DNA of 56,906 nt from Actinoallomurus purpureus (GTDB lineage: Bacteria; Actinomycetota; Actinomycetes; Streptosporangiales; Streptosporangiaceae). The notes below the pieces were generated by a model. It saw only the letters and a program-made list of their open reading frames with translations, did not search any database and was not told the origin of the DNA. The stretch is from NCBI RefSeq assembly GCF_024055795.1, contig NZ_JAMXMY010000037.1, forward strand, positions 1 to 56,906. Reading direction: 5' to 3'. Below, in pieces: positions 1-56,906 of the stretch; position 1 is the first letter of the stretch, and every line of letters begins with the position of its first letter. The position numbers and the translations under genes were made by a program.

Positions 1-247
1 CGACGACTGCTTGACGGCTGGCTCGCCGCGCGCTGGTGACCTCGTCGTCGAGCTTGTCGATCCGGGTGCGTAGTGCCGCGATCTCGACCGCGTAGACCGC
101 CACCAGCACGTACTTGTCGAATGTCGCGGTGAACATGGTCGCGTTCGTGGTGAGCTGGCTTTTGAGGTCGAGGATGTCGGCGCTGGTTTCGCGGTGGTTC
201 CGCTCGATGAGCCGCTCGAGCTCGGCAGGCCCGGGTCCATCAGTCAT
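1..247 (-). CDS. Partial small coiled-coil protein, probably upstream of the lysis genes
   Basis: The minus-strand frame opens at an ATG at 247 behind AAAGGGG and runs off the left edge, so only about 82 codons are visible. The product begins MTDGPGPAELERLIERNH and is charged and helical, with ELERLIERN and IDKLDDEV heptad-like stretches flanking a hydrophobic patch near residues 48-58. Proteins of this layout often sit between the tail fibre and the holin/endolysin in actinophages, but no catalytic motif is visible and the C-terminus is missing. The position right after the tail spike gene is what suggests a lysis-cassette neighbour; function is unknown. Confidence 0.6.
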   Translation of the reverse strand, partial: MTDGPGPAELERLIERNHRETSADILDLKSQLTTNATMFTATFDKYVLVAVYAVEIAALRTRIDKLDDEVTSARRASRQAVV

Positions 248-287
248 CGAACCCCTTTCCCTTGTCGCCGGACTGAGTGCCGAGGGC

Positions 288-2489
288 TCAGGAGTAGGTG
301 ACCGGGGTGACGGTGAGGTAGGAGTTCTCCTTGACCCTCACTCCGGTGCCGCCTGCCGTGGTGTCGGCGGCGACCTGGAGGGTGACCGACCCGTTGACCA
401 CGGAGGTGCCGACGTACAGGTGCCCGACGATGTACAGCGATCGCTGGTTGGTGTAGCCGGAGGCGCTGACGTTGCCGTCGCCGTCGACGACGACGTAGCG
501 GGTGGTGCCGACCTGGGAGAGGACGTAGGGGTTCTGGGCGGTGGCGTCGGCCTTGGTGTAGTGCGGCTGCCAGTGGAAATCGACGGTGCCGGAGCCGGAG
601 ACGATCGCGGTGGCGAATCCCATCCGGGCGTTGTCGGTGGCGTCGGCGCGGTAGATGATCAGCGCTTCGACGCGGTAGTAGCGGGCGCCGCCTGGGACGG
701 TGGCGGTGAGCTGGCCGTCGGAGGTGAGGGTGGTGCCGGTGACGGTGACCTCGTCGGCGCTGCCCTTGCGTTTGGCGACGACTCCGGATGCGCCGGCCGT
801 GCCGCCGTTGGTGATGGTCAGCAGCGTCGAGCCGAAGGAGGACTGGACGCGGACCTCGTGCGTGGAGTGGGCGGCGCCGTTGACCCAGCCGACGCCGTCT
901 GCGGGGTCGGCGGCGCTGCTGCCGGACTTGTTGTCCCAGGCGGTGCCCTGCAGGAAGATGTTGCGGGCGGCGGCGTCGATCGTGACGCCGCGTTTTTGCA
1001 GCTGGGAGGTGCTCGACCGGTTGTAGGCCTGGATCCCGGTCATGGTCAGGGATGAGGCGGAGGCGCCGATGTAGAACCCGGAGCACTCGTAGGAGCCCGC
1101 AGACCCGGAGATGTTGTCGATGTAGTTCGAGCTGTCGGCGGTCGCTCCGACGAACGTGTTTTTCCCGAACTTGACGACGAAACCGTGGCCGCCGTTGTCC
1201 TGGGCTTCAACGCCGAAGAAGCGGTTCCGGGTGCCGCCGATGTACCAGCCAGCGCCGTCTTTGTAGGTCTGGCCTTCGACGAACGCCGTGGAGCGCTTGT
1301 TGAACCAGCTGCCGGTGGCGAGGAAGGCGTTGTTGGTGCCGTAGACCTCGATGCCGCTGTAGGTTCCGCCGCCGCGGTTGGCGGAGGAGAAGTCGCACAT
1401 CGCGTAGTGGTCGTCGGCGCCGCCGCCGGAGCCGTCTTCGCGGCCGACGACGAGGCCTTGCCGGAGGAAGTGCCGTCCCCGGATTGCCACGAAATTGATC
1501 GCCTGGTCGTCGACGCCGTATACGACGAGGCCGCGGTCGCAGTCCCAGATCAGCAGGTCATGGAAGCGGTGCACGGCGTCGGAGTCCCAGGTGACGCCGC
1601 CGGAGTTGAGCAGGATCCCGTCGATGAGGCTCGGCGGGGTCGTCGCGAATGCCGTGCCGGGCGTGCCTTTGATCCACAGGTTGGAGACGTGGACGTTGTG
1701 GACGTTCGCTGCGGTGCTCAGCGTGCCGATGTTGATGATGCCGGACTCAGACGCCCAGGTGCCGACCGCGACGAGCATCGTGTTCTCTTGGCCGGCGCCG
1801 CGCAGCCACACCCCGCTCTTCATTTGCAGGCCGGGCGCGCCGATGCCGTACGTGCCGGGTGGCAGCAGGACGATCCCGCCGCCGGCTGCGGACACGTCGT
1901 CGATGGCGGCCTGGATCACGGCGCGGACGTCGGTGGCGCCGGTCTTGTCGGCGGAGTAGGGGCCCTGGGTGACGTCGACGCCGATGTATCCGGCCGGGCT
2001 GGATCCGCTGCTGCCGCCGGTCGGTGGGGCACCCCACCGGACTCCGAATTCGCTGGTCGGGTCGGCGTCGGGGGTGAGCATCTGCCCGACCGCGCCGCCC
2101 CGAAGGAGGGTCAGCAGGTCGTTGAACGCCGTGTGGTCGACGTTGAACGCGCCGATCGCGTCGGCCAGGTCGGTGGCCAGGATCTTGATGCGCGGGCCCG
2201 CGCCGCCGTTGCCGTCCGCCCAGGCATACCAGGTGTCCGGGGTGGTGTCGGGGCCCTGGATCTGCGGGAGCTGGCCGTTGCTGTCCGCGGTCACCGAGGT
2301 GATGGGGTTGCCGAGCGCATCGAGCAGGTCGGTGATCTGGACGCCGCCGCTCGCGGCGGTCCACAGCGTGACGGTCCCGCCCGGGATGACCAAGGCGTGC
2401 TTGCCGGCCTGACCGGACACTGCCGTCTCGTCGGCGCCCAGGCCGAGCGCCCAACTCGCGACGTCGCCGAAGAACAGGTGCCGCGCCAT
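288..2489 (-). CDS. Tail spike/fibre with pectate-lyase-like beta-helix
   Basis: A 733-residue protein. Residues 1-130 form a probable virion-attachment domain, followed by a Gly/Ser linker near 155-167. From about 170 (GVDVTQGPYSADKTGATD) it shows the start signature of the pectate-lyase-3 superfamily: a short strand, then VIQAAIDD and GGGIVLLPPGTY. The middle is rich in Asn/Gly turns typical of a right-handed beta-helix. Such spikes bind and often cleave host surface polysaccharide. It is the last structural gene before the presumed lysis region. Substrate and catalytic residues cannot be read from the sequence. I chose the ATG at 2489, which abuts the preceding small gene. Confidence 0.85.
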   Translation of the reverse strand: MARHLFFGDVASWALGLGADETAVSGQAGKHALVIPGGTVTLWTAASGGVQITDLLDALGNPITSVTADSNGQLPQIQGPDTTPDTWYAWADGNGGAGPRIKILATDLADAIGAFNVDHTAFNDLLTLLRGGAVGQMLTPDADPTSEFGVRWGAPPTGGSSGSSPAGYIGVDVTQGPYSADKTGATDVRAVIQAAIDDVSAAGGGIVLLPPGTYGIGAPGLQMKSGVWLRGAGQENTMLVAVGTWASESGIINIGTLSTAANVHNVHVSNLWIKGTPGTAFATTPPSLIDGILLNSGGVTWDSDAVHRFHDLLIWDCDRGLVVYGVDDQAINFVAIRGRHFLRQGLVVGREDGSGGGADDHYAMCDFSSANRGGGTYSGIEVYGTNNAFLATGSWFNKRSTAFVEGQTYKDGAGWYIGGTRNRFFGVEAQDNGGHGFVVKFGKNTFVGATADSSNYIDNISGSAGSYECSGFYIGASASSLTMTGIQAYNRSSTSQLQKRGVTIDAAARNIFLQGTAWDNKSGSSAADPADGVGWVNGAAHSTHEVRVQSSFGSTLLTITNGGTAGASGVVAKRKGSADEVTVTGTTLTSDGQLTATVPGGARYYRVEALIIYRADATDNARMGFATAIVSGSGTVDFHWQPHYTKADATAQNPYVLSQVGTTRYVVVDGDGNVSASGYTNQRSLYIVGHLYVGTSVVNGSVTLQVAADTTAGGTGVRVKENSYLTVTPVTYS

Positions 2490-2566
2490 CAGCGTTCCGC
2501 CTCCTCGTCGTCGCCGGTCGGGGGGTTCGGAGGCGGCACCGGGCCGCAGAGAATCGGCATGCTCAT
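2489..2566 (-). CDS. Very small Pro-rich hypothetical protein (25 aa)
   Basis: A 25-codon frame, MSMPILCGPVPPPNPPTGDD..., starts at 2566 with an ATGA overlap onto the stop of the preceding tail gene and ends at the start of the spike gene. It exactly fills the gap between two tail genes by start-stop overlaps, which supports translation by coupling. There is no independent strong ribosome binding site and no recognisable domain. It could be a spurious frame. Confidence 0.45.
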   Translation of the reverse strand: MSMPILCGPVPPPNPPTGDDEEAER

Positions 2567-3501
2567 CCCAGGAGGTAGCTGGTGTCGAGGTAGACGCCCT
2601 GGCCCTCGGACAAGGAGCCCACGGGCATGGCGGTGATGGTGATCAGGCCGGAGGGGTACAGGCGCATCCGTCCGGCCGCGGACTGGCCGATCGGTGCGAG
2701 CCAGACGTGGTCCTCGACGGGCGCGAAACCGCTCGGCAGCTGTGCGACCTTGGGTTCGGACGTGCCGGCCTGGATGCTGATGGTGCCCTCGACCAGGGCG
2801 TTGCCCTTGACGTAGCACCAGCCGTTCTTGGCGCGGACCTTCATCGGGAGCCCGCCGGCGGAGAACTTCGAGCTCGCCACGCTGTAGCTCTGCCAGCCGG
2901 TGTCCTGGTAGAGGATCTGGCCGGCGGTGCCGTTCCAGCCGATCCACCTGCCGGTGGAGGTCTCATAGACGATGTCGCCGGGGACCAGCACCGTCTGGAT
3001 GTCGGTGATGACCGTGCACGCGCGGGACGCGGCGGCCTGGAGCAGGGGCCGGGACTTCACGTTCCCGCCAGCGATGGATGCAGCGCCGTTGAGGACCGTG
3101 ACGTCCGCGGCCGGGATCTCCCACAGGCCGGTGTCTCCGGCGTCGCGCTGCAGCGTTGGGGCTCCGGCGCCGGGGGTGCCCTGCCGCACCACGCAGTTCG
3201 CGTTCCAGGTGGACTTGTCCAGCCGGATCACGACGGTGTCGATCCGGGTCTTGCCGGAGGTGTTCGCGGCGATCGTCAGGTTGAACTCGCTGGTGCCGGA
3301 GGCCCAGGCGTGCCCGCGCACGATGGCGTAGCGGTTCGCGCGGACGTGCACCTCACGGGCGGAGGAGTTGGCGTAGACCAGGTCAGAGACGTCGGGGAAG
3401 ATCCCGTCGGCCGACCAGGGGATGAGGCGGGGGTATTCGGTGTCGGTGACGGCTCGCGCCGGGGTGCCGTGGCTCGGCGACGGCCAGGAGACTTCGGCCA
3501 C
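2563..3501 (-). CDS. Minor tail protein, possible upper-fibre/baseplate component
   Basis: A 312-residue protein with beta-rich composition and no membrane segment. The N-terminal half (residues about 30-180) resembles fibre N-termini that dock on a baseplate: short repeated strands with phrases such as TRIDTVVIRLD and GNVKSRPLLQ. The C-terminal part looks like a compact beta-sandwich. It lies between the Gp37-like hub gene and the spike gene, where adhesion-device proteins are normally coded. Assignment rests on position and composition; no catalytic motif is seen. Confidence 0.7.
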   Translation of the reverse strand: MAEVSWPSPSHGTPARAVTDTEYPRLIPWSADGIFPDVSDLVYANSSAREVHVRANRYAIVRGHAWASGTSEFNLTIAANTSGKTRIDTVVIRLDKSTWNANCVVRQGTPGAGAPTLQRDAGDTGLWEIPAADVTVLNGAASIAGGNVKSRPLLQAAASRACTVITDIQTVLVPGDIVYETSTGRWIGWNGTAGQILYQDTGWQSYSVASSKFSAGGLPMKVRAKNGWCYVKGNALVEGTISIQAGTSEPKVAQLPSGFAPVEDHVWLAPIGQSAAGRMRLYPSGLITITAMPVGSLSEGQGVYLDTSYLLG

Positions 3502-3502
3502 G

Positions 3503-4663
3503 TCATGTCCTTTCGAGGCGGGCGAGTCGTTTGCTCAGGTCACGGACGGCGGTGACCCAGCGCGGGTCGGTGGTGGCGTCCGGGGAGCCGACCACGCTCG
3601 TGACGTATTCGCCGTCCTTCGGACTGGCCTGAAGTTGGGTGGAGCGGACCAGGTCAGAGACGGTGGTGCCGGTTGCCAGCTCGACGGAGACCTTGTCGCC
3701 GAGGTCGAAGTCCCGGCCGGCCTTCAGGTCAGGGGTGTCGACCGTGACGGTGGCCAACTCGACGGGCGCGGCGCCCTGGGCGAGGGCGACCTGCCCGGAC
3801 TGGGTGAGTTGGCTGGCGTCGCCGGTGTCGGACTGGTTGACCACGTCCTCGATCCGCCACCAGGTGCTGGTGGCGGTGGCGTCGCTGACCTCGGCGATGA
3901 TGCGGGACTCGGCATCGCCGGATCCAGCGACCAGCGCGGTGGTGAGGGTCGGCGCGGACTGCTTGTAGGAGACCGCGCGCAGGTTCCCCAGGCCCCGGGA
4001 GAACCGGGCGGTGGCGGTCAGGTCCCGCGGGCCGTACACCTGGTACTCGATGCTGGTGCCGACCTGGGCGGTGCGGAATCCGAGGCCGCCGGCGGCGATC
4101 GCGACCGTGCGGCAGGCGTCCAGCAGCGGTTCGAAGCGCGTGGTGACATTGCAGGTCGTGCCGACGCTCGCGACCGCGCCGAGCACCAGGTGCGCGATCT
4201 TCCGGGCGGTCAGCGCACCGGGCCCACAGTTCAGGTTGACCAGGTCACGCAGGATCGTCTCGCCGTTGACGGCCGTACGGACGTAGGAGGCGACGGTCTG
4301 GGCCGTCGCAGCGGCGGCCGGGTTCGGGTAGGTCTTGTATCCGGCGAGGTAGGCCAGGTCGTCGGCGAAGGAGACCTTGACGATCCCAGGGTCGGGTTCG
4401 GAGGAGGCCGAGGCCCCGCCGACGCCCCAGGTGTATTCCTGGGGGACCTCCATCGGCCCGGCGCACCAGATCTGCCCGTCGCGGATGACGATGATCCGGT
4501 TCCCGGGCTGCAGCTGGGCGAGGATGTCGGGGTAGGCGACCAGCTCGAGCGTTCCGGCGGCGGGTGCGTTGAAGCTCCGGGTGACGTCCAGGGACCGCCA
4601 GTCGACGATCGGGTCGCCGACGACGTTCAGGTTCCGGTCGGTGACCAGCAGCTGGATCGCCAC
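3503..4663 (-). CDS. Siphovirus Gp37-like tail hub protein
   Basis: A 386-residue protein starting at a GTG at 4663, just after the stop of the distal tail gene (the frame stays open further upstream, but that part lies inside the neighbour). Its N-terminus (LNVVGDPIVDWRSLDVTRSF, then PGNRIIVIRDGQIWCAGP) matches the Siphovirus ReqiPepy6 Gp37-like family found at the tail tip of actinophages, where it plays the hub/Tal role. It follows the tape measure and distal tail genes in the expected order. No peptidase motif is visible. Confidence 0.8.
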   Translation of the reverse strand: MAIQLLVTDRNLNVVGDPIVDWRSLDVTRSFNAPAAGTLELVAYPDILAQLQPGNRIIVIRDGQIWCAGPMEVPQEYTWGVGGASASSEPDPGIVKVSFADDLAYLAGYKTYPNPAAAATAQTVASYVRTAVNGETILRDLVNLNCGPGALTARKIAHLVLGAVASVGTTCNVTTRFEPLLDACRTVAIAAGGLGFRTAQVGTSIEYQVYGPRDLTATARFSRGLGNLRAVSYKQSAPTLTTALVAGSGDAESRIIAEVSDATATSTWWRIEDVVNQSDTGDASQLTQSGQVALAQGAAPVELATVTVDTPDLKAGRDFDLGDKVSVELATGTTVSDLVRSTQLQASPKDGEYVTSVVGSPDATTDPRWVTAVRDLSKRLARLERT

Positions 4664-4665
4664 GG

Positions 4666-5610
4666 TCAGGCCGTCTCGTACAGCGGGTAGAAGACCAGGT
4701 CGATTGCTGATCCGGCGCCGGAGCCGTCGAGCTGGAACGTCACGTCGACCGTGCCGGGCGGGATGCCCCACAGCACGGCCCCGGGCCAGTTCAACGCCCC
4801 GATCCAGTTCGTCGAGCCGAACCGCACCTGCGGCGGGTCGGTGCTGATCGTGACCTGCTCGCCGGCCAGGAGGTTGCCGTGACCGATCGCGGTGGCGTTC
4901 GGGTTGAGCTGGAAGCTTTCCCCGGTGGTGGTCAAGGTGGCGGTCAGTAGGCTCGCCGGGCCGGTGACGACCCAGTTCGGCCAGGCGATGGCGTCCCCGG
5001 GATTTTCGATCGTCGTCGCGCCGAGCACCTGGGCGGAGCTCACCGACGGGTACGGGGACTGGAAGTCCACGCCGGTCGCGGTCTCCCGGTGGATGACCTG
5101 CGGGGTAACGTCCCGCCAGTACGGATCCTCACACAGCAGCGTCAGGACGAAGAAGTCGGCGATGGTGCCGTAGCCCTGCTTGCCCTGCCCCTCGAACCCT
5201 TCCTGGTAGTACGCCGTGACGCGGCGGGCGGTGCCGTCCGGGCGGGCGATCTCCAACTCGCCCGGCCCCAGCCGGCTGGTCTGGGTGAAGGCCGTGCCGA
5301 CCGCGCGCCAGAGGTTGATGAACGCCTGGTGGTCCTCGCCTTCCACGCGGATCGGCCAGGTGATGATGCGCTGGCCCGGCTGGATGTGCCGGACCCGGAC
5401 GCCGCCGCGCGGCCGGTCATCGGTCGTGATGCTGATCGAGGCGGCGTCCAGGCCCGACACGCCGTCGGCGAGGGTGAACCAGCCGGAGTCGGGGTCGGTG
5501 AGCGGCCACACGGTGCCGTCGGGGGCGTACCAGGTCGCGACCGAGAAGCCCACGCCGGGCAGATCGGTGCCCCCACCGGCCTGTATCTGGGATCCGACGA
5601 GAACCGGCAT
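4666..5610 (-). CDS. Distal tail protein (Dit-like)
   Basis: A 314-residue protein coded directly after the tape measure. The N-terminal 150 residues have the Dit pattern: a substrate-free beta domain ending in a region on how the tail ring is built (FINLWRAVG, GELEIARPDGTARRVTAYY). This is followed by a galectin-like beta-sandwich with a capping Tyr/Pro-rich end (VFYPLYETA). Dit forms the hexameric ring joining tail tube to adhesion device. Position and length fit the family. The start at 5610 is an ATG immediately beside the tape-measure stop. Confidence 0.8.
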   Translation of the reverse strand: MPVLVGSQIQAGGGTDLPGVGFSVATWYAPDGTVWPLTDPDSGWFTLADGVSGLDAASISITTDDRPRGGVRVRHIQPGQRIITWPIRVEGEDHQAFINLWRAVGTAFTQTSRLGPGELEIARPDGTARRVTAYYQEGFEGQGKQGYGTIADFFVLTLLCEDPYWRDVTPQVIHRETATGVDFQSPYPSVSSAQVLGATTIENPGDAIAWPNWVVTGPASLLTATLTTTGESFQLNPNATAIGHGNLLAGEQVTISTDPPQVRFGSTNWIGALNWPGAVLWGIPPGTVDVTFQLDGSGAGSAIDLVFYPLYETA

Positions 5611-8600
5611 TTACCGCGGCCTCCCCACGCGCGCCTGCGCTTCCTGGCGCCGCTGCAGCGCCTGCAGGTCCTGGACGCTGAAGTTGGCGCGCTGCGGGTA
5701 GATCTCGTAGTGGACGTGGCTCGCGCCGTCGCCGCCGCGGGTGAGGCTGGAGATGTCGGCCCACTGCGTGGGCGAGAACACCGGCTCCGGCTTCCGCGTC
5801 GCGTTGTAGGCCAGGTTGAGGCCCGGCTGGAGCCAGCCGCCATCGTCGTACCAGCCCGAGGACACCTCGTGGGACCAGGCCGCGGCTGGGGAGCCGTAGC
5901 GGCCCCGGATGTAGTTCAGGCCCCAGCGCATCTGCGTCGCGGCGTTGTCCCGCCAGTCCGACCCGGCGGAGGCCATCTTCGAGGCGGGCAGGGACTGCGG
6001 GATGCCGTACGCCCCCGAGGAGGGGTTCGTGGCGTTCCACCGCCACCCGGACTCCCTGTTCCACAGCCGGATCAGCGCGGAGTACTGGCCGGCGGTGCCC
6101 CACCCGTAGCCCATGAGGGCCTGCTGCGCCCACGCCTGCGCAGCGGACGACGAGGCATGAATCAAGCTGCCGCCCGGGCCGGCGCCGACCGGGTAGGCCG
6201 GATGGGCGTGCCCCTGCGCGCTGCTGCGCGTCACCAGGGCGACACGGTCACCGTAGTTACCCTCGACGGACTGCCAGGGGTTCCCGCCGCTGACCGCGAT
6301 ACCGACGTGGCCGATGCCGCCCCAGCCGTTGCTCTGGCCGCTGTAGAAGACGATGTCACCGGGCATGACCCCGGAGCTGCCAGCCTCGAACCGGCTCCCG
6401 AAACCCTGCGCCATCCCTGGCGCGCTCGGAGTCTTCGGGATGATCTTCGAGTTGCCGGTCTGCTGGGCGAGCCAGTCAATGAAGTCGGCGCAGTTGTGGA
6501 CGGCAGCACCATCCGCGACGAACGCATGTTCGCCGGGGACGGTCAGGTCGTACACCGTCTCTAGGCGACCGGTACGGCTCACACTCCGGACCGGCACCCA
6601 CAGGTAGCCGTCCTGCTCGAAGTGCTGACGACGTCGGATCGGCCCCGGCTTCCACTTGACCAGGTACGCCTTCCGAACTGAAACCTGGCGACCCTCGATG
6701 GTCATCTCACCCGCGTCATGCGCCACATGGATGTTCGGCACATGCCCGAGCGACCGGACGAGCTTGCCAAGGCCGATCGCCAGGGCGCGGGACACGGTGG
6801 TGGCGCGAAACCCGTTCGCTTCATCGAACGATCCGTCGCCGGCCAAGTACCCGTCGAGGAGCGCCTCGCGCGCTGCCCGATCCCAGGTGAACACCTCACC
6901 TGGGATCTGCTTGCCGTGCGCGAGGTCCCCGAACTGGCCGCATAGGTCGTACAGGTCGTCGTCGTAGACGGTGAAGTGCAGACAGGTCCGATTCTCAGTC
7001 ACACGAACATCGCCGTTGCCCGCGGCCTTCAAAGCCGCCAGGATCCGCTCCCGCTCGCACGCCTCGTCGCTGAACTGCACGCCGTGCGCCGTGTCCCGAT
7101 GCAGCCGATGTCCGTCGGCGAGGTACATGCCGAAGACATAGGCCAGCGCGGGGTCGAAGGGATCCCGCCCCTCGGCCGGGATCGGCAGGGCAATCATGTC
7201 GCCGCGCTTCAGCTCACCCGCCGGGGTCCACGTAGGCCCGTCCAGGCGCCGCTTGTGCTTCGCGGGGGTGGTGCGCCGCATCGCCCAATACGGATGGTCC
7301 TCGGTCACCAGCGTGTCCGGGACACCGAGCGCTGTGAGTTGCAGCAGTTCCTTCCGGCGTGTGAGCAGCGCAGAGGTCCGCGCCGCCCGCCCGGATGGCG
7401 TCAGGACGGTCGAACCAGGCTGGATCTCCTCAATAGGCCGCAGGCCGTTCGGAGTGTCCACGAGAGTCCCCGCAGCGAAGCACCACTGTTCTGCGGGCTG
7501 CCCGATCCCGGCGCTGTACTTGTTGGAGTTGTTCGCGCCTTCCCGGTAGCCGACCTGGCCCCGGGCCAGAGCGACCATCGCCTGCGCGCCAGCGCCGCCT
7601 CCGAAGGAGGATTTGAACGTCTCGATGATCTGCTTGGCGGCGGTCCAGACCTCGCCGATCAGCTTCGGCGGGATCGCGGCTGCGGCCTTCCCCCAGTCAC
7701 TCGTCCCCAGGCCCTTCGCCTGGCCGAGGATCGGCGCGGCGAGCTTGTCGAACACGCCCTTGGGGTTCGCCAGCAGGCCGAGGGCGTCCTTGCCCAGGTT
7801 GAAGATCGAGCTCGCGGCCTTCTTGACGCCGTTGAGGATCCCGCCGATGATGCCGCCCTGGGCGAGCATCTGCAGGTCGCCGCCGGCCGCCGCCCACAGT
7901 CCCTGCGCGCGGGCCCGGTAGCGCGGATCGGTAGGAATGACGTACTCGGGGAACTGCGGCCGTCCCTCGCCGACGATCGCCATCGGGCCGTTGGTGACCA
8001 TGGGGCGGATCGGCTGCGCGGCGGACAGCTCGCCACCGGACGCGAGGCCGGGTACGTGGTAGGGGGTGAGCGTCCCGACCGTCTTCTCAAGGTGGAGCCA
8101 GCCCATCACCTTGTTCCACATGCCGACGATGCCCTGGTTGTAGACCGTCTCGACGACGAAGTGGATCGGGGCGGAGGCGTAGCCCTTGACCTTGTTCCAG
8201 GCGATGCGGATGGCGCTCGCTGCGACCTCGAATGCGTGCCCGACCTGCCCGAGCGCGGTCTTGACCGCGTTGAACACGGGTCGGATGCCGGTCTCCCAGA
8301 CCGTGGAGATGGCGCTCTTGATGCCGTTCCACACGGGGGAGACAACGTTGTGCCACAGCCAGCGGAAGATGGGCCCAAGGGTGTCCCGCAGGAAGCCGAC
8401 GATGGCGGCGAAGACCGTCTTGATGGCGCGCCACTGCGTGAGGATGATCGCCTGGATCCCGCGCCAGGCCGGGACCGCGACGTTGTGCCACAGCCAGGTG
8501 AAGGCCGAGCCGATGGCGCGGACGGCGGCCCGGATCGCGTTGAAGATCGGCCGGATGAACACGACCCACCAGGCGGCGATCAGCAGCCGCATCCCGTTGA

Positions 8601-11600
8601 AGGCAGGGACGATCGCGTTGTGCCACAGCCACAGGGCCGCCGCCGACAGCACCTTGAAGGCGACGACGATCGGCGCGATGACTGCGAACAGCACGATCGC
8701 GGCGAGCAGCCGCGCGGCGATCGAGATGAACGTGAACGCGGGCTTGATCGCGTTGTTCCACAGCCACAGCGCGGCCGTCCCGACGGCGCGGATCGCGATG
8801 CCGATGGCGGCCAGGATCGGGCGCAGCACGCCGATCACGAAGGTCAGCACGCCCACGACCAGCCGCAGCGCGGCGACCAGCACGACGCCGGCGACGCGCG
8901 CGACTGCGGCGATGATCCCGATGGCCAGCTTCAGGACGGGCAGCAGGGCGGTGACCAGCGTTGCCGCGAGCTGGGCGACCGGGGGGATCAGCGGGATGAA
9001 GGCGGTGTAGACCTGCAGCAGGATCGGCACCAGCGTGAACAGCGGCGGCAGGAGCTGGGCGATGGCGAGGACGATCTGCTGGATCGAGGGCATTGCGGTG
9101 ATCAGCGCCTGGACCAGGGACCCGTCGATCTGGGCTGCGAGTCCGGCGAACATGCTGATCAGCGGGGTCAAGATCGGTAGCAGTCCGGACACCAGGTGGG
9201 CGATCAGCTGGCCGAGGGGCGGCAGGATCGGGGTGATGGCGGGTAGGACCCGGGCGATCGCGCCGACCAGCAGGGCGACGACGGGCACCAGGGACGCGAC
9301 GGCCGGCTGCAGCCCGGACAGCAGCGCGGCGATCACCGGCTGCAGGGCGCGGATGACGACGCTGAGGATCGGGCCCAGGCCGAGCAGGATCGGCTGCAGC
9401 CCGTTGATCAGCTGGACCAGCAGCGGCGCGAGGGCGGCGACCAGCTGGGTCACGAGCGGGGCCAGGGCGCGGAAGATGGGGGCCAGGGCGGCGCCGAGCG
9501 CCCCGGCGACCTGCGCCAAGGCGTTGATCACGGGGGCGGCGACCTGCCCGACCGCGCCCAGCAGGGCGCGCAGGGCGGGCTCCAGGCCGGTCACGATCCG
9601 GCCGAGCCCGCCGATCAGCTGACCGATGATCGGCTGGAAGGCGGACAGGTTCTGGCCGAAGGCGGAGAACGCGGCGCTGGCGTGGACGATGCCGCCGAGC
9701 ACGATCGGCGCGAACGGGGCCGCGGCCTGGATGATCCCGGCGAGCCCGGTCGCGATGTTGCCGAGCGTGCTCCCGAGCGCGGCGACGGAGCCGTGCGCCA
9801 GCCCGCCGATGGTGGTCGCGAAGCTCTGCCAGAACGGGGAGCCCAGCGCCCTCTGCGCCGAGGACAGCAGTTCGTTCAGCGCGGAGGCGGTGCCGCGCAC
9901 TGCGGGGGTCAGCAGCGGGAACACCCCGCGCAGCAGGGTCAGGCCCCGGGTGAGGACCGGCAGGACGGCCGGCTCGAGGCTGGCCTGCCACGCCTGGTAG
10001 ACGCGGGAGAAGCCCTGCCATGCGGTCATGAGGTCCCGGGCGGCGGGGGACAGCTTCCCCATCGCCGTGGCGAGCGTGTTGTTCGCGGCGGCGCCCTGCA
10101 GGCTCGCGGCGATCATGGCGCGGCGGGCGGCGGCGACCTGGTCGGCGGCCTGCTGGTCCGCGCGCGCGACGTTCGCGCGGGCCTGGGCCAGCGCCCGCTC
10201 GGAGTTCTGGACCTGCAGGTTGGCCTGGGCGAGGCGCTGACGCGCCGCCACGACCTGGGAGGAGCCGTCGACGCCGGCCTTTGCGGCCGCGCGCTCGTCC
10301 TGCTGCAAACGGCGCAGCTGAAGCTGCTGCTCGCGTAGCTGCTGGACGGCCTGCCGGTAGTTCAGCTCGGCCTTCTTGGCGGCCAGGTCCGCGGCCCGCT
10401 GCTGGTTCTGGGCGGCCTTCAGCGCGGCCTGCGCTGCGGTCACACGTACCTGGGCAGCGGCCTTGTCCGCGTCGGAGGCACCCGGGGTGCCGGCGAGCTG
10501 CTGCTGCGCGGCCAGGGCGGCGTTCAGCTGCGTCTGGGCGGCCGAGACCTGGTTGGCCGCTACCGCCGCGGCGGTGGCCAGCTGCTGCATGGACAGCCGG
10601 GCGGCATCGACCTGCAGCGTGTCCTGCTCGACCGCCAGGCCCGCGTCGATGACCTGGTTGCGCAGGTCCTCCATCGTCCGGCGGGCCTCCAGCCGCGCCT
10701 GGGTCAGCTCCCGCTGGGCGTTCACGGCGGACTGCTGGGCCGCCGTCAGCTGCTGCTCGGCGTTGCGGACCTGGTCCAGTGCCTGCTGGTGTGCGTACGC
10801 CTCGTTGCGGATCGCTGCGGCGAGCTGCTGCCGTGCGCCGGCCTCGGTGAGGGCACGCTGCTGCGCCTGCACGCCTGCGGCGGCGGACTGTTGGGCAGCT
10901 TGGGTCTGGGCCTGCAGGGCGTCCTTGATCCGGACGATGGCCGGCATCGCGACCGCACCGAACCCCGCGAGCCCGACACCGGCGCCGGCCGCGCCGGCGG
11001 CGACCGCCGCCAGGCTCGCTCCGGCCGCGACACCCAGCGACGACAGCGCGGGGAATAGGACCGCGTACTTGGCCGCCAGCAGACCCAGGCTGGACAGCGC
11101 ACCGGTGACGTCGATGTTGATATGCGCGGTCCGGCCGTCGAGCTTCTTGACCTCCTCGTCGGTCGCGGCCAGCTCCGCGTCGGCGCCGGCCGTGTCCGCA
11201 TCGACCTGGACGTTGGCGTGCGCGGCGGTGACCTTGTCGACCTCGGCCTGCACGGCGTCCAGCTGCGCGATGGCCGCCGCGGTGTCGGCCTGCACGTGGA
11301 TGGAGGCGTTGTGACTGACGGCCTCGAGCTCGCGTTTGATCGCGGCGAGCTCAGCGATCGCCTCCCCGGCATCGACGTCGACGCCGATGGTCTTCTTGGA
11401 GAGCTCCTCCATGCGGGCGCGCAGCTCGGCGACCGTACGGTCGGCCTCGGAGGAGTCGGCGGTGATCTCGGCCTTGGGCAGGGATTTGAACGCCGCCGTC
11501 AGGCGCCGCTTGAACCCGGCGGCGAACGCGCCCCCGATCTCCTCCCCGTCACGGGGCGCCTTGGGCTGCTGCTTCCGCTTCGACTCCTCCAGCGGGTCCT

Positions 11601-11781
11601 TGAGCGGGTCGCCCAGGCCCTGCCCGATGCTGTCGCGCAGCTGCCGGCCGATGTCCTCGCCGATCTTCGCGACGATCGGGCCCAGAGCCTTGTTCAGCTC
11701 CGTCTGGATCGTCTTGTGGAAGCCGGTGAGGTCGGGCCGGATGGGGATGTAGGCGGTGCCTGCTTGGGCGGGCATACTCAC
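5611..11781 (-). CDS. Tail tape measure protein with intein, NlpC/P60- or CHAP-like peptidase and lytic transglycosylase domains
   Basis: A 2056-residue precursor, 1726 after intein removal. Order: helical N-terminus; Ala/Gln-rich coiled coil (about residues 280-560); a long hydrophobic stretch with membrane-like segments (about 640-1130); repeated 'FTWLWHN'-type Trp units (about 1080-1240); and a cysteine-peptidase domain split at GQPAEQW|CADFIDWL by an intein. The downstream part has PGDIVFYSG and IGHVGIAVSG, carrying the catalytic His. Last is a soluble lytic transglycosylase-like domain (NRESGW...SSGAYGIPQ...WGLNYI). The protein sets tail length and probably opens the peptidoglycan during DNA entry. 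Start is a GTG at 11781 or the ATG two codons later. Confidence 0.93.
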   Translation of the reverse strand: MSMPAQAGTAYIPIRPDLTGFHKTIQTELNKALGPIVAKIGEDIGRQLRDSIGQGLGDPLKDPLEESKRKQQPKAPRDGEEIGGAFAAGFKRRLTAAFKSLPKAEITADSSEADRTVAELRARMEELSKKTIGVDVDAGEAIAELAAIKRELEAVSHNASIHVQADTAAAIAQLDAVQAEVDKVTAAHANVQVDADTAGADAELAATDEEVKKLDGRTAHINIDVTGALSSLGLLAAKYAVLFPALSSLGVAAGASLAAVAAGAAGAGVGLAGFGAVAMPAIVRIKDALQAQTQAAQQSAAAGVQAQQRALTEAGARQQLAAAIRNEAYAHQQALDQVRNAEQQLTAAQQSAVNAQRELTQARLEARRTMEDLRNQVIDAGLAVEQDTLQVDAARLSMQQLATAAAVAANQVSAAQTQLNAALAAQQQLAGTPGASDADKAAAQVRVTAAQAALKAAQNQQRAADLAAKKAELNYRQAVQQLREQQLQLRRLQQDERAAAKAGVDGSSQVVAARQRLAQANLQVQNSERALAQARANVARADQQAADQVAAARRAMIAASLQGAAANNTLATAMGKLSPAARDLMTAWQGFSRVYQAWQASLEPAVLPVLTRGLTLLRGVFPLLTPAVRGTASALNELLSSAQRALGSPFWQSFATTIGGLAHGSVAALGSTLGNIATGLAGIIQAAAPFAPIVLGGIVHASAAFSAFGQNLSAFQPIIGQLIGGLGRIVTGLEPALRALLGAVGQVAAPVINALAQVAGALGAALAPIFRALAPLVTQLVAALAPLLVQLINGLQPILLGLGPILSVVIRALQPVIAALLSGLQPAVASLVPVVALLVGAIARVLPAITPILPPLGQLIAHLVSGLLPILTPLISMFAGLAAQIDGSLVQALITAMPSIQQIVLAIAQLLPPLFTLVPILLQVYTAFIPLIPPVAQLAATLVTALLPVLKLAIGIIAAVARVAGVVLVAALRLVVGVLTFVIGVLRPILAAIGIAIRAVGTAALWLWNNAIKPAFTFISIAARLLAAIVLFAVIAPIVVAFKVLSAAALWLWHNAIVPAFNGMRLLIAAWWVVFIRPIFNAIRAAVRAIGSAFTWLWHNVAVPAWRGIQAIILTQWRAIKTVFAAIVGFLRDTLGPIFRWLWHNVVSPVWNGIKSAISTVWETGIRPVFNAVKTALGQVGHAFEVAASAIRIAWNKVKGYASAPIHFVVETVYNQGIVGMWNKVMGWLHLEKTVGTLTPYHVPGLASGGELSAAQPIRPMVTNGPMAIVGEGRPQFPEYVIPTDPRYRARAQGLWAAAGGDLQMLAQGGIIGGILNGVKKAASSIFNLGKDALGLLANPKGVFDKLAAPILGQAKGLGTSDWGKAAAAIPPKLIGEVWTAAKQIIETFKSSFGGGAGAQAMVALARGQVGYREGANNSNKYSAGIGQPAEQWCFAAGTLVDTPNGLRPIEEIQPGSTVLTPSGRAARTSALLTRRKELLQLTALGVPDTLVTEDHPYWAMRRTTPAKHKRRLDGPTWTPAGELKRGDMIALPIPAEGRDPFDPALAYVFGMYLADGHRLHRDTAHGVQFSDEACERERILAALKAAGNGDVRVTENRTCLHFTVYDDDLYDLCGQFGDLAHGKQIPGEVFTWDRAAREALLDGYLAGDGSFDEANGFRATTVSRALAIGLGKLVRSLGHVPNIHVAHDAGEMTIEGRQVSVRKAYLVKWKPGPIRRRQHFEQDGYLWVPVRSVSRTGRLETVYDLTVPGEHAFVADGAAVHNCADFIDWLAQQTGNSKIIPKTPSAPGMAQGFGSRFEAGSSGVMPGDIVFYSGQSNGWGGIGHVGIAVSGGNPWQSVEGNYGDRVALVTRSSAQGHAHPAYPVGAGPGGSLIHASSSAAQAWAQQALMGYGWGTAGQYSALIRLWNRESGWRWNATNPSSGAYGIPQSLPASKMASAGSDWRDNAATQMRWGLNYIRGRYGSPAAAWSHEVSSGWYDDGGWLQPGLNLAYNATRKPEPVFSPTQWADISSLTRGGDGASHVHYEIYPQRANFSVQDLQALQRRQEAQARVGRPR
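6493..7482 (-). other. Intein (330 aa) in the tape measure peptidase domain, with LAGLIDADG endonuclease
   Basis: The element starts at Cys (CFAAGTLVDTPNG, block A) and ends AVHN, followed by extein Cys; this is a standard class 1 layout. Block B is TEDHPYW. Two LAGLIDADG motifs are visible (VFGMYLADGH and LLDGYLAGDGS), then block F (VYDLTVPGEHAFV). The insertion lies between Trp and Cys of EQW|CADF, so the +1 splicing nucleophile is also the predicted catalytic Cys of the peptidase. The endonuclease motifs keep their Asp residues and look intact. Confidence 0.93.
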
Positions 11782-11803
11782 CCCCGCCCCGTGGCGTCGC
11801 GCG

Positions 11804-12241
11804 TCAGTTGTGTGGCAGGACCCGGGCGACGAGCGCCTGGTGACGTTCCAGCCGCCGGCGTTGCTTGAGCCGGTCGGCGGCGGTTACAGGCCGGGGATAG
11901 GCCGGGATCTGTGGTGGGGTGCCGCCATTCGCGGCGATGAGCACGCGGATCAGCTCACCGAGCCGGTCGACGCCGGCGATGATGGCCTGCACCTCGGGAG
12001 ACCATTCGGTGAGGCGGGGCGGCCTCGGCTGGGGGTCCTCGGTGGACTGGGCGGCGAGTTCCTCATCGTCGGCCATCGCCGCGATGTAGTGGGAGTTGCT
12101 GGGCAGCCCGTCGATCACGTTCAGCAGCAGCCGCCAGCGTTTCGCCGCCCACAGTTCGGCCAGGTCCCAGCCGCGGTCGAACAGGTCCCGCTCGATTGCC
12201 TCGCCGTACCTGCTCAGGAGGTAGGCGAGGCGTCGTCTTCC
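11804..12241 (-). CDS. Tail assembly chaperone, frameshifted C-terminal part (T of G-T)
   Basis: This frame has no good start of its own but continues the upstream chaperone after a -1 shift. It reads ...YLLSRYGEAIERDLFDRGWDLAELWAAKRWRLLLNVIDGLPSNSHY, the pattern found in the extended chaperones of actinophages. A run of five G at 12240-12244, in codons GAG GGG GAA, is the probable slip site; reading then continues GGA AGA. The fusion of about 250 residues would wrap the tape measure hydrophobic core during tail assembly. It ends just before the tape measure start. The exact slip position is inferred. Confidence 0.75.
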   Translation of the reverse strand, partial: GRRRLAYLLSRYGEAIERDLFDRGWDLAELWAAKRWRLLLNVIDGLPSNSHYIAAMADDEELAAQSTEDPQPRPPRLTEWSPEVQAIIAGVDRLGELIRVLIAANGGTPPQIPAYPRPVTAADRLKQRRRLERHQALVARVLPHN

Positions 12242-12552
12242 CCCTCCTGGGGCAGCCCGTAGTACTCCTGGAGGACCTCGACCAGCTTGGCGACCTTCCA
12301 GACCGGCATCCCGACGGCCACGAACGCCTCGTAGTCCTCGCCCAGGAGCGCGCGGATCAGCCGGTCGACGTCACGCGGGTCGAAGCTGATCGCCTGCTGG
12401 TAGTCCATCTCCATGGGGTCGGGGAAGGTGAACTCGCGGCCGCCGGCTCGGACGACGAACGGGTCCTTGGTGCCCTCCCGCTCCAGGGCGTCCAGGTCGA
12501 ACGCCTTCTTCTTGGGGGCGGGGCGGGGCCGGGTGGTGCGGGTGTTGCTCAT
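12214..12552 (-). CDS. Tail assembly chaperone (G-like)
   Basis: A 112-residue acidic protein with a basic N-terminal tail (RTTRPRPAPKKK) and a core FDLDALEREG...FTFPDPMEMDYQQAISFD...LLGEDYEAF that matches the short chaperone preceding the tape measure gene in actinophages. It is expressed alone or, after -1 frameshifting near its 3' end, fused to the T frame. Location between tail tube and tape measure genes is diagnostic. Confidence 0.83.
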   Translation of the reverse strand: MSNTRTTRPRPAPKKKAFDLDALEREGTKDPFVVRAGGREFTFPDPMEMDYQQAISFDPRDVDRLIRALLGEDYEAFVAVGMPVWKVAKLVEVLQEYYGLPQEGEDDASPTS

Positions 12553-12570
12553 CAGGGCGGGCTCCGTCTT

Positions 12571-12780
12571 CTATTCGGTGTCGGACTTCGGCGGGCGCTT
12601 GGTCTGCTTGGCGGCCGGGTCGCTGTCGGCCCCGCTGCCTGCGGCGGCGGGCGGGGTGGGGGGTTCCTGCTTGCGCCAGCCGGCGAACTTCAGCCGGACC
12701 TCATCGCCGACGGTCGCGGCGATCTGGGTCCGGCCGTCCTTCTCATAGACCGGGTAGGCGGGCTGGGTTGGTTCGGTCAC
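12571..12780 (-). CDS. Small hypothetical tail-region protein (69 aa)
   Basis: A 69-residue protein starting at a GTG at 12780: MTEPTQPAYPVYEKDGRTQIAATV..., with a Pro/Ala-rich C-terminus and lysine-rich end. The 35 N-terminal residues look like a short beta unit, and DEVRLKFAGWRK is its most regular part. It lies between the small beta protein and the tail chaperone, a common slot for small head-tail proteins. No known domain is recognised. Confidence 0.7.
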   Translation of the reverse strand: MTEPTQPAYPVYEKDGRTQIAATVGDEVRLKFAGWRKQEPPTPPAAAGSGADSDPAAKQTKRPPKSDTE

Positions 12781-12860
12781 GTCTCCTCCAGACGCGGGCG
12801 GGAAGGTGTGGTCGCGCCGGCCGGGCCGCCCGCCCTACGAGAGCCCGGCCGACGCGACGA

Positions 12861-13190
12861 TCAGGGCTCGCGGGCGACGAGCTTGAGCTGGCTCGAGTCG
12901 ACGTCGATCGCGAGGGAGTTGCCGTACACGCTGGCCGGGAAGTCCCCGAAGTCCATGGAGGAGTTCGCGGGGACCGACACCTGCCGGTCGGAGACCGCCA
13001 GGCCGTCCACCGTGCCGGGCGTCTCGAAGGTCACCTGGTGCGGGTTGGTGCCATCGGCGTTGCGGACGGTGATGACCGTGCGGCCGGAGTTCGTGACGAC
13101 GTGCCCGTTGGTGTTGTCGCCGGCCTGCTCGGTCGGCGAGGTGACGCCGCCACGGGCGGCCTTGACGACGGGAAGGACCGTGCGCGCCAT
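12861..13190 (-). CDS. Small beta-rich structural protein (109 aa)
   Basis: A 109-residue protein with alternating hydrophobic strands (GRTVITVRNADG, HQVTFETPG, SLAIDVDSSQLKLVA). This suggests a single Ig-like or jelly-roll-type beta domain such as a tail tube or capsid decoration unit. Its ATG lies three bases after the stop of the tail tube gene, so the two are almost certainly co-translated. Function is inferred only from composition and neighbours. Confidence 0.75.
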   Translation of the reverse strand: MARTVLPVVKAARGGVTSPTEQAGDNTNGHVVTNSGRTVITVRNADGTNPHQVTFETPGTVDGLAVSDRQVSVPANSSMDFGDFPASVYGNSLAIDVDSSQLKLVAREP

Positions 13191-13192
13191 GA

Positions 13193-13846
13193 TCAGAAGC
13201 CCATCTGGGTCTTGAGCGCGGCCCAGCCCTGCCCGCCGTACAGGTCGCGGGAGCTGTAGCCGAGCGTGCTGTCGATGTAGGCGGTGAGGGTCACGCCGAA
13301 GGTGAGCGGGTCGTCGGCCTTGCTCTGGAACTTCTGGTCGTCGTAGTCGGTGACCCGCACCCTGGGAAGGAACCGGGCGATGTACAGCTCGCCGGCGTCG
13401 GTCAGGTCCACGCCGAGGATCAGGCACCGGTAGTGCTGGAACGCCGGCCGCGCGGGCTTGGCGATGTCCACCTCGCTGGTGGTGGCGTCCGCGGTGATGC
13501 CGGTCATGTCGGCGCCGGAGTACAGGCCGATCGTGGCCCGCTTGGTCTCCTGGCAGATGATTTTGACGGTGGTGGTGTCCTTGGTGATGTCCGAGCGGGT
13601 GGGCTCGACGGCACCGAAGGAGGTGGCGTTGGCGGTGTCGACCGACCGGGCGAACACCGCGCCGGAGTCGTCGATCCAGCCGACGTCCTCATAACCGACC
13701 GGCAGCGCCCTGAGGAGCTTGTCGGTGTCGGTGAGCGTGGTAATCGCGGACGCGGTGATCGGCGCGAGGAACACGCTGCCGTCGATCGTCCGGCGGATCA
13801 GCTCGTTCTGCTTGTTCTGGAGCGTGTCAAAGGCCACTCCGGCCAT
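13193..13846 (-). CDS. Major tail tube protein
   Basis: A 217-residue protein with the length, position and pattern of actinophage tail tube proteins: an N-terminal arm (MAGVAFDTLQNKQNELIRRTIDGSVFLAP), a central beta core with TTVKIICQETKRATIGLYSG, and a C-terminal strand region (VRVTDYDDQKF...LTFGVTLTAYID). It polymerises into hexamer rings forming the tail tube. It follows the connector genes and precedes the chaperones, the canonical siphovirus order. Confidence 0.85.
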   Translation of the reverse strand: MAGVAFDTLQNKQNELIRRTIDGSVFLAPITASAITTLTDTDKLLRALPVGYEDVGWIDDSGAVFARSVDTANATSFGAVEPTRSDITKDTTTVKIICQETKRATIGLYSGADMTGITADATTSEVDIAKPARPAFQHYRCLILGVDLTDAGELYIARFLPRVRVTDYDDQKFQSKADDPLTFGVTLTAYIDSTLGYSSRDLYGGQGWAALKTQMGF

Positions 13847-13936
13847 GACGGTGCCCCCCTTCCGGGTACGGGACTCAGGAAATGGCGGAGCCCCGCGTAC
13901 GGGGCGAAGGGCGGGCGGGCTCTGGCGGCGGCCGGG

Positions 13937-14344
13937 TCAGGGGACGCGGCGCCGCAGCGACATCCGGTAGGTCGCGGTGACCATCCGGACGTCGGGGTCG
14001 TCGTAGGAGATCTCCTGGGGCCGGACCTCGGTGGTGGCCCGGTCGATCACCCCGAAAGCGGTCTGGCGTGGCCGGGAGATGAGGCGCTGCCGGATGGTCT
14101 CGGCCAGCGGCATCGCCACGGCGCGGGTCGAGGCGTAGACCTCGACGTCGACGCGCGGGTAGTCGGTGAAGCGGTCGTCGTCGCCACCGATGCAGCGGAC
14201 CCGGATGACCTTGCGGCCGGCCCCCAGACGCGTCTGCAGATCGGCGGGGATGCGGGTGCCGACGTCGGCGGGGTCGGTGACCAGGTCGGCGAGCAGGTCC
14301 ATCACCGCGCGTTCGACGTCGGGGAACGGGCCGAGCTCAGGCAC
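13937..14344 (-). CDS. Tail terminator/completion-like protein
   Basis: A 135-residue protein between an HK97 gp10-like gene and the tail tube gene, the usual place of the tail terminator. The sequence (PDVERAVMDLLADLV...GTRIPADLQTRL...VIRVRCIGG...YPRVDVEVYASTRAVAMPLAETIRQRL) matches the alpha/beta pattern of the family that caps the tail tube and joins it to the neck. It overlaps the previous gene by 8 bp. Confidence 0.78.
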   Translation of the reverse strand: MPELGPFPDVERAVMDLLADLVTDPADVGTRIPADLQTRLGAGRKVIRVRCIGGDDDRFTDYPRVDVEVYASTRAVAMPLAETIRQRLISRPRQTAFGVIDRATTEVRPQEISYDDPDVRMVTATYRMSLRRRVP

Positions 14345-14660
14345 CGCCGTGCTCTTCGATGTAGTCGACGGTGCGGCCGAGCACGCGCTCGCCGCCGCGG
14401 TTCTTGAACTCCACGTCCGCTGCGTGGCCGGAGTCGTTGACCAACCGCGCCTCCGCGCGGTCGTGCCGGGGGCCGCCCTTGACGTTCGCCTCCACCCGGA
14501 AGGAACCGGCGTAGGTGCCGGTCCGGCGGGGGCTGATGGAGATGGCGTGCTCCTTGCCCTTCTCGGCCGCGGCCGTGACGAGCGCGAGCATCTCGGGGCT
14601 GTTCATCAGCTCGTTCGTGCCGCGGATGTCGGGCTGGTAGTCGATCGTGAACTTCGGCAT
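14337..14660 (-). CDS. HK97 gp10-like neck protein
   Basis: A 107-residue protein (MPKFTIDYQPDIRGTNELMNSPEMLALVTAAAEKGKEHA...SPRRTGTYAGSF). The central 'P-R-R-T-G-x-Y' followed by a short beta hairpin is the hallmark of the HK97 gp10/phage minor tail family in the head-tail junction. C-terminal residues include a conserved strand about the ring interface. Gene order fits: connector, head closure, this protein, tail terminator. Confidence 0.8.
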   Translation of the reverse strand: MPKFTIDYQPDIRGTNELMNSPEMLALVTAAAEKGKEHAISISPRRTGTYAGSFRVEANVKGGPRHDRAEARLVNDSGHAADVEFKNRGGERVLGRTVDYIEEHGGA

Positions 14661-14674
14661 GTCGACCCCTTTCC

Positions 14675-14995
14675 TCAGCCCTCGACGCGCCGCAGCGCGA
14701 CCTCAACGTGGTGCGCTCTGCCGCTGAGTACGTCCCAGGCGTCCGGGTCGCCGTCGACGGCATACAGCACGCCGTTGAAGCGGATCTTGTCGGTGGCCCG
14801 TACGTCGGTGCCGGGCGGCAGGAACGCGATCAGGCCGGTGATGACGGTGTCGCGCAGGTCGGTGGCCTCGGTGCTGGTGCGCGGCTGGACGAAGCAGCCG
14901 CCCACCGTCGTCTCAGCTGAGCCGGGGAGGGGGTCGCCGAGCGGGTCCTGCCCGGCCGGGCGTACGACGGTGACGGTGTGGCTGCCGAGCTTCAC
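14675..14995 (-). CDS. Head closure protein
   Basis: A 106-residue protein. I choose the GTG at 14995 because it overlaps the stop of the upstream connector gene (GTGA-type coupling). The beta-barrel-like sequence (HTVTVVRPAGQDPLGDPLPG, then DKIRFNGVLYAVDGDPDAWD) fits the head closure / Gp16-like family that seals the portal after packaging. The motif 'F-N-G-x-L-Y-x-V-D-G-x-P' is common in these proteins. Confidence 0.75.
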   Translation of the reverse strand: MKLGSHTVTVVRPAGQDPLGDPLPGSAETTVGGCFVQPRTSTEATDLRDTVITGLIAFLPPGTDVRATDKIRFNGVLYAVDGDPDAWDVLSGRAHHVEVALRRVEG

Positions 14996-15621
14996 ATCTG
15001 CCTCACCGAGAAGACGCCGCGGCGGCGGCCGGTCACGCTGAGCCGGGTGCGGATGCGTTCGACCAGGTCCCGGCCGAGGGTCTCGGTCGCGTAGGTCTCG
15101 GAGTAGCCGCCGACGGTCTTGGACCGCAGCCCGTCGGGGTTGGACCACAGGACCTGCGCGACGTCCAGGACGATCGCGATGACGTCGTCGGGGATGGTCT
15201 GGTAGCCGTGGCTGTAGGTGACCTGGACGCGGGGGCCCCACACACCGAGGGGCCGGTTGTAGGGCCAGCCCATCAGGCGGGTGTTGTTCGTCCAGTACCA
15301 GGGGTAGCCGCGGGTCAGGACGTTGCCGACGCGTTCGAAGTCGCGGTGCTCGACCATCGGGATGTCCTCGCCGCCGAACACCCCGCGTTCGACGACGGTG
15401 AGCGGGTGCGCGTCGTCGACCACGGCCGGGCGCTGCGGCAGCGTCAGCGTCCGGTCCCCGCCGACCAGGATGACGGTGTCGCCTGCGACGAAACTGATCG
15501 TCTGCCGGGCGATCGCCCGTACGAGGCCGGAGGCGTCGGTGAGCGCCTGGGTGGCCTCGGTGGTGTCGAGGGGCTGGCGGAGGCGGGCGGTGAGCTGTTC
15601 GACGGTGGCGAGAGGTTCCAT
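14992..15621 (-). CDS. Head-tail connector (HK97 gp6-like adaptor)
   Basis: A 209-residue protein with the adaptor pattern: an N-terminal helix pair (TVEQLTARLRQPLDTTEATQALTDASGLVRAIARQ), then beta-strands and a C-terminal helix (DVIAIVLDVAQVLWSNPDGLRSKTVGGYSETYA). The last phrase, with G-[SG]-Y-[ST]-E-T-Y, is typical of actinophage adaptors that ring the bottom of the portal. It sits two genes after the major capsid gene. Confidence 0.82.
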   Translation of the reverse strand: MEPLATVEQLTARLRQPLDTTEATQALTDASGLVRAIARQTISFVAGDTVILVGGDRTLTLPQRPAVVDDAHPLTVVERGVFGGEDIPMVEHRDFERVGNVLTRGYPWYWTNNTRLMGWPYNRPLGVWGPRVQVTYSHGYQTIPDDVIAIVLDVAQVLWSNPDGLRSKTVGGYSETYATETLGRDLVERIRTRLSVTGRRRGVFSVRQM

Positions 15622-15649
15622 GGCCGCCTCCTGGTCGAGGGTGGGCTGG

Positions 15650-16030
15650 TCAGGAACCGGCGATCTCGGCGAGCTTCTTCAGCAGCGTCGAGCGGGGTTT
15701 GTCCTTGGCGGACTCGGCGGCGTGCGCCTCGGCGGCCCGTTCGGGGTCGTCGGCGACCCAGTCCAGGACGGCGGCCGCAGTGCCGGTGATGTCGAGCTCA
15801 CCGTCCGACGCCGGATCCTCAGGGCCCGAATCGCCCGCCGGATCGGGATCAGCCGGCGGCGCAGGGTCGGGGGCCGGCGTGGGGGCGGTGTCTGCGCCGA
15901 CGACCTCGACGGGCGCGCCGCTGCTGGCCAGGAACTCGGCGAATTCCCCGTCGTGGGCTTCGCCCGCGGCCACGTCGATGCAGACCATGCGGTAGTAGAC
16001 CTTGAAGGTTTCAGTGGCGACGACACGCAT
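15650..16030 (-). CDS. Small acidic hypothetical protein of the capsid region
   Basis: A 126-residue protein. The first 35 residues form a beta unit (RVVATETFKVYYRMVCIDVAAG), followed by a Pro/Asp-rich linker (about 48-75). A C-terminal helical piece (TAAAVLDWVADDPERAAEAHAAE...STLLKKLAEI) resembles short SAP/HeH-like or Rho-N-like helical motifs often found on proteins next to actinophage capsids. No catalytic residues are visible. Its place between major capsid and connector suggests a head-associated role. Confidence 0.75.
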   Translation of the reverse strand: MRVVATETFKVYYRMVCIDVAAGEAHDGEFAEFLASSGAPVEVVGADTAPTPAPDPAPPADPDPAGDSGPEDPASDGELDITGTAAAVLDWVADDPERAAEAHAAESAKDKPRSTLLKKLAEIAGS

Positions 16031-16100
16031 CGGTTCTCTCCTCGGGGGCGTGCGGCGCGGCCCGGGGATCGCCTCGGGCCGCGCCAGCGGTCGTCGTGGG

Positions 16101-17414
16101 TCAGGAACCGTGCTCGACGATGACGCCGCGCTTGTACAGCGCCGCGTCGCCGGTCTGCAGGTCCGACGGGACGCCGTAGTCGCCCACCCACGCCCACGTG
16201 GTGGACAGGACCTGCTGGAGGCGGTCCTGCGGCGGACGGACGATCCGGGCGACCTCCACGCCGGGCGCGGCGGTGACCATCGAGATGTCCGGGACGGACT
16301 CCACACCGGTGCCGGCCAGGAGCGTGCCCATGTTCTCGAACGGCGCGGCGACCAGGACCCCGCCGCCGACCACGATGGGCCGGTGCACGGTGACGTTGCC
16401 ACCGGAGCCGCCGAGCAGCGTCGGCACCTCGTTGTTGCGGACCCAGTCGATCCCGCCGAACCGGCCGATGGACAGGTCGGTGTAGACGGGGGAGTCGACG
16501 CGGCCCTGCAGCGCCTGCTTGAAGTCGCTGTCGTCGAACAGCATCGCCTCGGTGTCGGGGTCGATGTGCGCGACGTAGTAGCCGCCAATCGTCGGCACGT
16601 TCATCTTCCGCAGCCGCGCGACCGCCGCCCGGAAGAGCTTGAACGTGGCGACGTCGGAGGATGCGAGGTCGTACGCGGAGTTCTTGCTCGTGCCCGGGCG
16701 CACGGAGAACGGCGCGTTCGCCGACAGCACGTAGTCACCGGCGACGTCGACGCGGGCGGTGCCGAGGGTGAGCGTCTTCGTGCTGGTGTTGACGCCGGTG
16801 ACGGTGTTCGCGACGCCGGCGATGGTGACGTTGAGCGGGTTCGCGCCGGACACCGGCGTGGGGACGCCGTTGACCATGACGGTCTCGAAGCCGTCGGTGG
16901 ACTGCACGACGATGCTCGTGTCGGAGCTGCCCGCGGTGGTGCACCAGGTCCTCCCGCCCGCGTAGGCCTTGTACAGCTTGGTCCGGGCGATCTGGTTCAG
17001 GGACTGGCCGGCGTTGATGCCCAGCGTGCCGACGTCGGCGAGGTATTTGCTGGCCAGCGCCATCGAGGACTGCAGCATGTTGGTGTCGACGGCCTGGCCG
17101 TACTGGTCCATCGTGACGGACCACTGCTCGAGGCCGTACGAGGCGGCGGAGGCGTCCGAGCCGGTGATCGGGGTGGTGGCCGGGGCGAGCAGGCCCTTGC
17201 GGGTGAAGGTCTTGGTGTCGCCCATGTTCGCCTGCCACGGCTCGCTGTCGGCGACGGCCGGGAAGATGAACTCGGGGATCAGGGCGTCCTGGAAAACCCG
17301 GTCGAGGATGCCGCTCTGCATCATGTTCCGGATCTGCGGCGGCACGGTGGACCGCACGTCGTGGCGGTCGAGCCGGAACCACGGCCTGCGCGTCCCGACG
17401 GTGAGCGTCGTCAT
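16101..17414 (-). CDS. Major capsid protein
   Basis: A 437-residue protein after scaffold and Prp-like genes. It has a basic N-terminus, then IRNMMQSGILDRVFQDALIPEFIFP, an MGDTKTFTRKG hairpin, and later GGYYVAHIDPDTEAMLFDDSDFKQALQ, IDWVRNNEVPTL and GDYGVPSDLQ. The pattern recalls the N4-gp56/P22-type coat families more than classical HK97 gp5. No N-terminal delta domain is fused; scaffolding is a separate gene. Assignment by length, gene order and pattern. Confidence 0.85.
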   Translation of the reverse strand: MTTLTVGTRRPWFRLDRHDVRSTVPPQIRNMMQSGILDRVFQDALIPEFIFPAVADSEPWQANMGDTKTFTRKGLLAPATTPITGSDASAASYGLEQWSVTMDQYGQAVDTNMLQSSMALASKYLADVGTLGINAGQSLNQIARTKLYKAYAGGRTWCTTAGSSDTSIVVQSTDGFETVMVNGVPTPVSGANPLNVTIAGVANTVTGVNTSTKTLTLGTARVDVAGDYVLSANAPFSVRPGTSKNSAYDLASSDVATFKLFRAAVARLRKMNVPTIGGYYVAHIDPDTEAMLFDDSDFKQALQGRVDSPVYTDLSIGRFGGIDWVRNNEVPTLLGGSGGNVTVHRPIVVGGGVLVAAPFENMGTLLAGTGVESVPDISMVTAAPGVEVARIVRPPQDRLQQVLSTTWAWVGDYGVPSDLQTGDAALYKRGVIVEHGS

Positions 17415-17420
17415 GACTGG

Positions 17421-17609
17421 TTACTCCTCAGTGATGGTGATGGACACGAGGTCCGGGTTCTGACGGGCGATCTGTTCGAGCCCGAGCAGTGCGGTCTGGA
17501 CGATCGCGGAGACGCCGGCGCAGACGACGCCGCCGCGGGCGTGGCCCTCGTGCCCGTCCACCTCGATGGAGGTGTGTCCGTCGCCCAGGCGGGCACGGAT
17601 TTCGATCAC
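17421..17609 (-). CDS. Prp-like cysteine protease (possible head maturation protease)
   Basis: A 62-residue protein with the Prp (YsxB-like) signature: an N-terminal strand (MIEIRARLGD, ITITEE at the end), then DGHEGHARGGVVCAGVSAIVQTALLGLEQI. His in GHEGH and Cys in VVCAGVS correspond to the Prp catalytic dyad, although the loop between them is about two residues shorter than in bacterial Prp. Prp clips the N-terminus of ribosomal protein L27, and in staphylococci it is reported to process phage capsid and scaffold proteins. It starts at a GTG overlapping the scaffold stop and sits between scaffold and capsid genes, so a role in head processing is a sensible inference. Confidence 0.7.
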   Translation of the reverse strand: MIEIRARLGDGHTSIEVDGHEGHARGGVVCAGVSAIVQTALLGLEQIARQNPDLVSITITEE

Positions 17610-18397
17610 GAGCGGCGGCGGTAGCCGAACTTGGCCAGCTCGGCGTCGACGGTCGCCTGGTCGGCGGTGCGGAAGTCGACGGTCTTGTCGCCGCGCGCGC
17701 CCTGCCCGGCGTCGGGCTTCGGACGCGGCCTGGCCGGCTTCCGGGTGGTCTTGTCCTCGGCGTCCGCATCGGCTGCGGGCTCGCTCTTGCGCCAGTGCGG
17801 CTTGCGCTCGAGCAGATCGGCGAGGTCAGCGATGATCGCGTCCTCGTCGATCTCGCCGTCGTCGGTGACGTACTTGGCCGGGTCGCGGGTCAGGACGTCG
17901 ATCGCGTCTGACGGGTCCGCGAACGTCTCGGCGGCCTGCGCCTTGACCTCCGCCCGGATCGCCCGCGCGGTCGCCTCGACGGCGCGCTGTTCGGCCCGCT
18001 CGGCGCGGCCGGTGAGTTTCTCCGTCTCGGTCTTGTCGCGGTCCTCGTACTCGGCGAGCCGCTTCCGGGCCGCGGCGAGTTCCTTCGCGGCTGCCTGCCG
18101 TTCGGCCTCGGCCTTGCGCCGGCGGGCCGCCTCGATGCGCCGCTTCTCCTTCTCGGCCTTCAGGGCCTTCTCGCCCTTGGGGCCGAGCTCACGGTCCTCC
18201 TCATCGTCGTCACCGTCATCGCCGGTGTCGCCGTCGTCCTCGAGGCCCGTGTCGTCGGCGTCGTCCTGGACGCCGGTGTCGGTGGTCTCGTCGGTGTCGT
18301 CGCCGCTGGCACCGTCATCGGTGCCGCCGGTGTCTTCGCCCTCGTCGTCGAAACGAGCGAGGTCGAACAGCCAGGGGCGAGGGTCGGTAGTGATCAA
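17606..18397 (-). CDS. Capsid scaffolding protein
   Basis: A 263-residue, very acidic N-terminal half (many Asp/Glu/Gly/Thr, residues 15-70) followed by a long Lys/Arg/Glu-rich helix (about 70-165: KALKAEKEKRRIEAARRRKAEAERQAAAKEL) and a C-terminal region with short helices and a basic end. This is the typical scaffold layout: acidic disordered start, coiled coil, C-terminal coat-binding basic segment. The position immediately before the capsid gene agrees. Confidence 0.85.
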   Translation of the reverse strand: MITTDPRPWLFDLARFDDEGEDTGGTDDGASGDDTDETTDTGVQDDADDTGLEDDGDTGDDGDDDEEDRELGPKGEKALKAEKEKRRIEAARRRKAEAERQAAAKELAAARKRLAEYEDRDKTETEKLTGRAERAEQRAVEATARAIRAEVKAQAAETFADPSDAIDVLTRDPAKYVTDDGEIDEDAIIADLADLLERKPHWRKSEPAADADAEDKTTRKPARPRPKPDAGQGARGDKTVDFRTADQATVDAELAKFGYRRRS

Positions 18398-18458
18398 TGC
18401 AATCTCCCGTTGCGGGACTTCATCCCAGGCCCTTGCGGCCCGGGAAGCCTTTGATCGG

Positions 18459-19451
18459 CTACGTGATGTAGCCGAAGCGCTGAAGCTGGCGGACGATCTC
18501 GGCGCGGTCCCAGCCGAGACGGTCCGCTTCGGCGTAGATCTGCTCGGGCATCAGCCGCGGAGCTCGCGCACGCCGGTACCGGGACCCGGGCTGCTTCTCC
18601 AGGTCACCCAGGCGGCGTCCGGCAATGCCGCGGGCGGTGGTGCCCTCGGTCGTGTAGACGATCCGGCGGCCGCCCGGCCCGGCCGCCGTGGCGACCCCGC
18701 GGCGGGCGTTGACGACCTGGCCGATGTCGGCGCCGTCCCGGATCGCCCGCGCGCCGGCCTTCCCGAACGCCTTGCGCTGCTCGGCCTCGCTCATCGACGC
18801 GAACAGGTCCTCGGGGGTGTTGTCGACGTTGGCGTTCCGCCACTCCTCATGGGTGACGGGCAACATCAGGCAATCGCACCGCGGATGCCGAAGGAACCCG
18901 GTTGAGTGGGAGTACAGCCGCCCGGCGAGGATGACGCACCGGCCGCACGCGGGCAGGTTCACGAACCTCTCGTAGCCCGCGATCGCGCCGTCGTTGACCA
19001 TCCCGATTCCGGTGGCGACCCGGCCGGCGTCCGCGACCTGGGTCGCGACGATCGTGATCAGGTTGTCCATGCCGCTGTGCAGGGCCCGGTCGACGTCGAC
19101 GCCGCCCTGCAGGTCCTCGAACACCCCGATGAGCGGGGTCTCCAGCAGCGATTCCAGATCCCGGCCGTCGGAGGCGATACCGGCGAGGGCCTGCGGGACG
19201 ACGCGCCCGGTCGTCTGCGGCACCGTGCCGGACACGCGGACGATCCGCTCGACGTAGCCCGCTCCGTGCTGGGCGGCGGTGTACTGGGTGCCGGTGAGCG
19301 CCCGCAGCAGGCCCTGCAGCAGGTCTCGCCAGGAGTCGGAGATGGAGTGGCGGTCGATGCGCCGCCACTGGGACTGGGCGATGACCGCGGTCTGACGGAC
19401 GAGGGCCTGCTGCTCGGTGTACTGCTGGCGGGCGAGCTGGTCGGTGGGCAC
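18459..19451 (-). CDS. MuF-like minor capsid protein
   Basis: A 330-residue protein next to the portal gene. The central segment NLPACGRCVILAGRLYSHSTGFLRHPRCDCLMLPV carries the Cys/His set (CxxC ... H-x-x-C-D-C) of the SPP1 gp7/MuF family, a portal-associated head protein. The N-terminal half is helical. The C-terminus (ARGIAGRRLGDLEKQPGSRYRRAR...YAEADRLGWDRAEIVRQLQRFGYI) is a basic tail with a short helical domain. No toxin domain is visible after MuF, unlike many polymorphic versions. Confidence 0.82.
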   Translation of the reverse strand: MPTDQLARQQYTEQQALVRQTAVIAQSQWRRIDRHSISDSWRDLLQGLLRALTGTQYTAAQHGAGYVERIVRVSGTVPQTTGRVVPQALAGIASDGRDLESLLETPLIGVFEDLQGGVDVDRALHSGMDNLITIVATQVADAGRVATGIGMVNDGAIAGYERFVNLPACGRCVILAGRLYSHSTGFLRHPRCDCLMLPVTHEEWRNANVDNTPEDLFASMSEAEQRKAFGKAGARAIRDGADIGQVVNARRGVATAAGPGGRRIVYTTEGTTARGIAGRRLGDLEKQPGSRYRRARAPRLMPEQIYAEADRLGWDRAEIVRQLQRFGYIT

Positions 19452-20852
19452 CTACGCCGCCGGCGGGGGTCCGGCCGCCGCATCCTCGGGCGGGACCGGG
19501 CCGGGGACAGGTGGTGGCTTGGGCGGCAGGAGGCGGTTCATCGGGTCCGCTGCCTGGTCGGCTTCTTCCATCAGCGCGATCTGCGTCTCCGAATAGCCGA
19601 GGTCCTCGCGGGTCTGCCGGAGCGGCACGATCCCGGCCTGGAACCGCTTCACGGCCGCGTCAGCGGACTGGGCTTCGGTCGGGGTCGCCGCGGACCGCCA
19701 AACGGTCTCCAGCCGCCGGGCGTCCGGGTTCCATTCACCGTCGCGGATCCGCAGTGCGAGGCGCTGGACCTGCTCCCAGCTGCCACCGAAGGTGCGCTGG
19801 CGGCGCTCGGCGCGTTTGATCAGGCGGATCTCTGAGGAGCGGATCGCATCGGCGCTCGCGGGGTTGTCGGTGGTCATGCCGAGGAAGTGCGGCGGCAGGC
19901 CCGACAGCGAGGCGACCAGCTTGGCGAGGGCGTTGATCGTCTCGTGGAAGTTGTTCAGCGACGCTTCGGGGAACTGAACGACGTCCGCGCCGTCCGGGCC
20001 GCCCCGGGACTTCATGGTCGCCCAGACCCGGCCGACCACCCGGGAGAACGCCGAGACGGGGTTGCCGTCGATGTCGGTGAAGTCCTCCTCGGAGAACCCG
20101 AACGCGACCCTCCTGGGGACGGCGTGGTACTCGGCGGACACCATCATGTCGGTGGCGATCTTGCAGGCGGCGTCCGACAGCGGGATCACGTCGGCGAGCT
20201 CGGAGACACCGCCGCGGTTACGGGTGCGGGGCCGGTTCACCAGCGGGACGACCGGCACGACACCGAGGTTGTGGTCGTCCCGGTCGACCTCGACCCACTG
20301 GCCCTTCTCCTTCTGGAAGGTGACCCGGGTATCGGGCAGGTAGAGGTTCGCGAACTCGGTCTTAGTGGTGCCTTCCTCCACGCACCACCGTTTGATCGCG
20401 GCCGCGACCTTGCGGGTACGCGGGTCGTATTCGACGTGCACCTCGAGCGGGGACTCAACGGTGATGAGGGGGATTTCCTCGTCGTCTTCGTTCGAGCCGG
20501 CGATAGCGAACGAGCGCTTCATGACCAGCGCGTCGAGGTGTCCGAGCTGGGATTCCTCGTCCAGGTCGTTGGCCTGCCAGATCTCCCACAGCCCTGGGTC
20601 GGCCTTGGCCTTGCCCGGGAAGCGAAAGCCCTCGACGTCGAGGCGCTCCTCGACGGAGTCGACGATCAACCGGGGCCAGTTGATGACGACCTGCCGGATC
20701 CGGTTGTCCATCTCCGCGAGCAGTTCCGGCGCCATGTACGAGAGCAGCTGCGTGCCCTCGTAGTAGGCGTCCAGGTTGAGCAGGGGCTGTTTCTGCTGGT
20801 CGTGCTGGGAGATGAGGTAGGTCAGCCACTCCTGTTCCGAGCGATCCACCAC
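19452..20852 (-). CDS. Portal protein (SPP1 gp6-like)
   Basis: A 466-residue protein directly downstream of large terminase, start GTG at 20852. Family features: N-terminal helices with YYEGTQLLSYMAPELL, the core RQVVINWPRLIVDSVEERLDVEGFRFPG, PLITVESPLEVHVEYDP, VPVVPLVNRPRTRNRGGVSELADVIPLSDAACKIATDMM, and a crown with Pro-rich tail (LPPKPPPVPGPVPPEDAAAGPPPAA). It forms the dodecameric DNA channel. Order terminase, portal, MuF, scaffold, capsid is canonical. Confidence 0.92.
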   Translation of the reverse strand: MVDRSEQEWLTYLISQHDQQKQPLLNLDAYYEGTQLLSYMAPELLAEMDNRIRQVVINWPRLIVDSVEERLDVEGFRFPGKAKADPGLWEIWQANDLDEESQLGHLDALVMKRSFAIAGSNEDDEEIPLITVESPLEVHVEYDPRTRKVAAAIKRWCVEEGTTKTEFANLYLPDTRVTFQKEKGQWVEVDRDDHNLGVVPVVPLVNRPRTRNRGGVSELADVIPLSDAACKIATDMMVSAEYHAVPRRVAFGFSEEDFTDIDGNPVSAFSRVVGRVWATMKSRGGPDGADVVQFPEASLNNFHETINALAKLVASLSGLPPHFLGMTTDNPASADAIRSSEIRLIKRAERRQRTFGGSWEQVQRLALRIRDGEWNPDARRLETVWRSAATPTEAQSADAAVKRFQAGIVPLRQTREDLGYSETQIALMEEADQAADPMNRLLPPKPPPVPGPVPPEDAAAGPPPAA

Positions 20853-20865
20853 ACCCCACCCCCGC

Positions 20866-23484
20866 TCACCTGAGGATCAGCATCCGGCTGGACTTCTTCG
20901 GGCGGGCCAGGCCAGCCGCGATGACGTCGCCGGCGGCCTGGTGGGCGAGGATCGAGCACACCGTGAGGTCGATCTTCTGGGACTGGCTGGCCTTGGCCAG
21001 CACGTACTTGTTGCCGGGGCGGCGGGCCTTGCGGGTGTTCCCGACGTGGGTGGCGGTCGTTTCGCACCCGTCGTGGGTGAAGGCGGAGTCGGCCTTGGTG
21101 ACGTCGGTCAGCAGCCGCTCGGCCGCGTCGTACATCTGCGCGGCCCGGCGGGTGTACCAGCGGATGACGACCTTCTCGCCGTACTGCTCCGCCCAGCCGT
21201 CGACCTCGGTCTCCCACTCCGGCGGGTCCGCGTACAGCCGGACCACGTCGTAGCGGGCCATCAGGTCATCGACCGCGGCCGCGACCTCCAGGCGCGGGAC
21301 CTGGCCGCCGTAGTCCGCCGGGTTCCAGATCGTCGGCAGCCGGTCGGGGCCGAACGTGGGCGTGAACTGGAAGCCGTCGAGGGTCTCGGCGCGGATCCCG
21401 GTCCAGTCGTCGGAATCGGAACCGTCGAAGCCGAGCACGATGCGCGTGCCGTCCGCGACTTTGCGGGCGGTCTTGGCGGCCCGGCCGTTCCACGTCGCCG
21501 CATCAAGCCAGGTGCCGATGCCCGAGACCATCCGGTTGCCGAAGAACCGTTCGGCCTGCCCCGGGTCCTTCTCCAGCAGCTCGGCGGCCTCGGCCTCGAT
21601 GGCGTCCAGGTCGACGTGCGCCGAGCCGCGATACACGTACTTGTGGATCTTCCGGCGCTCGGACTTGATGTGGTACCGCAGTGAAGCCGGGGCCTGCTGC
21701 CAGAACCGGAAAATGTCCGGGCGCTTGGACTCCAGCGTCCGCTGGGCGACCGACCCTTCCGAGGGGTCCGGGGCGTTGGTGGTCTCCATGCTCCGGCCGC
21801 CCATGCCGGCCGCGCCACGCCGCTGCGTCTCAGCGACCCGGATCATCTTGTTCGTGGCGGTGTACAGGCCGGTCTCGTCCTGCAGCGCGAAGATGATCGG
21901 GTTGCCCAGCCGGGACTGCGCCGAGGAGGTGACGACGTCGACCTTGCCGTCGCTCGGCAGCCGGATGAACCCCTCACCGACCCGCATCATCGAGGCGAGC
22001 GGCCCGTGCTTGGCCATCGCCTGCAGCGGCCGGTACACGTTCCCGACCTGGTCCTCCGACGTCGCCAGCAGCTGGATCAGCGGCGTCGGCCAGTGCGTGG
22101 CCATCGGATCGCCGGGCTCGTACTCCCAGACCCAGCCGCAATCACAACCGTGGTCGCGGCAATCCCAGACCTCGCCGCCCTTGGCCCAGCCGGCGAACAC
22201 CGCCGGGCCAACCGCCTCGTTGCAGATGATCGTCGCCGACCACGGGCCCTTGCCGGTGTTGCAGGTCGGGATCATCTCCCGGCCAGCGAGGAACACGTGC
22301 GAAGGCGCCTCGACGGTGAGGCACTGGGTCGGCACGGTGGCGATCTGCTCGACTGCGATGACGCGGCGGTGCCGGTACTGCGCGTGCCCGCGGCCAGGCG
22401 GCTTGAGCCGCTGCTGCTTGCGGGGCAGGTGGAACACCGGCATGTCCGAGCGTGCCGCGAAGTCGATCCGCCACTTCGGGCCGGTCGCCCGCCCGTTGAG
22501 CCGGGCGATGCCTTCGTGGACCAGGTGGCGGATGCCCAGGGAGTACAGCAGTTCCCGTACGCCGTCCCGGAGCGCTGGCAGCGTCGTGGTGAACTCGCAT
22601 TTGCCCTGGCGGACGTCCGCGTACCCGTCGGTGTCCATCAGGCCCTGCAGGAGCGCCCACCGCTGCTTCTCCGATGCGCGCAGGTACGCCACGGGGATGT
22701 GCTTGTTCCGCAGCAGCCCGGCCTTACGCAGCAGCGGCTTCAGATCCATGATCTGACGGCGCTTCGGAACCGACGTGCGCCGTACCTCATGGCCGGCCGC
22801 CTCGATCCGCGCGAAGATCTCCTCGTCCAGGCCGGTGATCCGGGCGTCGTCGGAGTGCCCGTCGCCCAGCCACGCGCCCAGTACGTACGGATCGATCGGC
22901 AGGTCGACGTCGGGCAGCCGCAGCGGCTCGGCGTTCGGCACCCGGTACCGGCGCGCGCCGTGTCCGTCGACGAGGTTCGCGGCCATCTCCGTGGTCGTCA
23001 CCCGATCCGGGACGTACGTGCCGCTCGGGGTCCGCCGCTCTACCCACCACTGGTGGTCCCCGCACGCGACCAGAGACGCGCCGTCGGAGAACGTCACCCG
23101 GTAGGTGTCCGACAGCCACACCGGTGACTTCGAGATGGCCCGGGTCGGTTCGCCCCGCTCGTCAAAGACGTCGTCGCCCGGCCGGACCTCGCCCATCGTC
23201 GTCCACCCGGTCGGCGTCGCGATCGGGGTGTCCAACGCGAGCGCCTTCTGCGGAGCGATGATCTGGCTGCGGCGGTAGTGGAACGCCGTCGCGAGCTGCC
23301 CGACGGTCGCGGTGGGCTTGACCCGGTAGTGGTTGACGGTGCACCACAGCTGCCAGTCGTACATCTCGAACGGCCTGCCCTTGTCCCAGCCGTCCGGGAC
23401 GATGCAGTGCTGCTCAACCCAGTCGGCGACGAGGAAGCCGAGCGTCGGCCACGAGACGACCCACTCAGGTCCCGGTGTCGCCAT
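20866..23484 (-). CDS. Terminase large subunit with intein
   Basis: An 872-residue precursor; spliced length is about 543. Host protein features: an N-terminal DGWDKGRPFEMYDWQLWCTVNHYR region, and a P-loop reconstituted as APQK|TGKGPWSA once the intein at residues 81-409 is removed. Further on are Walker B IIFALQDETGLY, the 'ETTNAPDPSEGS' segment, and a RNase-H-like nuclease domain beginning VLGFDGSDSDDW. It packages DNA through the portal and cuts it. It overlaps the small terminase gene by about 20 bp. Splicing should be needed for ATPase activity because the intein interrupts Walker A. Confidence 0.93.
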   Translation of the reverse strand: MATPGPEWVVSWPTLGFLVADWVEQHCIVPDGWDKGRPFEMYDWQLWCTVNHYRVKPTATVGQLATAFHYRRSQIIAPQKALALDTPIATPTGWTTMGEVRPGDDVFDERGEPTRAISKSPVWLSDTYRVTFSDGASLVACGDHQWWVERRTPSGTYVPDRVTTTEMAANLVDGHGARRYRVPNAEPLRLPDVDLPIDPYVLGAWLGDGHSDDARITGLDEEIFARIEAAGHEVRRTSVPKRRQIMDLKPLLRKAGLLRNKHIPVAYLRASEKQRWALLQGLMDTDGYADVRQGKCEFTTTLPALRDGVRELLYSLGIRHLVHEGIARLNGRATGPKWRIDFAARSDMPVFHLPRKQQRLKPPGRGHAQYRHRRVIAVEQIATVPTQCLTVEAPSHVFLAGREMIPTCNTGKGPWSATIICNEAVGPAVFAGWAKGGEVWDCRDHGCDCGWVWEYEPGDPMATHWPTPLIQLLATSEDQVGNVYRPLQAMAKHGPLASMMRVGEGFIRLPSDGKVDVVTSSAQSRLGNPIIFALQDETGLYTATNKMIRVAETQRRGAAGMGGRSMETTNAPDPSEGSVAQRTLESKRPDIFRFWQQAPASLRYHIKSERRKIHKYVYRGSAHVDLDAIEAEAAELLEKDPGQAERFFGNRMVSGIGTWLDAATWNGRAAKTARKVADGTRIVLGFDGSDSDDWTGIRAETLDGFQFTPTFGPDRLPTIWNPADYGGQVPRLEVAAAVDDLMARYDVVRLYADPPEWETEVDGWAEQYGEKVVIRWYTRRAAQMYDAAERLLTDVTKADSAFTHDGCETTATHVGNTRKARRPGNKYVLAKASQSQKIDLTVCSILAHQAAGDVIAAGLARPKKSSRMLILR
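22258..23244 (-). other. Intein (329 aa) in terminase P-loop, class 3-like, with LAGLIDADG endonuclease
   Basis: It starts ALALDTPIATPTGWTTMGEV and ends MIPTCN before extein Thr. The first residue is Ala, so the normal N-terminal nucleophile is absent. Block B has GDHQWW (Trp), block F has TQCLTVE (Cys in the Asp position), and the +1 residue is Thr. This is the Trp-Cys-Thr set that defines class 3 inteins, first described in mycobacteriophage proteins. Two LAGLIDADG motifs (VLGAWLGDGH, LLQGLMDTDGY) are intact. The boundary at Lys/Ala is inferred from the need to rebuild the P-loop. Confidence 0.88.
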
Positions 23485-23947
23485 CGCTCGGGACGACCTT
23501 CAGGCGCGACCGCGAGGACTTCCGCGCCGGGGCGCGCCGGGTGGTAGCCGGCTTCGGGTCCGCCGTGCCGCCGTCGGACAGGCGCCAGCGATTCCGCAGC
23601 ATCCCCACCGTCGACAGGCCGAGAGAGTCGAAGAACTGCTTGACGCCCTTCAGCAGCTCGGTGCTCGACTTCGGAGCCTCCGCGCGCGCGAGCATCCGCA
23701 CGCACATCGCGACCTCATACTCCTGGCCGAGCTTCTCCCACATCACCGCCTGCGGCCGGGCCCACAGGTCATCCCACAGATCTTCCTCGCGGCGAGTCGG
23801 CTCCGTCAGCGGCCACACCGGCGGTTCACCCGTACGGCCTTCCGCTGGAAGCGTGATCCAGCCCGCCTTATCGCTCGCACGGTCCCGGCGCAGAGCGTTC
23901 GGGTCCGGCGGAGGACCCGACGTCACACGCGCGCCACCTCGTGGCAT
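23465..23947 (-). CDS. Terminase small subunit
   Basis: About 160 residues from the ATG at 23947, which lies nine bases after GGAGGAG; an ATG two codons upstream is nearly inside that site. The sequence has a Pro/Arg-rich start, then WITLPAEGRTGEPPVWPL, EEDLWDDLWARPQAVMWEKLGQEYEVAMCVRMLARAE and FFDSLGLSTVGMLRNRW, matching the small terminase family of actinophages. A basic C-terminal tail (RRAPARKSSRSRLK) follows. It recognises the packaging site and recruits the large subunit, whose gene overlaps its end. Confidence 0.85.
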   Translation of the reverse strand: MPRGGARVTSGPPPDPNALRRDRASDKAGWITLPAEGRTGEPPVWPLTEPTRREEDLWDDLWARPQAVMWEKLGQEYEVAMCVRMLARAEAPKSSTELLKGVKQFFDSLGLSTVGMLRNRWRLSDGGTADPKPATTRRAPARKSSRSRLKVVPSDGDTGT

Positions 23948-24172
23948 GGTCATCAACTCCTCCGCCGCATTGCGCGGCCACACTCGCCACGTTGCGTGAC
24001 GAAGCAGAGGTCAGGCCGGAATCCGGCCCCGAAAACGTCGAGCGGCTGACCTGCGAAAACGACCCTTTGAACCTGGCAGACCTCTCAGCGCCCTCAGCTG
24101 CGGGCTTCCGGTAGGTGATCTTGGGGGTATCCCCCCACCCTCCGTAACCGGCGTCGGCTCGGGCCTGGCCGG
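23948..24172. other. Intergenic region before the terminase genes
   Basis: About 225 bases without a credible gene. It holds the small-terminase ribosome binding site at the left, a G5/C6 inverted repeat near 24123-24136, and the hairpin annotated at 24145-24175. Being adjacent to small terminase, it is a plausible place for a promoter and for the packaging (cos or pac) site, but I can point to no defining sequence. Confidence 0.4.
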
Positions 24173-24175
24173 TTA
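24145..24175 (-). terminator. Hairpin at the end of the 24173-24406 gene
   Basis: Arms TAACCGGC (24145-24152) and GCCGGTTA (24168-24175) make a perfect 8-bp stem with a 15-base loop, and the right arm includes the stop codon of the gene. There is no U tract, so it may be a weak terminator or an mRNA stabilising hairpin. Confidence 0.45.
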
Positions 24176-24406
24176 TTCGTCGGGGGCTTCCAGGGGGCTC
24201 TGGCGGAGGATCTCGTCGGCGGCGTAGACCATTCCGCGCATGGCGATCCAGTCGAGGGACTCGCTGGGGACGATGAGCAGGGTGACCTCGCCGTCGGCGC
24301 GGATGACCTTCGCGAGCACGAGGGCATCTGAGACCAGGTCTCCTTCGTCGAGCTCGAGGTTGACGCCGAGGTTGTCGAGGATCTGGCCTGCGGTCTGGTC
24401 GGTCAT
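24173..24406 (-). CDS. Small acidic hypothetical protein (77 aa)
   Basis: A 77-residue protein, MTDQTAGQILDNLGVNLELDEGDLVSDALVLAKVIRADGEVTLLIVPSESLDW..., starting with an ATGA overlap onto the HNH gene. Acidic helical start followed by a short beta pair (VLAKVIRADGEVTLLIVPS). This pattern occurs in small actinophage proteins of unknown role. It is the last gene before the terminase intergenic region. Confidence 0.7.
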   Translation of the reverse strand: MTDQTAGQILDNLGVNLELDEGDLVSDALVLAKVIRADGEVTLLIVPSESLDWIAMRGMVYAADEILRQSPLEAPDE

Positions 24407-24795
24407 CGGCCGAAGCCCCCGTCCTGGTGGATCGTCTTGCGGGAGTGGCAGGGGTGGCACAGGCCGATCAGGTTGTCCGGGTCGAACGCGCGTGGGCCGT
24501 TGCGGCCGGTGCCGTCCTTGTGGTCTGGGTCGGTGGCCGGCTGCCCGCACTGGCCGGGCTGGTGGATGTGGGCGCACCAGTCGGCGGTGCATGCGCAGAT
24601 CGGGTGGTCGCGGAGGTATCGCTTGCTGAATGTCGCCCAGCGATTGTTCCAGCCGCGTGCGCTGCCAGACCCACGTCGCCGGTCGGCCGCGCGGGCGCAG
24701 TCGGTGCAGCGGCCACTGGGGACGAGGGTGGGGCAGCGGTCGCCGCAGGCGGTGCAGCCACGGCACGAGCAGACGGACAGGGCCCGTGCGGCCAA
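24403..24795 (-). CDS. HNH endonuclease (packaging-associated type)
   Basis: About 130 residues from a TTG at 24795. I see no ATG or GTG in frame upstream before the neighbouring small gene, so the start is uncertain. Cys-rich N-terminus (CSCRGCTACGDRCP...CTDCARAAD), then an HNH core (ICACTADWCAHIHQPGQCGQPATDPDHKDG...FDPDNLIGLCHPCHSRKT) with DHKDG as the HN part and two CxxC pairs for zinc. HNH nucleases next to terminase genes assist genome cleavage in several cos-type phages. The unusual first CxxCxxC cluster is worth noting. Confidence 0.8.
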   Translation of the reverse strand: MAARALSVCSCRGCTACGDRCPTLVPSGRCTDCARAADRRRGSGSARGWNNRWATFSKRYLRDHPICACTADWCAHIHQPGQCGQPATDPDHKDGTGRNGPRAFDPDNLIGLCHPCHSRKTIHQDGGFGR

Positions 24796-24800
24796 CGGGA

Positions 24801-24920
24801 TCAGCTCTTGGGGTTGTCGCCATGCATGGCCTTGTACTCGGCAGAGCCCGGCCACATTCCAGTGGCGCGGTGCGCGAGGTTGGCACACAGACCATGCACG
24901 ATGCCAGGGGAGACGTACAT
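24801..24920 (-). CDS. Small hypothetical protein (39 aa)
   Basis: A 39-codon frame starting with an ATG at 24920, nine bases after GGAGG, and ending at 24801 just before the HNH frame: MYVSPGIVHGLCANLAHRAT... It has a clear ribosome binding site and normal spacing. Sequence is a short amphipathic helix around GLCANLAHRA. No known family. The gap between the HNH gene and the fibre-like gene is otherwise unexplained, which supports it. Confidence 0.6.
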   Translation of the reverse strand: MYVSPGIVHGLCANLAHRATGMWPGSAEYKAMHGDNPKS

Positions 24921-24950
24921 GGGATTCGCCTCCGAGATCCGTGTGGCTGG

Positions 24951-25502
24951 TCAGCTGACCGCGACCCACCACGGCAGGCTGTTGGATTTCACGTTGGACG
25001 CTGGGGTGATCGAGGCCGGCAGGGCGGTCGCGGCGGTGCCGTTGATCGCGAAGCGTAGGGCGGCGGTGCTGAGGTTGGCGTTGGTGTGGCCGCCGTTGGA
25101 TCCGCGCATGAAGGTCAGGGCGCCGGAGAAGTTGACGAGCAGCGCCACCCAGTACATGCCCGGGGCCAGGGCTGTGGAGGAGATCGCCGCGGACTGGGCG
25201 TTCGCGGACGCCTGGATCTGTGTGTCGGTCCCCGCCGAGGCCAGGAGTACCCCGGCCGAGGTGTACAGGCCGATGAAGTTCTGACCAGCGGTGATGGACG
25301 TGGCGGCGGCGCCGTTCGCGAACCACAACTTCGTCGCGGTGATGGGCTTCCGGATGTAGACGGCGACGAGGTAGACGGTCCCGGCGGTCGGGGTCTGGGA
25401 GGTCACCGACACGGACGGATCGTGGCTCCAGGAGAGGAGGCCGTGATCGCTGGGGATGGCGTTCGCCACGCGGTCCGCCGGAGCGAAGATTCGGGAGGTC
25501 AT
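24951..25502 (-). CDS. Probable tail/surface fibre-associated protein
   Basis: A 183-residue protein, ATG at 25502. It begins MTSRIFAPADRVAN, nearly the same 11 residues as the upstream deacetylase protein, then a beta-rich domain (GTVYLVAVYIRKPITATKLWF...FIGLYTSAGVLLASAGT...YWVALLVNFSGALTFMRG). This matches a carbohydrate-binding or fibre-tip jelly-roll frequently found in actinophage fibres. The shared leader suggests both proteins dock onto the same virion site. Role in adsorption is inferred. Confidence 0.7.
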   Translation of the reverse strand: MTSRIFAPADRVANAIPSDHGLLSWSHDPSVSVTSQTPTAGTVYLVAVYIRKPITATKLWFANGAAATSITAGQNFIGLYTSAGVLLASAGTDTQIQASANAQSAAISSTALAPGMYWVALLVNFSGALTFMRGSNGGHTNANLSTAALRFAINGTAATALPASITPASNVKSNSLPWWVAVS

Positions 25503-25513
25503 CGCAGGACACC

Positions 25514-26800
25514 TCAGCCGTAGTAGCGCAGGACATCGCCGATCGTCGCGACGGGCATCCCGGCCGTGTTGATCTTGTCGATGATGGCGTTGAAGTCGGA
25601 CTGTGCGCATTCCAGGGTCGAACCGACCGACCCGGTGACGATCTTGTGGAAGACCAGGATGAGCCACCCGCTGCTGGCCTTGACCTTGTCGATCGTGCCG
25701 GTGCTCGCCGTGGTGAGGCTGGAAGGTGTGACACCGCCGGCGAACGTGCTGATGGAGGAGATCGCCCGCAGCCGGAACGGGTCGGCCGGCGGGAACGTCT
25801 CGGCGGTACGGCGAGCGGTCGTCCTGGCCCAGGAGAAGTACCGGCGGGTGATGTCGACGGTGCTGACGTTGTCGCTTGTCCGGCCGAACTGCCCGAGCGG
25901 GTAGGCCGTCCCATCACCGATGCGGACGCCGTTGCTGATCAGCCAGGCGCGCTGTGCGCGGATGTCGCCTTCGAGCTGGGCCGCGGTCATCCCGGTGTAG
26001 GTCGCGGCGTGGTTGGCGTCGAGTTGGGCGTGAGCTGCGGATTCCCAGCCGAACCGGTCGACGCGGGTTTTGAGGTCGGTGAGGGTGATGTGGTTCGCGG
26101 AGCCGAGCTGGTCGGTGATGGTGAACAGCGACGCGGGGTAGCCGTAGCTGTCGAGCTTGGACCAGGCCAGGTCGCGGGGGCTGCTCCAAGAGTCGTCGAA
26201 GCAGATGGACGCGACACCGGACGGGAAGACCGCGGAGCCATCTGAGATCAGCTCGACGGACTGCAGGTGCACCGTGACGGGGTTGCCGGTGCCGTCGTCC
26301 CAGGCCTGCAGCTGAAGGTCGGTCATGCCCGAGCGGGCCGGCGTGCCGGTCGTGGTGGCGTCCGCGAAGTTGAGGGTGACGGTCACCCAGTCGCCGCTCG
26401 TGATCCACGCGGAGCCGCCGCCGATGAAGAAGCTCCACTTGTAGGTGTTGGCCAGCGAAGACGAGCCGCAGTAGAAGTCCAGCTCATTCAGATGGGTCGC
26501 GTCGTCGACCTTGATGCGGAGGCGGAAGATTTTCCCGGTCGTGTCCGGGACGCTTCCGGCGAACTTGCGGATGTTCGTCTGGGCGGCGGTGCCAGCGGTG
26601 GTCAGCTTCGCGGCCTGGGACCCGCTGATGGAGTCGCTGGTGTCGTTGAGGTTGAACGTCGCGCCCGTGCCCGAGCTGGTCCAGCCGTGCCCGGACTGCA
26701 TCGTCGTGGCGACGCTCGAGGCCTGCGGGAACCGCGGTAGCCGGGCGGTGCCGGGGAACAGCGCCGACCGGTCTGGTGGGGCGAAGTTCCGGGAGGTCAT
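25514..26800 (-). CDS. Tail-associated polysaccharide deacetylase (NodB-like)
   Basis: A 428-residue protein, ATG at 26800. It has an 11-residue shared docking leader (MTSRNFAPPDR), then a beta-sandwich carbohydrate-binding-like domain (about 30-190). The C-terminal NodB-like domain has FDDSW (201-205), YGYPASLFTITDQLG, the second motif region GWESAAHAQL (252-260), YPLGQFG (the Pro-rich RxPxG-like stretch), and LIVLVFHKIV near the end. NodB enzymes remove N- or O-acetyl groups from surface glycans with a metal ion. Glu stands where the first metal-binding His is expected. It is probably a virion enzyme acting on the host envelope. Confidence 0.78.
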   Translation of the reverse strand: MTSRNFAPPDRSALFPGTARLPRFPQASSVATTMQSGHGWTSSGTGATFNLNDTSDSISGSQAAKLTTAGTAAQTNIRKFAGSVPDTTGKIFRLRIKVDDATHLNELDFYCGSSSLANTYKWSFFIGGGSAWITSGDWVTVTLNFADATTTGTPARSGMTDLQLQAWDDGTGNPVTVHLQSVELISDGSAVFPSGVASICFDDSWSSPRDLAWSKLDSYGYPASLFTITDQLGSANHITLTDLKTRVDRFGWESAAHAQLDANHAATYTGMTAAQLEGDIRAQRAWLISNGVRIGDGTAYPLGQFGRTSDNVSTVDITRRYFSWARTTARRTAETFPPADPFRLRAISSISTFAGGVTPSSLTTASTGTIDKVKASSGWLILVFHKIVTGSVGSTLECAQSDFNAIIDKINTAGMPVATIGDVLRYYG

Positions 26801-27078
26801 CGCAGGACGCCGACCGAGACGCGTGGGGTGCCGGTCGAGATGAGTTTCACGGTCGTCGGGGCGGTGCCGGTGCCGGGCGGGCGCAGTTCGATGGAGCCGA
26901 CGGCGGCGGGCAGTAGCCAGGAGCCGTTTCCGCCGACTGCGGGGGTGGATCCGTCGACGGTGGCCCAGACCTCGGCGGCGCCGTCGACGTTGAGGATCTC
27001 GATCAGGTCGGCGTCGACGTCGAAGGTGAGCGTCGTAGGGGTGTTCGCGACGAGTGTTGCGTGCTGCGGGTTGGCCAT
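26797..27078 (-). CDS. Small beta-rich structural protein (93 aa)
   Basis: A 93-residue protein, MANPQHATLVANTPTTLTFDVDADLIEILNVDGAAEVWATVDGSTPAVGG..., ending with an ATGA overlap onto the deacetylase gene. Alternating strands and the 'NVDGAAEVWATVDGSTP' phrase recur in small fibre or decoration proteins of Streptomyces phages. No enzyme motif. Likely a virion component of the same adsorption set. Confidence 0.7.
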   Translation of the reverse strand: MANPQHATLVANTPTTLTFDVDADLIEILNVDGAAEVWATVDGSTPAVGGNGSWLLPAAVGSIELRPPGTGTAPTTVKLISTGTPRVSVGVLR

Positions 27079-27113
27079 CTCGACACCTCCCGGGTGTGGT
27101 GGTTCGGGGTCGG

Positions 27114-27401
27114 TCAGGCGGCGTCACAGAGATGGCGTACGGCGCGGGTGGTGGTGCCGGCTGTGCGGGCCGCGTTCATGCGGGCTTGGTATTCGGCCTC
27201 GATGACGTCTTCGAGGGCGTACAGCGGCTGGCGGGGTGGGGTGCCGGGGACTCGTGTGAGTCGGCCGCGAGCTTCCCAGGTGCTGATGGTGGCGGGTTTG
27301 ACGCCGGCGGCGCGGGCCGCGTTGGCCCGGTCGACGTATTCGCGGCCGTCGGGACCGTGGTGGATCTGGATGTCCAGGGCGTGTTCACCTCCCCCGGACA
27401 T
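27114..27401 (-). CDS. Helix-turn-helix (MerR/AlpA-like) DNA-binding protein
   Basis: A 95-residue protein. I choose the ATG at 27401 because the alternative at 27440 lies inside a strong hairpin. Residues about 22-65 (EYVDRANAARAAGVKPATISTWEARGRLTRVPGTPPRQPLYALEDV) are a winged HTH of the MerR/excisionase type, with 'GVKPATISTWEARGRL' as recognition helix and 'YALEDV' wing. It lies just downstream of the Ro gene behind a hairpin that may insulate it. Likely a small regulator; target unknown. Confidence 0.75.
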   Translation of the reverse strand: MSGGGEHALDIQIHHGPDGREYVDRANAARAAGVKPATISTWEARGRLTRVPGTPPRQPLYALEDVIEAEYQARMNAARTAGTTTRAVRHLCDAA

Positions 27402-27402
27402 G

Positions 27403-27443
27403 CGTATGCCCCCAGCCGTTTTGTGTCCGGCTGAGGGCATACG
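27403..27443 (-). terminator. Long hairpin between the Ro gene and the HTH gene
   Basis: Arms at 27403-27418 and 27428-27443 pair over 16 positions with one mismatch around a 9-base loop containing TTTT. No U tract follows on the minus strand. It may end or slow transcription from the Ro cassette, or act as an operator, or hide the ribosome binding site (GGGGG) of the HTH gene that starts two bases later. Confidence 0.6.
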
Positions 27444-27521
27444 TCTGCTTGCTGATCAGTTTGCCACCGCAGGTGAGAGCGCTGCAACCAGGGACGCTCC
27501 GACGCGCCGAGGGTGATCGTC

Positions 27522-29198
27522 TCAGGGAGTCTTCTGCTTCCACGGCCAGGTGGCGTTCCGCCCGGCTTCCAGGAGCGGGATGAGCCCGAACGCCCGGTCG
27601 GTGAGCCCGCCGAAGGTGTGCCGCTGTCCGTGGCCGGACGGGCCGTGACCGTGCTGGTAGCCCGCGAGGTTCCAGGTGTAGACCGGGACGTTGTCCGGGA
27701 CCTGGCCGGTCGGGTTGGCACCGTGGTAGCCGCCCCACGCCTGCTCGTCGGTGACGATGACGACCCGGTCGTGACCGCGATAGTTCGCCCGTACGGCCTC
27801 GGCGGTGTTCGTGCCGCCCATCGAGCCGAACTCCTTCAGCGCGGTCAGGACCGAGCTTCCGGCCTGCAGGCGGATCGGGCGGTGGCTGGTGCCGAACTCC
27901 ACCAGGTCGGCGGACGCCGCACGCAGAGCGAGCGCCGTGCCGAAGATGGCCGCCGAGTCGGCGCGGTTCAGCCCGGACCGCTCGGAGATCGGACCGAACA
28001 TCGAGCCGGACCGGTCGACGAGGATGAGCGTGCGGCCCGGCAGCGCGGGGACGTTCGCCAGCGAGGCGTTCAGTGCCTTCTCCAGCGCCCAGGCCCAGCG
28101 CAGCGACGGGGCCGCGTTGTAGGCCGCGAGGAACCGGAACGGGAACTGCCGAGACTTGGCGACCTGCTCGGGGTCGGCGATCCGCGCGGCGATCTGCTCG
28201 GCGACCTCGTCGGAGACGCCGGCCTGGTCGAAGTTCCGCAGGTTCCGCAGCAGGGCCATGTACCCCATGGAGGGGATGAGCGCCTCCCATACCTTGGCGT
28301 CGAGCGGGCCCTGCAGCCATCCGGCGACCGACTCCCAGCTCATCCCGGCGTCCTTCAGGACGAACGCGGCCTGGCTGCGGTCGAACAGCGCGCGGCGCTC
28401 CTCGACCGGCCAGGACATCAGCTCGGCGTGGTTGCCGATGGTGATGAGTGTCTCGGGGATCGGATTGTCACGGCCGTGTCGACGGTCGAGGGCGTGCTTG
28501 AACAGGTCACCCTGCCAGGCACCCCAGGCCTCGGCGTGGCTGCCGGCCGTCGGGTGGACGAGGTCGACGACGTCGCCGAATCGGAAGCCCTTGGAGTCGG
28601 TGTCGTACTTCAGCAGTGCCCGCTCGTTGTAGAGCCGGGCGACCGCGTCGGCGACACCGCGCTTGACCGGCTTGGGAATGTTCCGGCCGTACTTGGAGGT
28701 CCAGTAGGCGAGCATCTCGCCGGGCTCGTCGGCGCGTTGGAGGACCGAGTCGACGACGCGGCGGTTCGCCGAGGCGTGGTAGGCGAGGTTGTCGCCGCCG
28801 AACGTGACGGCGGCCTGCTCCGCGCCGGCCTCGTGCGGGCGCCGCGGCCGGGTGCCCGCGGCGGCGAGGCGGGCGTGGACGTATTCGGCGGCGCCGACGA
28901 TCGCTGCGGATCGCATGTTGGCGTCGGTCCGGAGCCATGCGAGCAGGGCGGCGGTCCAGTCGGGGTCGGCGACGGCGAGCTGGCGGACGAGGGTGACGTA
29001 CCGGTCGTCGCGCTGCTTGGCGCGCTCGTAGAAGGTGTCTTCGCCGACCATGTTGGCGATGGCCAGGAGGAAGAGCTCGGACTTGGCGTCGCGGGCGTGG
29101 CCGGGCGCGCCTTCGTGGGTGCGGCCGGTCGGGGTGGTCTCGCTGCGTACCGGGCTGAAGATTGCCGGGCGGGTGCCGCGCTGGTTGAACTTGGACAC
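27522..29198 (-). CDS. rsr: Ro60/TROVE domain protein (Rsr)
   Basis: A 558-residue ring-forming RNA-binding protein of the Ro60 family. It has an N-terminal TROVE HEAT-repeat domain (about residues 1-370, with ARDAKSELFLLAIANMVGEDTFYERAKQRD and LPRTL-like helices). A C-terminal von Willebrand A domain has an intact MIDAS: DRSGSM (395-400), GGTNT (461-465) and TDE (484). Ro60 binds Y RNAs and misfolded RNA, and in bacteria tethers PNPase or joins stress RNA processing. Start is a GTG at 29198; the frame is open upstream but runs through an RNA gene. Its SD lies within the terminator-like hairpin of the upstream Y RNA. Confidence 0.92.
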   Translation of the reverse strand: MSKFNQRGTRPAIFSPVRSETTPTGRTHEGAPGHARDAKSELFLLAIANMVGEDTFYERAKQRDDRYVTLVRQLAVADPDWTAALLAWLRTDANMRSAAIVGAAEYVHARLAAAGTRPRRPHEAGAEQAAVTFGGDNLAYHASANRRVVDSVLQRADEPGEMLAYWTSKYGRNIPKPVKRGVADAVARLYNERALLKYDTDSKGFRFGDVVDLVHPTAGSHAEAWGAWQGDLFKHALDRRHGRDNPIPETLITIGNHAELMSWPVEERRALFDRSQAAFVLKDAGMSWESVAGWLQGPLDAKVWEALIPSMGYMALLRNLRNFDQAGVSDEVAEQIAARIADPEQVAKSRQFPFRFLAAYNAAPSLRWAWALEKALNASLANVPALPGRTLILVDRSGSMFGPISERSGLNRADSAAIFGTALALRAASADLVEFGTSHRPIRLQAGSSVLTALKEFGSMGGTNTAEAVRANYRGHDRVVIVTDEQAWGGYHGANPTGQVPDNVPVYTWNLAGYQHGHGPSGHGQRHTFGGLTDRAFGLIPLLEAGRNATWPWKQKTP

Positions 29199-29199
29199 G

Positions 29200-29231
29200 A
29201 AAAAGGTCTCCTTCCGCACCGGGAGGAGACC
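29200..29231 (-). terminator. Intrinsic terminator of the Y RNA overlapping the Ro ribosome binding site
   Basis: On the minus strand GGTCTCCT (29231-29224) pairs with AGGAGACC (29212-29205), an 8-bp stem with an 11-base loop, followed directly by TTTTT (29204-29200) and then the GTG of the Ro gene. The right arm contains AAGGAG, the only good Shine-Dalgarno for that gene. It begins four bases after the closing stem of the Y RNA. Confidence 0.8.
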
Positions 29232-29234
29232 CCT

Positions 29235-29394
29235 CTTCATCGCCTGGTGCCCGAGATCGAGTCGACGGAGGTGACGTTGGCGCTCTGCCGTTGAGCTACA
29301 CCGGCCGTGAGGCCGGTGGCAGGACTCGAACCTGCACACACCCCATTAACAGTGGAAGTAACCCCTGTCTGCGCACCGGGCACCAGCGATGAAG
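29235..29394 (-). ncRNA. yrlA: Y RNA (YrlA-like) with circularly permuted tRNA-mimic domain
   Basis: The 160-nt RNA is closed by a perfect 18-bp stem, interrupted by one bulged G at 29244: CTTCATCGC/GCGATGAAG plus TGGTGCCCG/CGGGCACCA (29394-29377 with 29253-29235). Inside, 5' to 3', come a T arm (GCAGG-TTCGAGT-CCTGC, 29335-29319), an acceptor-like 7-bp stem CACCGGC/GCCGGTG capped by a 6-nt loop (29318-29299), TA as positions 8-9, and a D arm (GCTC-AACGGCA-GAGC, 29296-29282). The T half precedes the D half, so the order is that of a tRNA opened at the anticodon and closed at the acceptor. A bulged closing stem is the Ro60-binding form in Y RNAs. It sits immediately upstream of the Ro gene. Confidence 0.87.
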
Positions 29395-29471
29395 TTGTGT
29401 GTCCTCCCGAGATCAGTGACGGCGCCGGTGGGTTTCTGTTCGAGAGAAGTAACCGGAGCCTTCGCACCGGG
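29355..29471 (-). repeat. Two copies of CCCGGTGCG-N8-GGTTACTTC
   Basis: On the minus strand the 9-mers CCCGGTGCG and GGTTACTTC occur twice in the same order with exactly 8 bases between them: 29471-29446 and 29380-29355, 91 bases apart. A third CCCGGTGCG lies in the terminator loop (29223-29215). The second copy is inside the Y RNA between its closing stem and T arm; the first lies upstream. Function unknown. Confidence 0.8.
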
Positions 29472-29521
29472 AGGTGCTGATGACGATCGTACGCAGAGGA
29501 GGCCGTTCCGCGCTTCGATTT

Positions 29522-29698
29522 CTATGCCGACAGCGGCACGGCGGCTGGGGCGAGGGCCAGTTGGATGCTGCAGGGCCGGTCAGCATGCCGGGGCCGGATG
29601 CACACCCACCGGCCGGCGACCTGGCGGACGAGGTGGTCGTCGCAGGTGACCGGGATGAGGACGCCGTCGGCCAGGACGGCGTCGATGGTGGGGGGCAT
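29522..29698 (-). CDS. Small hypothetical protein (58 aa)
   Basis: A 58-residue frame starting at an ATG at 29698 (MPPTIDAVLADGVLIPVTCDDHLVRQVAGRWVCIRPR...), about 125 bases upstream of the Y RNA. A short beta unit with two Cys is visible. The frame continues upstream to 29728, so the start is not certain. No family recognised. It separates the IclR-like regulator from the Ro cassette. Confidence 0.5.
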   Translation of the reverse strand: MPPTIDAVLADGVLIPVTCDDHLVRQVAGRWVCIRPRHADRPCSIQLALAPAAVPLSA

Positions 29699-29717
29699 GA
29701 TCCGATTCTTCCAGCGG

Positions 29718-30029
29718 TCACTGACCATCCGGGCGGCTGACGCCGTGCTGGCGCGCTTCTCGTCTCAGGTGGGCTTGCTGTTTGCGCCGGCAGTAGCGGA
29801 GCAGGTCGATCTGGTCGCCGAGGACCCACCGGGCGCCGGGGACGTGGGTGGCGTAGCCCTCGACGACGAGGGTGTTGAGCAGGTGGTAGACGGTGGAGAG
29901 GGCGATGCCGGTTTCGGCGGCGATGTGCTTGGCCGTTGCGCCGCCGGGGCTCGATCCGATGACTTCGAGGATGTTGGTGGCTCGTTGCACGGACGTGATG
30001 ATGGTGCCTTCATCGGTGGTTTCGGCCAT
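29718..30029 (-). CDS. IclR-type winged-helix regulator, DNA-binding domain only
   Basis: A 103-residue protein. Residues 12-70 (TSVQRATNILEVIGSSPGGATAKHIAAETGIALSTVYHLLNTLVVEGYATHVPGARWVLG) match the IclR winged helix-turn-helix closely. The effector-binding domain (about 170 residues) that normally follows is absent; the C-terminus is a short basic tail. Such stand-alone domains are common in phage regulators. It lies upstream of the Ro/Y RNA cassette and downstream of the early operon and could control either. Confidence 0.8.
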   Translation of the reverse strand: MAETTDEGTIITSVQRATNILEVIGSSPGGATAKHIAAETGIALSTVYHLLNTLVVEGYATHVPGARWVLGDQIDLLRYCRRKQQAHLRREARQHGVSRPDGQ

Positions 30030-30087
30030 GCCCGGAATGGTGACACGGTGGGCGTATCACGGCTAGTGCGCAATGAAATGCGTCGGG

Positions 30088-30459
30088 TTATCTCCGGTTC
30101 CTGCGTCGTGCTCGCCGACGGCGCGCGTATTCGGAACCGTTGACCTTCAGCGGCGGGACGGTGCCGCGCCGGAGGCTGGCCCGGCAGATCGGGCAGCGCC
30201 GCCAGTGCGTGCGGTAGTCGCGGTACATGAGCGGCGCGAACGATCGGTGCATGGCCGTGGCCGTGGACTGCACGCTGAGCGTGAACTGCCGCACGATGGG
30301 GCGCATCGCTTCTGCCAGCTTCATCACGTCCGGCATGACCGACGTGGGGTCTGGTGGCTGGTCCGGGATCAGCCGGCCGATGCTCACCCAGGGACTGTCC
30401 TCGAGCGGCGCGTCGGCCGGTGCCGCGAAGATTTCACCGTCTCCGGTGGGCGTGGTCAT
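30088..30459 (-). CDS. Hypothetical protein with CPxC motif and basic tail (123 aa)
   Basis: A 123-residue protein. The first 40 residues are acidic and Pro-rich, then a helical middle (SVMPDVMKLAEAMRPIVRQFTLSVQ), then RRCPICRASLRRG with a single CxxC and a strongly Arg-rich end (ARRRRARRRNRR). This suggests nucleic-acid binding, but only half a zinc ribbon is visible. Stop-start overlaps place it at the end of the early operon. Confidence 0.7.
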   Translation of the reverse strand: MTTPTGDGEIFAAPADAPLEDSPWVSIGRLIPDQPPDPTSVMPDVMKLAEAMRPIVRQFTLSVQSTATAMHRSFAPLMYRDYRTHWRRCPICRASLRRGTVPPLKVNGSEYARRRRARRRNRR

Positions 30460-30680
30460 CGTGCCTCCTGGGCGACCTCGTCAACGAGTGAGGCCAGAGC
30501 GGTCGCTGCGGCGGAGACCTCGTTCATCTTGTCGGTCGGCAGCGTGGTGAGCACGGCACGGGCCTGCTCCAGGTCGCCGCGGAACATCCATCCCATGGCG
30601 GCCTGCACGATCATGACCTGGGTGGCGTTCTCCATGGCCTCCCGCATCTCGCGGAGCCACTCCGGTTCGCTCATGCTCAT
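30456..30680 (-). CDS. Small helical hypothetical protein (74 aa)
   Basis: A 74-residue protein starting MSMSEPEWLREMREAMENATQVMIVQAAMGWMFRGDLEQARAVL..., coupled on both sides by ATGA overlaps. All-helical, with a TPR-like helix pair around residues 25-48 (MGWMFRGDLEQARAVLTTLP). No known family. The upstream extension of the frame overlaps the preceding gene and is not used. Confidence 0.7.
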   Translation of the reverse strand: MSMSEPEWLREMREAMENATQVMIVQAAMGWMFRGDLEQARAVLTTLPTDKMNEVSAAATALASLVDEVAQEAR

Positions 30681-31543
30681 ACCGCCTTGGGGGTGGGCTG
30701 GTCGTCGGTGAATTCGGGGGCCGTCTTCTTCTTCTTCTTCTGCTCGGCTTCGTATTCGTCCTGGTACTTGTCGTACTCGGCGACGGTCATGATCAGCCCG
30801 CACTTGTCCGGGTCGGCGTGGCAGCGCACGGTCGGCCGGGTGGGGTCGTCGTGGAAGAACAGGCTGTACCGGCCGCAGCGTCGGCAGGGGATCGGTTTCT
30901 TGGTCAGGGGCGGTCGGGTGTTCGTCGCGTTCTGCAGGCGGCGGTGCCACCACTGCACGCCGGTTCCGTACGGCTTGCTGATCTGCGGGTGCGCGAGCAT
31001 GTGGTCCAGGTGCTCGCCGTGCCAGGCGGTCGTGCTGGTGAGCGCATGCGCTGAGACGCCGCGGCGGGGTGGTGCCGGCCACCGCTGGGAGTTGCGGTAT
31101 TCGATCTCCCAGGTGCGCAGCCATTCCAGGAGCTCGTCCAGGTCGTCGTGCCCTGGTGAGGGGGAGCGGTCTTCCTGGGTGCCGCTGACACGACCGGCGG
31201 AGTAGTCCCCGGGCTCGTTGTAGCCGTCGCTCTGCTCCAGGTGGAGCGGGGTGAGGTCGTCGAGTTCGGCGAGGTTCGCGCGGATCGTGGCGGTGCAGCC
31301 GGTGCACCAGATCGGGTCGCCGTACCGGGGGCGGATGCTGGGCGGCTCTGGGCGTTCGCCGTGCGTGGGGTGGGGCCGTGGGCCGGCGGCATCGGGGCCG
31401 TTGCGGTGCTTGGCGAGTTCCCACTTCGCAACGCGTTCGGCGTGCTGTTCTTCGGCGGCCTGCCAGTCGGCGAGTGCGGCCTCGAAGTCGGCGATGGCCC
31501 GGCGGTAGCGGTTGTTGCAGCGTCCGGGGCAGATGTCGGTCAA
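30677..31543 (-). CDS. Zinc-binding hypothetical protein (288 aa)
   Basis: A 288-residue protein with three Cys pairs: CPGRCNN near the N-terminus, WCTGCTATIRANL at about residue 80, and CRRCGRYSLFFHDDPTRPTVRCHADPDKCG near 225-255. The N-terminal helix resembles a coiled coil (FEAALADWQAAEEQHAERVAKWE). An Arg/Lys-rich acidic end follows. Proteins of this layout, with a CxxC zinc ribbon and 'DDLTPLHLEQSDGYN', are found in early operons of actinophages without an assigned role. Confidence 0.75.
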   Translation of the reverse strand: MTDICPGRCNNRYRRAIADFEAALADWQAAEEQHAERVAKWELAKHRNGPDAAGPRPHPTHGERPEPPSIRPRYGDPIWCTGCTATIRANLAELDDLTPLHLEQSDGYNEPGDYSAGRVSGTQEDRSPSPGHDDLDELLEWLRTWEIEYRNSQRWPAPPRRGVSAHALTSTTAWHGEHLDHMLAHPQISKPYGTGVQWWHRRLQNATNTRPPLTKKPIPCRRCGRYSLFFHDDPTRPTVRCHADPDKCGLIMTVAEYDKYQDEYEAEQKKKKKTAPEFTDDQPTPKAV

Positions 31544-31570
31544 TGCGGTTCCTCGGGGTCGGCGACGTGG

Positions 31571-31720
31571 TCAGAGGGCCCAGCGCCACAGGGCGACCTG
31601 TAGCGGGATGGCCGTGATGAGCAGGACGACGGTCAGGACGCGGATGAACGCGGCCGTGGCGGCGGGGACGTCGTTGACCGCCAGCGGGACGGGCTCGGCG
31701 TGGTCGTGGCCGTTGATCAC
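31571..31720 (-). CDS. Small membrane protein (49 aa)
   Basis: A 49-residue protein from a GTG at 31720, six bases after AAGGAG; the start is fixed by this site and by overlap with the upstream stop. A single membrane segment, residues about 24-45 (FIRVLTVVLLITAIPLQVALW), follows a polar N-terminus. It has no recognised domain. A small early membrane protein of this sort could be an exclusion or holin-like factor, but nothing in the sequence decides. Confidence 0.7.
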   Translation of the reverse strand: MINGHDHAEPVPLAVNDVPAATAAFIRVLTVVLLITAIPLQVALWRWAL

Positions 31721-31932
31721 CGGATCTCCTTGCGAATGTGTCTCCAGGACGGGGCGACGTTGGGGTGCTGGTCGCAGACGGGGCAGACCTGGACGCGTCC
31801 GAGTCCGGCGAGCCTGACCTTGCGTACGCGCTGCCTCGGGTGGATGAGGACTCGGCCGGCGGATGCGCAGCCGTTGCACAGGTCGCCGGGGCCGATGGCG
31901 TGGTGGAACATCGGCGCGCCCACGGCGGCCAT
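31717..31932 (-). CDS. Small zinc-finger-like protein (71 aa)
   Basis: A 71-residue protein starting MAAVGAPMFHHAIGPGDLCNGCASAG... with CNGC at about residues 19-22 and CPVC near 49-52, consistent with a four-Cys zinc ribbon (LCNGCASAGRVLIHP and RVQVCPVCDQHP). The start at 31932 overlaps the upstream stop by ATGA. Basic C-terminus. Likely nucleic-acid or protein binding; no family name. Confidence 0.72.
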   Translation of the reverse strand: MAAVGAPMFHHAIGPGDLCNGCASAGRVLIHPRQRVRKVRLAGLGRVQVCPVCDQHPNVAPSWRHIRKEIR

Positions 31933-32408
31933 CAGCGGTCGCCTTCTCGGGCGCGGAGCTCGGCGCACTCGCGGCGGAGGGCGCGCCGGTCGGCTCGCTT
32001 GTACTGGCGGTACCACCACCACTGGACGAGCGGCCACTCCCACCACCGGCTCAGCTTGGAGCGGGCGAGCCGCCAGTTCGCGAGCTCGATTTCGGCGCCC
32101 TCCAGGCGGGCGCGCGCTTTGGCCAGCTCGGCTGCGTGGCGTTCTCGCTCCTTCACTCCGAAATCCGCGAGTCGCTGCACTTCTGCCTCGGCCCGCTCGG
32201 CGCGCAGGCGCTGAACGTTCCGGGCAAGCTGGGCCTCTGTGCGACCTTGGATGACGCGGTCGAGGCTCGCGCGCAACCGCTCCAGCTCGTGGTCACGGAC
32301 GGACACGGTCTGTGCTGCGAGCTGGTCGAGGTAGACGGGATCCTCGGCGAGGTCTGGCCATGCCTCGCCGAGTCGTCTCGCGATCCGCTTGCGCAGGTCG
32401 TCAGCCAC
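31932..32408 (-). CDS. Coiled-coil hypothetical protein (158 aa)
   Basis: A 158-residue protein from a GTG at 32408 behind GAGGAG, overlapping the end of the upstream gene by 8 bp. Helical throughout: VADDLRKRIARRLGEAWPDLAEDP, then a long Glu/Arg coiled coil (about 30-110). After that comes a Trp-rich patch (LSRWWEWPLVQWWWYRQYKR) that could lie on a membrane surface. No catalytic motif. Similar 'DLRxRIAxALxxxWP' starts are frequent in actinophage early proteins of unknown role. Confidence 0.72.
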   Translation of the reverse strand: MADDLRKRIARRLGEAWPDLAEDPVYLDQLAAQTVSVRDHELERLRASLDRVIQGRTEAQLARNVQRLRAERAEAEVQRLADFGVKERERHAAELAKARARLEGAEIELANWRLARSKLSRWWEWPLVQWWWYRQYKRADRRALRRECAELRAREGDR

Positions 32409-32823
32409 GGCAGGACTCCTCGTCGTGCGCAGTAGCCCATTCCTCGGTGAACAGCGCGACGTATTCGCGGCGGTGTGCCTCGATGAGGCGGAGACGGGCG
32501 TGGTGGCTGGCGCGAGCGCCTTCGGGGGTGAACTTCTCCCGGGCCGCGATGAGGGGCGAGCCGACGATCCCGGTGAGCTCGGCGAGGTCGTCACGGATGG
32601 CGTACTCGTCGGTCGAGGTCCGGCGGGGCATCTCCGGTGGCGCTGGCGGTTGAGCGGTTGCCGCTGCGCACGAGCAGCGCTGCTTCGCGGTACTGCGGGT
32701 CGGCTCCGTCGGTGTCGGGGTTTCAACGGGTTTAGGAGCGGGTGCCGGGTCGGGCTTGGGCTCGGCGGCCGGGGGCGTGCGGCGGCCGATCATCTCGATC
32801 AGCCACGTGGTCAGGTCGCTCAC
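32401..32823 (-). CDS. Hypothetical protein with Pro-rich linker (140 aa)
   Basis: A 140-residue protein. The N-terminus has a short amphipathic helix (MSDLTTWLIEMIG), then a Pro/Lys/Ala linker (residues 15-65) with RCSCAAA, and a helical C-terminus (EYAIRDDLAELTGIVGSPLIAAREKFTPEGARASHHARLRLIEAHRREYVALFTEEWATAHDE). The start overlaps the preceding stop by ATGA. No family recognised. Confidence 0.7.
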   Translation of the reverse strand: MSDLTTWLIEMIGRRTPPAAEPKPDPAPAPKPVETPTPTEPTRSTAKQRCSCAAATAQPPAPPEMPRRTSTDEYAIRDDLAELTGIVGSPLIAAREKFTPEGARASHHARLRLIEAHRREYVALFTEEWATAHDEESCRG

Positions 32824-33464
32824 AGGTCGGCCTCCATGTCTCGGACGTAGCCGGAGGGGCCGCGCCGCCAGCGAGGCCGATGCGGCGTAGCGGCTTCCTG
32901 GGCGTCGTGGGGCGGGTGGGGCGGCTCCGCGTCCGGGGGAACAGGCGTTCGGGCGTCCTGGTGGCTGTCCGCGCCGCTGGGGGCGTCCAGGGCGGCCTGG
33001 AGGGTGGCGAGGATCTCGCGGTGGAAGCGGTTGGTCTGCTCGCTGGTGGCGCCGAAGAGGTGCAGTGAGTGGAGCCGCTTGAATGCGCTGCGGATGGCGG
33101 CGTGGGCGGCGTCTCGCTCGGCCTTCAGATCGTCCAGTTCTTCGAGCGCCTTGGCCCGGTCTTCGGCGTGCTCAACGGCAGTCTTCAGCACCGCGTCTCG
33201 CTCGGCCTCGGCCTGCTCGGCGCGCTGGCGCTGCGTTTCCAACGCCTTGCACGCCTGCTCGTACGCCCACGCGGTCGGGTACGGCTGCCGGTCGTGTGCG
33301 ATGGCGAGGTCTCGTTCTTCGCGCGCCGTGGCCAGCTCGCCGCGCAGCCGCTCCGCCTCTTGCTCGGCCCGCTCGGCGCGGCTCAGCACCTCGGCCACGA
33401 TGTCCCGGAGCTGAAGCGGATCAGTGTCGATCGCCTCGTCGACGCGTGTCCAGATGTCACTCAT
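32820..33464 (-). CDS. Coiled-coil hypothetical protein (214 aa)
   Basis: A 214-residue protein dominated by one long coiled coil (about residues 20-125: EVLSRAERAEQEAERLRGELATAREERDLAIAH... and ETQRQRAEQAEAERDAVLK), followed by a Leu/His-rich short domain and a Pro/Asp-rich, basic tail. Such proteins usually scaffold small complexes; the partner is unknown. It is embedded in the early operon with ATGA-type overlap at the 3' end. Confidence 0.7.
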   Translation of the reverse strand: MSDIWTRVDEAIDTDPLQLRDIVAEVLSRAERAEQEAERLRGELATAREERDLAIAHDRQPYPTAWAYEQACKALETQRQRAEQAEAERDAVLKTAVEHAEDRAKALEELDDLKAERDAAHAAIRSAFKRLHSLHLFGATSEQTNRFHREILATLQAALDAPSGADSHQDARTPVPPDAEPPHPPHDAQEAATPHRPRWRRGPSGYVRDMEADL

Positions 33465-33729
33465 CGTCGGTCTCCGTCGGTGCGTTCGGGAACAGGGCGC
33501 GGTAGGCGCGCTGGAAGCGGCTGGTGTCGTGCTCGCTGGTCTCGATGACGTAGCCGAGGGCGTCTTCGACGTCGCCCATCACCTCGTGGGCTTCGAGCGC
33601 AGCGAGCATGGTGCCGACGTCGCGTTCGGCCGCCTTGCGGGCCATGGCCTGGCTGACGGGGTCGTCGGCGATGGACCAGGAGGCGAGCAGGGCGGCGATG
33701 AGCCGGTCGCGCATGTCGTCACTCGACAT
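33457..33729 (-). CDS. Small helical hypothetical protein (90 aa)
   Basis: About 90 residues from the ATG at 33729 (MSSDDMRDRLIAALLASWSIADDPVSQAMARKAAERDVGTMLAALEAHEVMG...). All helical and acidic at the end (APTETDDE). The frame extends upstream but over the previous gene. It overlaps the next gene by 8 bp. No recognised domain. Confidence 0.68.
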   Translation of the reverse strand: MSSDDMRDRLIAALLASWSIADDPVSQAMARKAAERDVGTMLAALEAHEVMGDVEDALGYVIETSEHDTSRFQRAYRALFPNAPTETDDE

Positions 33730-33961
33730 CGGTGGTCTCCTTGGCAAGTTCCTGCTGGTAGAGCGCGTTGTATTCGATGGGGAAGCAGCGGGCGAGGGCC
33801 TTGAGCGCGCGGCTCTGCGCGCGGGACCGGGCACGCTTCTTGTCGTCACCGCGGGCCCGCTCGTTGTGCGCTTCGCGGCAGGTCTCGCAGTCCTCGCCGG
33901 CGGCGAGGTGGGTGCGGTAGGCGGCTTCGGTGCCGCAGGCGGGGCGGTCGTCAGCGGGCAC
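33719..33961 (-). CDS. Small zinc-binding phage protein (80 aa)
   Basis: An 80-residue protein from a GTG at 33961. It contains ACGTEAAYRTHLAAGEDCETCREAHNERARGDDKKRARSR: the 'C-G-T-x-x-A-Y-x-x-H-x-x-x-G-E-x-C-x-x-C' pattern is a small zinc-binding motif I have seen in many actinophage genomes, followed by a basic, probably nucleic-acid-binding, helix. Its position among replication genes fits. Function undefined. Confidence 0.72.
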   Translation of the reverse strand: MPADDRPACGTEAAYRTHLAAGEDCETCREAHNERARGDDKKRARSRAQSRALKALARCFPIEYNALYQQELAKETTDVE

Positions 33962-34265
33962 TCGTGGCCTCACCGGTGCCGGTGATGAACTGGGTCTCGG
34001 GCGCCTCGGCCCAGGCGATGGAGTCCTGGCCGAAGCGGGCAGCGATCTTGGCCAGCTGCTCCTTGATGCGGTCGGCACTGCCGGCGATCGGTTCGAAGCA
34101 GATGCAAGCGTTCTGCCACCGGTGGTGGGGCAGGGAGTACCACTCGCCGTGGATCACCCCGCCGTACACGCGGATCAGCCGGACGGTGCGATTGACGAAC
34201 AGGCTCCAGTCGACCTGGCGCAGCTTGTCGTCGCTGTTGCCGATGGAGACGTAGACGGTGGTCAC
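33951..34265 (-). CDS. Conserved-looking hypothetical protein (104 aa)
   Basis: A 104-residue alpha/beta protein: MTTVYVSIGNSDDKLRQVDWSLFVNRTVRLIRVYGGVIHGEWYSLPHHRWQNACICFEPIAGSADRIKEQLAKIAARFGQDSIAWAEAPETQFITG. The pattern (first strand TVYVSIGNSDDKL, WxxNACxCFE strand, final WAxAxETxFI) recurs in Streptomyces phages among early genes. No catalytic triad is evident. It overlaps its neighbours at both ends. Confidence 0.75.
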   Translation of the reverse strand: MTTVYVSIGNSDDKLRQVDWSLFVNRTVRLIRVYGGVIHGEWYSLPHHRWQNACICFEPIAGSADRIKEQLAKIAARFGQDSIAWAEAPETQFITGTGEATSAR

Positions 34266-34546
34266 TGGGTGGTCCTTTCCTGGGTGTCCCCGGCTTGGTC
34301 CTTCTTCGCGAGGAGTTCGCGGGCGAGGTCGGCTCCGCGTTTGCTGACGGTGCGGGCGGTCTCGGGGTCGGTGGCGGGTCGGGGTGGCGCAGCGGCGGAG
34401 GGGAGGTACCGCCAGCCGCTGTTCGCGGCGTCGGCCCAGTAGGTGTGGGCGAACGCGAGGGGATCGGCGAGGAGGGTGACGTGTTCGAGGCGGCGGGCGA
34501 GGTCCCGGGCCGCCCGTTCACGCGCTTTGTCCTGGTCCGCGGTCAT
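34262..34546 (-). CDS. Small hypothetical protein (94 aa)
   Basis: A 94-residue protein from the ATG at 34546 (MTADQDKARERAARDLARRLEHVTLLADPLAFAHTYWADAANSGWRYLPSAAAPP...), overlapping the end of the replication initiator by ATGA. Helical N-terminus, Pro-rich middle and a helix with lysines at the end. No family recognised; co-translation with the initiator suggests an early or replication-linked job. Confidence 0.68.
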   Translation of the reverse strand: MTADQDKARERAARDLARRLEHVTLLADPLAFAHTYWADAANSGWRYLPSAAAPPRPATDPETARTVSKRGADLARELLAKKDQAGDTQERTTQ

Positions 34547-35616
34547 GAGGCTGCCTCGTTCCGGAGGGGGTGGCAGTTCGGGCAGCGGCGCGGGTGGTCG
34601 GCCCCGACGAGGCGGGTGTCGGGGTCGCAGGCTCCGCACCACTGCGGCCGGGCCGGGCGCTCTGCGGCGGGGCGGATGGTCCACCAGGGGCCGTCGTGTG
34701 CGAGCCGGCCGGGGTGCTGGGACTTCTGGTCGTGGGCGATGGCGAGCATCGCGGGGCCGCGAAGGGACGTGGGGCGCTCGATCACGTTCGGGTGGTGGAG
34801 CGCGCGGGCGATCGAGCGGGTGGTCCAGTCGGGGCGGATCTCGCGGACCTGAGCGATCAGCGCGAGGTCTGTGGTCTGCCCGGAGGGCTCCCCCTCCTCC
34901 TCCGCTTGAACGCCGGCCGACGCGGTGGGTGCGGCGGCGGGGCTGGCGGAAGGGTCGCCGGGGGGAGGGGGTTCCTGGGGATAGGGGGAGTCCTTATCTA
35001 CTACCTGTACCCCTATCCCCTGTGAAGGCTTAGGCGATGGGGTGCCGGAACCGTTGCTGGAAGGGTTCACGGAACCCTTAGGCGAAGGGTTCGGAGGTGG
35101 GGCGGGGAGTCCGCGCCGCAGGTCTTCGATGAATCCGTGCACGATGGCGTTGATCTGCGAGGATGCGACCTCGTGCAGCGGGAGACGCTGCAGTTCTTCG
35201 ATCAGCGCGGCCTTGATCCGGGTCGAGCGGACGACGCTCGCGGACTCCCTGGCGCTCTTCAGCAGGTTCGGTTGCTTCCAGATCCGATCGTTGCGAATGA
35301 GCGATCGGACGAGGACTTCGCCGGTTTCGTCGTCGATGATGAGGAGGGGCCGTTCACCCTCTTCCGGGGACCCTTCGCCGAACCCTTCCCGGAAGGGTTC
35401 GGCTAGGGCTTCGAGGTCGGTCAGGACCTGGTCGACGGTGAGGCCGCGGGCGTCGCGGGCCCAGCGTCGTTCGCGCAGCGGGATCACGCCGCAGTAGGAC
35501 AGGTCGACCTGTGACAGCAGGTACAGGTACATCCGCTGGGCACCCGGCGAATGCGCTCGGAATATGGCGTCGTCCCAGATCGTGACGAAGATCCGGGCTT
35601 CCTTGCGCTGAGCCAT
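34543..35616 (-). CDS. Phage replication initiator-like protein with C-terminal zinc ribbon
   Basis: A 357-residue protein. The N-terminal winged-helix region (RIFVTIWDDAIFRAHSPGAQRMYLYLLSQVDLSYCGVIPLRERRWARDARGLTVDQVLTDLEAL...LVRSLIRNDRIWKQPN) matches initiator/primosome-type proteins of actinophages. A Pro/Ser-rich linker (about 172-235) follows, then a helical part and a zinc ribbon (CGACDPDTRLVGADHPRRCPNCHP). Two stretches of its own coding DNA carry 12-bp iterons, as in lambda O, so it probably binds inside its gene to start replication. No helicase or primase gene is seen nearby, so it may recruit the host's. Confidence 0.78.
   Translation of the reverse strand: MAQRKEARIFVTIWDDAIFRAHSPGAQRMYLYLLSQVDLSYCGVIPLRERRWARDARGLTVDQVLTDLEALAEPFREGFGEGSPEEGERPLLIIDDETGEVLVRSLIRNDRIWKQPNLLKSARESASVVRSTRIKAALIEELQRLPLHEVASSQINAIVHGFIEDLRRGLPAPPPNPSPKGSVNPSSNGSGTPSPKPSQGIGVQVVDKDSPYPQEPPPPGDPSASPAAAPTASAGVQAEEEGEPSGQTTDLALIAQVREIRPDWTTRSIARALHHPNVIERPTSLRGPAMLAIAHDQKSQHPGRLAHDGPWWTIRPAAERPARPQWCGACDPDTRLVGADHPRRCPNCHPLRNEAAS
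35048..35092. repeat. Iteron cluster 1 inside the initiator gene
   Basis: Four 9-bp units related to GAAGGGTTC or its complement, starting at 35048 (degenerate), 35060, 35072 and 35084, each exactly 12 bp apart. They alternate in orientation. They code for NPSP-KGSV-NPSS-NGSG type repeats in the linker. Confidence 0.75.
35356..35400. repeat. Iteron cluster 2 inside the initiator gene
   Basis: Four units starting at 35356 (degenerate), 35368, 35380 and 35392, again 12 bp apart, with GAACCCTTC and GAAGGGTTC as the best copies. They are read in a different codon phase from cluster 1 (EPFR-EGFG-EGSP-EEGE), so the DNA word, not the peptide, is conserved. The clusters flank about 260 bp that could be the melting region of an origin. 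Confidence 0.75.
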
Positions 35617-35646
35617 CGCGCGGTGTCCTTCCTGGTCGTGCTGATG

Positions 35647-35976
35647 TCAGGCAGCCGCGGCGTGAGCGGTGGCGTGGACGCCGAGCCGGCCGGACTGGTA
35701 GGTGGCAGGTGGGATTCCGGCGGCGCGGAGGCGGGCTTCGTAGCGCCAGGCGGTGCGTTCGCTGATGCCCATGCGGGCGGCGGCGTTGACGAGGGTGTAG
35801 TGCTGGTCGCGGGTGAGTTCGGCGTACTCTCCGACGCGGCCGTTTCGCTTGGGTGGTGGACCGGAGGCGGGGCGGCCAGCGCGTTCCCAGCGGGAGTGGC
35901 AGGCGCGGCACCAGGTGTAGCCGCCGTGCTGGCCTTCGTTGCCGCAGCGGTCACAGAAGATGATGCGGCGGCTCAT
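35647..35976 (-). CDS. Zinc ribbon plus helix-turn-helix protein (109 aa)
   Basis: A 109-residue protein starting at 35976 with an ATGA overlap onto the WhiB-fusion stop. Residues 1-30 form a zinc ribbon (IFCDRCGNEGQHGGYTWCRACHSRWERAG), and residues 50-88 an HTH (YAELTRDQHYTLVNAAARMGISERTAWRYEARLRAAG). It is probably a small DNA-binding regulator. It precedes the replication initiator gene by 30 bp. Confidence 0.78.
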   Translation of the reverse strand: MSRRIIFCDRCGNEGQHGGYTWCRACHSRWERAGRPASGPPPKRNGRVGEYAELTRDQHYTLVNAAARMGISERTAWRYEARLRAAGIPPATYQSGRLGVHATAHAAAA

Positions 35977-36857
35977 GCGGTCTTCCTCAGCGGGGCGGGC
36001 TCGGTGCTGAGCTGGCGGGCGGGGGTGCGCTGCGCGGCGCCGCGGCGGCGGCGCTCGCGGCGTTCGGCGCGGAAGCAGGGCCGGCATTTCTTGGACAGGC
36101 CGTCGCGGGTCTTCTCGCGGTAGAAGTCGTCGGCGCTCTTCGTCTCGCCGCACTTCTCGCAGGCCTTGGTGGCGGGGACGGGCCGCTTGGGCTTCGCCGG
36201 GGTCTTCAGGGCGCGGCGGCGGCGTTCGCGCCTGCGCTGGTTCTCGTTGAGGCCGCTGCGGATCCCGCCTGGGTCGGCTCGCTCGGGCAGGTTGAGGACC
36301 CACTCGCGGCACTCGGTCTCAACGGGGCAGGAGGCGCAGAGCACCCGGGCGGGGTTCTCGTTGGGGCGCCCGTCGGGGAGGCGGTCGATGAGCCCGTCGG
36401 CGGTCCGGGATTCCAGGACGTGTTCCTTGCCCTTGCAGGCGGCGCGGGAGGCCCAGCGGTCAAGGTGGATGGCGCCGGCATCGGCGGCGTAGGTGTTCAG
36501 CATGTTGGTGGTCACGCTGTGGCCTCCTCGGGTGTGGTTCCGGGCGGGTCGTGGTGGTGTACTGGGGCGCCAAGGGATCGCGCGCGGTGTGCGCAGCGCG
36601 GGAGGCGCGAACGGTTCAGGCGCTTGCTGCGTGGGCGCGGCGGCCGGCTTTTCAGCGGGACGGCGTGGTGGTTCGCCCATCTCGCGGGCCCACCCCGGGT
36701 CCGTGACCCGGGGCAGGCGCTTCAGCGTCAGCTCGTAGCCGAGGGCGGCGGCCCATGTGCAGCCGATACGGACGGCCACGTCCGCCTGGGTGAGGCGGTC
36801 GCGTTTCCGCGCGTCGCGGAGCTGCACGACAACCGGGTGCCTGGGCCGGATGGTCAC
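35973..36857 (-). CDS. HTH-WhiB fusion protein with C-terminal zinc finger
   Basis: A 294-residue frame. Residues 1-60 resemble an Xre-type HTH (RKRDRLTQADVAVRIGCTWAAALGYELTLKRL), with a Pro-rich linker to 114. A WhiB domain follows with C141, C174, C177 and C183 in the Fe-S pattern C...CxxCx5C and a GGIRSG turn. A zinc motif (C233, C236, C258, C261: ACEKCGETKSADDFYREK...CRPC) ends it. A GTG at 36515 (residue 115) has a strong site, CGAGGAGG, seven bases upstream, so WhiB alone (180 aa) may also be made. It probably regulates phage or host transcription. Confidence 0.82.
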   Translation of the reverse strand: MTIRPRHPVVVQLRDARKRDRLTQADVAVRIGCTWAAALGYELTLKRLPRVTDPGWAREMGEPPRRPAEKPAAAPTQQAPEPFAPPALRTPRAIPWRPSTPPRPARNHTRGGHSVTTNMLNTYAADAGAIHLDRWASRAACKGKEHVLESRTADGLIDRLPDGRPNENPARVLCASCPVETECREWVLNLPERADPGGIRSGLNENQRRRERRRRALKTPAKPKRPVPATKACEKCGETKSADDFYREKTRDGLSKKCRPCFRAERRERRRRGAAQRTPARQLSTEPAPLRKTA

Positions 36858-38491
36858 GCCACCGTCTCCAGGTCTTCGCCGGTGATGGCCTCGACGAGGG
36901 CGGAGACGATGACCTCGGCGACGTTGGGCGTGACGGCGTTGCCGTATTGCCTCACGCGCTCTCTCTTGTTGCCGAGCACGACGTACTGGTCGGCGAAGCT
37001 CATGGCACGGCCGATCTCGTGCGGCTCAAGCATCCGGAACAGCACGTCGTTGATGTCGACGTCGCCTTTGACGAGTGCGTACCGGTCGCGGGTCGACAGC
37101 GTTCCGATCGGCTCCCGGACGGACCGTGCGGTGCCGGTGCCGTAGTACGGGATGAGCAGGTGCTCCCAGGTGATGAGGGACTGGTGGCCGGCCGTCGTCA
37201 GGGTCCGCAGCGGCTCGTCGGCGCTGGTGCAGTGCTCGCCGCCGTCGCCCTTGCTGCCGTTGTTGCGCATGATCATGGCGGGCCAGTCGCGGGCGGCGAC
37301 GCCGAGGTGGTTGCCGGACGCGGTGACGGACGCCGTCGGGTCCAGGATGGACCGGGCGTCCGAACTGCCGCCCCGCAGCTCCACCATGTACGGAAGCCAC
37401 GCCAGGCCGGTCTCGTTCCTGGCGGTCTGGGTGCGTAGTGGCGCGTTCGCCGACGCGGGTTCCTTGCCGTCGCGGCCCTCGACGGGGATCAGCAGCGGCG
37501 GGACGGCGAGGCCGTCGTTCTCCCGGGTGGTGCGGGTCGGCATGGGGTCGGTGACGCTCGTCGCATCGTTCCGCCAGGTGCCGCCCGCGGGGACGACCAT
37601 CGGCCGGGCGAACTTCTCCAGGCCGGCCTCGATGCGGGCGATGGTCTTCGGCGCGAGGGGCTTGGCCCGGTCGCCGATCCGCTGGCCCGGCAGTGACCAG
37701 TCGATCGCGACGGCCGCGGGCAGCACCTCGGGCTCGAGGATGGCGTTGCGGCAGGCGACCCGCGGGCACCGGTAGACGTACTGCTGCCGGTACCGACCCA
37801 TGTCGCGGCCGGGGGTCTTGAAGACCTGCATGGCCCGCACGAACTCGTCACAGGTCGGGCAGTAGGCGTGCGGGCGCAGCCACTTATCCCAGTCCGGCCT
37901 CCGCTTGAGGCTCTTATGCCAGTAAGCCAGGTACCAGCGGTCGCGGGACTGCGGCGTCCGGTGCGTCCTGACCGGACTGGCGTGCATGCTGTTCATAGCG
38001 ATCTTGTGTGTGTAGTAATCGAGCTTGTGGATCTCGCCGCGCCAGCGGGGACTCTGATCCCACGCATCGACGTCGACGACGTTCTCGACGACACCCGCAA
38101 GGATCAGACCGCCGCGGTCCTGCACGCCGCGCAGGTACAGCGGTACCTCTTCCATGAGCGCGCGGGACCGCTCGACCTCCTCCGATGGGGCGGTCTCGCC
38201 GAACAGGTCGTCTTGCAGGCTGGTGGAGAAGTCGCGCTTCTTGCCGCGGGCGTTCGACCACTGCGGGCATTCGGGGCTGGCCCAGAACAGGTCGCAGACG
38301 GGCCAGCGGTCGACGGGGGCTTCGCGGATGTCGCCGCGGTAGTGGTCCGTGTCGGGGAAGTTCGCGGCGTGCGACTCGATCGCGCGTTCCCAGTGGTTCG
38401 CCGCGCGGGTCACCTCGACGCCGGGCACGGCGTGGGCGCCCTGCGAGGAGCCACCGGCGCCGCAAAACCAATCCATGAGGCTGAGCGTCAC
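36854..38491 (-). CDS. C5-cytosine DNA methyltransferase (Dcm-like), orphan
   Basis: A 545-residue protein from a GTG at 38491, behind GGAGGTGA and overlapping the RusA-like stop. Motif I is FCGAGGSS (9-16). The catalytic loop is ASPECPQWS with Cys at 75, where PPCQ is usual. Motif VI is ENV (136-138), motif VIII QSRDRW (181-186), and motif X GNAVTPNVAEVIVSAL near the C-terminus. The target-recognition region is unusually long. No partner restriction gene is present, so it likely protects phage DNA from host restriction or marks it. Confidence 0.88.
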   Translation of the reverse strand: MTLSLMDWFCGAGGSSQGAHAVPGVEVTRAANHWERAIESHAANFPDTDHYRGDIREAPVDRWPVCDLFWASPECPQWSNARGKKRDFSTSLQDDLFGETAPSEEVERSRALMEEVPLYLRGVQDRGGLILAGVVENVVDVDAWDQSPRWRGEIHKLDYYTHKIAMNSMHASPVRTHRTPQSRDRWYLAYWHKSLKRRPDWDKWLRPHAYCPTCDEFVRAMQVFKTPGRDMGRYRQQYVYRCPRVACRNAILEPEVLPAAVAIDWSLPGQRIGDRAKPLAPKTIARIEAGLEKFARPMVVPAGGTWRNDATSVTDPMPTRTTRENDGLAVPPLLIPVEGRDGKEPASANAPLRTQTARNETGLAWLPYMVELRGGSSDARSILDPTASVTASGNHLGVAARDWPAMIMRNNGSKGDGGEHCTSADEPLRTLTTAGHQSLITWEHLLIPYYGTGTARSVREPIGTLSTRDRYALVKGDVDINDVLFRMLEPHEIGRAMSFADQYVVLGNKRERVRQYGNAVTPNVAEVIVSALVEAITGEDLETVA

Positions 38492-38910
38492 GGGGTCACC
38501 TCCAGCTCGGTGATGTGCAGTACGAGCCGCCCGCTCTTCTCGACGTCGCCGATGCGCATGTCCGGGCCGACGAGGTACCGGTCGGAGTCGTCGTGCAGGA
38601 CGTGGGCGTCGACGAGGCCGTCGATGGCGGCCTTCGCGGACGGGAAGAGGTTGTGGACGTCGCGGCGGCGCCGGTCCGGCGGCCTGTACTCGGCGACGAT
38701 GTGGGCGCGGTTCAGGTGCGGGATGTCGGCCTTGATCGCCAGGAGGTACGCGGCGGTGCGCAGGGCCCTGGTGAGCTCGGCGCGGCGCATCCAGTGGATG
38801 CGGCGGTTCGCGTTGATCAGCGGCAGGCCAGCGGGGAGCTCCACGGTCAAGGTGCGGGCGGGGCCCGCCGGGACGGATGCCCCAGCGGGAGTCTGGTCGG
38901 CGGCCGTCAT
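38488..38910 (-). CDS. RusA-like Holliday junction resolvase
   Basis: A 140-residue protein. It shows the RusA fold signature: an N-terminal strand with NANRRIHW, then AEYRPPDRRRRDVHNLFPSAKAAIDGLVDAHVLHDDSD. The metal-binding acidic residues (D84 in RRDxxN, D97, D107, D108) and Lys93 are present; His replaces the usual Asp in DxDN. It resolves branched DNA during recombination and packaging. Position among RecE- and SSAP-like genes fits. Confidence 0.82.
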   Translation of the reverse strand: MTAADQTPAGASVPAGPARTLTVELPAGLPLINANRRIHWMRRAELTRALRTAAYLLAIKADIPHLNRAHIVAEYRPPDRRRRDVHNLFPSAKAAIDGLVDAHVLHDDSDRYLVGPDMRIGDVEKSGRLVLHITELEVTP

Positions 38911-39641
38911 GCGCCCACCGCCTGGGGTACGCCCTTCCGGTTGCGTTCACACGCCCGGCAGTCCCTGTCGATGCGCATGCCGCCACGGACCTTCCGGCGG
39001 CGGATCCGCGTGTTCTCCGGTGTCCACTCATGCCCGCGCGAGCAGTGCGTTGCGGGCTCGCTGCCATGGGCGCGAACGCGCCGGTCGATGTAACGGACGC
39101 TCGGCGGGGTTTCACCTTCGAACCACAGGCGCAGCAGCTGCCGCCGGGCCTTGCTGAGCCGGATGCCGAGAGCCTTGTAGGTGATGCCGAGGGACTCGGC
39201 GGCCAGCACGTAGTCCTCATGCACCGCGAGGGCGATGACGGCGTTGCGGTAGAGGGGCGGGAGCGTGTCGACGACCTGGTTGACGGCGAGGCGTTCGACG
39301 ATCGGGTTCTCCGGCGACGATGTCGCCCGGTTCATCCAGTACTTCAGGAAGTTCGGGGCGGTGGCGAGCTCGGAGTGTCCGGAGCGGTCGGCGCGGCCGT
39401 GCTGCCGGTATTCCTCGCGGATTGCCTTGTAGATGGCCTGCCAGCCGGCCTGGATGAGCTCGGAGCGTTTCGGCCAGTGCGGTGCGGAGCACAGGGCTTC
39501 GGCGATCGCGGACCAGGCGATGTCCCGGCGCTCTGTGTAATCCATGGCCAGGGACCGGTCGGCGATCGTCGCGGCATTGGTCATCTGCTGGAGGTCGCGG
39601 AGGGTGTAGCCGTACTTCACCTCGATGTCGGCGGCGTTCAC
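38907..39641 (-). CDS. Sigma-like HTH protein with C-terminal zinc finger
   Basis: A 244-residue protein from a GTG at 39641, after GGAGACGG. The middle part (ERRDIAWSAIAEALCS...) has sigma-70-family helices, and residues 140-185 (VVDTLPPLYRNAVIALAVHEDYVLAAESLGITYKALGIRLSKARRQLLRLW) form a region-4-like HTH. The C-terminus has HCSRGHEWTPENTRIRRRK...CRACERNR, a zinc/HNH-like finger. Such proteins occur in actinophage early operons, and they may act as late gene activators. Whether it is a true sigma factor is unknown. Confidence 0.8.
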   Translation of the reverse strand: MNAADIEVKYGYTLRDLQQMTNAATIADRSLAMDYTERRDIAWSAIAEALCSAPHWPKRSELIQAGWQAIYKAIREEYRQHGRADRSGHSELATAPNFLKYWMNRATSSPENPIVERLAVNQVVDTLPPLYRNAVIALAVHEDYVLAAESLGITYKALGIRLSKARRQLLRLWFEGETPPSVRYIDRRVRAHGSEPATHCSRGHEWTPENTRIRRRKVRGGMRIDRDCRACERNRKGVPQAVGA

Positions 39642-39805
39642 CGGTCCGTCTCCGGCCGTACGGTCTGCTCCTGATCGGCGTCGACGGGGCCGCGCCGGAA
39701 CGCGGAGACGATCTCGAACCCCAGGTAGGCAAGGCCTGCGATGACGCCCAGGAGGGGGCTGGCGGCGAGGGCGTACAGCGGGTGCTTGGCGACGAGTTCG
39801 ATCAC
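39638..39805 (-). CDS. Small membrane protein (55 aa)
   Basis: A 55-residue protein from a GTG at 39805 that overlaps the previous stop. It has one membrane segment, residues about 9-30 (PLYALAASPLLGVIAGLAYLGF), followed by a charged tail. No domain recognised. Its frame runs further upstream within the neighbour, but the coupled start is preferred. Confidence 0.65.
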   Translation of the reverse strand: MIELVAKHPLYALAASPLLGVIAGLAYLGFEIVSAFRRGPVDADQEQTVRPETDR

Positions 39806-40182
39806 CGGTCGCCACCGCCTCCGGTGGCGAGCAGTTCGCCGGGCCGGTGCCCGCTGTCGGCGAGCGCGGTGAGGATGGCGCGGGCCTGGTCCTCGTACAC
39901 CTCGCGGGGCGTGCCGTGGCATCCGCTGTCGTCGCAGCCTTCGTGGGCGTGTTCGACGAGGATGTCGGTGACGATGCGCAGGTCGCTGTTGTCGTTGCCG
40001 ACTAGGAGGACCTCGGGGTCGGGGTTGGCGGCGTCCATGGCGGCGTCGAAGCGGTGCTGGCCGTATCCGTCGGCGAAGCCGGCTCGGCGGCCGCGGCGGT
40101 GGCCGAGCCGGTAGGTGACGGCGGCGATCCCGCCGGTGACGATGGTCGGCAAGGCGGCGGCGATGGCGATGAGAGCGGTCAT
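39802..40182 (-). CDS. Membrane-anchored hypothetical protein (126 aa)
   Basis: A 126-residue protein from an ATG at 40182, coupled to the upstream gene by overlap. An N-terminal membrane segment (ALIAIAAALPTIVTGGIAAV) is followed by a basic stretch (RLGHRRGRRAG), then a soluble acidic domain with CDDSGC and GTPREVYEDQARAILTALAD. Likely anchored with the domain in the cytoplasm. Unknown role. Confidence 0.7.
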   Translation of the reverse strand: MTALIAIAAALPTIVTGGIAAVTYRLGHRRGRRAGFADGYGQHRFDAAMDAANPDPEVLLVGNDNSDLRIVTDILVEHAHEGCDDSGCHGTPREVYEDQARAILTALADSGHRPGELLATGGGGDR

Positions 40183-40352
40183 GAGGCGGTCCTCGGAAGG
40201 GCGTGGTGTGTCTTCGGTGCGCGGTGGGGAGCACGGCGGGTGCCGTACGGGCGGACGTGCCGGCCGGGCTGCAGCGGCCACTTCGCGGCGGCGACGGAGA
40301 CACCGACGAGCAGCGCGGCCGTGACGGCGACGATGGTCAGGGCGGCGATCAC
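40179..40352 (-). CDS. Small membrane protein (57 aa)
   Basis: A 57-residue protein from a GTG at 40352 overlapping the upstream stop. It has an N-terminal membrane segment (residues 1-22, VIAALTIVAVTAALLVGVSVAAA) and a basic His/Arg/Pro-rich tail. No family. It is the third small membrane protein in a row here. Confidence 0.63.
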   Translation of the reverse strand: MIAALTIVAVTAALLVGVSVAAAKWPLQPGRHVRPYGTRRAPHRAPKTHHALPRTAS

Positions 40353-40624
40353 GGCCGGGGCTCCGGGACGTCCTTGTCCGCGACGATGACCTGCATGGTG
40401 ATGCCACGGGACACGGCGTGGACGGGCTGGCCGTCGGGGCCGGTCAGGATGAACCGGTGGGATCCGTGCGCCAGCCAGGTGGCGTCCGGGTGGTGCTGGC
40501 CGCGGTCGGTGAGGTACTGGACGGCGAGCTTCTGGGCGGCTTCGGGGGTGTCCTCGTAGCCGATGTCGTCGGTGGTGTCGCTGCCGGGCCCGGCGCAGAG
40601 GTGAGCGCCCCACTTGGTGATCAC
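40349..40624 (-). CDS. Hypothetical protein (91 aa)
   Basis: A 91-residue protein from a GTG at 40624 overlapping the upstream stop. Alpha/beta: VITKWGAHLCAGPGSDTTDDIGYEDTPEAAQKLAVQYLTDRGQHHPDATWLAHGSHRFILTGPDGQPVHAVSRGITMQVIV. It looks like a small stand-alone domain with a dwarfed strand-helix-strand pattern; no known name. Coupled to neighbours on both sides. Confidence 0.68.
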   Translation of the reverse strand: MITKWGAHLCAGPGSDTTDDIGYEDTPEAAQKLAVQYLTDRGQHHPDATWLAHGSHRFILTGPDGQPVHAVSRGITMQVIVADKDVPEPRP

Positions 40625-40926
40625 GGCCGTGCCCCTTCCTGCGCGGGCGCGGACCGGGTCTGGTCGGTGGTCGGCGGCTCGGTTGGCAGGCCGGCTTCCA
40701 CCGCGGCCTCGGCCGCCTTCTTCGACCACCAGGTCTCGAGCTCGGTCTGCTCCTCGGCCTGCGTGATGATCGCGTTGAACTGCGCGGTCATATCGGCGAG
40801 GTACTGCTGTGCCTTCGCCTGCGCCTCGGCCATGACGGTCTCGGCCTGCGCGCGCAGCTGCGCGCCCTGTTCGCGGTGCGTGCGGGCGTGCGCCCACATC
40901 TGGGCGACGGGTTCTCGGGCGTCCAT
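40621..40926 (-). CDS. Coiled-coil hypothetical protein (101 aa)
   Basis: A 101-residue protein, nearly all one helix (WAHARTHREQGAQLRAQAETVMAEAQAKAQQYLADMTAQFNAIITQAEEQ) with a Pro/Thr tail. It starts at an ATG at 40926 that overlaps the upstream stop. No family recognised. Confidence 0.68.
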   Translation of the reverse strand: MDAREPVAQMWAHARTHREQGAQLRAQAETVMAEAQAKAQQYLADMTAQFNAIITQAEEQTELETWWSKKAAEAAVEAGLPTEPPTTDQTRSAPAQEGARP

Positions 40927-41186
40927 CAGGTGTTCTCCGATCCGGTAGTGGGGACGGCGGCCAGGGACGGGAACGGCGGCCAGGGGCGCGGGCGACCAGC
41001 GGGGTCGGCTTGCAGGTCGGTCATGAGCGCGGTGATCGCGTTCTCGTAGCGCTGGGCGAGGCGCTCGGTGATGTTCATGCGGGCGGCGGCCTGGCTGCAG
41101 TCCATGCCGAGGGCGCGGTAGAGGGAGAACCGCATCAGGTCGGCGCAGACGGCGTCGGCGGCTTCGTTCCAGTCGATGGCCATCAC
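40926..41186 (-). CDS. Small HTH-like hypothetical protein (86 aa)
   Basis: An 86-residue protein (or 85 from the second Met). Residues 10-60 (ADAVCADLMRFSLYRALGMDCSQAAARMNITERLAQRYENAI) have a sigma-region-4 or HTH-like helical pattern with 'SQAAARMNITERLAQRYE' as the likely recognition unit. The C-terminus is a Pro-rich tail. It overlaps the annealing protein stop. Possibly a small regulator. Confidence 0.65.
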   Translation of the reverse strand: MMAIDWNEAADAVCADLMRFSLYRALGMDCSQAAARMNITERLAQRYENAITALMTDLQADPAGRPRPWPPFPSLAAVPTTGSENT

Positions 41187-42067
41187 TCACCGCCCGGGGT
41201 GCGGGTCGGCGGCCAGGGCCGCCCGGCCGGCGCGTCCGTGGCGGGGGCCGGGCCGGGGGGCGGGGTGGTGATGTCCTCGGCGGAGAGCTGGGGCGTGGGG
41301 AACGCTTCGTCCTTGCGGATCTCGCCGCGCGTGATGCTGGAGTAGGTGACGCCGAGCTGGGAGACGTCGCGGGCGGTCCACTCCGACGAGGGGGAGCCGA
41401 CCCGCTCCTCCAGTCGCTTCTTGGAGATGTCGAGCTCGGCGAACTTCTCGATCGCCTCGGTGATGCGGTTGGCCAGCGGGATGCCGCCGCCGTTCTCCAG
41501 TGTCTTGGCGCACAGGTCCTTGGCCTGCTCGATGAACCAGGGCGGGAGGACGGCGAAGATGGCCTCACGGACGCGGCGGGAGCCGTTGTTGGCGTTGTTC
41601 TCGTAGATGTCGCGCATCTCGGTCAGCCGCTCGGGGCCGCCGCGCTTGTCGCGCTTGTGGGGGACGACGAACGTGCTGGAGTTGCGGGTGTTGGTCTGCA
41701 CGTCCCAGGCGAACGCCTGCATCTCGGACTGGGCGTAGTCGTCGTCGCGGCGCATCTCGACGAGGCCGTACTCGACGTTGCCCCAGCAGCGGGCGAGTTC
41801 GCGGGCCAGGTGGATGGACGGGCCGGACACCGGGGATCCGCCGCGCCGGAACTCATAAAACGCCCGCTCGGCCAGGTACATCTGGCGGCAGGAGTCCTCC
41901 ATCTGCGCCTTGGCGGTCTGCACGTCGCGGGGGCACTGCTGGGCGACCAGGATCATGGCGTGGACCTGGGCGACCGCGCGGGACTGTTCGACGGCGGTGC
42001 CCTGCCCGACGCGGCCCGGCACCGGGAGCTGTGGCATCGCGGTTCGCTGGATTTCGGCCTTGCTCAC
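41183..42067 (-). CDS. Probable single-strand DNA annealing protein (RecT-like partner)
   Basis: A 294-residue protein from a GTG at 42067 behind AAAGGAGA. It has MILVAQQCPRDVQTAKAQMEDSCRQMYLAERAFYEFRRGGSPVSGPSIHLARELARCWGNVEYGLVEM..., then AFAWDVQTNTRNSSTFVVPH and RDIYENNANNGSRRVREAIFAVLP. This 'SGPSIxLAxxLAxxWGN...AWDxxTNxR' family is regularly coded beside RecE-like exonucleases in actinophages and is taken to be a recombinase/annealing protein. A Pro-rich tail ends it. The paired nuclease gene lies just upstream, interrupted by an HNH gene. Confidence 0.75.
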   Translation of the reverse strand: MSKAEIQRTAMPQLPVPGRVGQGTAVEQSRAVAQVHAMILVAQQCPRDVQTAKAQMEDSCRQMYLAERAFYEFRRGGSPVSGPSIHLARELARCWGNVEYGLVEMRRDDDYAQSEMQAFAWDVQTNTRNSSTFVVPHKRDKRGGPERLTEMRDIYENNANNGSRRVREAIFAVLPPWFIEQAKDLCAKTLENGGGIPLANRITEAIEKFAELDISKKRLEERVGSPSSEWTARDVSQLGVTYSSITRGEIRKDEAFPTPQLSAEDITTPPPGPAPATDAPAGRPWPPTRTPGGE

Positions 42068-42546
42068 GCGTTCTCCTTTGGGAAATTGAGGTGGGCGAAC
42101 TCGCCGAACGCCTTGCTGGCTGCGGCGTCGTAGGCCTTGGCGGCGTCGGTGGGGTCGTTGAATAGGCCGAGGTGACGGCGTCTGCCTGCGATGTAGATCG
42201 CTGCTGCCCAGCGCCGCCGGTCTCTGTGCCGCGACACGCCTTTGAAGCCGGAGGTGTTGTCCGAGCGGCGTCGCCGGTTCTTCGCGTTCTGGGCCTGCGT
42301 GGCCGGCCGGAGGTTCGCGCGGCGGTTGTCGAGACCGTTGCCGTTGATGTGGTCGACGTACGGCCAACCGGTGATCAGGTTGTGCATCCGGATCGAGGTG
42401 CATCGGCCGTCACGCCAGAAGTTCTTGCGGGCGTAGAAGGTCCGGTCGCTCGGGTTCGCGTACCACTTGCCGACGGTGACGACCCGGTCGTAGTCCTCGT
42501 CGTCGACGAGGGCGACGAGGCCACGGGAGAGCGGGATCTTCTTCAC
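42064..42546 (-). CDS. HNH homing endonuclease with AP2 domain
   Basis: A 160-residue protein from a GTG at 42546 overlapping the exonuclease stop. The N-terminal NUMOD-like strand (LVDDEDYDRVVTVGKWYAN) is followed by the HNH core (MHNLITGWPYVDHINGNGLDNRRANLRPAT, 54-83) and a C-terminal AP2 DNA-binding domain (SGFKGVSRHRDRRRWAAAI...HLGLFNDPTDAAKAYDAAASKAFGEFAHLNF, 99-154). These are free-standing mobile endonucleases. It sits between RecE-like and annealing protein genes with overlaps at both ends, so it is well fitted into the operon rather than disrupting it. Confidence 0.87.
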   Translation of the reverse strand: MKKIPLSRGLVALVDDEDYDRVVTVGKWYANPSDRTFYARKNFWRDGRCTSIRMHNLITGWPYVDHINGNGLDNRRANLRPATQAQNAKNRRRRSDNTSGFKGVSRHRDRRRWAAAIYIAGRRRHLGLFNDPTDAAKAYDAAASKAFGEFAHLNFPKENA

Positions 42547-43406
42547 TCGTCCACCTCCGCGAGGTATTCGTGCTCGACCCAGCGGGGCAGGGAGACCAGC
42601 TCGACGTTCTGGCCGTAGCCAGGCCAGTGGCCGGTGGCGACGCACTCGACGTAGGTCTCGATCGCCTGCCGGTTCCGGTCGCGGGCGATCCGCATCGCCA
42701 TCGCATCGGGCTCGATGACGTTGACGAGGAAGGGAGGCGTCTTCTCTTGGCAGACGAAGACGAACTCAGCGTCCGGCGGGCCGCCGAGGGCGCGGACACC
42801 GTCGAGGTACCAGTCGGCCTGGCAGTGGTAGCCGAGCGACTGGAGCGTGCGCCGCAGGCTTTCCAGGTCGGCGGCGGCACAGGTCTTGTAGTCCGGGACG
42901 ATGTACCGGCCGGGCCCGGCGTTGCGGAGCCAGTCCAGGCGTGCGCGCCGCCAAATGCCGGTGAGGCCGTCCTGCCAGAACAGGGACTGCTCGGGCAGGC
43001 CGGAGTCGGGGTGGAACAGTGCCGAGGCGGTGGGGTGTTCGCGTAGGGCCTTGGCCATCGCGTGGACCTGGTCGTACTCGGCGGGCTTGAGGGGGATGGC
43101 CCCCCGGGCGCGGACGGCGGCGACCTTGGCCTTGACCTTCTTGGTCCGCCACTCGTCTGCGTCGATGCGCACCAGCTCGGGCCCGGCGCCGAGTACGAGC
43201 TTGTGCGCGGCGGTGCCGAGGTCCAGGGCCTTCGTGGGTGCGGGCGGGTGGTTCCGCTCGTACCGGAAGATGGCCGGGCAGTACGGCGGCAGCAGCTTGC
43301 GCGCGCCGCTGGAGGACAGGCTCCCGCCGGGCACCGGGTCAGCGTGGTACGCGGCTTCGGGGATTCCGTCGTAAACACCTGGGCTTGTGATCTCGATGCT
43401 GGTCAT
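42543..43406 (-). CDS. RecE-like exonuclease (PD-(D/E)XK family)
   Basis: A 287-residue protein. N-terminal ITSPGVYDGIPEAAYHADPVPGGSLSSSGARKLLPP and DLGTAAHKLVLG are typical of the exodeoxyribonuclease VIII/RecE-type nuclease found in phages. The active site is readable: RARLDWL (Asp158), YIVPDYKTC (Asp172, Lys174), and LGYHCQADWY (Tyr/Gln after). It resects double-stranded DNA ends to feed the annealing protein coded two genes downstream. It starts at 43406 with overlap onto the BldC-like gene's stop. Confidence 0.85.
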   Translation of the reverse strand: MTSIEITSPGVYDGIPEAAYHADPVPGGSLSSSGARKLLPPYCPAIFRYERNHPPAPTKALDLGTAAHKLVLGAGPELVRIDADEWRTKKVKAKVAAVRARGAIPLKPAEYDQVHAMAKALREHPTASALFHPDSGLPEQSLFWQDGLTGIWRRARLDWLRNAGPGRYIVPDYKTCAAADLESLRRTLQSLGYHCQADWYLDGVRALGGPPDAEFVFVCQEKTPPFLVNVIEPDAMAMRIARDRNRQAIETYVECVATGHWPGYGQNVELVSLPRWVEHEYLAEVDE

Positions 43407-43603
43407 CGGTGCGGGTCGGCGCCGTTCAGGAGGTCTTGGACGGCGGCGGCGGGGTAGCGGCGGCGGCCGCCGGGCGTCCAAATGGAGGGGAGTTTCCCGG
43501 CCTTGGCCCAGCGGCCGACGGTCTTGACGTCGACGCGGAAGGCGGCGGCGACTTCGCCGGGTGTCAGGAGCGTCTCGGGCTGGAACGGGGTGGGTTCGGT
43601 CAT
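43403..43603 (-). CDS. MerR/BldC-like small DNA-binding protein
   Basis: A 66-residue protein: LLTPGEVAAAFRVDVKTVGRWAKAGKLPSIWTPGGRRRYPAAAVQDLLNG. This is the standard winged HTH of BldC/excisionase-type proteins ('T-x-x-E-V-A-x-x-F-x-V-x-x-x-T-V-x-R-W-A-x-x-G-K-L', then 'T-P-G-G-x-R-R-Y'). As the first gene of the early operon, it may regulate it or act as an excision factor, but no integrase was found. Confidence 0.85.
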   Translation of the reverse strand: MTEPTPFQPETLLTPGEVAAAFRVDVKTVGRWAKAGKLPSIWTPGGRRRYPAAAVQDLLNGADPHR

Positions 43604-43679
43604 GGGCCCTGTCCTTCCTCGGGTGGTACGGGGTCGAGGTGTGGTGGCCGGCGCGAGGCGGGGAGGCGCCGGGAGCCCG

Positions 43680-43946
43680 TTACTGCTCGGGCTTGCGGTC
43701 GGCGCTGGAGGTGCGGGGCGCGGGGCGCAGCAGGAGGGTTTCGCGGCGGGCGTCGAAGACCCGGGCCATGGCGTTGAGGAGCTTGTCGCTGGGCTGGGTG
43801 TGGCCGAGTTCGATGTTCCGGATCGTGTCGGCGTGGCGGATGACGCCCTGGTCGGCGAGCTTCTTGAGGAATTCGTCCATGGAGAGGTCGTGCACTTCGA
43901 TGCGTAGGCGCCGGATCTCTGTCCCGTCTGCAGGTTGTCTCGCCAT
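43680..43946 (-). CDS. Cro/CI-like HTH regulator, leftward
   Basis: An 88-residue protein. The core (TEIRRLRIEVHDLSMDEFLKKLADQGVIRHADTIRNIELGHTQPSDKLLNAMARVFDARRETLL) is an HTH_3/Xre-like domain, with 'IRHADTIRNIELGHTQPS' as recognition helix and turn. It is divergently transcribed from the repressor-like gene at 44119 across a 172-bp region with three exact operator copies. It is the Cro-like partner by position. Confidence 0.83.
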   Translation of the reverse strand: MARQPADGTEIRRLRIEVHDLSMDEFLKKLADQGVIRHADTIRNIELGHTQPSDKLLNAMARVFDARRETLLLRPAPRTSSADRKPEQ

Positions 43947-43960
43947 GACCGAAACGCTAG

Positions 43961-44101
43961 TACAGATCTCTACAGATCTCTAGAGTTACCAAGGGGTTTC
44001 TCTCAGAGATCTCGTGCAGGTGGGGCCCCTGACTTTTGGGTTATCTCGGTGTAATTTTCCGGAGGCTTACCTAAGTCTGTGTGGACCTGTAGAGATCTGT
44101 A
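43961..44101. promoter_or_regulatory. Operator region of the immunity switch (three TACAGATCTCTA sites)
   Basis: The 12-mer TACAGATCTCTA occurs at 43961-43972 and 43971-43982 (overlapping, direct), and inverted as TAGAGATCTGTA at 44090-44101. A related GAGATCTC lies near 44005-44012. All are centred on AGATCT. The first two lie just upstream of the leftward Cro-like gene and the last just upstream of the rightward repressor start. Confidence 0.85.
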
Positions 44102-44118
44102 GGCCATCATGTGTAAAC

Positions 44119-44586
44119 GTGAGCACCCCGCAAAGCGTCGACCCCGCGCACAAGGCCCGGCTCGCCGAGGCCATCGAGGACCGTGCCGCCCAACCCGGCT
44201 GGTCTTACAAACGCATCGCCGACGAAGCAGGCGTGGATGTCGTGACGGTCAACGCCCTGCGCAAGGGGGATTTCAAGAGCCGTCCCTACCGGCGGACCCT
44301 GCGCGGCCTTGACCGCGCCCTCGGCCTGGCCGACGGCACCTGCGAGCGCATCCTCAACGGCGAGGAACCGATCAGGCCCCGCGAGGCCAAGAAGGCGCAG
44401 AAACCGAGCGCTGAACAGCTACCCAAGGGCGCACTACCCCAAGAGGTCGCCTCGGTGATCGCCGAGATCGAGTCGCTGGAGAACCTCAGCGAGGAGCAGC
44501 GAGCCATACTCATCAACACGCTGCTCGCCGCCGCCCATGGCATCCGGGATCAGGCCCAGCGGTTGAACGAGGAGCAGGCGAGCTGA
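44119..44586 (+). CDS. Probable phage repressor, Xre-type HTH, rightward
   Basis: A 155-residue protein. I choose the GTG at 44119 (VSTPQSVDPAHKARLAEAIEDRAAQPGWSYKRIADEAGVDVVTVNALRKGDFKSRPYRRTLRGLDRALG). An HTH_3-like domain spans residues 10-65, with a helical C-terminal part (LPQEVASVIAEIESLENLSEEQRAILINTLLAAAHGI) that may dimerise. No good Shine-Dalgarno precedes the GTG, so the mRNA may be leaderless. The third operator lies 18 bp upstream. It probably maintains lysogeny. Confidence 0.78.
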   Translation: MSTPQSVDPAHKARLAEAIEDRAAQPGWSYKRIADEAGVDVVTVNALRKGDFKSRPYRRTLRGLDRALGLADGTCERILNGEEPIRPREAKKAQKPSAEQLPKGALPQEVASVIAEIESLENLSEEQRAILINTLLAAAHGIRDQAQRLNEEQAS

Positions 44587-44817
44587 CTGAGCCCCTGACC
44601 GAAACTGAAGCGCTTCGATAACAACCAGACACCCACGTTTGTTAGTGACATCCCCGTATCCCCCCTTGCGTCCCCTCCGTCACAGTCGTAGGCATATACG
44701 GACACAGAGCAACACACTGGTCACGCAGGATCGGCAAATGCGGACGGAACATACCGGCCGCATCCTGGGGGCACCCGATCCAGACGAGCACGTGACCGCA
44801 CGCGTGAAGGAGCGGGG
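44587..44817. other. Intergenic region before the rightward membrane gene
   Basis: About 230 bases with no credible gene. A TTGCGT at about 44664 with a TAGGCAT 17 bases downstream is a weak promoter candidate for the 44818 gene. The ribosome binding site GAAGGAG precedes that ATG. No attachment-site-like repeat was found. Confidence 0.35.
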
Positions 44818-45210
44818 ATGCGCACACCACAACAACTCGCCAGCATCGGCGTCATCGCAGCGGCCTGGGGAACCGTCGCGATCAGCGTCGCCAACACCTG
44901 GGACGAACACCTCCACGACGCCATCATCGGCGCAGCGATCTGCATCACCATCGCGATCGTCGCCGTCTCCAACCGCAGCGTCTACCACCGTGACCTCGAC
45001 ATCCTCCGCACTGAGGTCGACACCGCCATCAAAGCCAGCAATTTCGGGCAGGTCCTCGACAAATGCGGGACCCCGTTCCGGCCGGCCGTCCCTGACGGGC
45101 CGGTCCGGTCGGTGCCCATCACCGGCGAGAACGCCATCGCCGGTGTCCGCGACGGAACCCTCATCGACCTCAACGCGGTCCGGGATGCGATCCGCCGTAG
45201 CGAATCGTGA
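44818..45210 (+). CDS. Membrane protein (130 aa), rightward
   Basis: A 130-residue protein with an ATG at 44818 behind GAAGGAGCGGGG. Two adjacent membrane segments: LASIGVIAAAWGTVAISVA (7-26) and AIIGAAICITIAIVAVS (35-52). These are followed by a soluble tail with YHRDLDILRTEVDTAIKASNFGQVLDKCGTPFRP. It is on the lysogenic strand beside the repressor, a typical position for superinfection-exclusion or moron genes. Function not proven. Confidence 0.75.
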   Translation: MRTPQQLASIGVIAAAWGTVAISVANTWDEHLHDAIIGAAICITIAIVAVSNRSVYHRDLDILRTEVDTAIKASNFGQVLDKCGTPFRPAVPDGPVRSVPITGENAIAGVRDGTLIDLNAVRDAIRRSES

Positions 45211-45809
45211 AGCCCCTGCAGCGCCGCGCGCCACTACCACCGAACTGCTGGTGGATCGTCCGGATCGACCGCCGTCGCCGCCTAGTCGTGATCCTGGACG
45301 TGGCCGTCCCGGCCGGGAGCGTGGCCGAGGAGTATCTGACGCGGGCCGCGCTGAAGGCCTGGCGTGAGCACCGCCGGAACGTAGTGCTGTACACGCCGGC
45401 GGCGGCACTCGGGGTGATGCTGCTGGTGGGTGCGGCGGGTGTGCTGGTGTTGGTGCTGGCCGGGTCGACGTTGCCTCTGCCTGGGCCGGTGGAGCGGCCG
45501 GATGCAGTGCGTCCGGCTCCGGGTCCGGTGTCGCGTGAGGCTGGTAGCCGTCCGGCGGCTGGCCCGCCGGGGAGTGTGTTGGCGCGGCCCCGCTCGAGGG
45601 CCATCACGCCGACCTCGCCGGTGGCCTCGTCGTCGCCGGTGTCGGTGGTGCCGGTGGAACGCACGTCGTCGAGTTCGCTGCCGGTCACGGTCGTGGTGCC
45701 GCGGCCACGGCCGGTCCGGCATGTGCGTGGGGTGTTGCCGTCGCCGGTGGCCTTGGTGCGGCCGTGTGAGCTGCTCGGCCTGCCGGTGGGTCACTGCGTG
45801 CGCAGGTAG
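45207..45809 (+). CDS. Single-pass membrane protein with Pro/Ser-rich exterior (200 aa)
   Basis: A 200-residue protein from a GTG at 45207, which overlaps the previous stop (GTGA). A short cytoplasmic N-terminus (with basic RIDRRRRL) is followed by a membrane segment (VVLYTPAAALGVMLLVGAAGVLVLVLAG, about 60-87), then a long Pro/Ser/Val-rich outer part ending in CELLGLPVGHCVRR with two Cys that may pair. Co-transcribed with the previous membrane gene and closed by a strong terminator, so both could be lysogenic conversion genes. Confidence 0.68.
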   Translation: MKPLQRRAPLPPNCWWIVRIDRRRRLVVILDVAVPAGSVAEEYLTRAALKAWREHRRNVVLYTPAAALGVMLLVGAAGVLVLVLAGSTLPLPGPVERPDAVRPAPGPVSREAGSRPAAGPPGSVLARPRSRAITPTSPVASSSPVSVVPVERTSSSSLPVTVVVPRPRPVRHVRGVLPSPVALVRPCELLGLPVGHCVRR

Positions 45810-45822
45810 ACCTCCAGAGACA

Positions 45823-45862
45823 CGAACGCCCCCGGCACAGAATCCCGTGCCGGGGGCGTTCG
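45823..45862. terminator. Strong bidirectional hairpin between convergent genes
   Basis: A perfect 16-bp inverted repeat (45823-45838 with 45847-45862; core GCCCCCGGCAC) around an 8-base loop AGAATCCC. It separates the rightward lysogenic genes from the leftward 45874 gene, so it probably stops transcription from both sides. Confidence 0.85.
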
Positions 45863-45873
45863 AATACCTGGGG

Positions 45874-46167
45874 TCATACGAACGGGTCCTCGGTGTACGC
45901 CCGATCCGCGCGGCGGCCACGCCACGACCGCACCCACCCCACCAGCCACGCCACCGGATCACTCCGGCCCGCCTGCGTGATGAGCTGCCGGGCGATCCGC
46001 CGCTCGCACCGCTCGCAGTAGTTCGCGTCGCACGGCGGCAGAGGGAACAGCCACCGCGACGCCTTGGATGCCGGCCGCTTCCTGCGGCAAACGTTGCAGA
46101 TGACGTGCCACTCGGCGACTCGCGTGGTGTCTTGGGTGCCGTCGGGCTGCTGCTCAAAGTCGATCAC
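45874..46167 (-). CDS. Zinc-binding hypothetical protein (97 aa)
   Basis: A 97-residue protein from a GTG at 46167 overlapping the WhiB stop. Two Cys pairs, CNVC and CERC (EWHVICNVCRRKRPASKASRWLFPLPPCDANYCERCERRIARQL), suggest a zinc ribbon, followed by a Trp-rich helix (PVAWLVGWVRSWRG) and a charged end. Last gene of the leftward plasmid-like cargo. Unknown function. Confidence 0.7.
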   Translation of the reverse strand: MIDFEQQPDGTQDTTRVAEWHVICNVCRRKRPASKASRWLFPLPPCDANYCERCERRIARQLITQAGRSDPVAWLVGWVRSWRGRRADRAYTEDPFV

Positions 46168-46421
46168 GACGCCACCGCCAGGCGACGCATCCGCCGGCGC
46201 TGCCCCGGGGTGGTGCCGCCCCAGATCCCGTGTCGCTCGTTCCGCTCGAGCGCGCGCTCCAGGCACGCGTCGGTGAGCGGGCAGCCAGCGCACAGCTGCC
46301 GGGCGTCCGCCTCGTACGCGAGGCGGGCCACTTTGGTCCTGGGCGCGTCGGGGAACCATGCCTCCGGATCGGCGCCCGGGCGTCTGCAGTTCTGGATCGG
46401 GAAGTGGATGATGGTGGACAC
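46164..46421 (-). CDS. WhiB-family Fe-S transcription regulator
   Basis: An 85-residue protein with the complete WhiB signature: C12, C44, C47 and C53 (CRRPGADPEAWFP...RQLCAGCPLTDACLERAL) as Fe-S ligands, the GIWGGT turn at 65-70, and a basic C-terminal helix (RRRMRRLA). WhiB proteins bind the sigma factor and DNA. It is translation-coupled to the small zinc gene and lies between two hairpin terminators. Confidence 0.9.
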   Translation of the reverse strand: MSTIIHFPIQNCRRPGADPEAWFPDAPRTKVARLAYEADARQLCAGCPLTDACLERALERNERHGIWGGTTPGQRRRMRRLAVAS

Positions 46422-46464
46422 GGTCTGTCCCTCCAGGGAGTCGATTCCAGGTGAGGGGGAGGCC

Positions 46465-46494
46465 GCGGCCCCGGTGCGTCACCACCGGGGCCGC
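46465..46494 (-). terminator. Hairpin with 12-bp stem
   Basis: Arms GCGGCCCCGGTG (46465-46476) and CACCGGGGCCGC (46483-46494) form a perfect stem with a 6-base loop. The same stem occurs at 46984-47013, followed on the plus strand in both cases by the same CGTACGTTCG. Lies between the 46510 gene and whiB. Confidence 0.7.
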
Positions 46495-46509
46495 GTACGT
46501 TCGGGATGG

Positions 46510-46959
46510 TCAGGCGGTGGTCGGCTTGGGCATCGCCCGGCAGGCGCTCGCGTGGTCGTTGGCATCGTCGCGGGCCTCGTCGCGTTCGCGCGGTAGGTAG
46601 TCGCCGGCGTACGAGCGGGAGTCTCGGCCGGACGCGTCGCAGCCCAGGCACTCCCAGGCGAACCCGTCGACCTCGTACGGCTCGACGACGGCGTCCGGCC
46701 GGCCCTTCGCCGGGTGCCATCTGGTCTTGAAGCGCTTGGACCGCAGCTCGACGACGGCGTCCGGCCGGCCCTTCGCCGGGTGCCATCTGGTCTTGAAGCG
46801 CTTGGACCGCAGCTCGACGACCGCACCGCCGACGGTCAGGAACCGCATCAGGGGCGGATCGCCGTCGGGCTGTGTGGGCTCCTGCTCCACGGTGGTGGTC
46901 TGGGGGAGTCGGGTGCCGGTGCGGAACATCGCGCGGCGGGCGAGCATGAAGGCGTCCAT
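46510..46959 (-). CDS. Hypothetical protein with internal duplication and C-terminal zinc motif (149 aa)
   Basis: A 149-residue protein from an ATG at 46959. A beta unit of 22 residues (about 46-89, AVVELRSKRFKTRWHPAKGRPD) is present twice exactly, the result of a 66-bp tandem DNA duplication. Then comes a C-terminal domain with WECLGCDASGRDS and HASACRAMP. The same CxxC...H...CRAMP ending occurs in the next protein upstream, so the two are likely paralogous. Function unknown. Confidence 0.75.
   Translation of the reverse strand: MDAFMLARRAMFRTGTRLPQTTTVEQEPTQPDGDPPLMRFLTVGGAVVELRSKRFKTRWHPAKGRPDAVVELRSKRFKTRWHPAKGRPDAVVEPYEVDGFAWECLGCDASGRDSRSYAGDYLPRERDEARDDANDHASACRAMPKPTTA
46681..46812. 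repeat. 66-bp perfect tandem duplication
   Basis: Bases 46681-46746 are repeated exactly at 46747-46812, without a single change, in frame within the 46510-46959 gene. Each unit codes for 22 residues. The identity suggests a recent event or an assembly artefact. Confidence 0.92.
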
Positions 46960-46983
46960 CAGGGTTCCTCTCGGATGTCTGGA

Positions 46984-47013
46984 GCGGCCCCGGTGTTCGC
47001 GCACCGGGGCCGC
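46984..47013 (-). terminator. Hairpin with 12-bp stem (second copy)
   Basis: Same arms as at 46465-46494 (GCGGCCCCGGTG and CACCGGGGCCGC) with a different 6-base loop. It lies between the 47041 gene and the 46510 gene. Confidence 0.7.
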
Positions 47014-47040
47014 GTACGTTCGAAGTGGGCCAGGAGTTGG

Positions 47041-47799
47041 TCAGGAGTTGGGCGGCATCGCGCGGCACTCGCCGGCGTGCTCGCGCGCCCACTTCTGGGC
47101 CCTGGGCGTGGAGAGCTTTCCGTCCGTGTCGAACTGATCGTTCATCCACCTCTGGTGGTCCCAACCAGCCCCGTTCCACTCCACGGTGTGGGACTCGCCG
47201 CACGTCTTGCAGGTCGCGACGGTCTCGGTGTGGTCGGTGCGGTCGCGGTAGCCGGGCCGCGTGACGACCTCGACGGCCAGGTGCGCGTCGCCCAGGGCCT
47301 CGCCCACACGCGTGAGGTAGCTGATGACCAGCCGCGGCTTCGCGGCCTCCTCAGCGGCCCGCTGGGCTTCCCTCTTCGCGTCTTCTTTCCGCCACTTCTC
47401 CCAATTCTCGGCCTGCCTCTGGGCCTCGGCTCTTTTCGCCTGCTCATCCGCGGCGCGCTTCTGCTCGAGCAGGTCCTCGAGCTCCGCAGCGACGCCGGGC
47501 CCTTCGATCTTCCACCGGACCTTGCCTCGGCCCGGATCGTAGTAATGGTTCAGCGACAAGAAGATTTCGTCCGGGTGCCAGGGGAGGGTGAACCAGTGCG
47601 TCGGGTCCTCATGCCCGGCGGAGGCCATCGCGGCGGTGAGGGACTTCAGGCGCCGCGCGGTGATCGATGTGAGGACGGAGTCGTCGAAGAGCCGGTACGG
47701 CCCGGTTCCGATGGTGGTCGGCTCGGGGATGCTGATCTCGGTGCGGGGCTCTTCGACACGGCCCAGCGCCCGGATGAAGGTGGCGAGCTTGGCGTTCAT
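47041..47799 (-). CDS. Hypothetical protein with coiled coil and C-terminal zinc motif (252 aa)
   Basis: A 252-residue protein. The N-terminal domain (about 1-105) has FRALGRVEEPR and YRLFDDSVLTSITARRLKSLTAAMASAGHEDPTHWFTLPWHPDEIFLSLNHYYDPGRG. A Glu/Lys/Arg-rich coiled coil (110-155) follows, then an alpha/beta region and a zinc-type end (CKTCGESHTVEW...AREHAGECRAMP). The end resembles that of the next gene. Ribosome binding site GAGAGGAAC. A mobile-element-like accessory gene; no known family. Confidence 0.7.
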   Translation of the reverse strand: MNAKLATFIRALGRVEEPRTEISIPEPTTIGTGPYRLFDDSVLTSITARRLKSLTAAMASAGHEDPTHWFTLPWHPDEIFLSLNHYYDPGRGKVRWKIEGPGVAAELEDLLEQKRAADEQAKRAEAQRQAENWEKWRKEDAKREAQRAAEEAAKPRLVISYLTRVGEALGDAHLAVEVVTRPGYRDRTDHTETVATCKTCGESHTVEWNGAGWDHQRWMNDQFDTDGKLSTPRAQKWAREHAGECRAMPPNS

Positions 47800-47828
47800 C
47801 AGAAAGTTCCTCTCGGGGTGTCTGGGGT

Positions 47829-47856
47829 GGCCCGCCGAGCGTCTGCCCGGCGGGCC
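47829..47856 (-). terminator. Hairpin with 9-bp stem
   Basis: GGCCCGCCG (47829-47837) pairs with CGGCGGGCC (47848-47856) around a 10-base loop, between the 47863 gene and the 47041 gene. Third member of a series of gene-separating hairpins in this part of the window. Confidence 0.6.
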
Positions 47857-47862
47857 TGTGTC

Positions 47863-49032
47863 CTACTGGGCGAGGCGGAGCGGGTGCTCACGCATGCCGT
47901 TCAGGAGCGCGGCCGCGGTCTTGTTCCCCGTCGGGTGACCGGCCGCCTTCAGCTGACGCATCAGTTCCGCGACCGCTGGCGGAGTGCCGTGCTCGGTCAT
48001 GTGCTCGTCGTAGATCTGGCGGGCCAGCTCGTTCCGGTCGACGGGCTTCCCACGGTGCTTCGCGGGTTTCCGCTGGCGCTGGTTCTGGTCTTCCTCACGC
48101 TTTCTGGCTCGCTCCTGATCGGCCATCCTGCGGACGTACTCGTTGACGTCTTCCGTGTCCGGGGTCGTGTCCGTGGGTGTGTTCTGAGCCGTGTCGGACA
48201 CGGGCGGAACCGTGTCGGCGGTCGTGTCGGGCATCGTGTTCTCGACGCGGGCCGGGGCCGTGTCCGACACGGTCTCGGACACGGGTTTCGACACGGTGCT
48301 CGACACGTATCGGGTCGTGTCCTCGACACGGTTCCGAGGCGTGTCCGACACGGTGCCCGGAGCGGGTTCCGACACGGTCGGAACCGTGTCGGGGGCCGTG
48401 TTCCGGGTCGTGTCCACGACCGTGTCGGACACGGCCGCGCGATCCCGGTGAAGCATGTGCGCCAGGCCCGCGCCAGCGCCCAGAACGAGCACCGGAAGAC
48501 ATGCGACGAGTGTCGTGATCAACCACGGCGCGGACTCCGGAATCGCCGTCGCGGCCTGCTGCACGGTCACGTGGTGTCGCTCCGCGAATGCCGAAACCTT
48601 CGCCTCATGCGCGACCTGCAGCAGGTGGTAGGCGATCTGCCCGAGCATCCCCAGGACCAGCGCCGCGATAGCGCTGACCTTGGCGTATCCCTTCGTCGCC
48701 TTGCTCAGCGGGGCGTTCGTCAGCCACGCCGACAAGGCGAACGCGGCGTACGCTTCAACGCCGACGGGCAGGGTGATCGCGGAGTTGACGGTCAAGCCGT
48801 CCCAGATCCCGGGGAGTGGGTGGACCTTCCCGAAGCCGGTCAGTCCGCCGAGTCCGACCCATCCGGACCAGGTCGCCACGCCGGCCGGTGCGGCGAGCAT
48901 CGCGAGGGGCCAGCGGCGGGGCCATCGGACACGGTCGTGTCGTGTCATGGTGGCCGTGTCGGGAACCGTGTCCGACACGGTGTCAGCCGTGTCGGCACGG
49001 GTCGTGTCGACGGCCGTGTCGGTCGTGTTCAT
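47863..49032 (-). CDS. DUF2637-like membrane protein with Asp-Thr repeats
   Basis: A 389-residue protein. N-terminal DTV/DTA-rich stretch (1-30), then four membrane segments (about 42-60, 80-103, 115-140, 168-195) with the DUF2637 pattern: SAITLPVGVEAYAAFALSAWL...KVSAIAALVLGMLGQIAYHLL. After that comes a long low-complexity part full of DT, SDTV and DTTPDT units (200-310), a basic coiled coil, and a C-terminal HTH-like tail (QIYDEHMTEHGTPPAVAELMRQLKAAGHPTGNKTAAALLNGM). DUF2637 proteins travel with FtsK/TraB genes on actinobacterial plasmids and AICEs. Confidence 0.78.
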   Translation of the reverse strand: MNTTDTAVDTTRADTADTVSDTVPDTATMTRHDRVRWPRRWPLAMLAAPAGVATWSGWVGLGGLTGFGKVHPLPGIWDGLTVNSAITLPVGVEAYAAFALSAWLTNAPLSKATKGYAKVSAIAALVLGMLGQIAYHLLQVAHEAKVSAFAERHHVTVQQAATAIPESAPWLITTLVACLPVLVLGAGAGLAHMLHRDRAAVSDTVVDTTRNTAPDTVPTVSEPAPGTVSDTPRNRVEDTTRYVSSTVSKPVSETVSDTAPARVENTMPDTTADTVPPVSDTAQNTPTDTTPDTEDVNEYVRRMADQERARKREEDQNQRQRKPAKHRGKPVDRNELARQIYDEHMTEHGTPPAVAELMRQLKAAGHPTGNKTAAALLNGMREHPLRLAQ

Positions 49033-49074
49033 CGTGTCCTCTTTCGTCGTGTCGGGTGGGGGTCAAGCAGACGC
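48147..49074. repeat. Dense GTGTCGG/CCGACAC repeats
   Basis: The word CGTGTC or its complement appears more than 30 times in two blocks (48165-48440 and 48925-49080), often as the palindrome GTGTCGGACAC or GTGTCCGACAC (for example near 48190, 48258, 48341, 48422, 48967). The blocks extend past the gene start into the intergenic bases and the next small gene, so they are not only protein coding. Confidence 0.75.
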
Positions 49075-49206
49075 CGTGTCGGCGTCGTCGAGGCGGGCTT
49101 TGACGTCCTCCCACGGGATGACGGGCTCGCCAGCGGCGACTGCGTCCAGTGCCTGCCGCGCGGCTGCGACGTCGTCATCCAGGGCAGTCCGAGGGGCGTC
49201 CGGCAT
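49063..49206 (-). CDS. Small antitoxin-like protein (47 aa)
   Basis: A 47-residue protein from an ATG at 49206 with AAAGGAG upstream. The sequence MPDAPRTALDDDVAAARQALDAVAAGEPVIPWEDVKARLD has the 'A-x-x-A-L-x-x-x-A-A-G-E-x-V-P-W-E-x-V-K-A-R-L' ending typical of RelB/ParD-type antitoxins. No toxin partner is adjacent, so it may be an orphan or serve another role. Confidence 0.65.
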   Translation of the reverse strand: MPDAPRTALDDDVAAARQALDAVAAGEPVIPWEDVKARLDDADTASA

Positions 49207-49441
49207 GGTCCCGCAGACTCCTTTCATGTGCGGTGTATCGGCTGGATGGACCTACACGTGTGGGTGCCACGTGTAGGTGCTGTGGTCGCCTGTGTGGGTG
49301 TGTGACCTACACGGCCACCGCATCCGGGGGTTGGCCTGCGGAAACGAGGCTTGCGTGTGGGTGTGTGGGGGTCGCGGATACCCCCCGTTTTCGGGGGTCT
49401 GGGGCCCGTAGACCCCCTATCCGCGACCCACACGTGTCGGG
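49207..49441. other. Structured intergenic region between the FtsK/TraB gene and the antitoxin-like gene
   Basis: About 235 bases with no gene. It holds CCTACACGTG...CACGTGTAGG (49251-49260 with 49268-49277), and a larger inverted repeat with GTGTGGGGGTCGCGGATA (49363-49380) against TATCCGCGACCCACAC (49418-49433). Inside that is GGGGGTCT/AGACCCCC (49393-49400 with 49410-49417). Such nested palindromes beside a TraB-like gene recall cis-acting transfer loci or origins. Confidence 0.65.
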
Positions 49442-51625
49442 TCATGCGGCGGGCCACTCGGCGACCTCGTCGGGCACCTCCTGCTCGCCGCGGGCGACCC
49501 GCGCGGCAGCGGTTTCGAGGTCATCGCGCGCGTACCCGCGGGCTCGTTTCCCCGCGACGTAGAACGCCTCCGGCAGGGCCCGCACGTCGAGCTGCACGAG
49601 CAGCCGCGACAACTCGGTCGTCGAGGTCATGTCAAGCTCGGCGGCGAGCGTCTCCGAATGCATCTTGGTGATGTCAGCCTCGTCGAACGCGGCGAGCGCC
49701 CGGGTGAGGATCTCCGGGATCGGCTGGGCCTGGGTCAGCACCCCGGCCGGCGCCGTCTCGGTCGCGTTGGCCGCGCGGGTTCCGATGGGCGGCCACGCCG
49801 CGGCATCGCTGACGTCGACCGGTTCCGTCTGGGCGCGCAGGTCCGTGACCGACGGCCAGTCCGCGGCGTTCCCGCCGACCAGCCACAGCGCTGGCCGGTC
49901 CGCCACCGGGACGACCTCAGCCGGCTCCGGTATCGCGACCTCCATCGTGGTCGGGGCCTCGTCGACACCCTCGCCTTCGGCCAGCTCACCGAAAGTCCGG
50001 CGCATCCGGTCGAGGCGACCGGAGTACAGCCCGGACACGCGGACCGGATTCCGGCCGCCCATGTCCAACTCGAACTCCCCGTCGGCGACCGCCGCCGACG
50101 AGGCATCAAGCTCGGGGCGCTGCCGGGCGATAGCGACCGCCGCGCGGGTGATCTGCGACGGCTTCATGTAGTACGCCTTGAACGGCTTCGGCGTCACCGC
50201 GCCCGTCGCGATGAACCCCGACCCCTTCCCGGACAGGTCCGCCGGGTCGATCGCGGACCGGTGCTGCCACCCGAACAGGTACGCAAGCTCCTCCTGGTCC
50301 TGCACGAGCATCCCGATGCGGACCCTGGACTGCTTGACGACCGCAGGTGCGATCACGTCCTGTGTGGCGCGCAGGCCGGACGGGACGACGTTGACGCCCT
50401 CGTTGCCGCCGATCCGCTGGGTCTCCTCGATGTTGCTGCGGACCTGCCGCAGGATCGGGTCGGCGTTCGCTCCGCTGCCCAGAACCTCGGCGCCCTCGTC
50501 GACGACGATGACGATCTCTGGCAGGTCCTCCGACAGCTGAAGCAGTTTGCTGTCGGAGGTGACCTTGAACTTCCGGTACGCGGACTTGCGGTGCTTGGCG
50601 ATGGCGAGCAGCACCGTCGTCATGTACAGCGCTTCCTCGGCCGTGGCCGCCGACCACAGGATCGCCGGGCGGTCGGTGACGCCTTCCAGCCACGGGTGAA
50701 GCCACACCTGGGAGATACCGCCGCCGTTCATGTCCAGGTGGCACACCAGCGCGTCCCGGCAACGTCCGACCCCTGCGGTGAGGATGTCGAGGGTGTTGGA
50801 CTTGCCGGAGCGCTTCTGGCCGACGACGACCGCTGAGTCCTCCCGTAGCTCGACGGTGGCGAGCGAGGAGTTGCGGTGCTCGCCGAGGTCGATCGGGTCG
50901 TAGATCGACCGGGGCGAGTAGTCCTCCGGGTAGTCGATCGTCTCGGTCAGCCGGTTCACCGTGGATACGTGGGCGACGAACGTCGCCCGCGTCTGCCCTC
51001 GCTCGAACTCGATCCCGCAGCCGTCCGGCAGGTCCGCGTCGGTGGCGAGCGCGTCGGCGAACCCCTGCAGGTTCTTGACGGTCGCTCCGCCGGGCGGGAG
51101 CTTGCCGTGCACGTCGAACCCGGCGCCGGTCGGCCACTGCTTGATGGCGGTGACCTCGACGCTGACCTTGCAGACGCGCCGGAACCGGGACTCCCATTCC
51201 TGGCCGGTCCGCGCGGCGGAGCGCAGCACGAGCGCCCGGCCGGGCTGGGCGTTGTCGCGGGTGCGGCCCGCCAGCGGTGCCGAGAGCCCGGCGCCGGCCG
51301 CGCCCACGGCGAGCGCGGCCAGGCCGTTCGGTTTCCACCATTCGTGGGTGGCCAGGGCCCAGGTGAGCCAGCCGCCGGCACCGGCCCAGCAGCCGAGCCG
51401 GTACACGACGGCGCCGGGGGTGAGCGCGTGATGGCGGGCGACCACCAGGTGGCCGAGCGCGCCGCCGACCGCGCCGATCGCACCCCACACGGGGCTGATG
51501 TGCGCGATGTCGCTGCCGAGCGCGGCTATCCCGGCCAGCCCGATCGCGGCCTCTGCGGTCGCGGACACGGTGCCGCGGGGGTTCAGCGACAGGTCCGCCT
51601 TTCGGGGCTGGGTGGTGGTGCCCAC
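49442..51625 (-). CDS. FtsK/TraB-type DNA translocase
   Basis: A 727-residue protein from a GTG at 51625 behind AAAGGAGGGG. Membrane segments lie in residues 25-120 (several, e.g. AAIGLAGIAALGSDIA, GAIGAVGGALGHLVV, LAALAVGAAGAGLSAPLAG). A P-loop GQKRSGKSN is at 269-277, Walker B IVIVVDEGAE at 371-380, and a sensor-like NVVPSGLRATQDVIAP follows. A C-terminal winged-helix-like domain (PEILTRALAAFDEADITKMHSETLAAELDMTSTTELSRLLVQLDVRALPEAFYVAGKRARGY) ends it. This is the layout of actinobacterial conjugative TraB proteins that pump double-stranded DNA between mycelia. Confidence 0.85.
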   Translation of the reverse strand: MGTTTQPRKADLSLNPRGTVSATAEAAIGLAGIAALGSDIAHISPVWGAIGAVGGALGHLVVARHHALTPGAVVYRLGCWAGAGGWLTWALATHEWWKPNGLAALAVGAAGAGLSAPLAGRTRDNAQPGRALVLRSAARTGQEWESRFRRVCKVSVEVTAIKQWPTGAGFDVHGKLPPGGATVKNLQGFADALATDADLPDGCGIEFERGQTRATFVAHVSTVNRLTETIDYPEDYSPRSIYDPIDLGEHRNSSLATVELREDSAVVVGQKRSGKSNTLDILTAGVGRCRDALVCHLDMNGGGISQVWLHPWLEGVTDRPAILWSAATAEEALYMTTVLLAIAKHRKSAYRKFKVTSDSKLLQLSEDLPEIVIVVDEGAEVLGSGANADPILRQVRSNIEETQRIGGNEGVNVVPSGLRATQDVIAPAVVKQSRVRIGMLVQDQEELAYLFGWQHRSAIDPADLSGKGSGFIATGAVTPKPFKAYYMKPSQITRAAVAIARQRPELDASSAAVADGEFELDMGGRNPVRVSGLYSGRLDRMRRTFGELAEGEGVDEAPTTMEVAIPEPAEVVPVADRPALWLVGGNAADWPSVTDLRAQTEPVDVSDAAAWPPIGTRAANATETAPAGVLTQAQPIPEILTRALAAFDEADITKMHSETLAAELDMTSTTELSRLLVQLDVRALPEAFYVAGKRARGYARDDLETAAARVARGEQEVPDEVAEWPAA

Positions 51626-51663
51626 CGGTCCCCTCCTTTCGTTCCGTAGTGGTCAGGGGTTGG

Positions 51664-53280
51664 TCAGACGTTCCACTTGTCCTCGCCGATACGCGGCGCG
51701 GTGCGGCGCTTGATGTCCTCGGCGTGGACGTCCTTGAACAGCTTCGAGATGTCCATGCAGGACACCGCGACCTGACCGAGCGCGGTGTACATGCGGAACA
51801 GCGCCTCGACCACGACCCGGTCGAGGGGGTAGGCGGCCTGCAGGGTCTTGGTGTAGGCCTGGACCGCGTTCGCCAGGGCCTCGGGCAGCAGGTGGATCTG
51901 CTCGAGGTCCTGGTCGACCTGCCACATGGTCTGCGGCCAGTAGCGGGCGGCGGCCGCTTCGACCTGCGCGGTGGCGTCGGCGAGCGGGAACTGGTTCGTC
52001 ATCGTTCTCCTCGGTGGGATCGGTTGACCGGGCTCCGGGGTGGAGTCCGGGGTCGGGGTGGCCTGCTGTCGTAGTGCTTCGCTGCGGCGCGTGAAGCAGG
52101 TCAGGCAGACCCTGAACGGCAAGCCGTGAAGGACGACTTCTTGGTCCTGGCCCTTGTCGATTCGGCGTCCGCACCACTGGCAGTGCCGGGGCTTGTCGGC
52201 CGTGGCCTCTTCGGGCTTCTTCTCGGGCTCGGTTGCGGGTTTCTTGTCGGGATCGGCCGCTGTCTCCTCGGTGGTCTCGTCCTCGGCTTTCTCGGCGCGC
52301 TGGCGCTTCCACCGCTCGTGGAACATCGCGAGCAGCGCCAGCAGCCCGGCGGCCGGGGCGGCGAACAGCCGCACGAACGGGTTGTTCGACTTCGACAGGC
52401 GGGCGCGGGCCGCCCGCCGCGCGGCGTTCCATCGCGACCACCGGCCGGCGCCGCTCTTACTGCCGCCTGCCGACGCGCCCTTCGCGGCCTGCACGGCTTT
52501 CGTGACGCGCTGCCCGGTCTTCGTACGGGCCGCCGCGGCGGCTGCTTTACGGCCGACAGCGTGCGCGGCCCGGCCGAGCCGAGTCTTGGGCGTCCTGACA
52601 TTGGCGCCGCCGGCACTCGAGCGGCCGCCCGCGTTTCCGGCCGCCCCGCCGCGGTTCCCGCGCCCGGTGGTACCGGACCCAGCCCGGCCGGCGGTGCCCT
52701 TCCCAACGGTCTTACCGCCGAGCTTGGATCCGCGGCCGCCGAACAGCTTCGCGCCTTTGCCGCCGAGGGCGGCGCCCGCCTTCCCGAGCTTCGGCCCGGT
52801 CCCCTTGCCCAGCTTCGGGCCGCCGCCCTTACCCAGGGGGGTGCCTTTCCCGCCGCCGAGCTTCGCGCCGCGACCCCCGGTCAGCTTCGGGCCCTTGCCC
52901 TTGCCGAGCCCGACCGAGCCCATCCGCGCACTCGACCGGCGGCCGCCGAGGCCCTGCCCGCGGCCGCCCTTCCCGAACGGCGAACGGTTTTTCCCGTCGC
53001 CGCGGAGCTTGTACATGCCGTACGCCGCAGCGGGCGCGGCCGTGACCACACCGCCAACAGCCAGACCGGCCATCCCGAACGCGTGCCACAGCTCGGCGCC
53101 GGCGACACCGAGCCCTGACGTACCGCCGGTGATCCAGTGACCGACCGGGTGACCGCGGTCCTCATCGCCGTTGTCGTCGGATTCGCTGCGGTGCCGGGCC
53201 GTGGCCGGCTCCGGGGCGGGCACCCACTGCTGTTCGGCGTCGGGCGGCGGGGTGGGGGGCTGTTCGTTCGTGGTGGTCAT
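51664..53280 (-). CDS. Membrane protein with Gly/Lys-rich repeats, zinc ribbon and C-terminal helical domain; possible internal start
   Basis: A 538-residue frame from the ATG at 53280 (an ATGA overlap; MDAM nine bases upstream is also possible). Order: Pro-rich start; membrane segment near HAFGMAGLAVGGVVTAAPAAAYGMYKL (70-95); long Gly/Lys repeats of the type GPKLGKGTGPKLGK and GGRGAKLGGGKG (95-210); Ala/Arg-rich basic region; membrane-like NPFVRLFAAPAAGLLALLAMFH; Glu/Lys linker; zinc ribbon CQWCGRRIDKGQ...CLTCF; and the final 112 residues starting MTNQFPLADAT. An ATG at 52002 in the same frame has GAGGAGAA just upstream, so that domain may also be made alone. Similar multi-domain proteins sit beside TraB genes. 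Confidence 0.7.
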   Translation of the reverse strand: MTTTNEQPPTPPPDAEQQWVPAPEPATARHRSESDDNGDEDRGHPVGHWITGGTSGLGVAGAELWHAFGMAGLAVGGVVTAAPAAAYGMYKLRGDGKNRSPFGKGGRGQGLGGRRSSARMGSVGLGKGKGPKLTGGRGAKLGGGKGTPLGKGGGPKLGKGTGPKLGKAGAALGGKGAKLFGGRGSKLGGKTVGKGTAGRAGSGTTGRGNRGGAAGNAGGRSSAGGANVRTPKTRLGRAAHAVGRKAAAAAARTKTGQRVTKAVQAAKGASAGGSKSGAGRWSRWNAARRAARARLSKSNNPFVRLFAAPAAGLLALLAMFHERWKRQRAEKAEDETTEETAADPDKKPATEPEKKPEEATADKPRHCQWCGRRIDKGQDQEVVLHGLPFRVCLTCFTRRSEALRQQATPTPDSTPEPGQPIPPRRTMTNQFPLADATAQVEAAAARYWPQTMWQVDQDLEQIHLLPEALANAVQAYTKTLQAAYPLDRVVVEALFRMYTALGQVAVSCMDISKLFKDVHAEDIKRRTAPRIGEDKWNV

Positions 53281-53915
53281 CGCATCCATCCGGCGGGGAA
53301 CAGGGTGTGGGTGAGCAGCGCCGCGCCGGCGGCGATGAGGACCACCGTGGTGACCGCCCACCAGGACGACAGCGTCTTCGGCGCCTTCGGGGGCCGCCCG
53401 GACGCTTCGGCGGCCGCGAGTTCGCGTTCGGTGGCGGCGTGGCAGGACAGCACCTCGGCGGCCTGCCCGCCGACCCGCTCACGTGCGAGCACGTAGATCC
53501 GGTCGATCAGGTCGGCACGGTCGTGGCGGTCCCGGGTGGCCGCGAGCTTCGCCCACAGGTCCAGCTCATCGCAGGTGGTGATCCATTCGGTGAGGCACCA
53601 GAACGCGTACCGCGATCCCTCCTCGGGGTCGATCGCGGCGCGTTCGCTGGCGGCGAGCATCAGCAGCAGCGCCGCGGAGGAGGCGATGGACGTGGCGAGG
53701 TCCCGGCCGCCCTCGTCCTCGAGGGGGTCGGGCCCGAACGCAGCGGGGTGGAGACGGGCCATGGCCTGCTCCGCGTCCGCGAACCGGTCGAGCAGCTCGG
53801 CGCGGTGCAGGGGGTCGGTGATGGCGTACAGGTCGGCGCTGCAGCGGCCGGCGAACTTGTCGGCGCGCCAGTAGGCGCGGCGGGCACGCCAGCGGTTGAG
53901 GTACAGGAGGTTCAT
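53277..53915 (-). CDS. Helical protein with C-terminal membrane anchor (212 aa)
   Basis: A 212-residue protein. A helical domain (ADLYAITDPLHRAELLDRFADAEQAMARLHPAAFGPD...DLATSIASSAALLLMLAASERAAI...CDELDLWAKLAATRDRHDRADLIDRIYVLARE) is followed by a membrane segment near the C-terminus (VTTVVLIAAGAALLTHTLFP). Clear paralogue of the 54672-55196 product, which lacks the anchor. Unknown function; part of the plasmid-like cargo. Confidence 0.72.
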   Translation of the reverse strand: MNLLYLNRWRARRAYWRADKFAGRCSADLYAITDPLHRAELLDRFADAEQAMARLHPAAFGPDPLEDEGGRDLATSIASSAALLLMLAASERAAIDPEEGSRYAFWCLTEWITTCDELDLWAKLAATRDRHDRADLIDRIYVLARERVGGQAAEVLSCHAATERELAAAEASGRPPKAPKTLSSWWAVTTVVLIAAGAALLTHTLFPAGWMR

Positions 53916-53936
53916 GTCGGGTCTCCGGATCAGCAG

Positions 53937-54050
53937 CTAGCGGATAAACAGCAGGTAGATGAGCCCGACCAGCGCGGCGATGACCGCGACGCGGGCGACG
54001 AAGATGGTGAGCGCGGAGCGGACCGGCCCCCACGGGCGCGGCCCTTTCAT
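53937..54050 (-). CDS. Very small membrane protein (37 aa)
   Basis: A 37-codon frame from an ATG at 54050 overlapping the next upstream stop by ATGA, ending at 53937. It is nearly one membrane helix (VRSALTIFVARVAVIAALVG, then LIYLLFIR). Small size and coupled start argue it is real. No known family. Confidence 0.6.
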   Translation of the reverse strand: MKGPRPWGPVRSALTIFVARVAVIAALVGLIYLLFIR

Positions 54051-54439
54051 GCCGCCACCTCCTGCTCGGTGGCGCAGGCACGGAGCGCGGTGATGACCTG
54101 CTCGGCCGTACGGTCCGGGTCGTCGTTCCAGCCGCCGACGCCGCAGATGCCGGCCGGGACGCCGAGGTAGGCGGCCAGGACGGCGACGGCGTGGTCACCC
54201 GGCTCGCTGAGGCGGTTCGGGGTTCCGTTCGCGGCGATGTTGATCGCCCCGTAGATGTCGACGGCGCACGCGGACAGGGGGAGTTCGATGCCCTGGCGGT
54301 GTGCCGCGTCGAGCTCGTCGTAGTCGAGGAAGTCGCCCTGGCACCAGCCGTTCATCTCGATGATGTCGGCGGCGGCCAGCAGGATCTTCTTGTCGGCGGC
54401 AGTCAGCCGGAACAGGTCGAGGGTTGTCGCGGTGCTCAC
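54047..54439 (-). CDS. DUF6197-like hypothetical protein (130 aa)
   Basis: A 130-residue protein with LTAADKKILLAAADIIEMNGWCQGDFLDY...LPLSACAVDIYGAINIAANGTPNRLSEPGDHAVAVLAAYLG. This pattern ('A-A-D-x-I-x-x-x-G-W-x-x-G', then 'C-x-x-x-x-Y-G-A-I-x-x-A-A') matches DUF6197, common on actinobacterial plasmids, integrative elements and phages. Function unknown. Coupled by ATGA to both neighbours. Confidence 0.75.
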   Translation of the reverse strand: MSTATTLDLFRLTAADKKILLAAADIIEMNGWCQGDFLDYDELDAAHRQGIELPLSACAVDIYGAINIAANGTPNRLSEPGDHAVAVLAAYLGVPAGICGVGGWNDDPDRTAEQVITALRACATEQEVAA

Positions 54440-54660
54440 GCCGCCACCCCCTCGGCGGCCTCGTCCAAGAGATCCGTGGCCTCGGCCAGGAGGTCGTCGA
54501 GGATGTCGGCGGCCGCGTCGCGGCGGGCCGCGAGCTTCTCGGGGGTCTCACCGGGCAGCGTCTCGGCCCACAGGTCCGGGTGGCTGCTGGACAGGATGTG
54601 AAGCAGCGCCTCCGGCGTCACGGCAGCGGCCGCGCGCGGGGCGAAAGCGATGGACTGCAT
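54436..54660 (-). CDS. Small acidic helical protein (74 aa)
   Basis: A 74-residue protein from an ATG at 54660 (MQSIAFAPRAAAAVTPEALLHILSSSHPDLWAETLPGETPEKLAARRDAAADILDDLLAEATDLLDEAAEGVAA). All helical, acidic C-terminal half. Coupled to the DUF6197 gene. No family recognised. Confidence 0.65.
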   Translation of the reverse strand: MQSIAFAPRAAAAVTPEALLHILSSSHPDLWAETLPGETPEKLAARRDAAADILDDLLAEATDLLDEAAEGVAA

Positions 54661-54671
54661 GTCGGTGCCTT

Positions 54672-55196
54672 TCAGGACTGTCGATCGAAGTCGTGTGAGG
54701 CGGCGGCCAGCTCGCGTTCGGTGTAGGCGTGGCTGGCCAGTGAGGAGGCGGCCTGCGCGCCGGCGCGCTGCGCGACGTACAGGTAGAGCTGGTTGATGAG
54801 GTCCGCGCGTGTCGCCCGGTCCTGGGCGGCAGCCAGCTGTTCCCACGTCTCCACCTCGCCCGGTCGGGAGCCGGGGCGCCGGAACACGGTGGAGTTCGGC
54901 GGCCCTTCGGTGAGGGCACGTTCGGTGTCGGCGAGCATCAGCGCCAGGTCCGCTGCCGCGGCGTGGACTTCTGCCATGTCCCGGCAGCCCTCGCCCGGGA
55001 GCCGGTCCGGGCCGAACGCGGCCCGATAGCTGCGGGACATGGCCTGCTCGATGTCGGCGAACTGGTCGAGGAGCTCGGCCCGGGTAGCCGGGTCGGAAGT
55101 CGTGTACAGCTCGGCGTGGATCTGTACGACCGCGTGGGACGCCCGGGAGTAGGTGCGGCGGGCGCGGCGTCGGCGGAGGAACGCGGTCAGGGTCAT
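54672..55196 (-). CDS. Helical protein, paralogue of the 53277 product (174 aa)
   Basis: A 174-residue protein sharing the helical pattern of the 53277 product: HAELYTTSDPATRAELLDQFADIEQAMSRSYRAAFGPDRLPGEGCRDMAEVHAAAADLALMLADTERAL...WEQLAAAQDRATRADLINQLYLYVAQRAGAQAASSLASHAYTERELAAA. It lacks the C-terminal membrane anchor of the paralogue. It starts at 55196, overlapping the end of the RsbW-like gene. Function unknown. Confidence 0.72.
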   Translation of the reverse strand: MTLTAFLRRRRARRTYSRASHAVVQIHAELYTTSDPATRAELLDQFADIEQAMSRSYRAAFGPDRLPGEGCRDMAEVHAAAADLALMLADTERALTEGPPNSTVFRRPGSRPGEVETWEQLAAAQDRATRADLINQLYLYVAQRAGAQAASSLASHAYTERELAAASHDFDRQS

Positions 55197-55612
55197 TCCG
55201 GATCTCCGATCAGGTGGATGCGGAACCAGGCGATCCGGCCGGTGCTGTAGGTCTCCCAGCCGCAGGCCTGCGCGAGCTGGGAGACGATGAGCAGTCCCCG
55301 GCCGCCGTCCCGCCCGTGGTTGTCCGGCGGCACCGCCAGGGGCCCGTCGTCGAGCACGACGACCTGCACGTAGTCGGTGTTGTGGCCGACGATGACCCGG
55401 AACGATCCGCCGCGGGAGTTGGAGTACTCCACCGCGTTCGTAACGAGCTCCGAGGCGGCGACCAGTACGTCATCCATGTCGACCGGCACCCCGTCGAGTA
55501 GCTTCCTGAGCCACTGGCGGACGTCGGCTACGGCCTGGCGGGTCCCGGGGAAGGTCTCCTCGGAGCTATTCGGGAAGCCGGCGGTGGCGGCCAGCTCGTC
55601 GATAGCGGTCAC
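55193..55612 (-). CDS. RsbW-type serine kinase/anti-sigma-like ATPase
   Basis: A 139-residue protein with the GHKL ATPase signature: N-box VAASELVTNAVEYS (Glu55, Asn59), G1 box VVVLDDGP (Asp88/89, Gly90), G2 box RDGGRGLLIV (101-110), and a final strand (RIAWFRIHL). Such stand-alone HATPase_c proteins act as anti-sigma factors or their kinases and are very common in Streptomyces. On a mobile element it could alter host sigma-factor activity. No anti-anti-sigma partner is seen. Confidence 0.87.
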   Translation of the reverse strand: MTAIDELAATAGFPNSSEETFPGTRQAVADVRQWLRKLLDGVPVDMDDVLVAASELVTNAVEYSNSRGGSFRVIVGHNTDYVQVVVLDDGPLAVPPDNHGRDGGRGLLIVSQLAQACGWETYSTGRIAWFRIHLIGDPE

Positions 55613-56064
55613 GCGACCACCCCGACGACCAACGCCAGCGCGATGACGGCGGCGGCGAACATGGTGAGGTCAACGGCCCGGCGCAGCGCCAGGTACTTCC
55701 GATTGACGATCTGCGACAGGACCATCAGGTCCTCCGACTCGACGACCGCCGGGTGCAACTCGGTAAGGAGCCGCTGGATCTGGCCGGGGTCCATGTAGGC
55801 GTAGCGACGGAACCCGGTCGAGCCGAGGCGGGGCCGCAGCACGGACAGCAGCGTGATCGTCGCGGCGGCCAGGAACAGCGTCGCAAACCAGGAGCACCAC
55901 CACGCCGCGTCGTGGTGGGCTTTCCCACCGGTGAGCGTCGTGATCAGGGCGAGCATCCCGGCGCCGGTGAGGGCGGTCAGCGTGCCGCACTTCGCGTCGA
56001 CGCGGCTGAGCTCATTCCGTACGGCGGCGAGCTCGCTGGTGAGCGTCGTCGCGGTGGGAATCAC
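55609..56064 (-). CDS. Pycsar-TM (DUF5706)-like membrane protein
   Basis: A 151-residue protein. An N-terminal helix with ELSRVDAKCGTLTALTGAGMLALITTL (Arg-x-Asp-x-Lys before the first membrane segment) and a second segment (SWFATLFLAAATITLLSVLRPRL) are followed by a cytoplasmic part (TGFRRYAYMDPGQIQRLLTELHPAVVESEDLMVLSQIVNRKYLALRRAVDL) and a third membrane helix at the end. The layout matches the Pycsar effector PycTM family (DUF5706). No pyrimidine cyclase gene is seen in the window, so the family call is by pattern only. Confidence 0.62.
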   Translation of the reverse strand: MIPTATTLTSELAAVRNELSRVDAKCGTLTALTGAGMLALITTLTGGKAHHDAAWWCSWFATLFLAAATITLLSVLRPRLGSTGFRRYAYMDPGQIQRLLTELHPAVVESEDLMVLSQIVNRKYLALRRAVDLTMFAAAVIALALVVGVVA

Positions 56065-56246
56065 GACGCGCCGCCCAGTTGGTTCGGTTCGACGGAGAAG
56101 AACACGACGGTGTAGTCCGGCCCGATACCGAGCGCCTCGAATGCCTGGAAGAAAAGGTCACGGCGGGTGGCGCCGGTGAGGGGTCCGGCGTAGGTGCGCC
56201 GTCCCTCGTTGTTCTGGACGGTGAGGACGACGAAGTACTCGTTCAT
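56061..56246 (-). CDS. Small hypothetical protein (61 aa)
   Basis: A 61-residue alpha/beta protein: MNEYFVVLTVQNNEGRRTYAGPLTGATRRDLFFQAFEALGIGPDYTVVFFSVEPNQLGGAS. A strand-helix-strand pattern resembling the small DUF-type proteins found in actinobacterial plasmids. Coupled to both neighbours by ATGA overlaps. No known name. Confidence 0.68.
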   Translation of the reverse strand: MNEYFVVLTVQNNEGRRTYAGPLTGATRRDLFFQAFEALGIGPDYTVVFFSVEPNQLGGAS

Positions 56247-56467
56247 GCCGCTGCCGCCGGGGTCAGCGCGAGGATCTGGACGGGGGTCATGCCCTCCGGC
56301 GGGAGCTGGCCGTGCGCGTCGAGGACGTGCCGCACGTGGATGAGCGGGTCGGCCTCACCGAGCCGGGCAGCGGCGATCGAGGCGCGGGCCGCTTCGAGGA
56401 GCTCGAAGTACAGGGCGGTCTGGGCGCCGTGGGTGGTGGTGCCGGCGTCGGGGTGGATAATCGACAT
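56243..56467 (-). CDS. Small hypothetical protein (74 aa)
   Basis: A 74-residue protein: MSIIHPDAGTTTHGAQTALYFELLEAARASIAAARLGEADPLIHVRHVLDAHGQLPPEGMTPVQILALTPAAAA. Helical with a short strand end. Upstream are a ribosome binding site (GGAGGGCC) and a hairpin. Possibly the first gene of the leftward cargo operon that runs to 51664. No family recognised. Confidence 0.66.
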   Translation of the reverse strand: MSIIHPDAGTTTHGAQTALYFELLEAARASIAAARLGEADPLIHVRHVLDAHGQLPPEGMTPVQILALTPAAAA

Positions 56468-56529
56468 GGCGGCCCTCCGGGGTCGTCGAGGTGTGTCTGC
56501 GGCCCTTCAGGGGTCGCGGTCGTGGTGGT

Positions 56530-56578
56530 GAGGGCCGTCCTCCGCGCGTTGGTGGCGTGCGGGTTCAGGACGGCCCTC
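56530..56578 (-). terminator. Hairpin between the lipoprotein gene and the cargo operon
   Basis: GAGGGCCGTCCT (56530-56541) pairs with AGGACGGCCCTC (56567-56578), a 12-bp stem with a 25-base loop, just after the lipoprotein stop at 56591. It probably insulates the lipoprotein gene from the operon starting at 56467. Confidence 0.62.
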
Positions 56579-56590
56579 GCTCGTTGTGTG

Positions 56591-56863
56591 TTACTTGTTC
56601 GCGCAGGTCGGGTAACGGTCGTCGATAGCGCAACGGCGGAACGCCTGCTTAGTCACCGACGCCGGCTGACGCTTGCCCTTCAGCGTCAGGAAGTATCGGC
56701 TGGTGCCGTCGATGTGCGCCTTGGCGGTGATGACGCGGGACGTCGTCGCCTTGTGGGTCTTGGCGTGTTTGCCAGGGGATGCGCTGGCGGCGTCGTTAGT
56801 ACACGCGGCGGCGCCGGCCATCAACGCGGCAGCAAGCACTGCGGTGATCAGCTTGCCCTTCAT
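56591..56863 (-). CDS. Small secreted lipoprotein (90 aa)
   Basis: A 90-residue protein from the ATG at 56863. A signal peptide with a lipobox (KGKLITAVLAAALMAGAAAC, Cys21) is followed by a Ser/Lys/His-rich region and a compact end with two Cys (CAIDDRYPTCANK) that could form a disulfide. It is expected to be anchored on the outer face of the membrane. Surface lipoproteins of mobile elements often give surface exclusion or phage exclusion, but this is not shown here. Confidence 0.75.
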   Translation of the reverse strand: MKGKLITAVLAAALMAGAAACTNDAASASPGKHAKTHKATTSRVITAKAHIDGTSRYFLTLKGKRQPASVTKQAFRRCAIDDRYPTCANK

Positions 56864-56906
56864 GTCAACGTCCTTCGGTGAGGAGTCGGCCCGCACGCAT
56901 CGTGCG

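Follow-up and report, generated by a model that had tools for sequence, protein, structure and literature searches.

In the permuted tRNA genes of red algae and archaea, the 3' half of the tRNA precedes the 5' half; these genes leave room for the CCA end and are processed to tRNAs. A permuted tRNA-like order is also found in the bacterial Y RNA YrlA (RF02553; PDB 6CU1, Salmonella), which is encoded near Ro60 and combines a terminal stem with a T arm, a capped acceptor stem, TA and a D arm. ARTEMIS superposes the Y RNA of 6CU1 on tRNAs with a circular permutation (PMC11472068), and where a review likens the YrlA domain to the D, T and acceptor arms, an anticodon arm is not mentioned (PMC8394870). 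In the Rfam YrlA alignment, the three bases that open the matched part pair with the three bases after the D arm and, thus, the Ro stem continues in place of an anticodon stem. Here, we describe a Ro60-linked Y RNA from a phage genome that appears to keep an anticodon arm. The permutation is already known (Rfam YrlA; PMC11472068), and the kept arm appears to be new compared to described bacterial Y RNAs: the titles and abstract openings that we surveyed, a scope outside which the core YrlA papers lie, report no anticodon arm in a Y RNA, and an earlier mention in Chen 2014, Wang 2018, Sim and Wolin 2018 or Sim 2020 is unlikely, though by no means negligibly so.

The window, i.e. the whole stretch of DNA analysed, is one entire contig of 56,906 bases (70% GC) from a genome of 9.25 Mb that is spread over 52 contigs. 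Its gene content is that of a tailed phage (Table 1), and the window portal has its nearest counterpart in the phage collection in Streptomyces phage Kromp (65.7% identity). An exact terminal repeat was looked for in the contig and not found, so that the contig may stem from an integrated prophage, an episome or virions in the sample. The phage genome also encodes an FtsK/SpoIIIE-like protein (phrog_31069; 49442-51625, minus strand) and a protein that weakly matches a polysaccharide deacetylase (NCBIfam PIA_icaB, E 7e-4; 25514-27127, minus strand). The Ro60-like gene passes the curated Pfam TROVE cut-off (73.9 bits vs 23) and matches phrog_850 "RNA-binding protein" with 182.6 bits; with 40.5 vs 900 bits, it lies below the cut-off of the NCBIfam RNA-bind_Rsr equivalog. 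It is the only TROVE gene in the source genome. TROVE was found in none of seven other genomes of the same genus and in 9 of the 41 genomes of a sample of relatives that includes the source genome.

An earlier note on this DNA had proposed that a phage carries a permuted Y RNA that resembles a tRNA and is linked to Ro60, and this proposal is supported. The parts that it named, i.e. the closing stem, T arm, acceptor-like stem, TA and D arm, are all present, on the minus strand. Absent from that description were the strand, an anticodon arm and variable loop (together 29336-29357), a second Y RNA, and a hairpin followed by a T run. The closing stem of Y RNA 1 has 18 bp and one bulged G, and the acceptor-like hairpin has seven pairs, or eight counting the next one, with TCAC as the cap. 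By eye, an inner helix with 7/8 pairs can be drawn between the outer stem and the head, while the optimum fold pairs its 5' strand otherwise. The folding energy of the 166-nt minus strand lies 5.2 SD below that of 200 dinucleotide shuffles, and no shuffle reaches its stability. Because the candidate arm UUCCA-CUGUUAA-UGGGG and a 5-nt variable loop lie just 5' of the T arm, all parts of a tRNA are present, and the break in tRNA numbering falls between positions 26 and 27. Y RNA 1 is, thus, very probably a complete, circularly permuted tRNA mimic with the Ro stem as a handle at the 26/27 break.

Table 1. Features of the Y RNA/Ro60 locus and of the surrounding phage genome.
Feature	Position	Strand	Basis or remark
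Y RNA 1 (permuted, anticodon-arm-bearing, "type B")	29235-29394	minus	fold, YrlA alignment, own model R1
Outer (Ro-binding type) stem, 5' strand	29377-29394	minus	fold
Outer stem, 3' strand, bulged G included	29235-29253	minus	fold
GGTGCGCAG motif	29369-29377	minus	recurs in other Y RNAs of surveyed loci
GACTCGATCTC motif	29253-29263	minus	opposite GGTGCGCAG
Inner helix, 5' strand (GACAGGGG)	29362-29369	minus	by eye
Inner helix, 3' strand (CCTCCGTC)	29264-29271	minus	by eye
Putative anticodon arm UUCCA-CUGUUAA-UGGGG	29341-29357	minus	comparative; energy folding does not favour
Putative anticodon GUU (Asn type)	29348-29350	minus	
Variable loop UGUGU, 5 nt	29336-29340	minus	last base U48 matches A15
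T arm GCAGG-TTCGAGT-CCTGC	29319-29335	minus	
Acceptor stem, 3' strand	29312-29318	minus	
Acceptor stem, 5' strand	29299-29305	minus	short cap to 3' strand, no CCA
U8 A9 (TA)	29297-29298	minus	
D arm GCTC-AACGGCA-GAGC	29282-29296	minus	
Position 26 = G	29281	minus	
Y RNA 2	29403-29474	minus	short; same stem motifs and GGTTACTTC; no T, acceptor or D arm
Terminator-like hairpin GGTCTCCT-CCCGGTGCGGA-AGGAGACC and TTTTT	29200-29231	minus	by eye
Ro60 (TROVE) gene, open	27522-29198	minus	probable GTG start at 29196-29198; Y RNA 1 upstream
Terminase	20866-23484		
Portal	19452-20852		
Head protease	18459-19451		
Major head protein	16101-17414		
Major tail protein	13193-13846		
Tape measure	5611-11781		

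Because the Rfam YrlA model itself has the order T arm, capped acceptor, TA and D arm, the permutation belongs to the family as already known. Like YrlA, Y RNA 1 has an adjoining Ro60 ortholog, a long terminal stem and this order of parts. The covariance match is not the strong one hoped for in the earlier note: the YrlA model matches 29279-29342 (minus strand) at 32.2 bits (E 2.7e-5 for the 401 bases searched), and the gathering score is 69. At gathering thresholds, no Rfam family matches in the window, and none of 15 Ro60 loci with such RNAs (eight viral contigs and seven actinobacterial genomes) has a YrlA match at the cut-off. The two RNAs differ in that RF02553 has a helix between the bases preceding the variable loop and those following the D arm, whereas the window RNA would have a separate anticodon arm. 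Taken as a whole, the class of the window RNA does not have the Ro stem where the anticodon arm would be; for the window RNA itself, the energy model does not come down in favour of the arm.

The evidence for the arm is comparative. We surveyed 150 loci, a few of them cut by contig ends, comprising the window, 65 viral loci, 80 genome loci and three phage records identified by the Ro60 protein, and a record of Microbacterium phage SM23 identified through similarity to the RNA. The finder was keyed on the T arm, capped acceptor, T(A/G) and D arm, and ignored the segment before the T arm. It identified 125 permuted RNAs in 93 of the 150 loci, no strict matches in the remaining 57, and none on the reverse strand of the 150 loci; after removal of seven duplicate cores, 118 were distinct. 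A second entry for the window (L001) was left out. Perfect 5-bp stems in the ignored segment peak at a variable loop (V) of five and an anticodon loop of seven (43/118 RNAs, 15 stem kinds); V=4 and V=5 with a loop of seven together give 58. The second cell of the grid, V=3 with a loop of 12, holds 21 RNAs with five stem kinds, and 19 of these are the same RNAs in another register. In the cells that follow (V=4/7, 15; V=2/5, 14; V=1/7, 13; V=4/10, 12), the last three again hold mostly the same RNAs in another register (12/14, 12/13 and 11/12, with eight, six and two stem kinds, respectively). The two largest non-tRNA cells mostly reflect a constant UACUU or ACUUC opposite G-rich bases.

At least four of the five anticodon-stem pairs at V=4 or 5 are present in 81 of the 118 RNAs. 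The loop contents, which were outside this selection, include U33 in 78, A38 in 76 and a purine at 37 (R37) in 77 of the 81, and the five-base variable loops (n=62) have G45 in 57, G46 in 60, U47 in 58 and a pyrimidine at 48 in 61. Conversely, among 85 RNAs chosen by loop letters alone, 50 have a perfect stem vs 8.3 in shuffled sequences (maximum 16 in 2000). The tertiary pair 15:48, also outside the selection and with its halves in the two swapped segments, is G-C in 71, A-U in 39, A-C in one, G-U in none and otherwise combined in seven of the 118. Fisher P values are 3e-29 for 15:48 and 1e-11 for the 36/37 coupling described below, and overstate independence because related sequences are counted. 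Of the 56 perfect-stem RNAs, alignment A1 holds 54, omitting two, and alignment A2, which also omits the V=4 rows, holds 41; pair counts in A2 are partly circular in that stems were picked as paired, which does not apply to 15:48 (41/41). The two matches in L047, one of which resembles a real tRNA pair, were kept in the finder, loop-content, loop-letter-selection and grid-cell counts and left out of the tRNA-loop, linear-acceptor, folding, triplet-turnover and topology-class counts; with L047 there are 81 arm-bearing RNAs and 28 triplets, without it 79 and 26.

Within the stem, the strong signal lies at 30:40 and 31:39, which pair in 85 and 87% of RNAs vs 45 and 42% of shuffled ones; 27:43, 28:42 and 29:41 (82, 81 and 87% vs 67, 77 and 68%) rest largely on the constant UUC. 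Energy folding fails as proof of the arm, which has a median probability of 0.07 (0.12 in the window; above 0.5 in 14/79). The tRNA-like structure costs 2.6 kcal/mol over the optimum in the window and more than 5 in 17 of 79 RNAs. In the same energy model, which has no tertiary contacts, the median for the D arm is 0.35. Thus, the anticodon arm is well supported by sequence comparison and not by energy.

The low folding probability and the other registers available in the same RNAs would be expected if the RNA were a plain YrlA RNA in which the arm arises by chance or as one of several registers. According to the earlier note, the Ro-binding stem takes the place of the anticodon arm. For RNAs without a local arm this holds, since the YrlA-type long-range stem forms 4/4 pairs in 26 of 37 vs 5.2 in shuffled sequences (maximum 11). 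It does not hold for the class of the window RNA, which has its own hairpin at tRNA spacing and in which 4/4 long-range pairs occur in 11 of 79 RNAs vs 7.2 shuffled (maximum 14), although 52 more have 3/4. Together with the peak at tRNA spacing in 15 stem kinds and the selection by loop letters alone, this difference makes a chance hairpin very improbable. Both topologies occur together in 14 of 88 loci.

The locus might instead yield a working tRNA, either as a normal-order tRNA cut from it or as a spliced permuted pre-tRNA. In linear order, 29311-29387 weakly matches the Rfam tRNA model (22 bits vs a cut-off of 29, E 0.033), the window RNA has 7/7 linear acceptor pairs, ARAGORN makes 31 linear calls over finder matches in other loci, and phage records label several relatives as tRNAs. 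However, linear acceptor pairing over 79 RNAs is not above that of shuffled sequences (5.04 vs 5.21 pairs), and 7/7 pairs occur in two RNAs, one of them that of the window, vs 2.2 expected. Moreover, a short cap joins the acceptor strands and there is no CCA, in contrast to the red-algal and archaeal genes, and ARAGORN finds no tRNA in the window. We, therefore, rejected a normal-order tRNA gene, which the earlier note had named as an outcome that would speak against its reading, and consider a working tRNA from this locus extremely improbable.

Positions 34 and 35 rank among the columns that change most in the arm-bearing RNAs. Positions 34-36 hold 28 triplets among the 81 RNAs, the commonest being GUU and GCU (10 each) and CUU and CAU (seven each). 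Among RNA pairs at least 85% identical outside the triplet, 127 of 163 have different triplets. The mismatch is 0.43, 0.57 and 0.26 at 34, 35 and 36, compared to a mean of 0.10, 0.44 at column 44 and 0.43 at column 72; in the 73 columns compared, which exclude the D-loop middle and the acceptor cap, position 35 changes most, 34 is about third and 36 about twelfth. For instance, in an ortholog group of 13 RNAs (six Streptomyces genomes, six other genomes and one viral contig), CUCUUAA, CUCAUAA, CUGAUAA, CUGUUAA and other loops stand on similar flanks. Entropies at 34, 35 and 36 are 1.14, 1.76 and 0.39 bits in this group (mean 0.36).

This pattern bears on what the head does, for which the earlier note had tentatively proposed the recruitment of tRNA-modifying or RNA-degrading enzymes. 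The head could be an ordinary Y RNA adaptor that tethers Ro60 to an exonuclease such as PNPase, a known role of the Deinococcus Y RNA (PMC8394870, PMC7790460), with the hairpin completing the fold and the triplet drifting unread. A loop that is a U-turn for structural reasons only would be expected to vary freely at 34-36 while keeping U33 and A38, and in the ortholog group position 35 is fourth of 149 columns by entropy, with several other columns as variable as the triplet. The turnover of the triplet may, thus, be neutral. Two observations would be unexpected for an unread loop. Firstly, G36 is coupled to G37 (17/18, vs 6/63 for G37 otherwise); in tRNA calls, from which calls over Y RNAs have not been removed, G36 is followed by G37 in 136 of 272 cases in other loci and six of seven in host loci. 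Secondly, 58 of 79 loops (20 of 40 distinct ones) are identical to some real tRNA loop vs 48.4 with shuffled flanks (none of 5000 shuffles reaches the observed number) and 33.2 with random triplets. It also speaks against the adaptor that position 35 has the top rank in the column comparison above. We consider the adaptor somewhat unlikely.

The combinations at 36/37 are mostly U36-A37 (41/81) and G36-G37 (17/81). The t6A modification needs U36-A37, and TrmD needs G36-G37. These combinations would fit a head that recruits tRNA-modifying or -repair enzymes to Ro60 by a correct anticodon loop, with the particle editing or repairing tRNAs, and YrlA has been reported as a DusA and TruB substrate (PMC8394870). 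Yet no gene of this kind recurs beside Ro60 in the 80 genome loci, and we consider this recruitment improbable. More generally, in a neighbour survey of frames of at least 110 aa, in which some loci were cut by contig ends, no family except Ro60, and frames overlying it, occurs in more than 10 of the 80 loci, and thus the gene neighbourhood does not tie the RNA to a nuclease or to RtcB.

Based on these data, we suggest as a tentative model, which may well be correct although we stop short of calling it probable, that Y RNA 1 is a Ro60-linked, complete, permuted tRNA mimic that acts as a decoy or bait. In this model, Y RNA 1 would be transcribed and held on Ro60 by the Ro stem, and its head would fold as an L-shaped tRNA. 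Because the acceptor end is closed, the head would be neither chargeable nor usable in translation. The free anticodon loop, in which the triplet changes fast whereas U33, R37 and A38 are kept, would present a false substrate to enzymes acting on tRNA anticodon loops, above all host anticodon nucleases and possibly modifying enzymes, and would either absorb these enzymes or bring them and their products to the Ro60 particle.

The idea of a decoy comes from the whole-tRNA anatomy, the closed acceptor, the fast triplet, the location of Ro60 among tRNA genes in phages Alone3, Atuin, BRock and pSt2308, and two published leads. Phage tRNAs have been proposed to be adapted against anticodon nucleases; as described there, these are also phage RNAs with an anticodon loop under apparent selection, but they are ordinary, translational tRNAs, while the acceptor end of the window RNA is closed (PMC10264068). 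Hughes et al. suggested YrlA as a competitive inhibitor of an anticodon nuclease; against a decoy, Salmonella YrlA was not cut by the anticodon nuclease studied there (PMC7790460). Taken alone, the decoy or bait role is possible but doubtful. Extending it, we speculate that the Ro60 particles of actinobacteria and many phages carry fast-changing, uncharged, permuted tRNA mimics as anticodon-nuclease decoys or bait, and that such mimics form an RNA arm of the phage-bacterium conflict that is annotated as stray tRNA genes or missed; we hold this joint reading to be rather unlikely. If the model of Y RNA 1 is right, bacterial Y RNAs mimic tRNA more fully than can be seen in the YrlA structure, the anticodon loop is a handle on the purpose of the mimicry, interference of Y RNAs with anticodon nucleases is testable per RNA and per triplet, and some phage tRNA lists contain RNAs that are probably not tRNAs.

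Model R1, built from 41 RNAs including that of the window, matches the window core with 81.8 bits, the only strong match in the source genome; the next three of 39 matches there (50, 47 and 45 bits) coincide in position with neighbouring tRNA genes. Of 296 genomes of the class, 54 have R1 matches (E up to 1e-9) and 37 have TROVE; in 24 of the latter, R1 matches no more than 4 kb from TROVE. However, real tandem tRNA-Asn genes also match R1, with up to about 81 bits, so R1 alone is unfit for counting Y RNAs. Among the 74 matches listed for the 296 genomes, 46 have no TROVE within 4 kb; 15 of these were inspected. The 29 loci L318-L346 comprise 15 that are tandem tRNA genes by eye and 14 within 4 kb of TROVE, one of which (L330) has no finder match. 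As a source of the permuted look in Y RNA loci, tandem tRNA genes were rejected because their flanks are tRNA halves and not a Ro stem.

Pairs of close tandem tRNA-Asn(GUU) genes of one genus account for L325, L326, L328, L329, L331, L333, L335-L341, L344 and L346. Read from the first anticodon arm to the second D arm, such a tandem has the same permuted shape, which hints at a possible origin of permuted Y RNAs and makes these tandems prone to give false positives in searches.

Among 10 further phage records, a looser finder gave a permuted match in seven. An arm of at least 4/5 pairs is present in four of these, from Streptomyces phages BRock and pSt2308, Xanthomonas phage 10KY502B and Brevundimonas phage Gurke, and absent from those of Frankenweenie, CcrPW and RHph_Y65; Vibrio phage phiKT1024, Microcystis phage Mvi-JY20 and Gordonia phage Neville had no match with this finder. 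An annotated tRNA-Ser of Gurke contains TTCGA-CTGCTAA-TCGGG, and an annotated tRNA-Thr of 10KY502B, in permuted order by eye and missed by the finder due to a two-base cap, contains TTCGA-CTTGTAA-TCGAG. Similarly, R1 matches overlap annotated tRNA-Asn (SM23), tRNA-Ser(gct) (Alone3) and tRNA-Arg(tct) (VanLee). Permuted RNAs are overlapped by tRNA-Asn, -Ser, -Arg, -Thr and -Ser features at L002:3974-4040, L148:2265-2338, L150:2195-2266, L349:1801-1868 (by eye) and L350:1769-1843, respectively.

Permuted RNAs with an arm of at least four pairs also occur in L198, L227, L234 and L244, where the Ro60-like proteins are 25-28% identical to that of the window, and the class may, therefore, span more than one Ro60 lineage. 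A pattern scan of viral contigs gave at least 120 stretches; among the 127 matches listed, 109 lacked acceptor pairing, five were paired with CCA and 13 (12 loci) were paired without CCA. Permuted, CCA-less tRNA-like RNAs on viral contigs were seen in L174, L189, L210 and L215, in which tblastn with the window Ro60 found no relative.

Y RNA 2 belongs to a third, short kind with the same stem motifs and a TACTTC-like motif, of which we count 41 candidates of less than 100 bases. It resembles the short, YrlB-like bacterial Y RNAs in its stem motifs and in having no tRNA domain; it has no match to Rfam families. Its fold has a z of -2.2, with five of 200 shuffles as stable. The loop UUCU-CUCGAAC-AGAA looks like a bare anticodon loop with the rest of the tRNA absent, and a few other short RNAs show an anticodon-like loop by eye (e.g. 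CTGCAAA in L012).

Between Y RNA 1 and Ro60, the terminator-like hairpin has the likely Ro60 ribosome-binding site in its 3' arm and includes a further Ro-motif-like CCCGGTGCGGAAGG. Because it covers this site and carries CCCGGTGCGGAAGG, our guess is that it may be an attenuator or serve in self-regulation by Ro60. We rejected the idea that a hairpin with the Ro motif is conserved upstream of Ro60, the motif version being present in only 5 of 141 loci; other terminator-like hairpins are visible before Ro60 in the eight loci printed.
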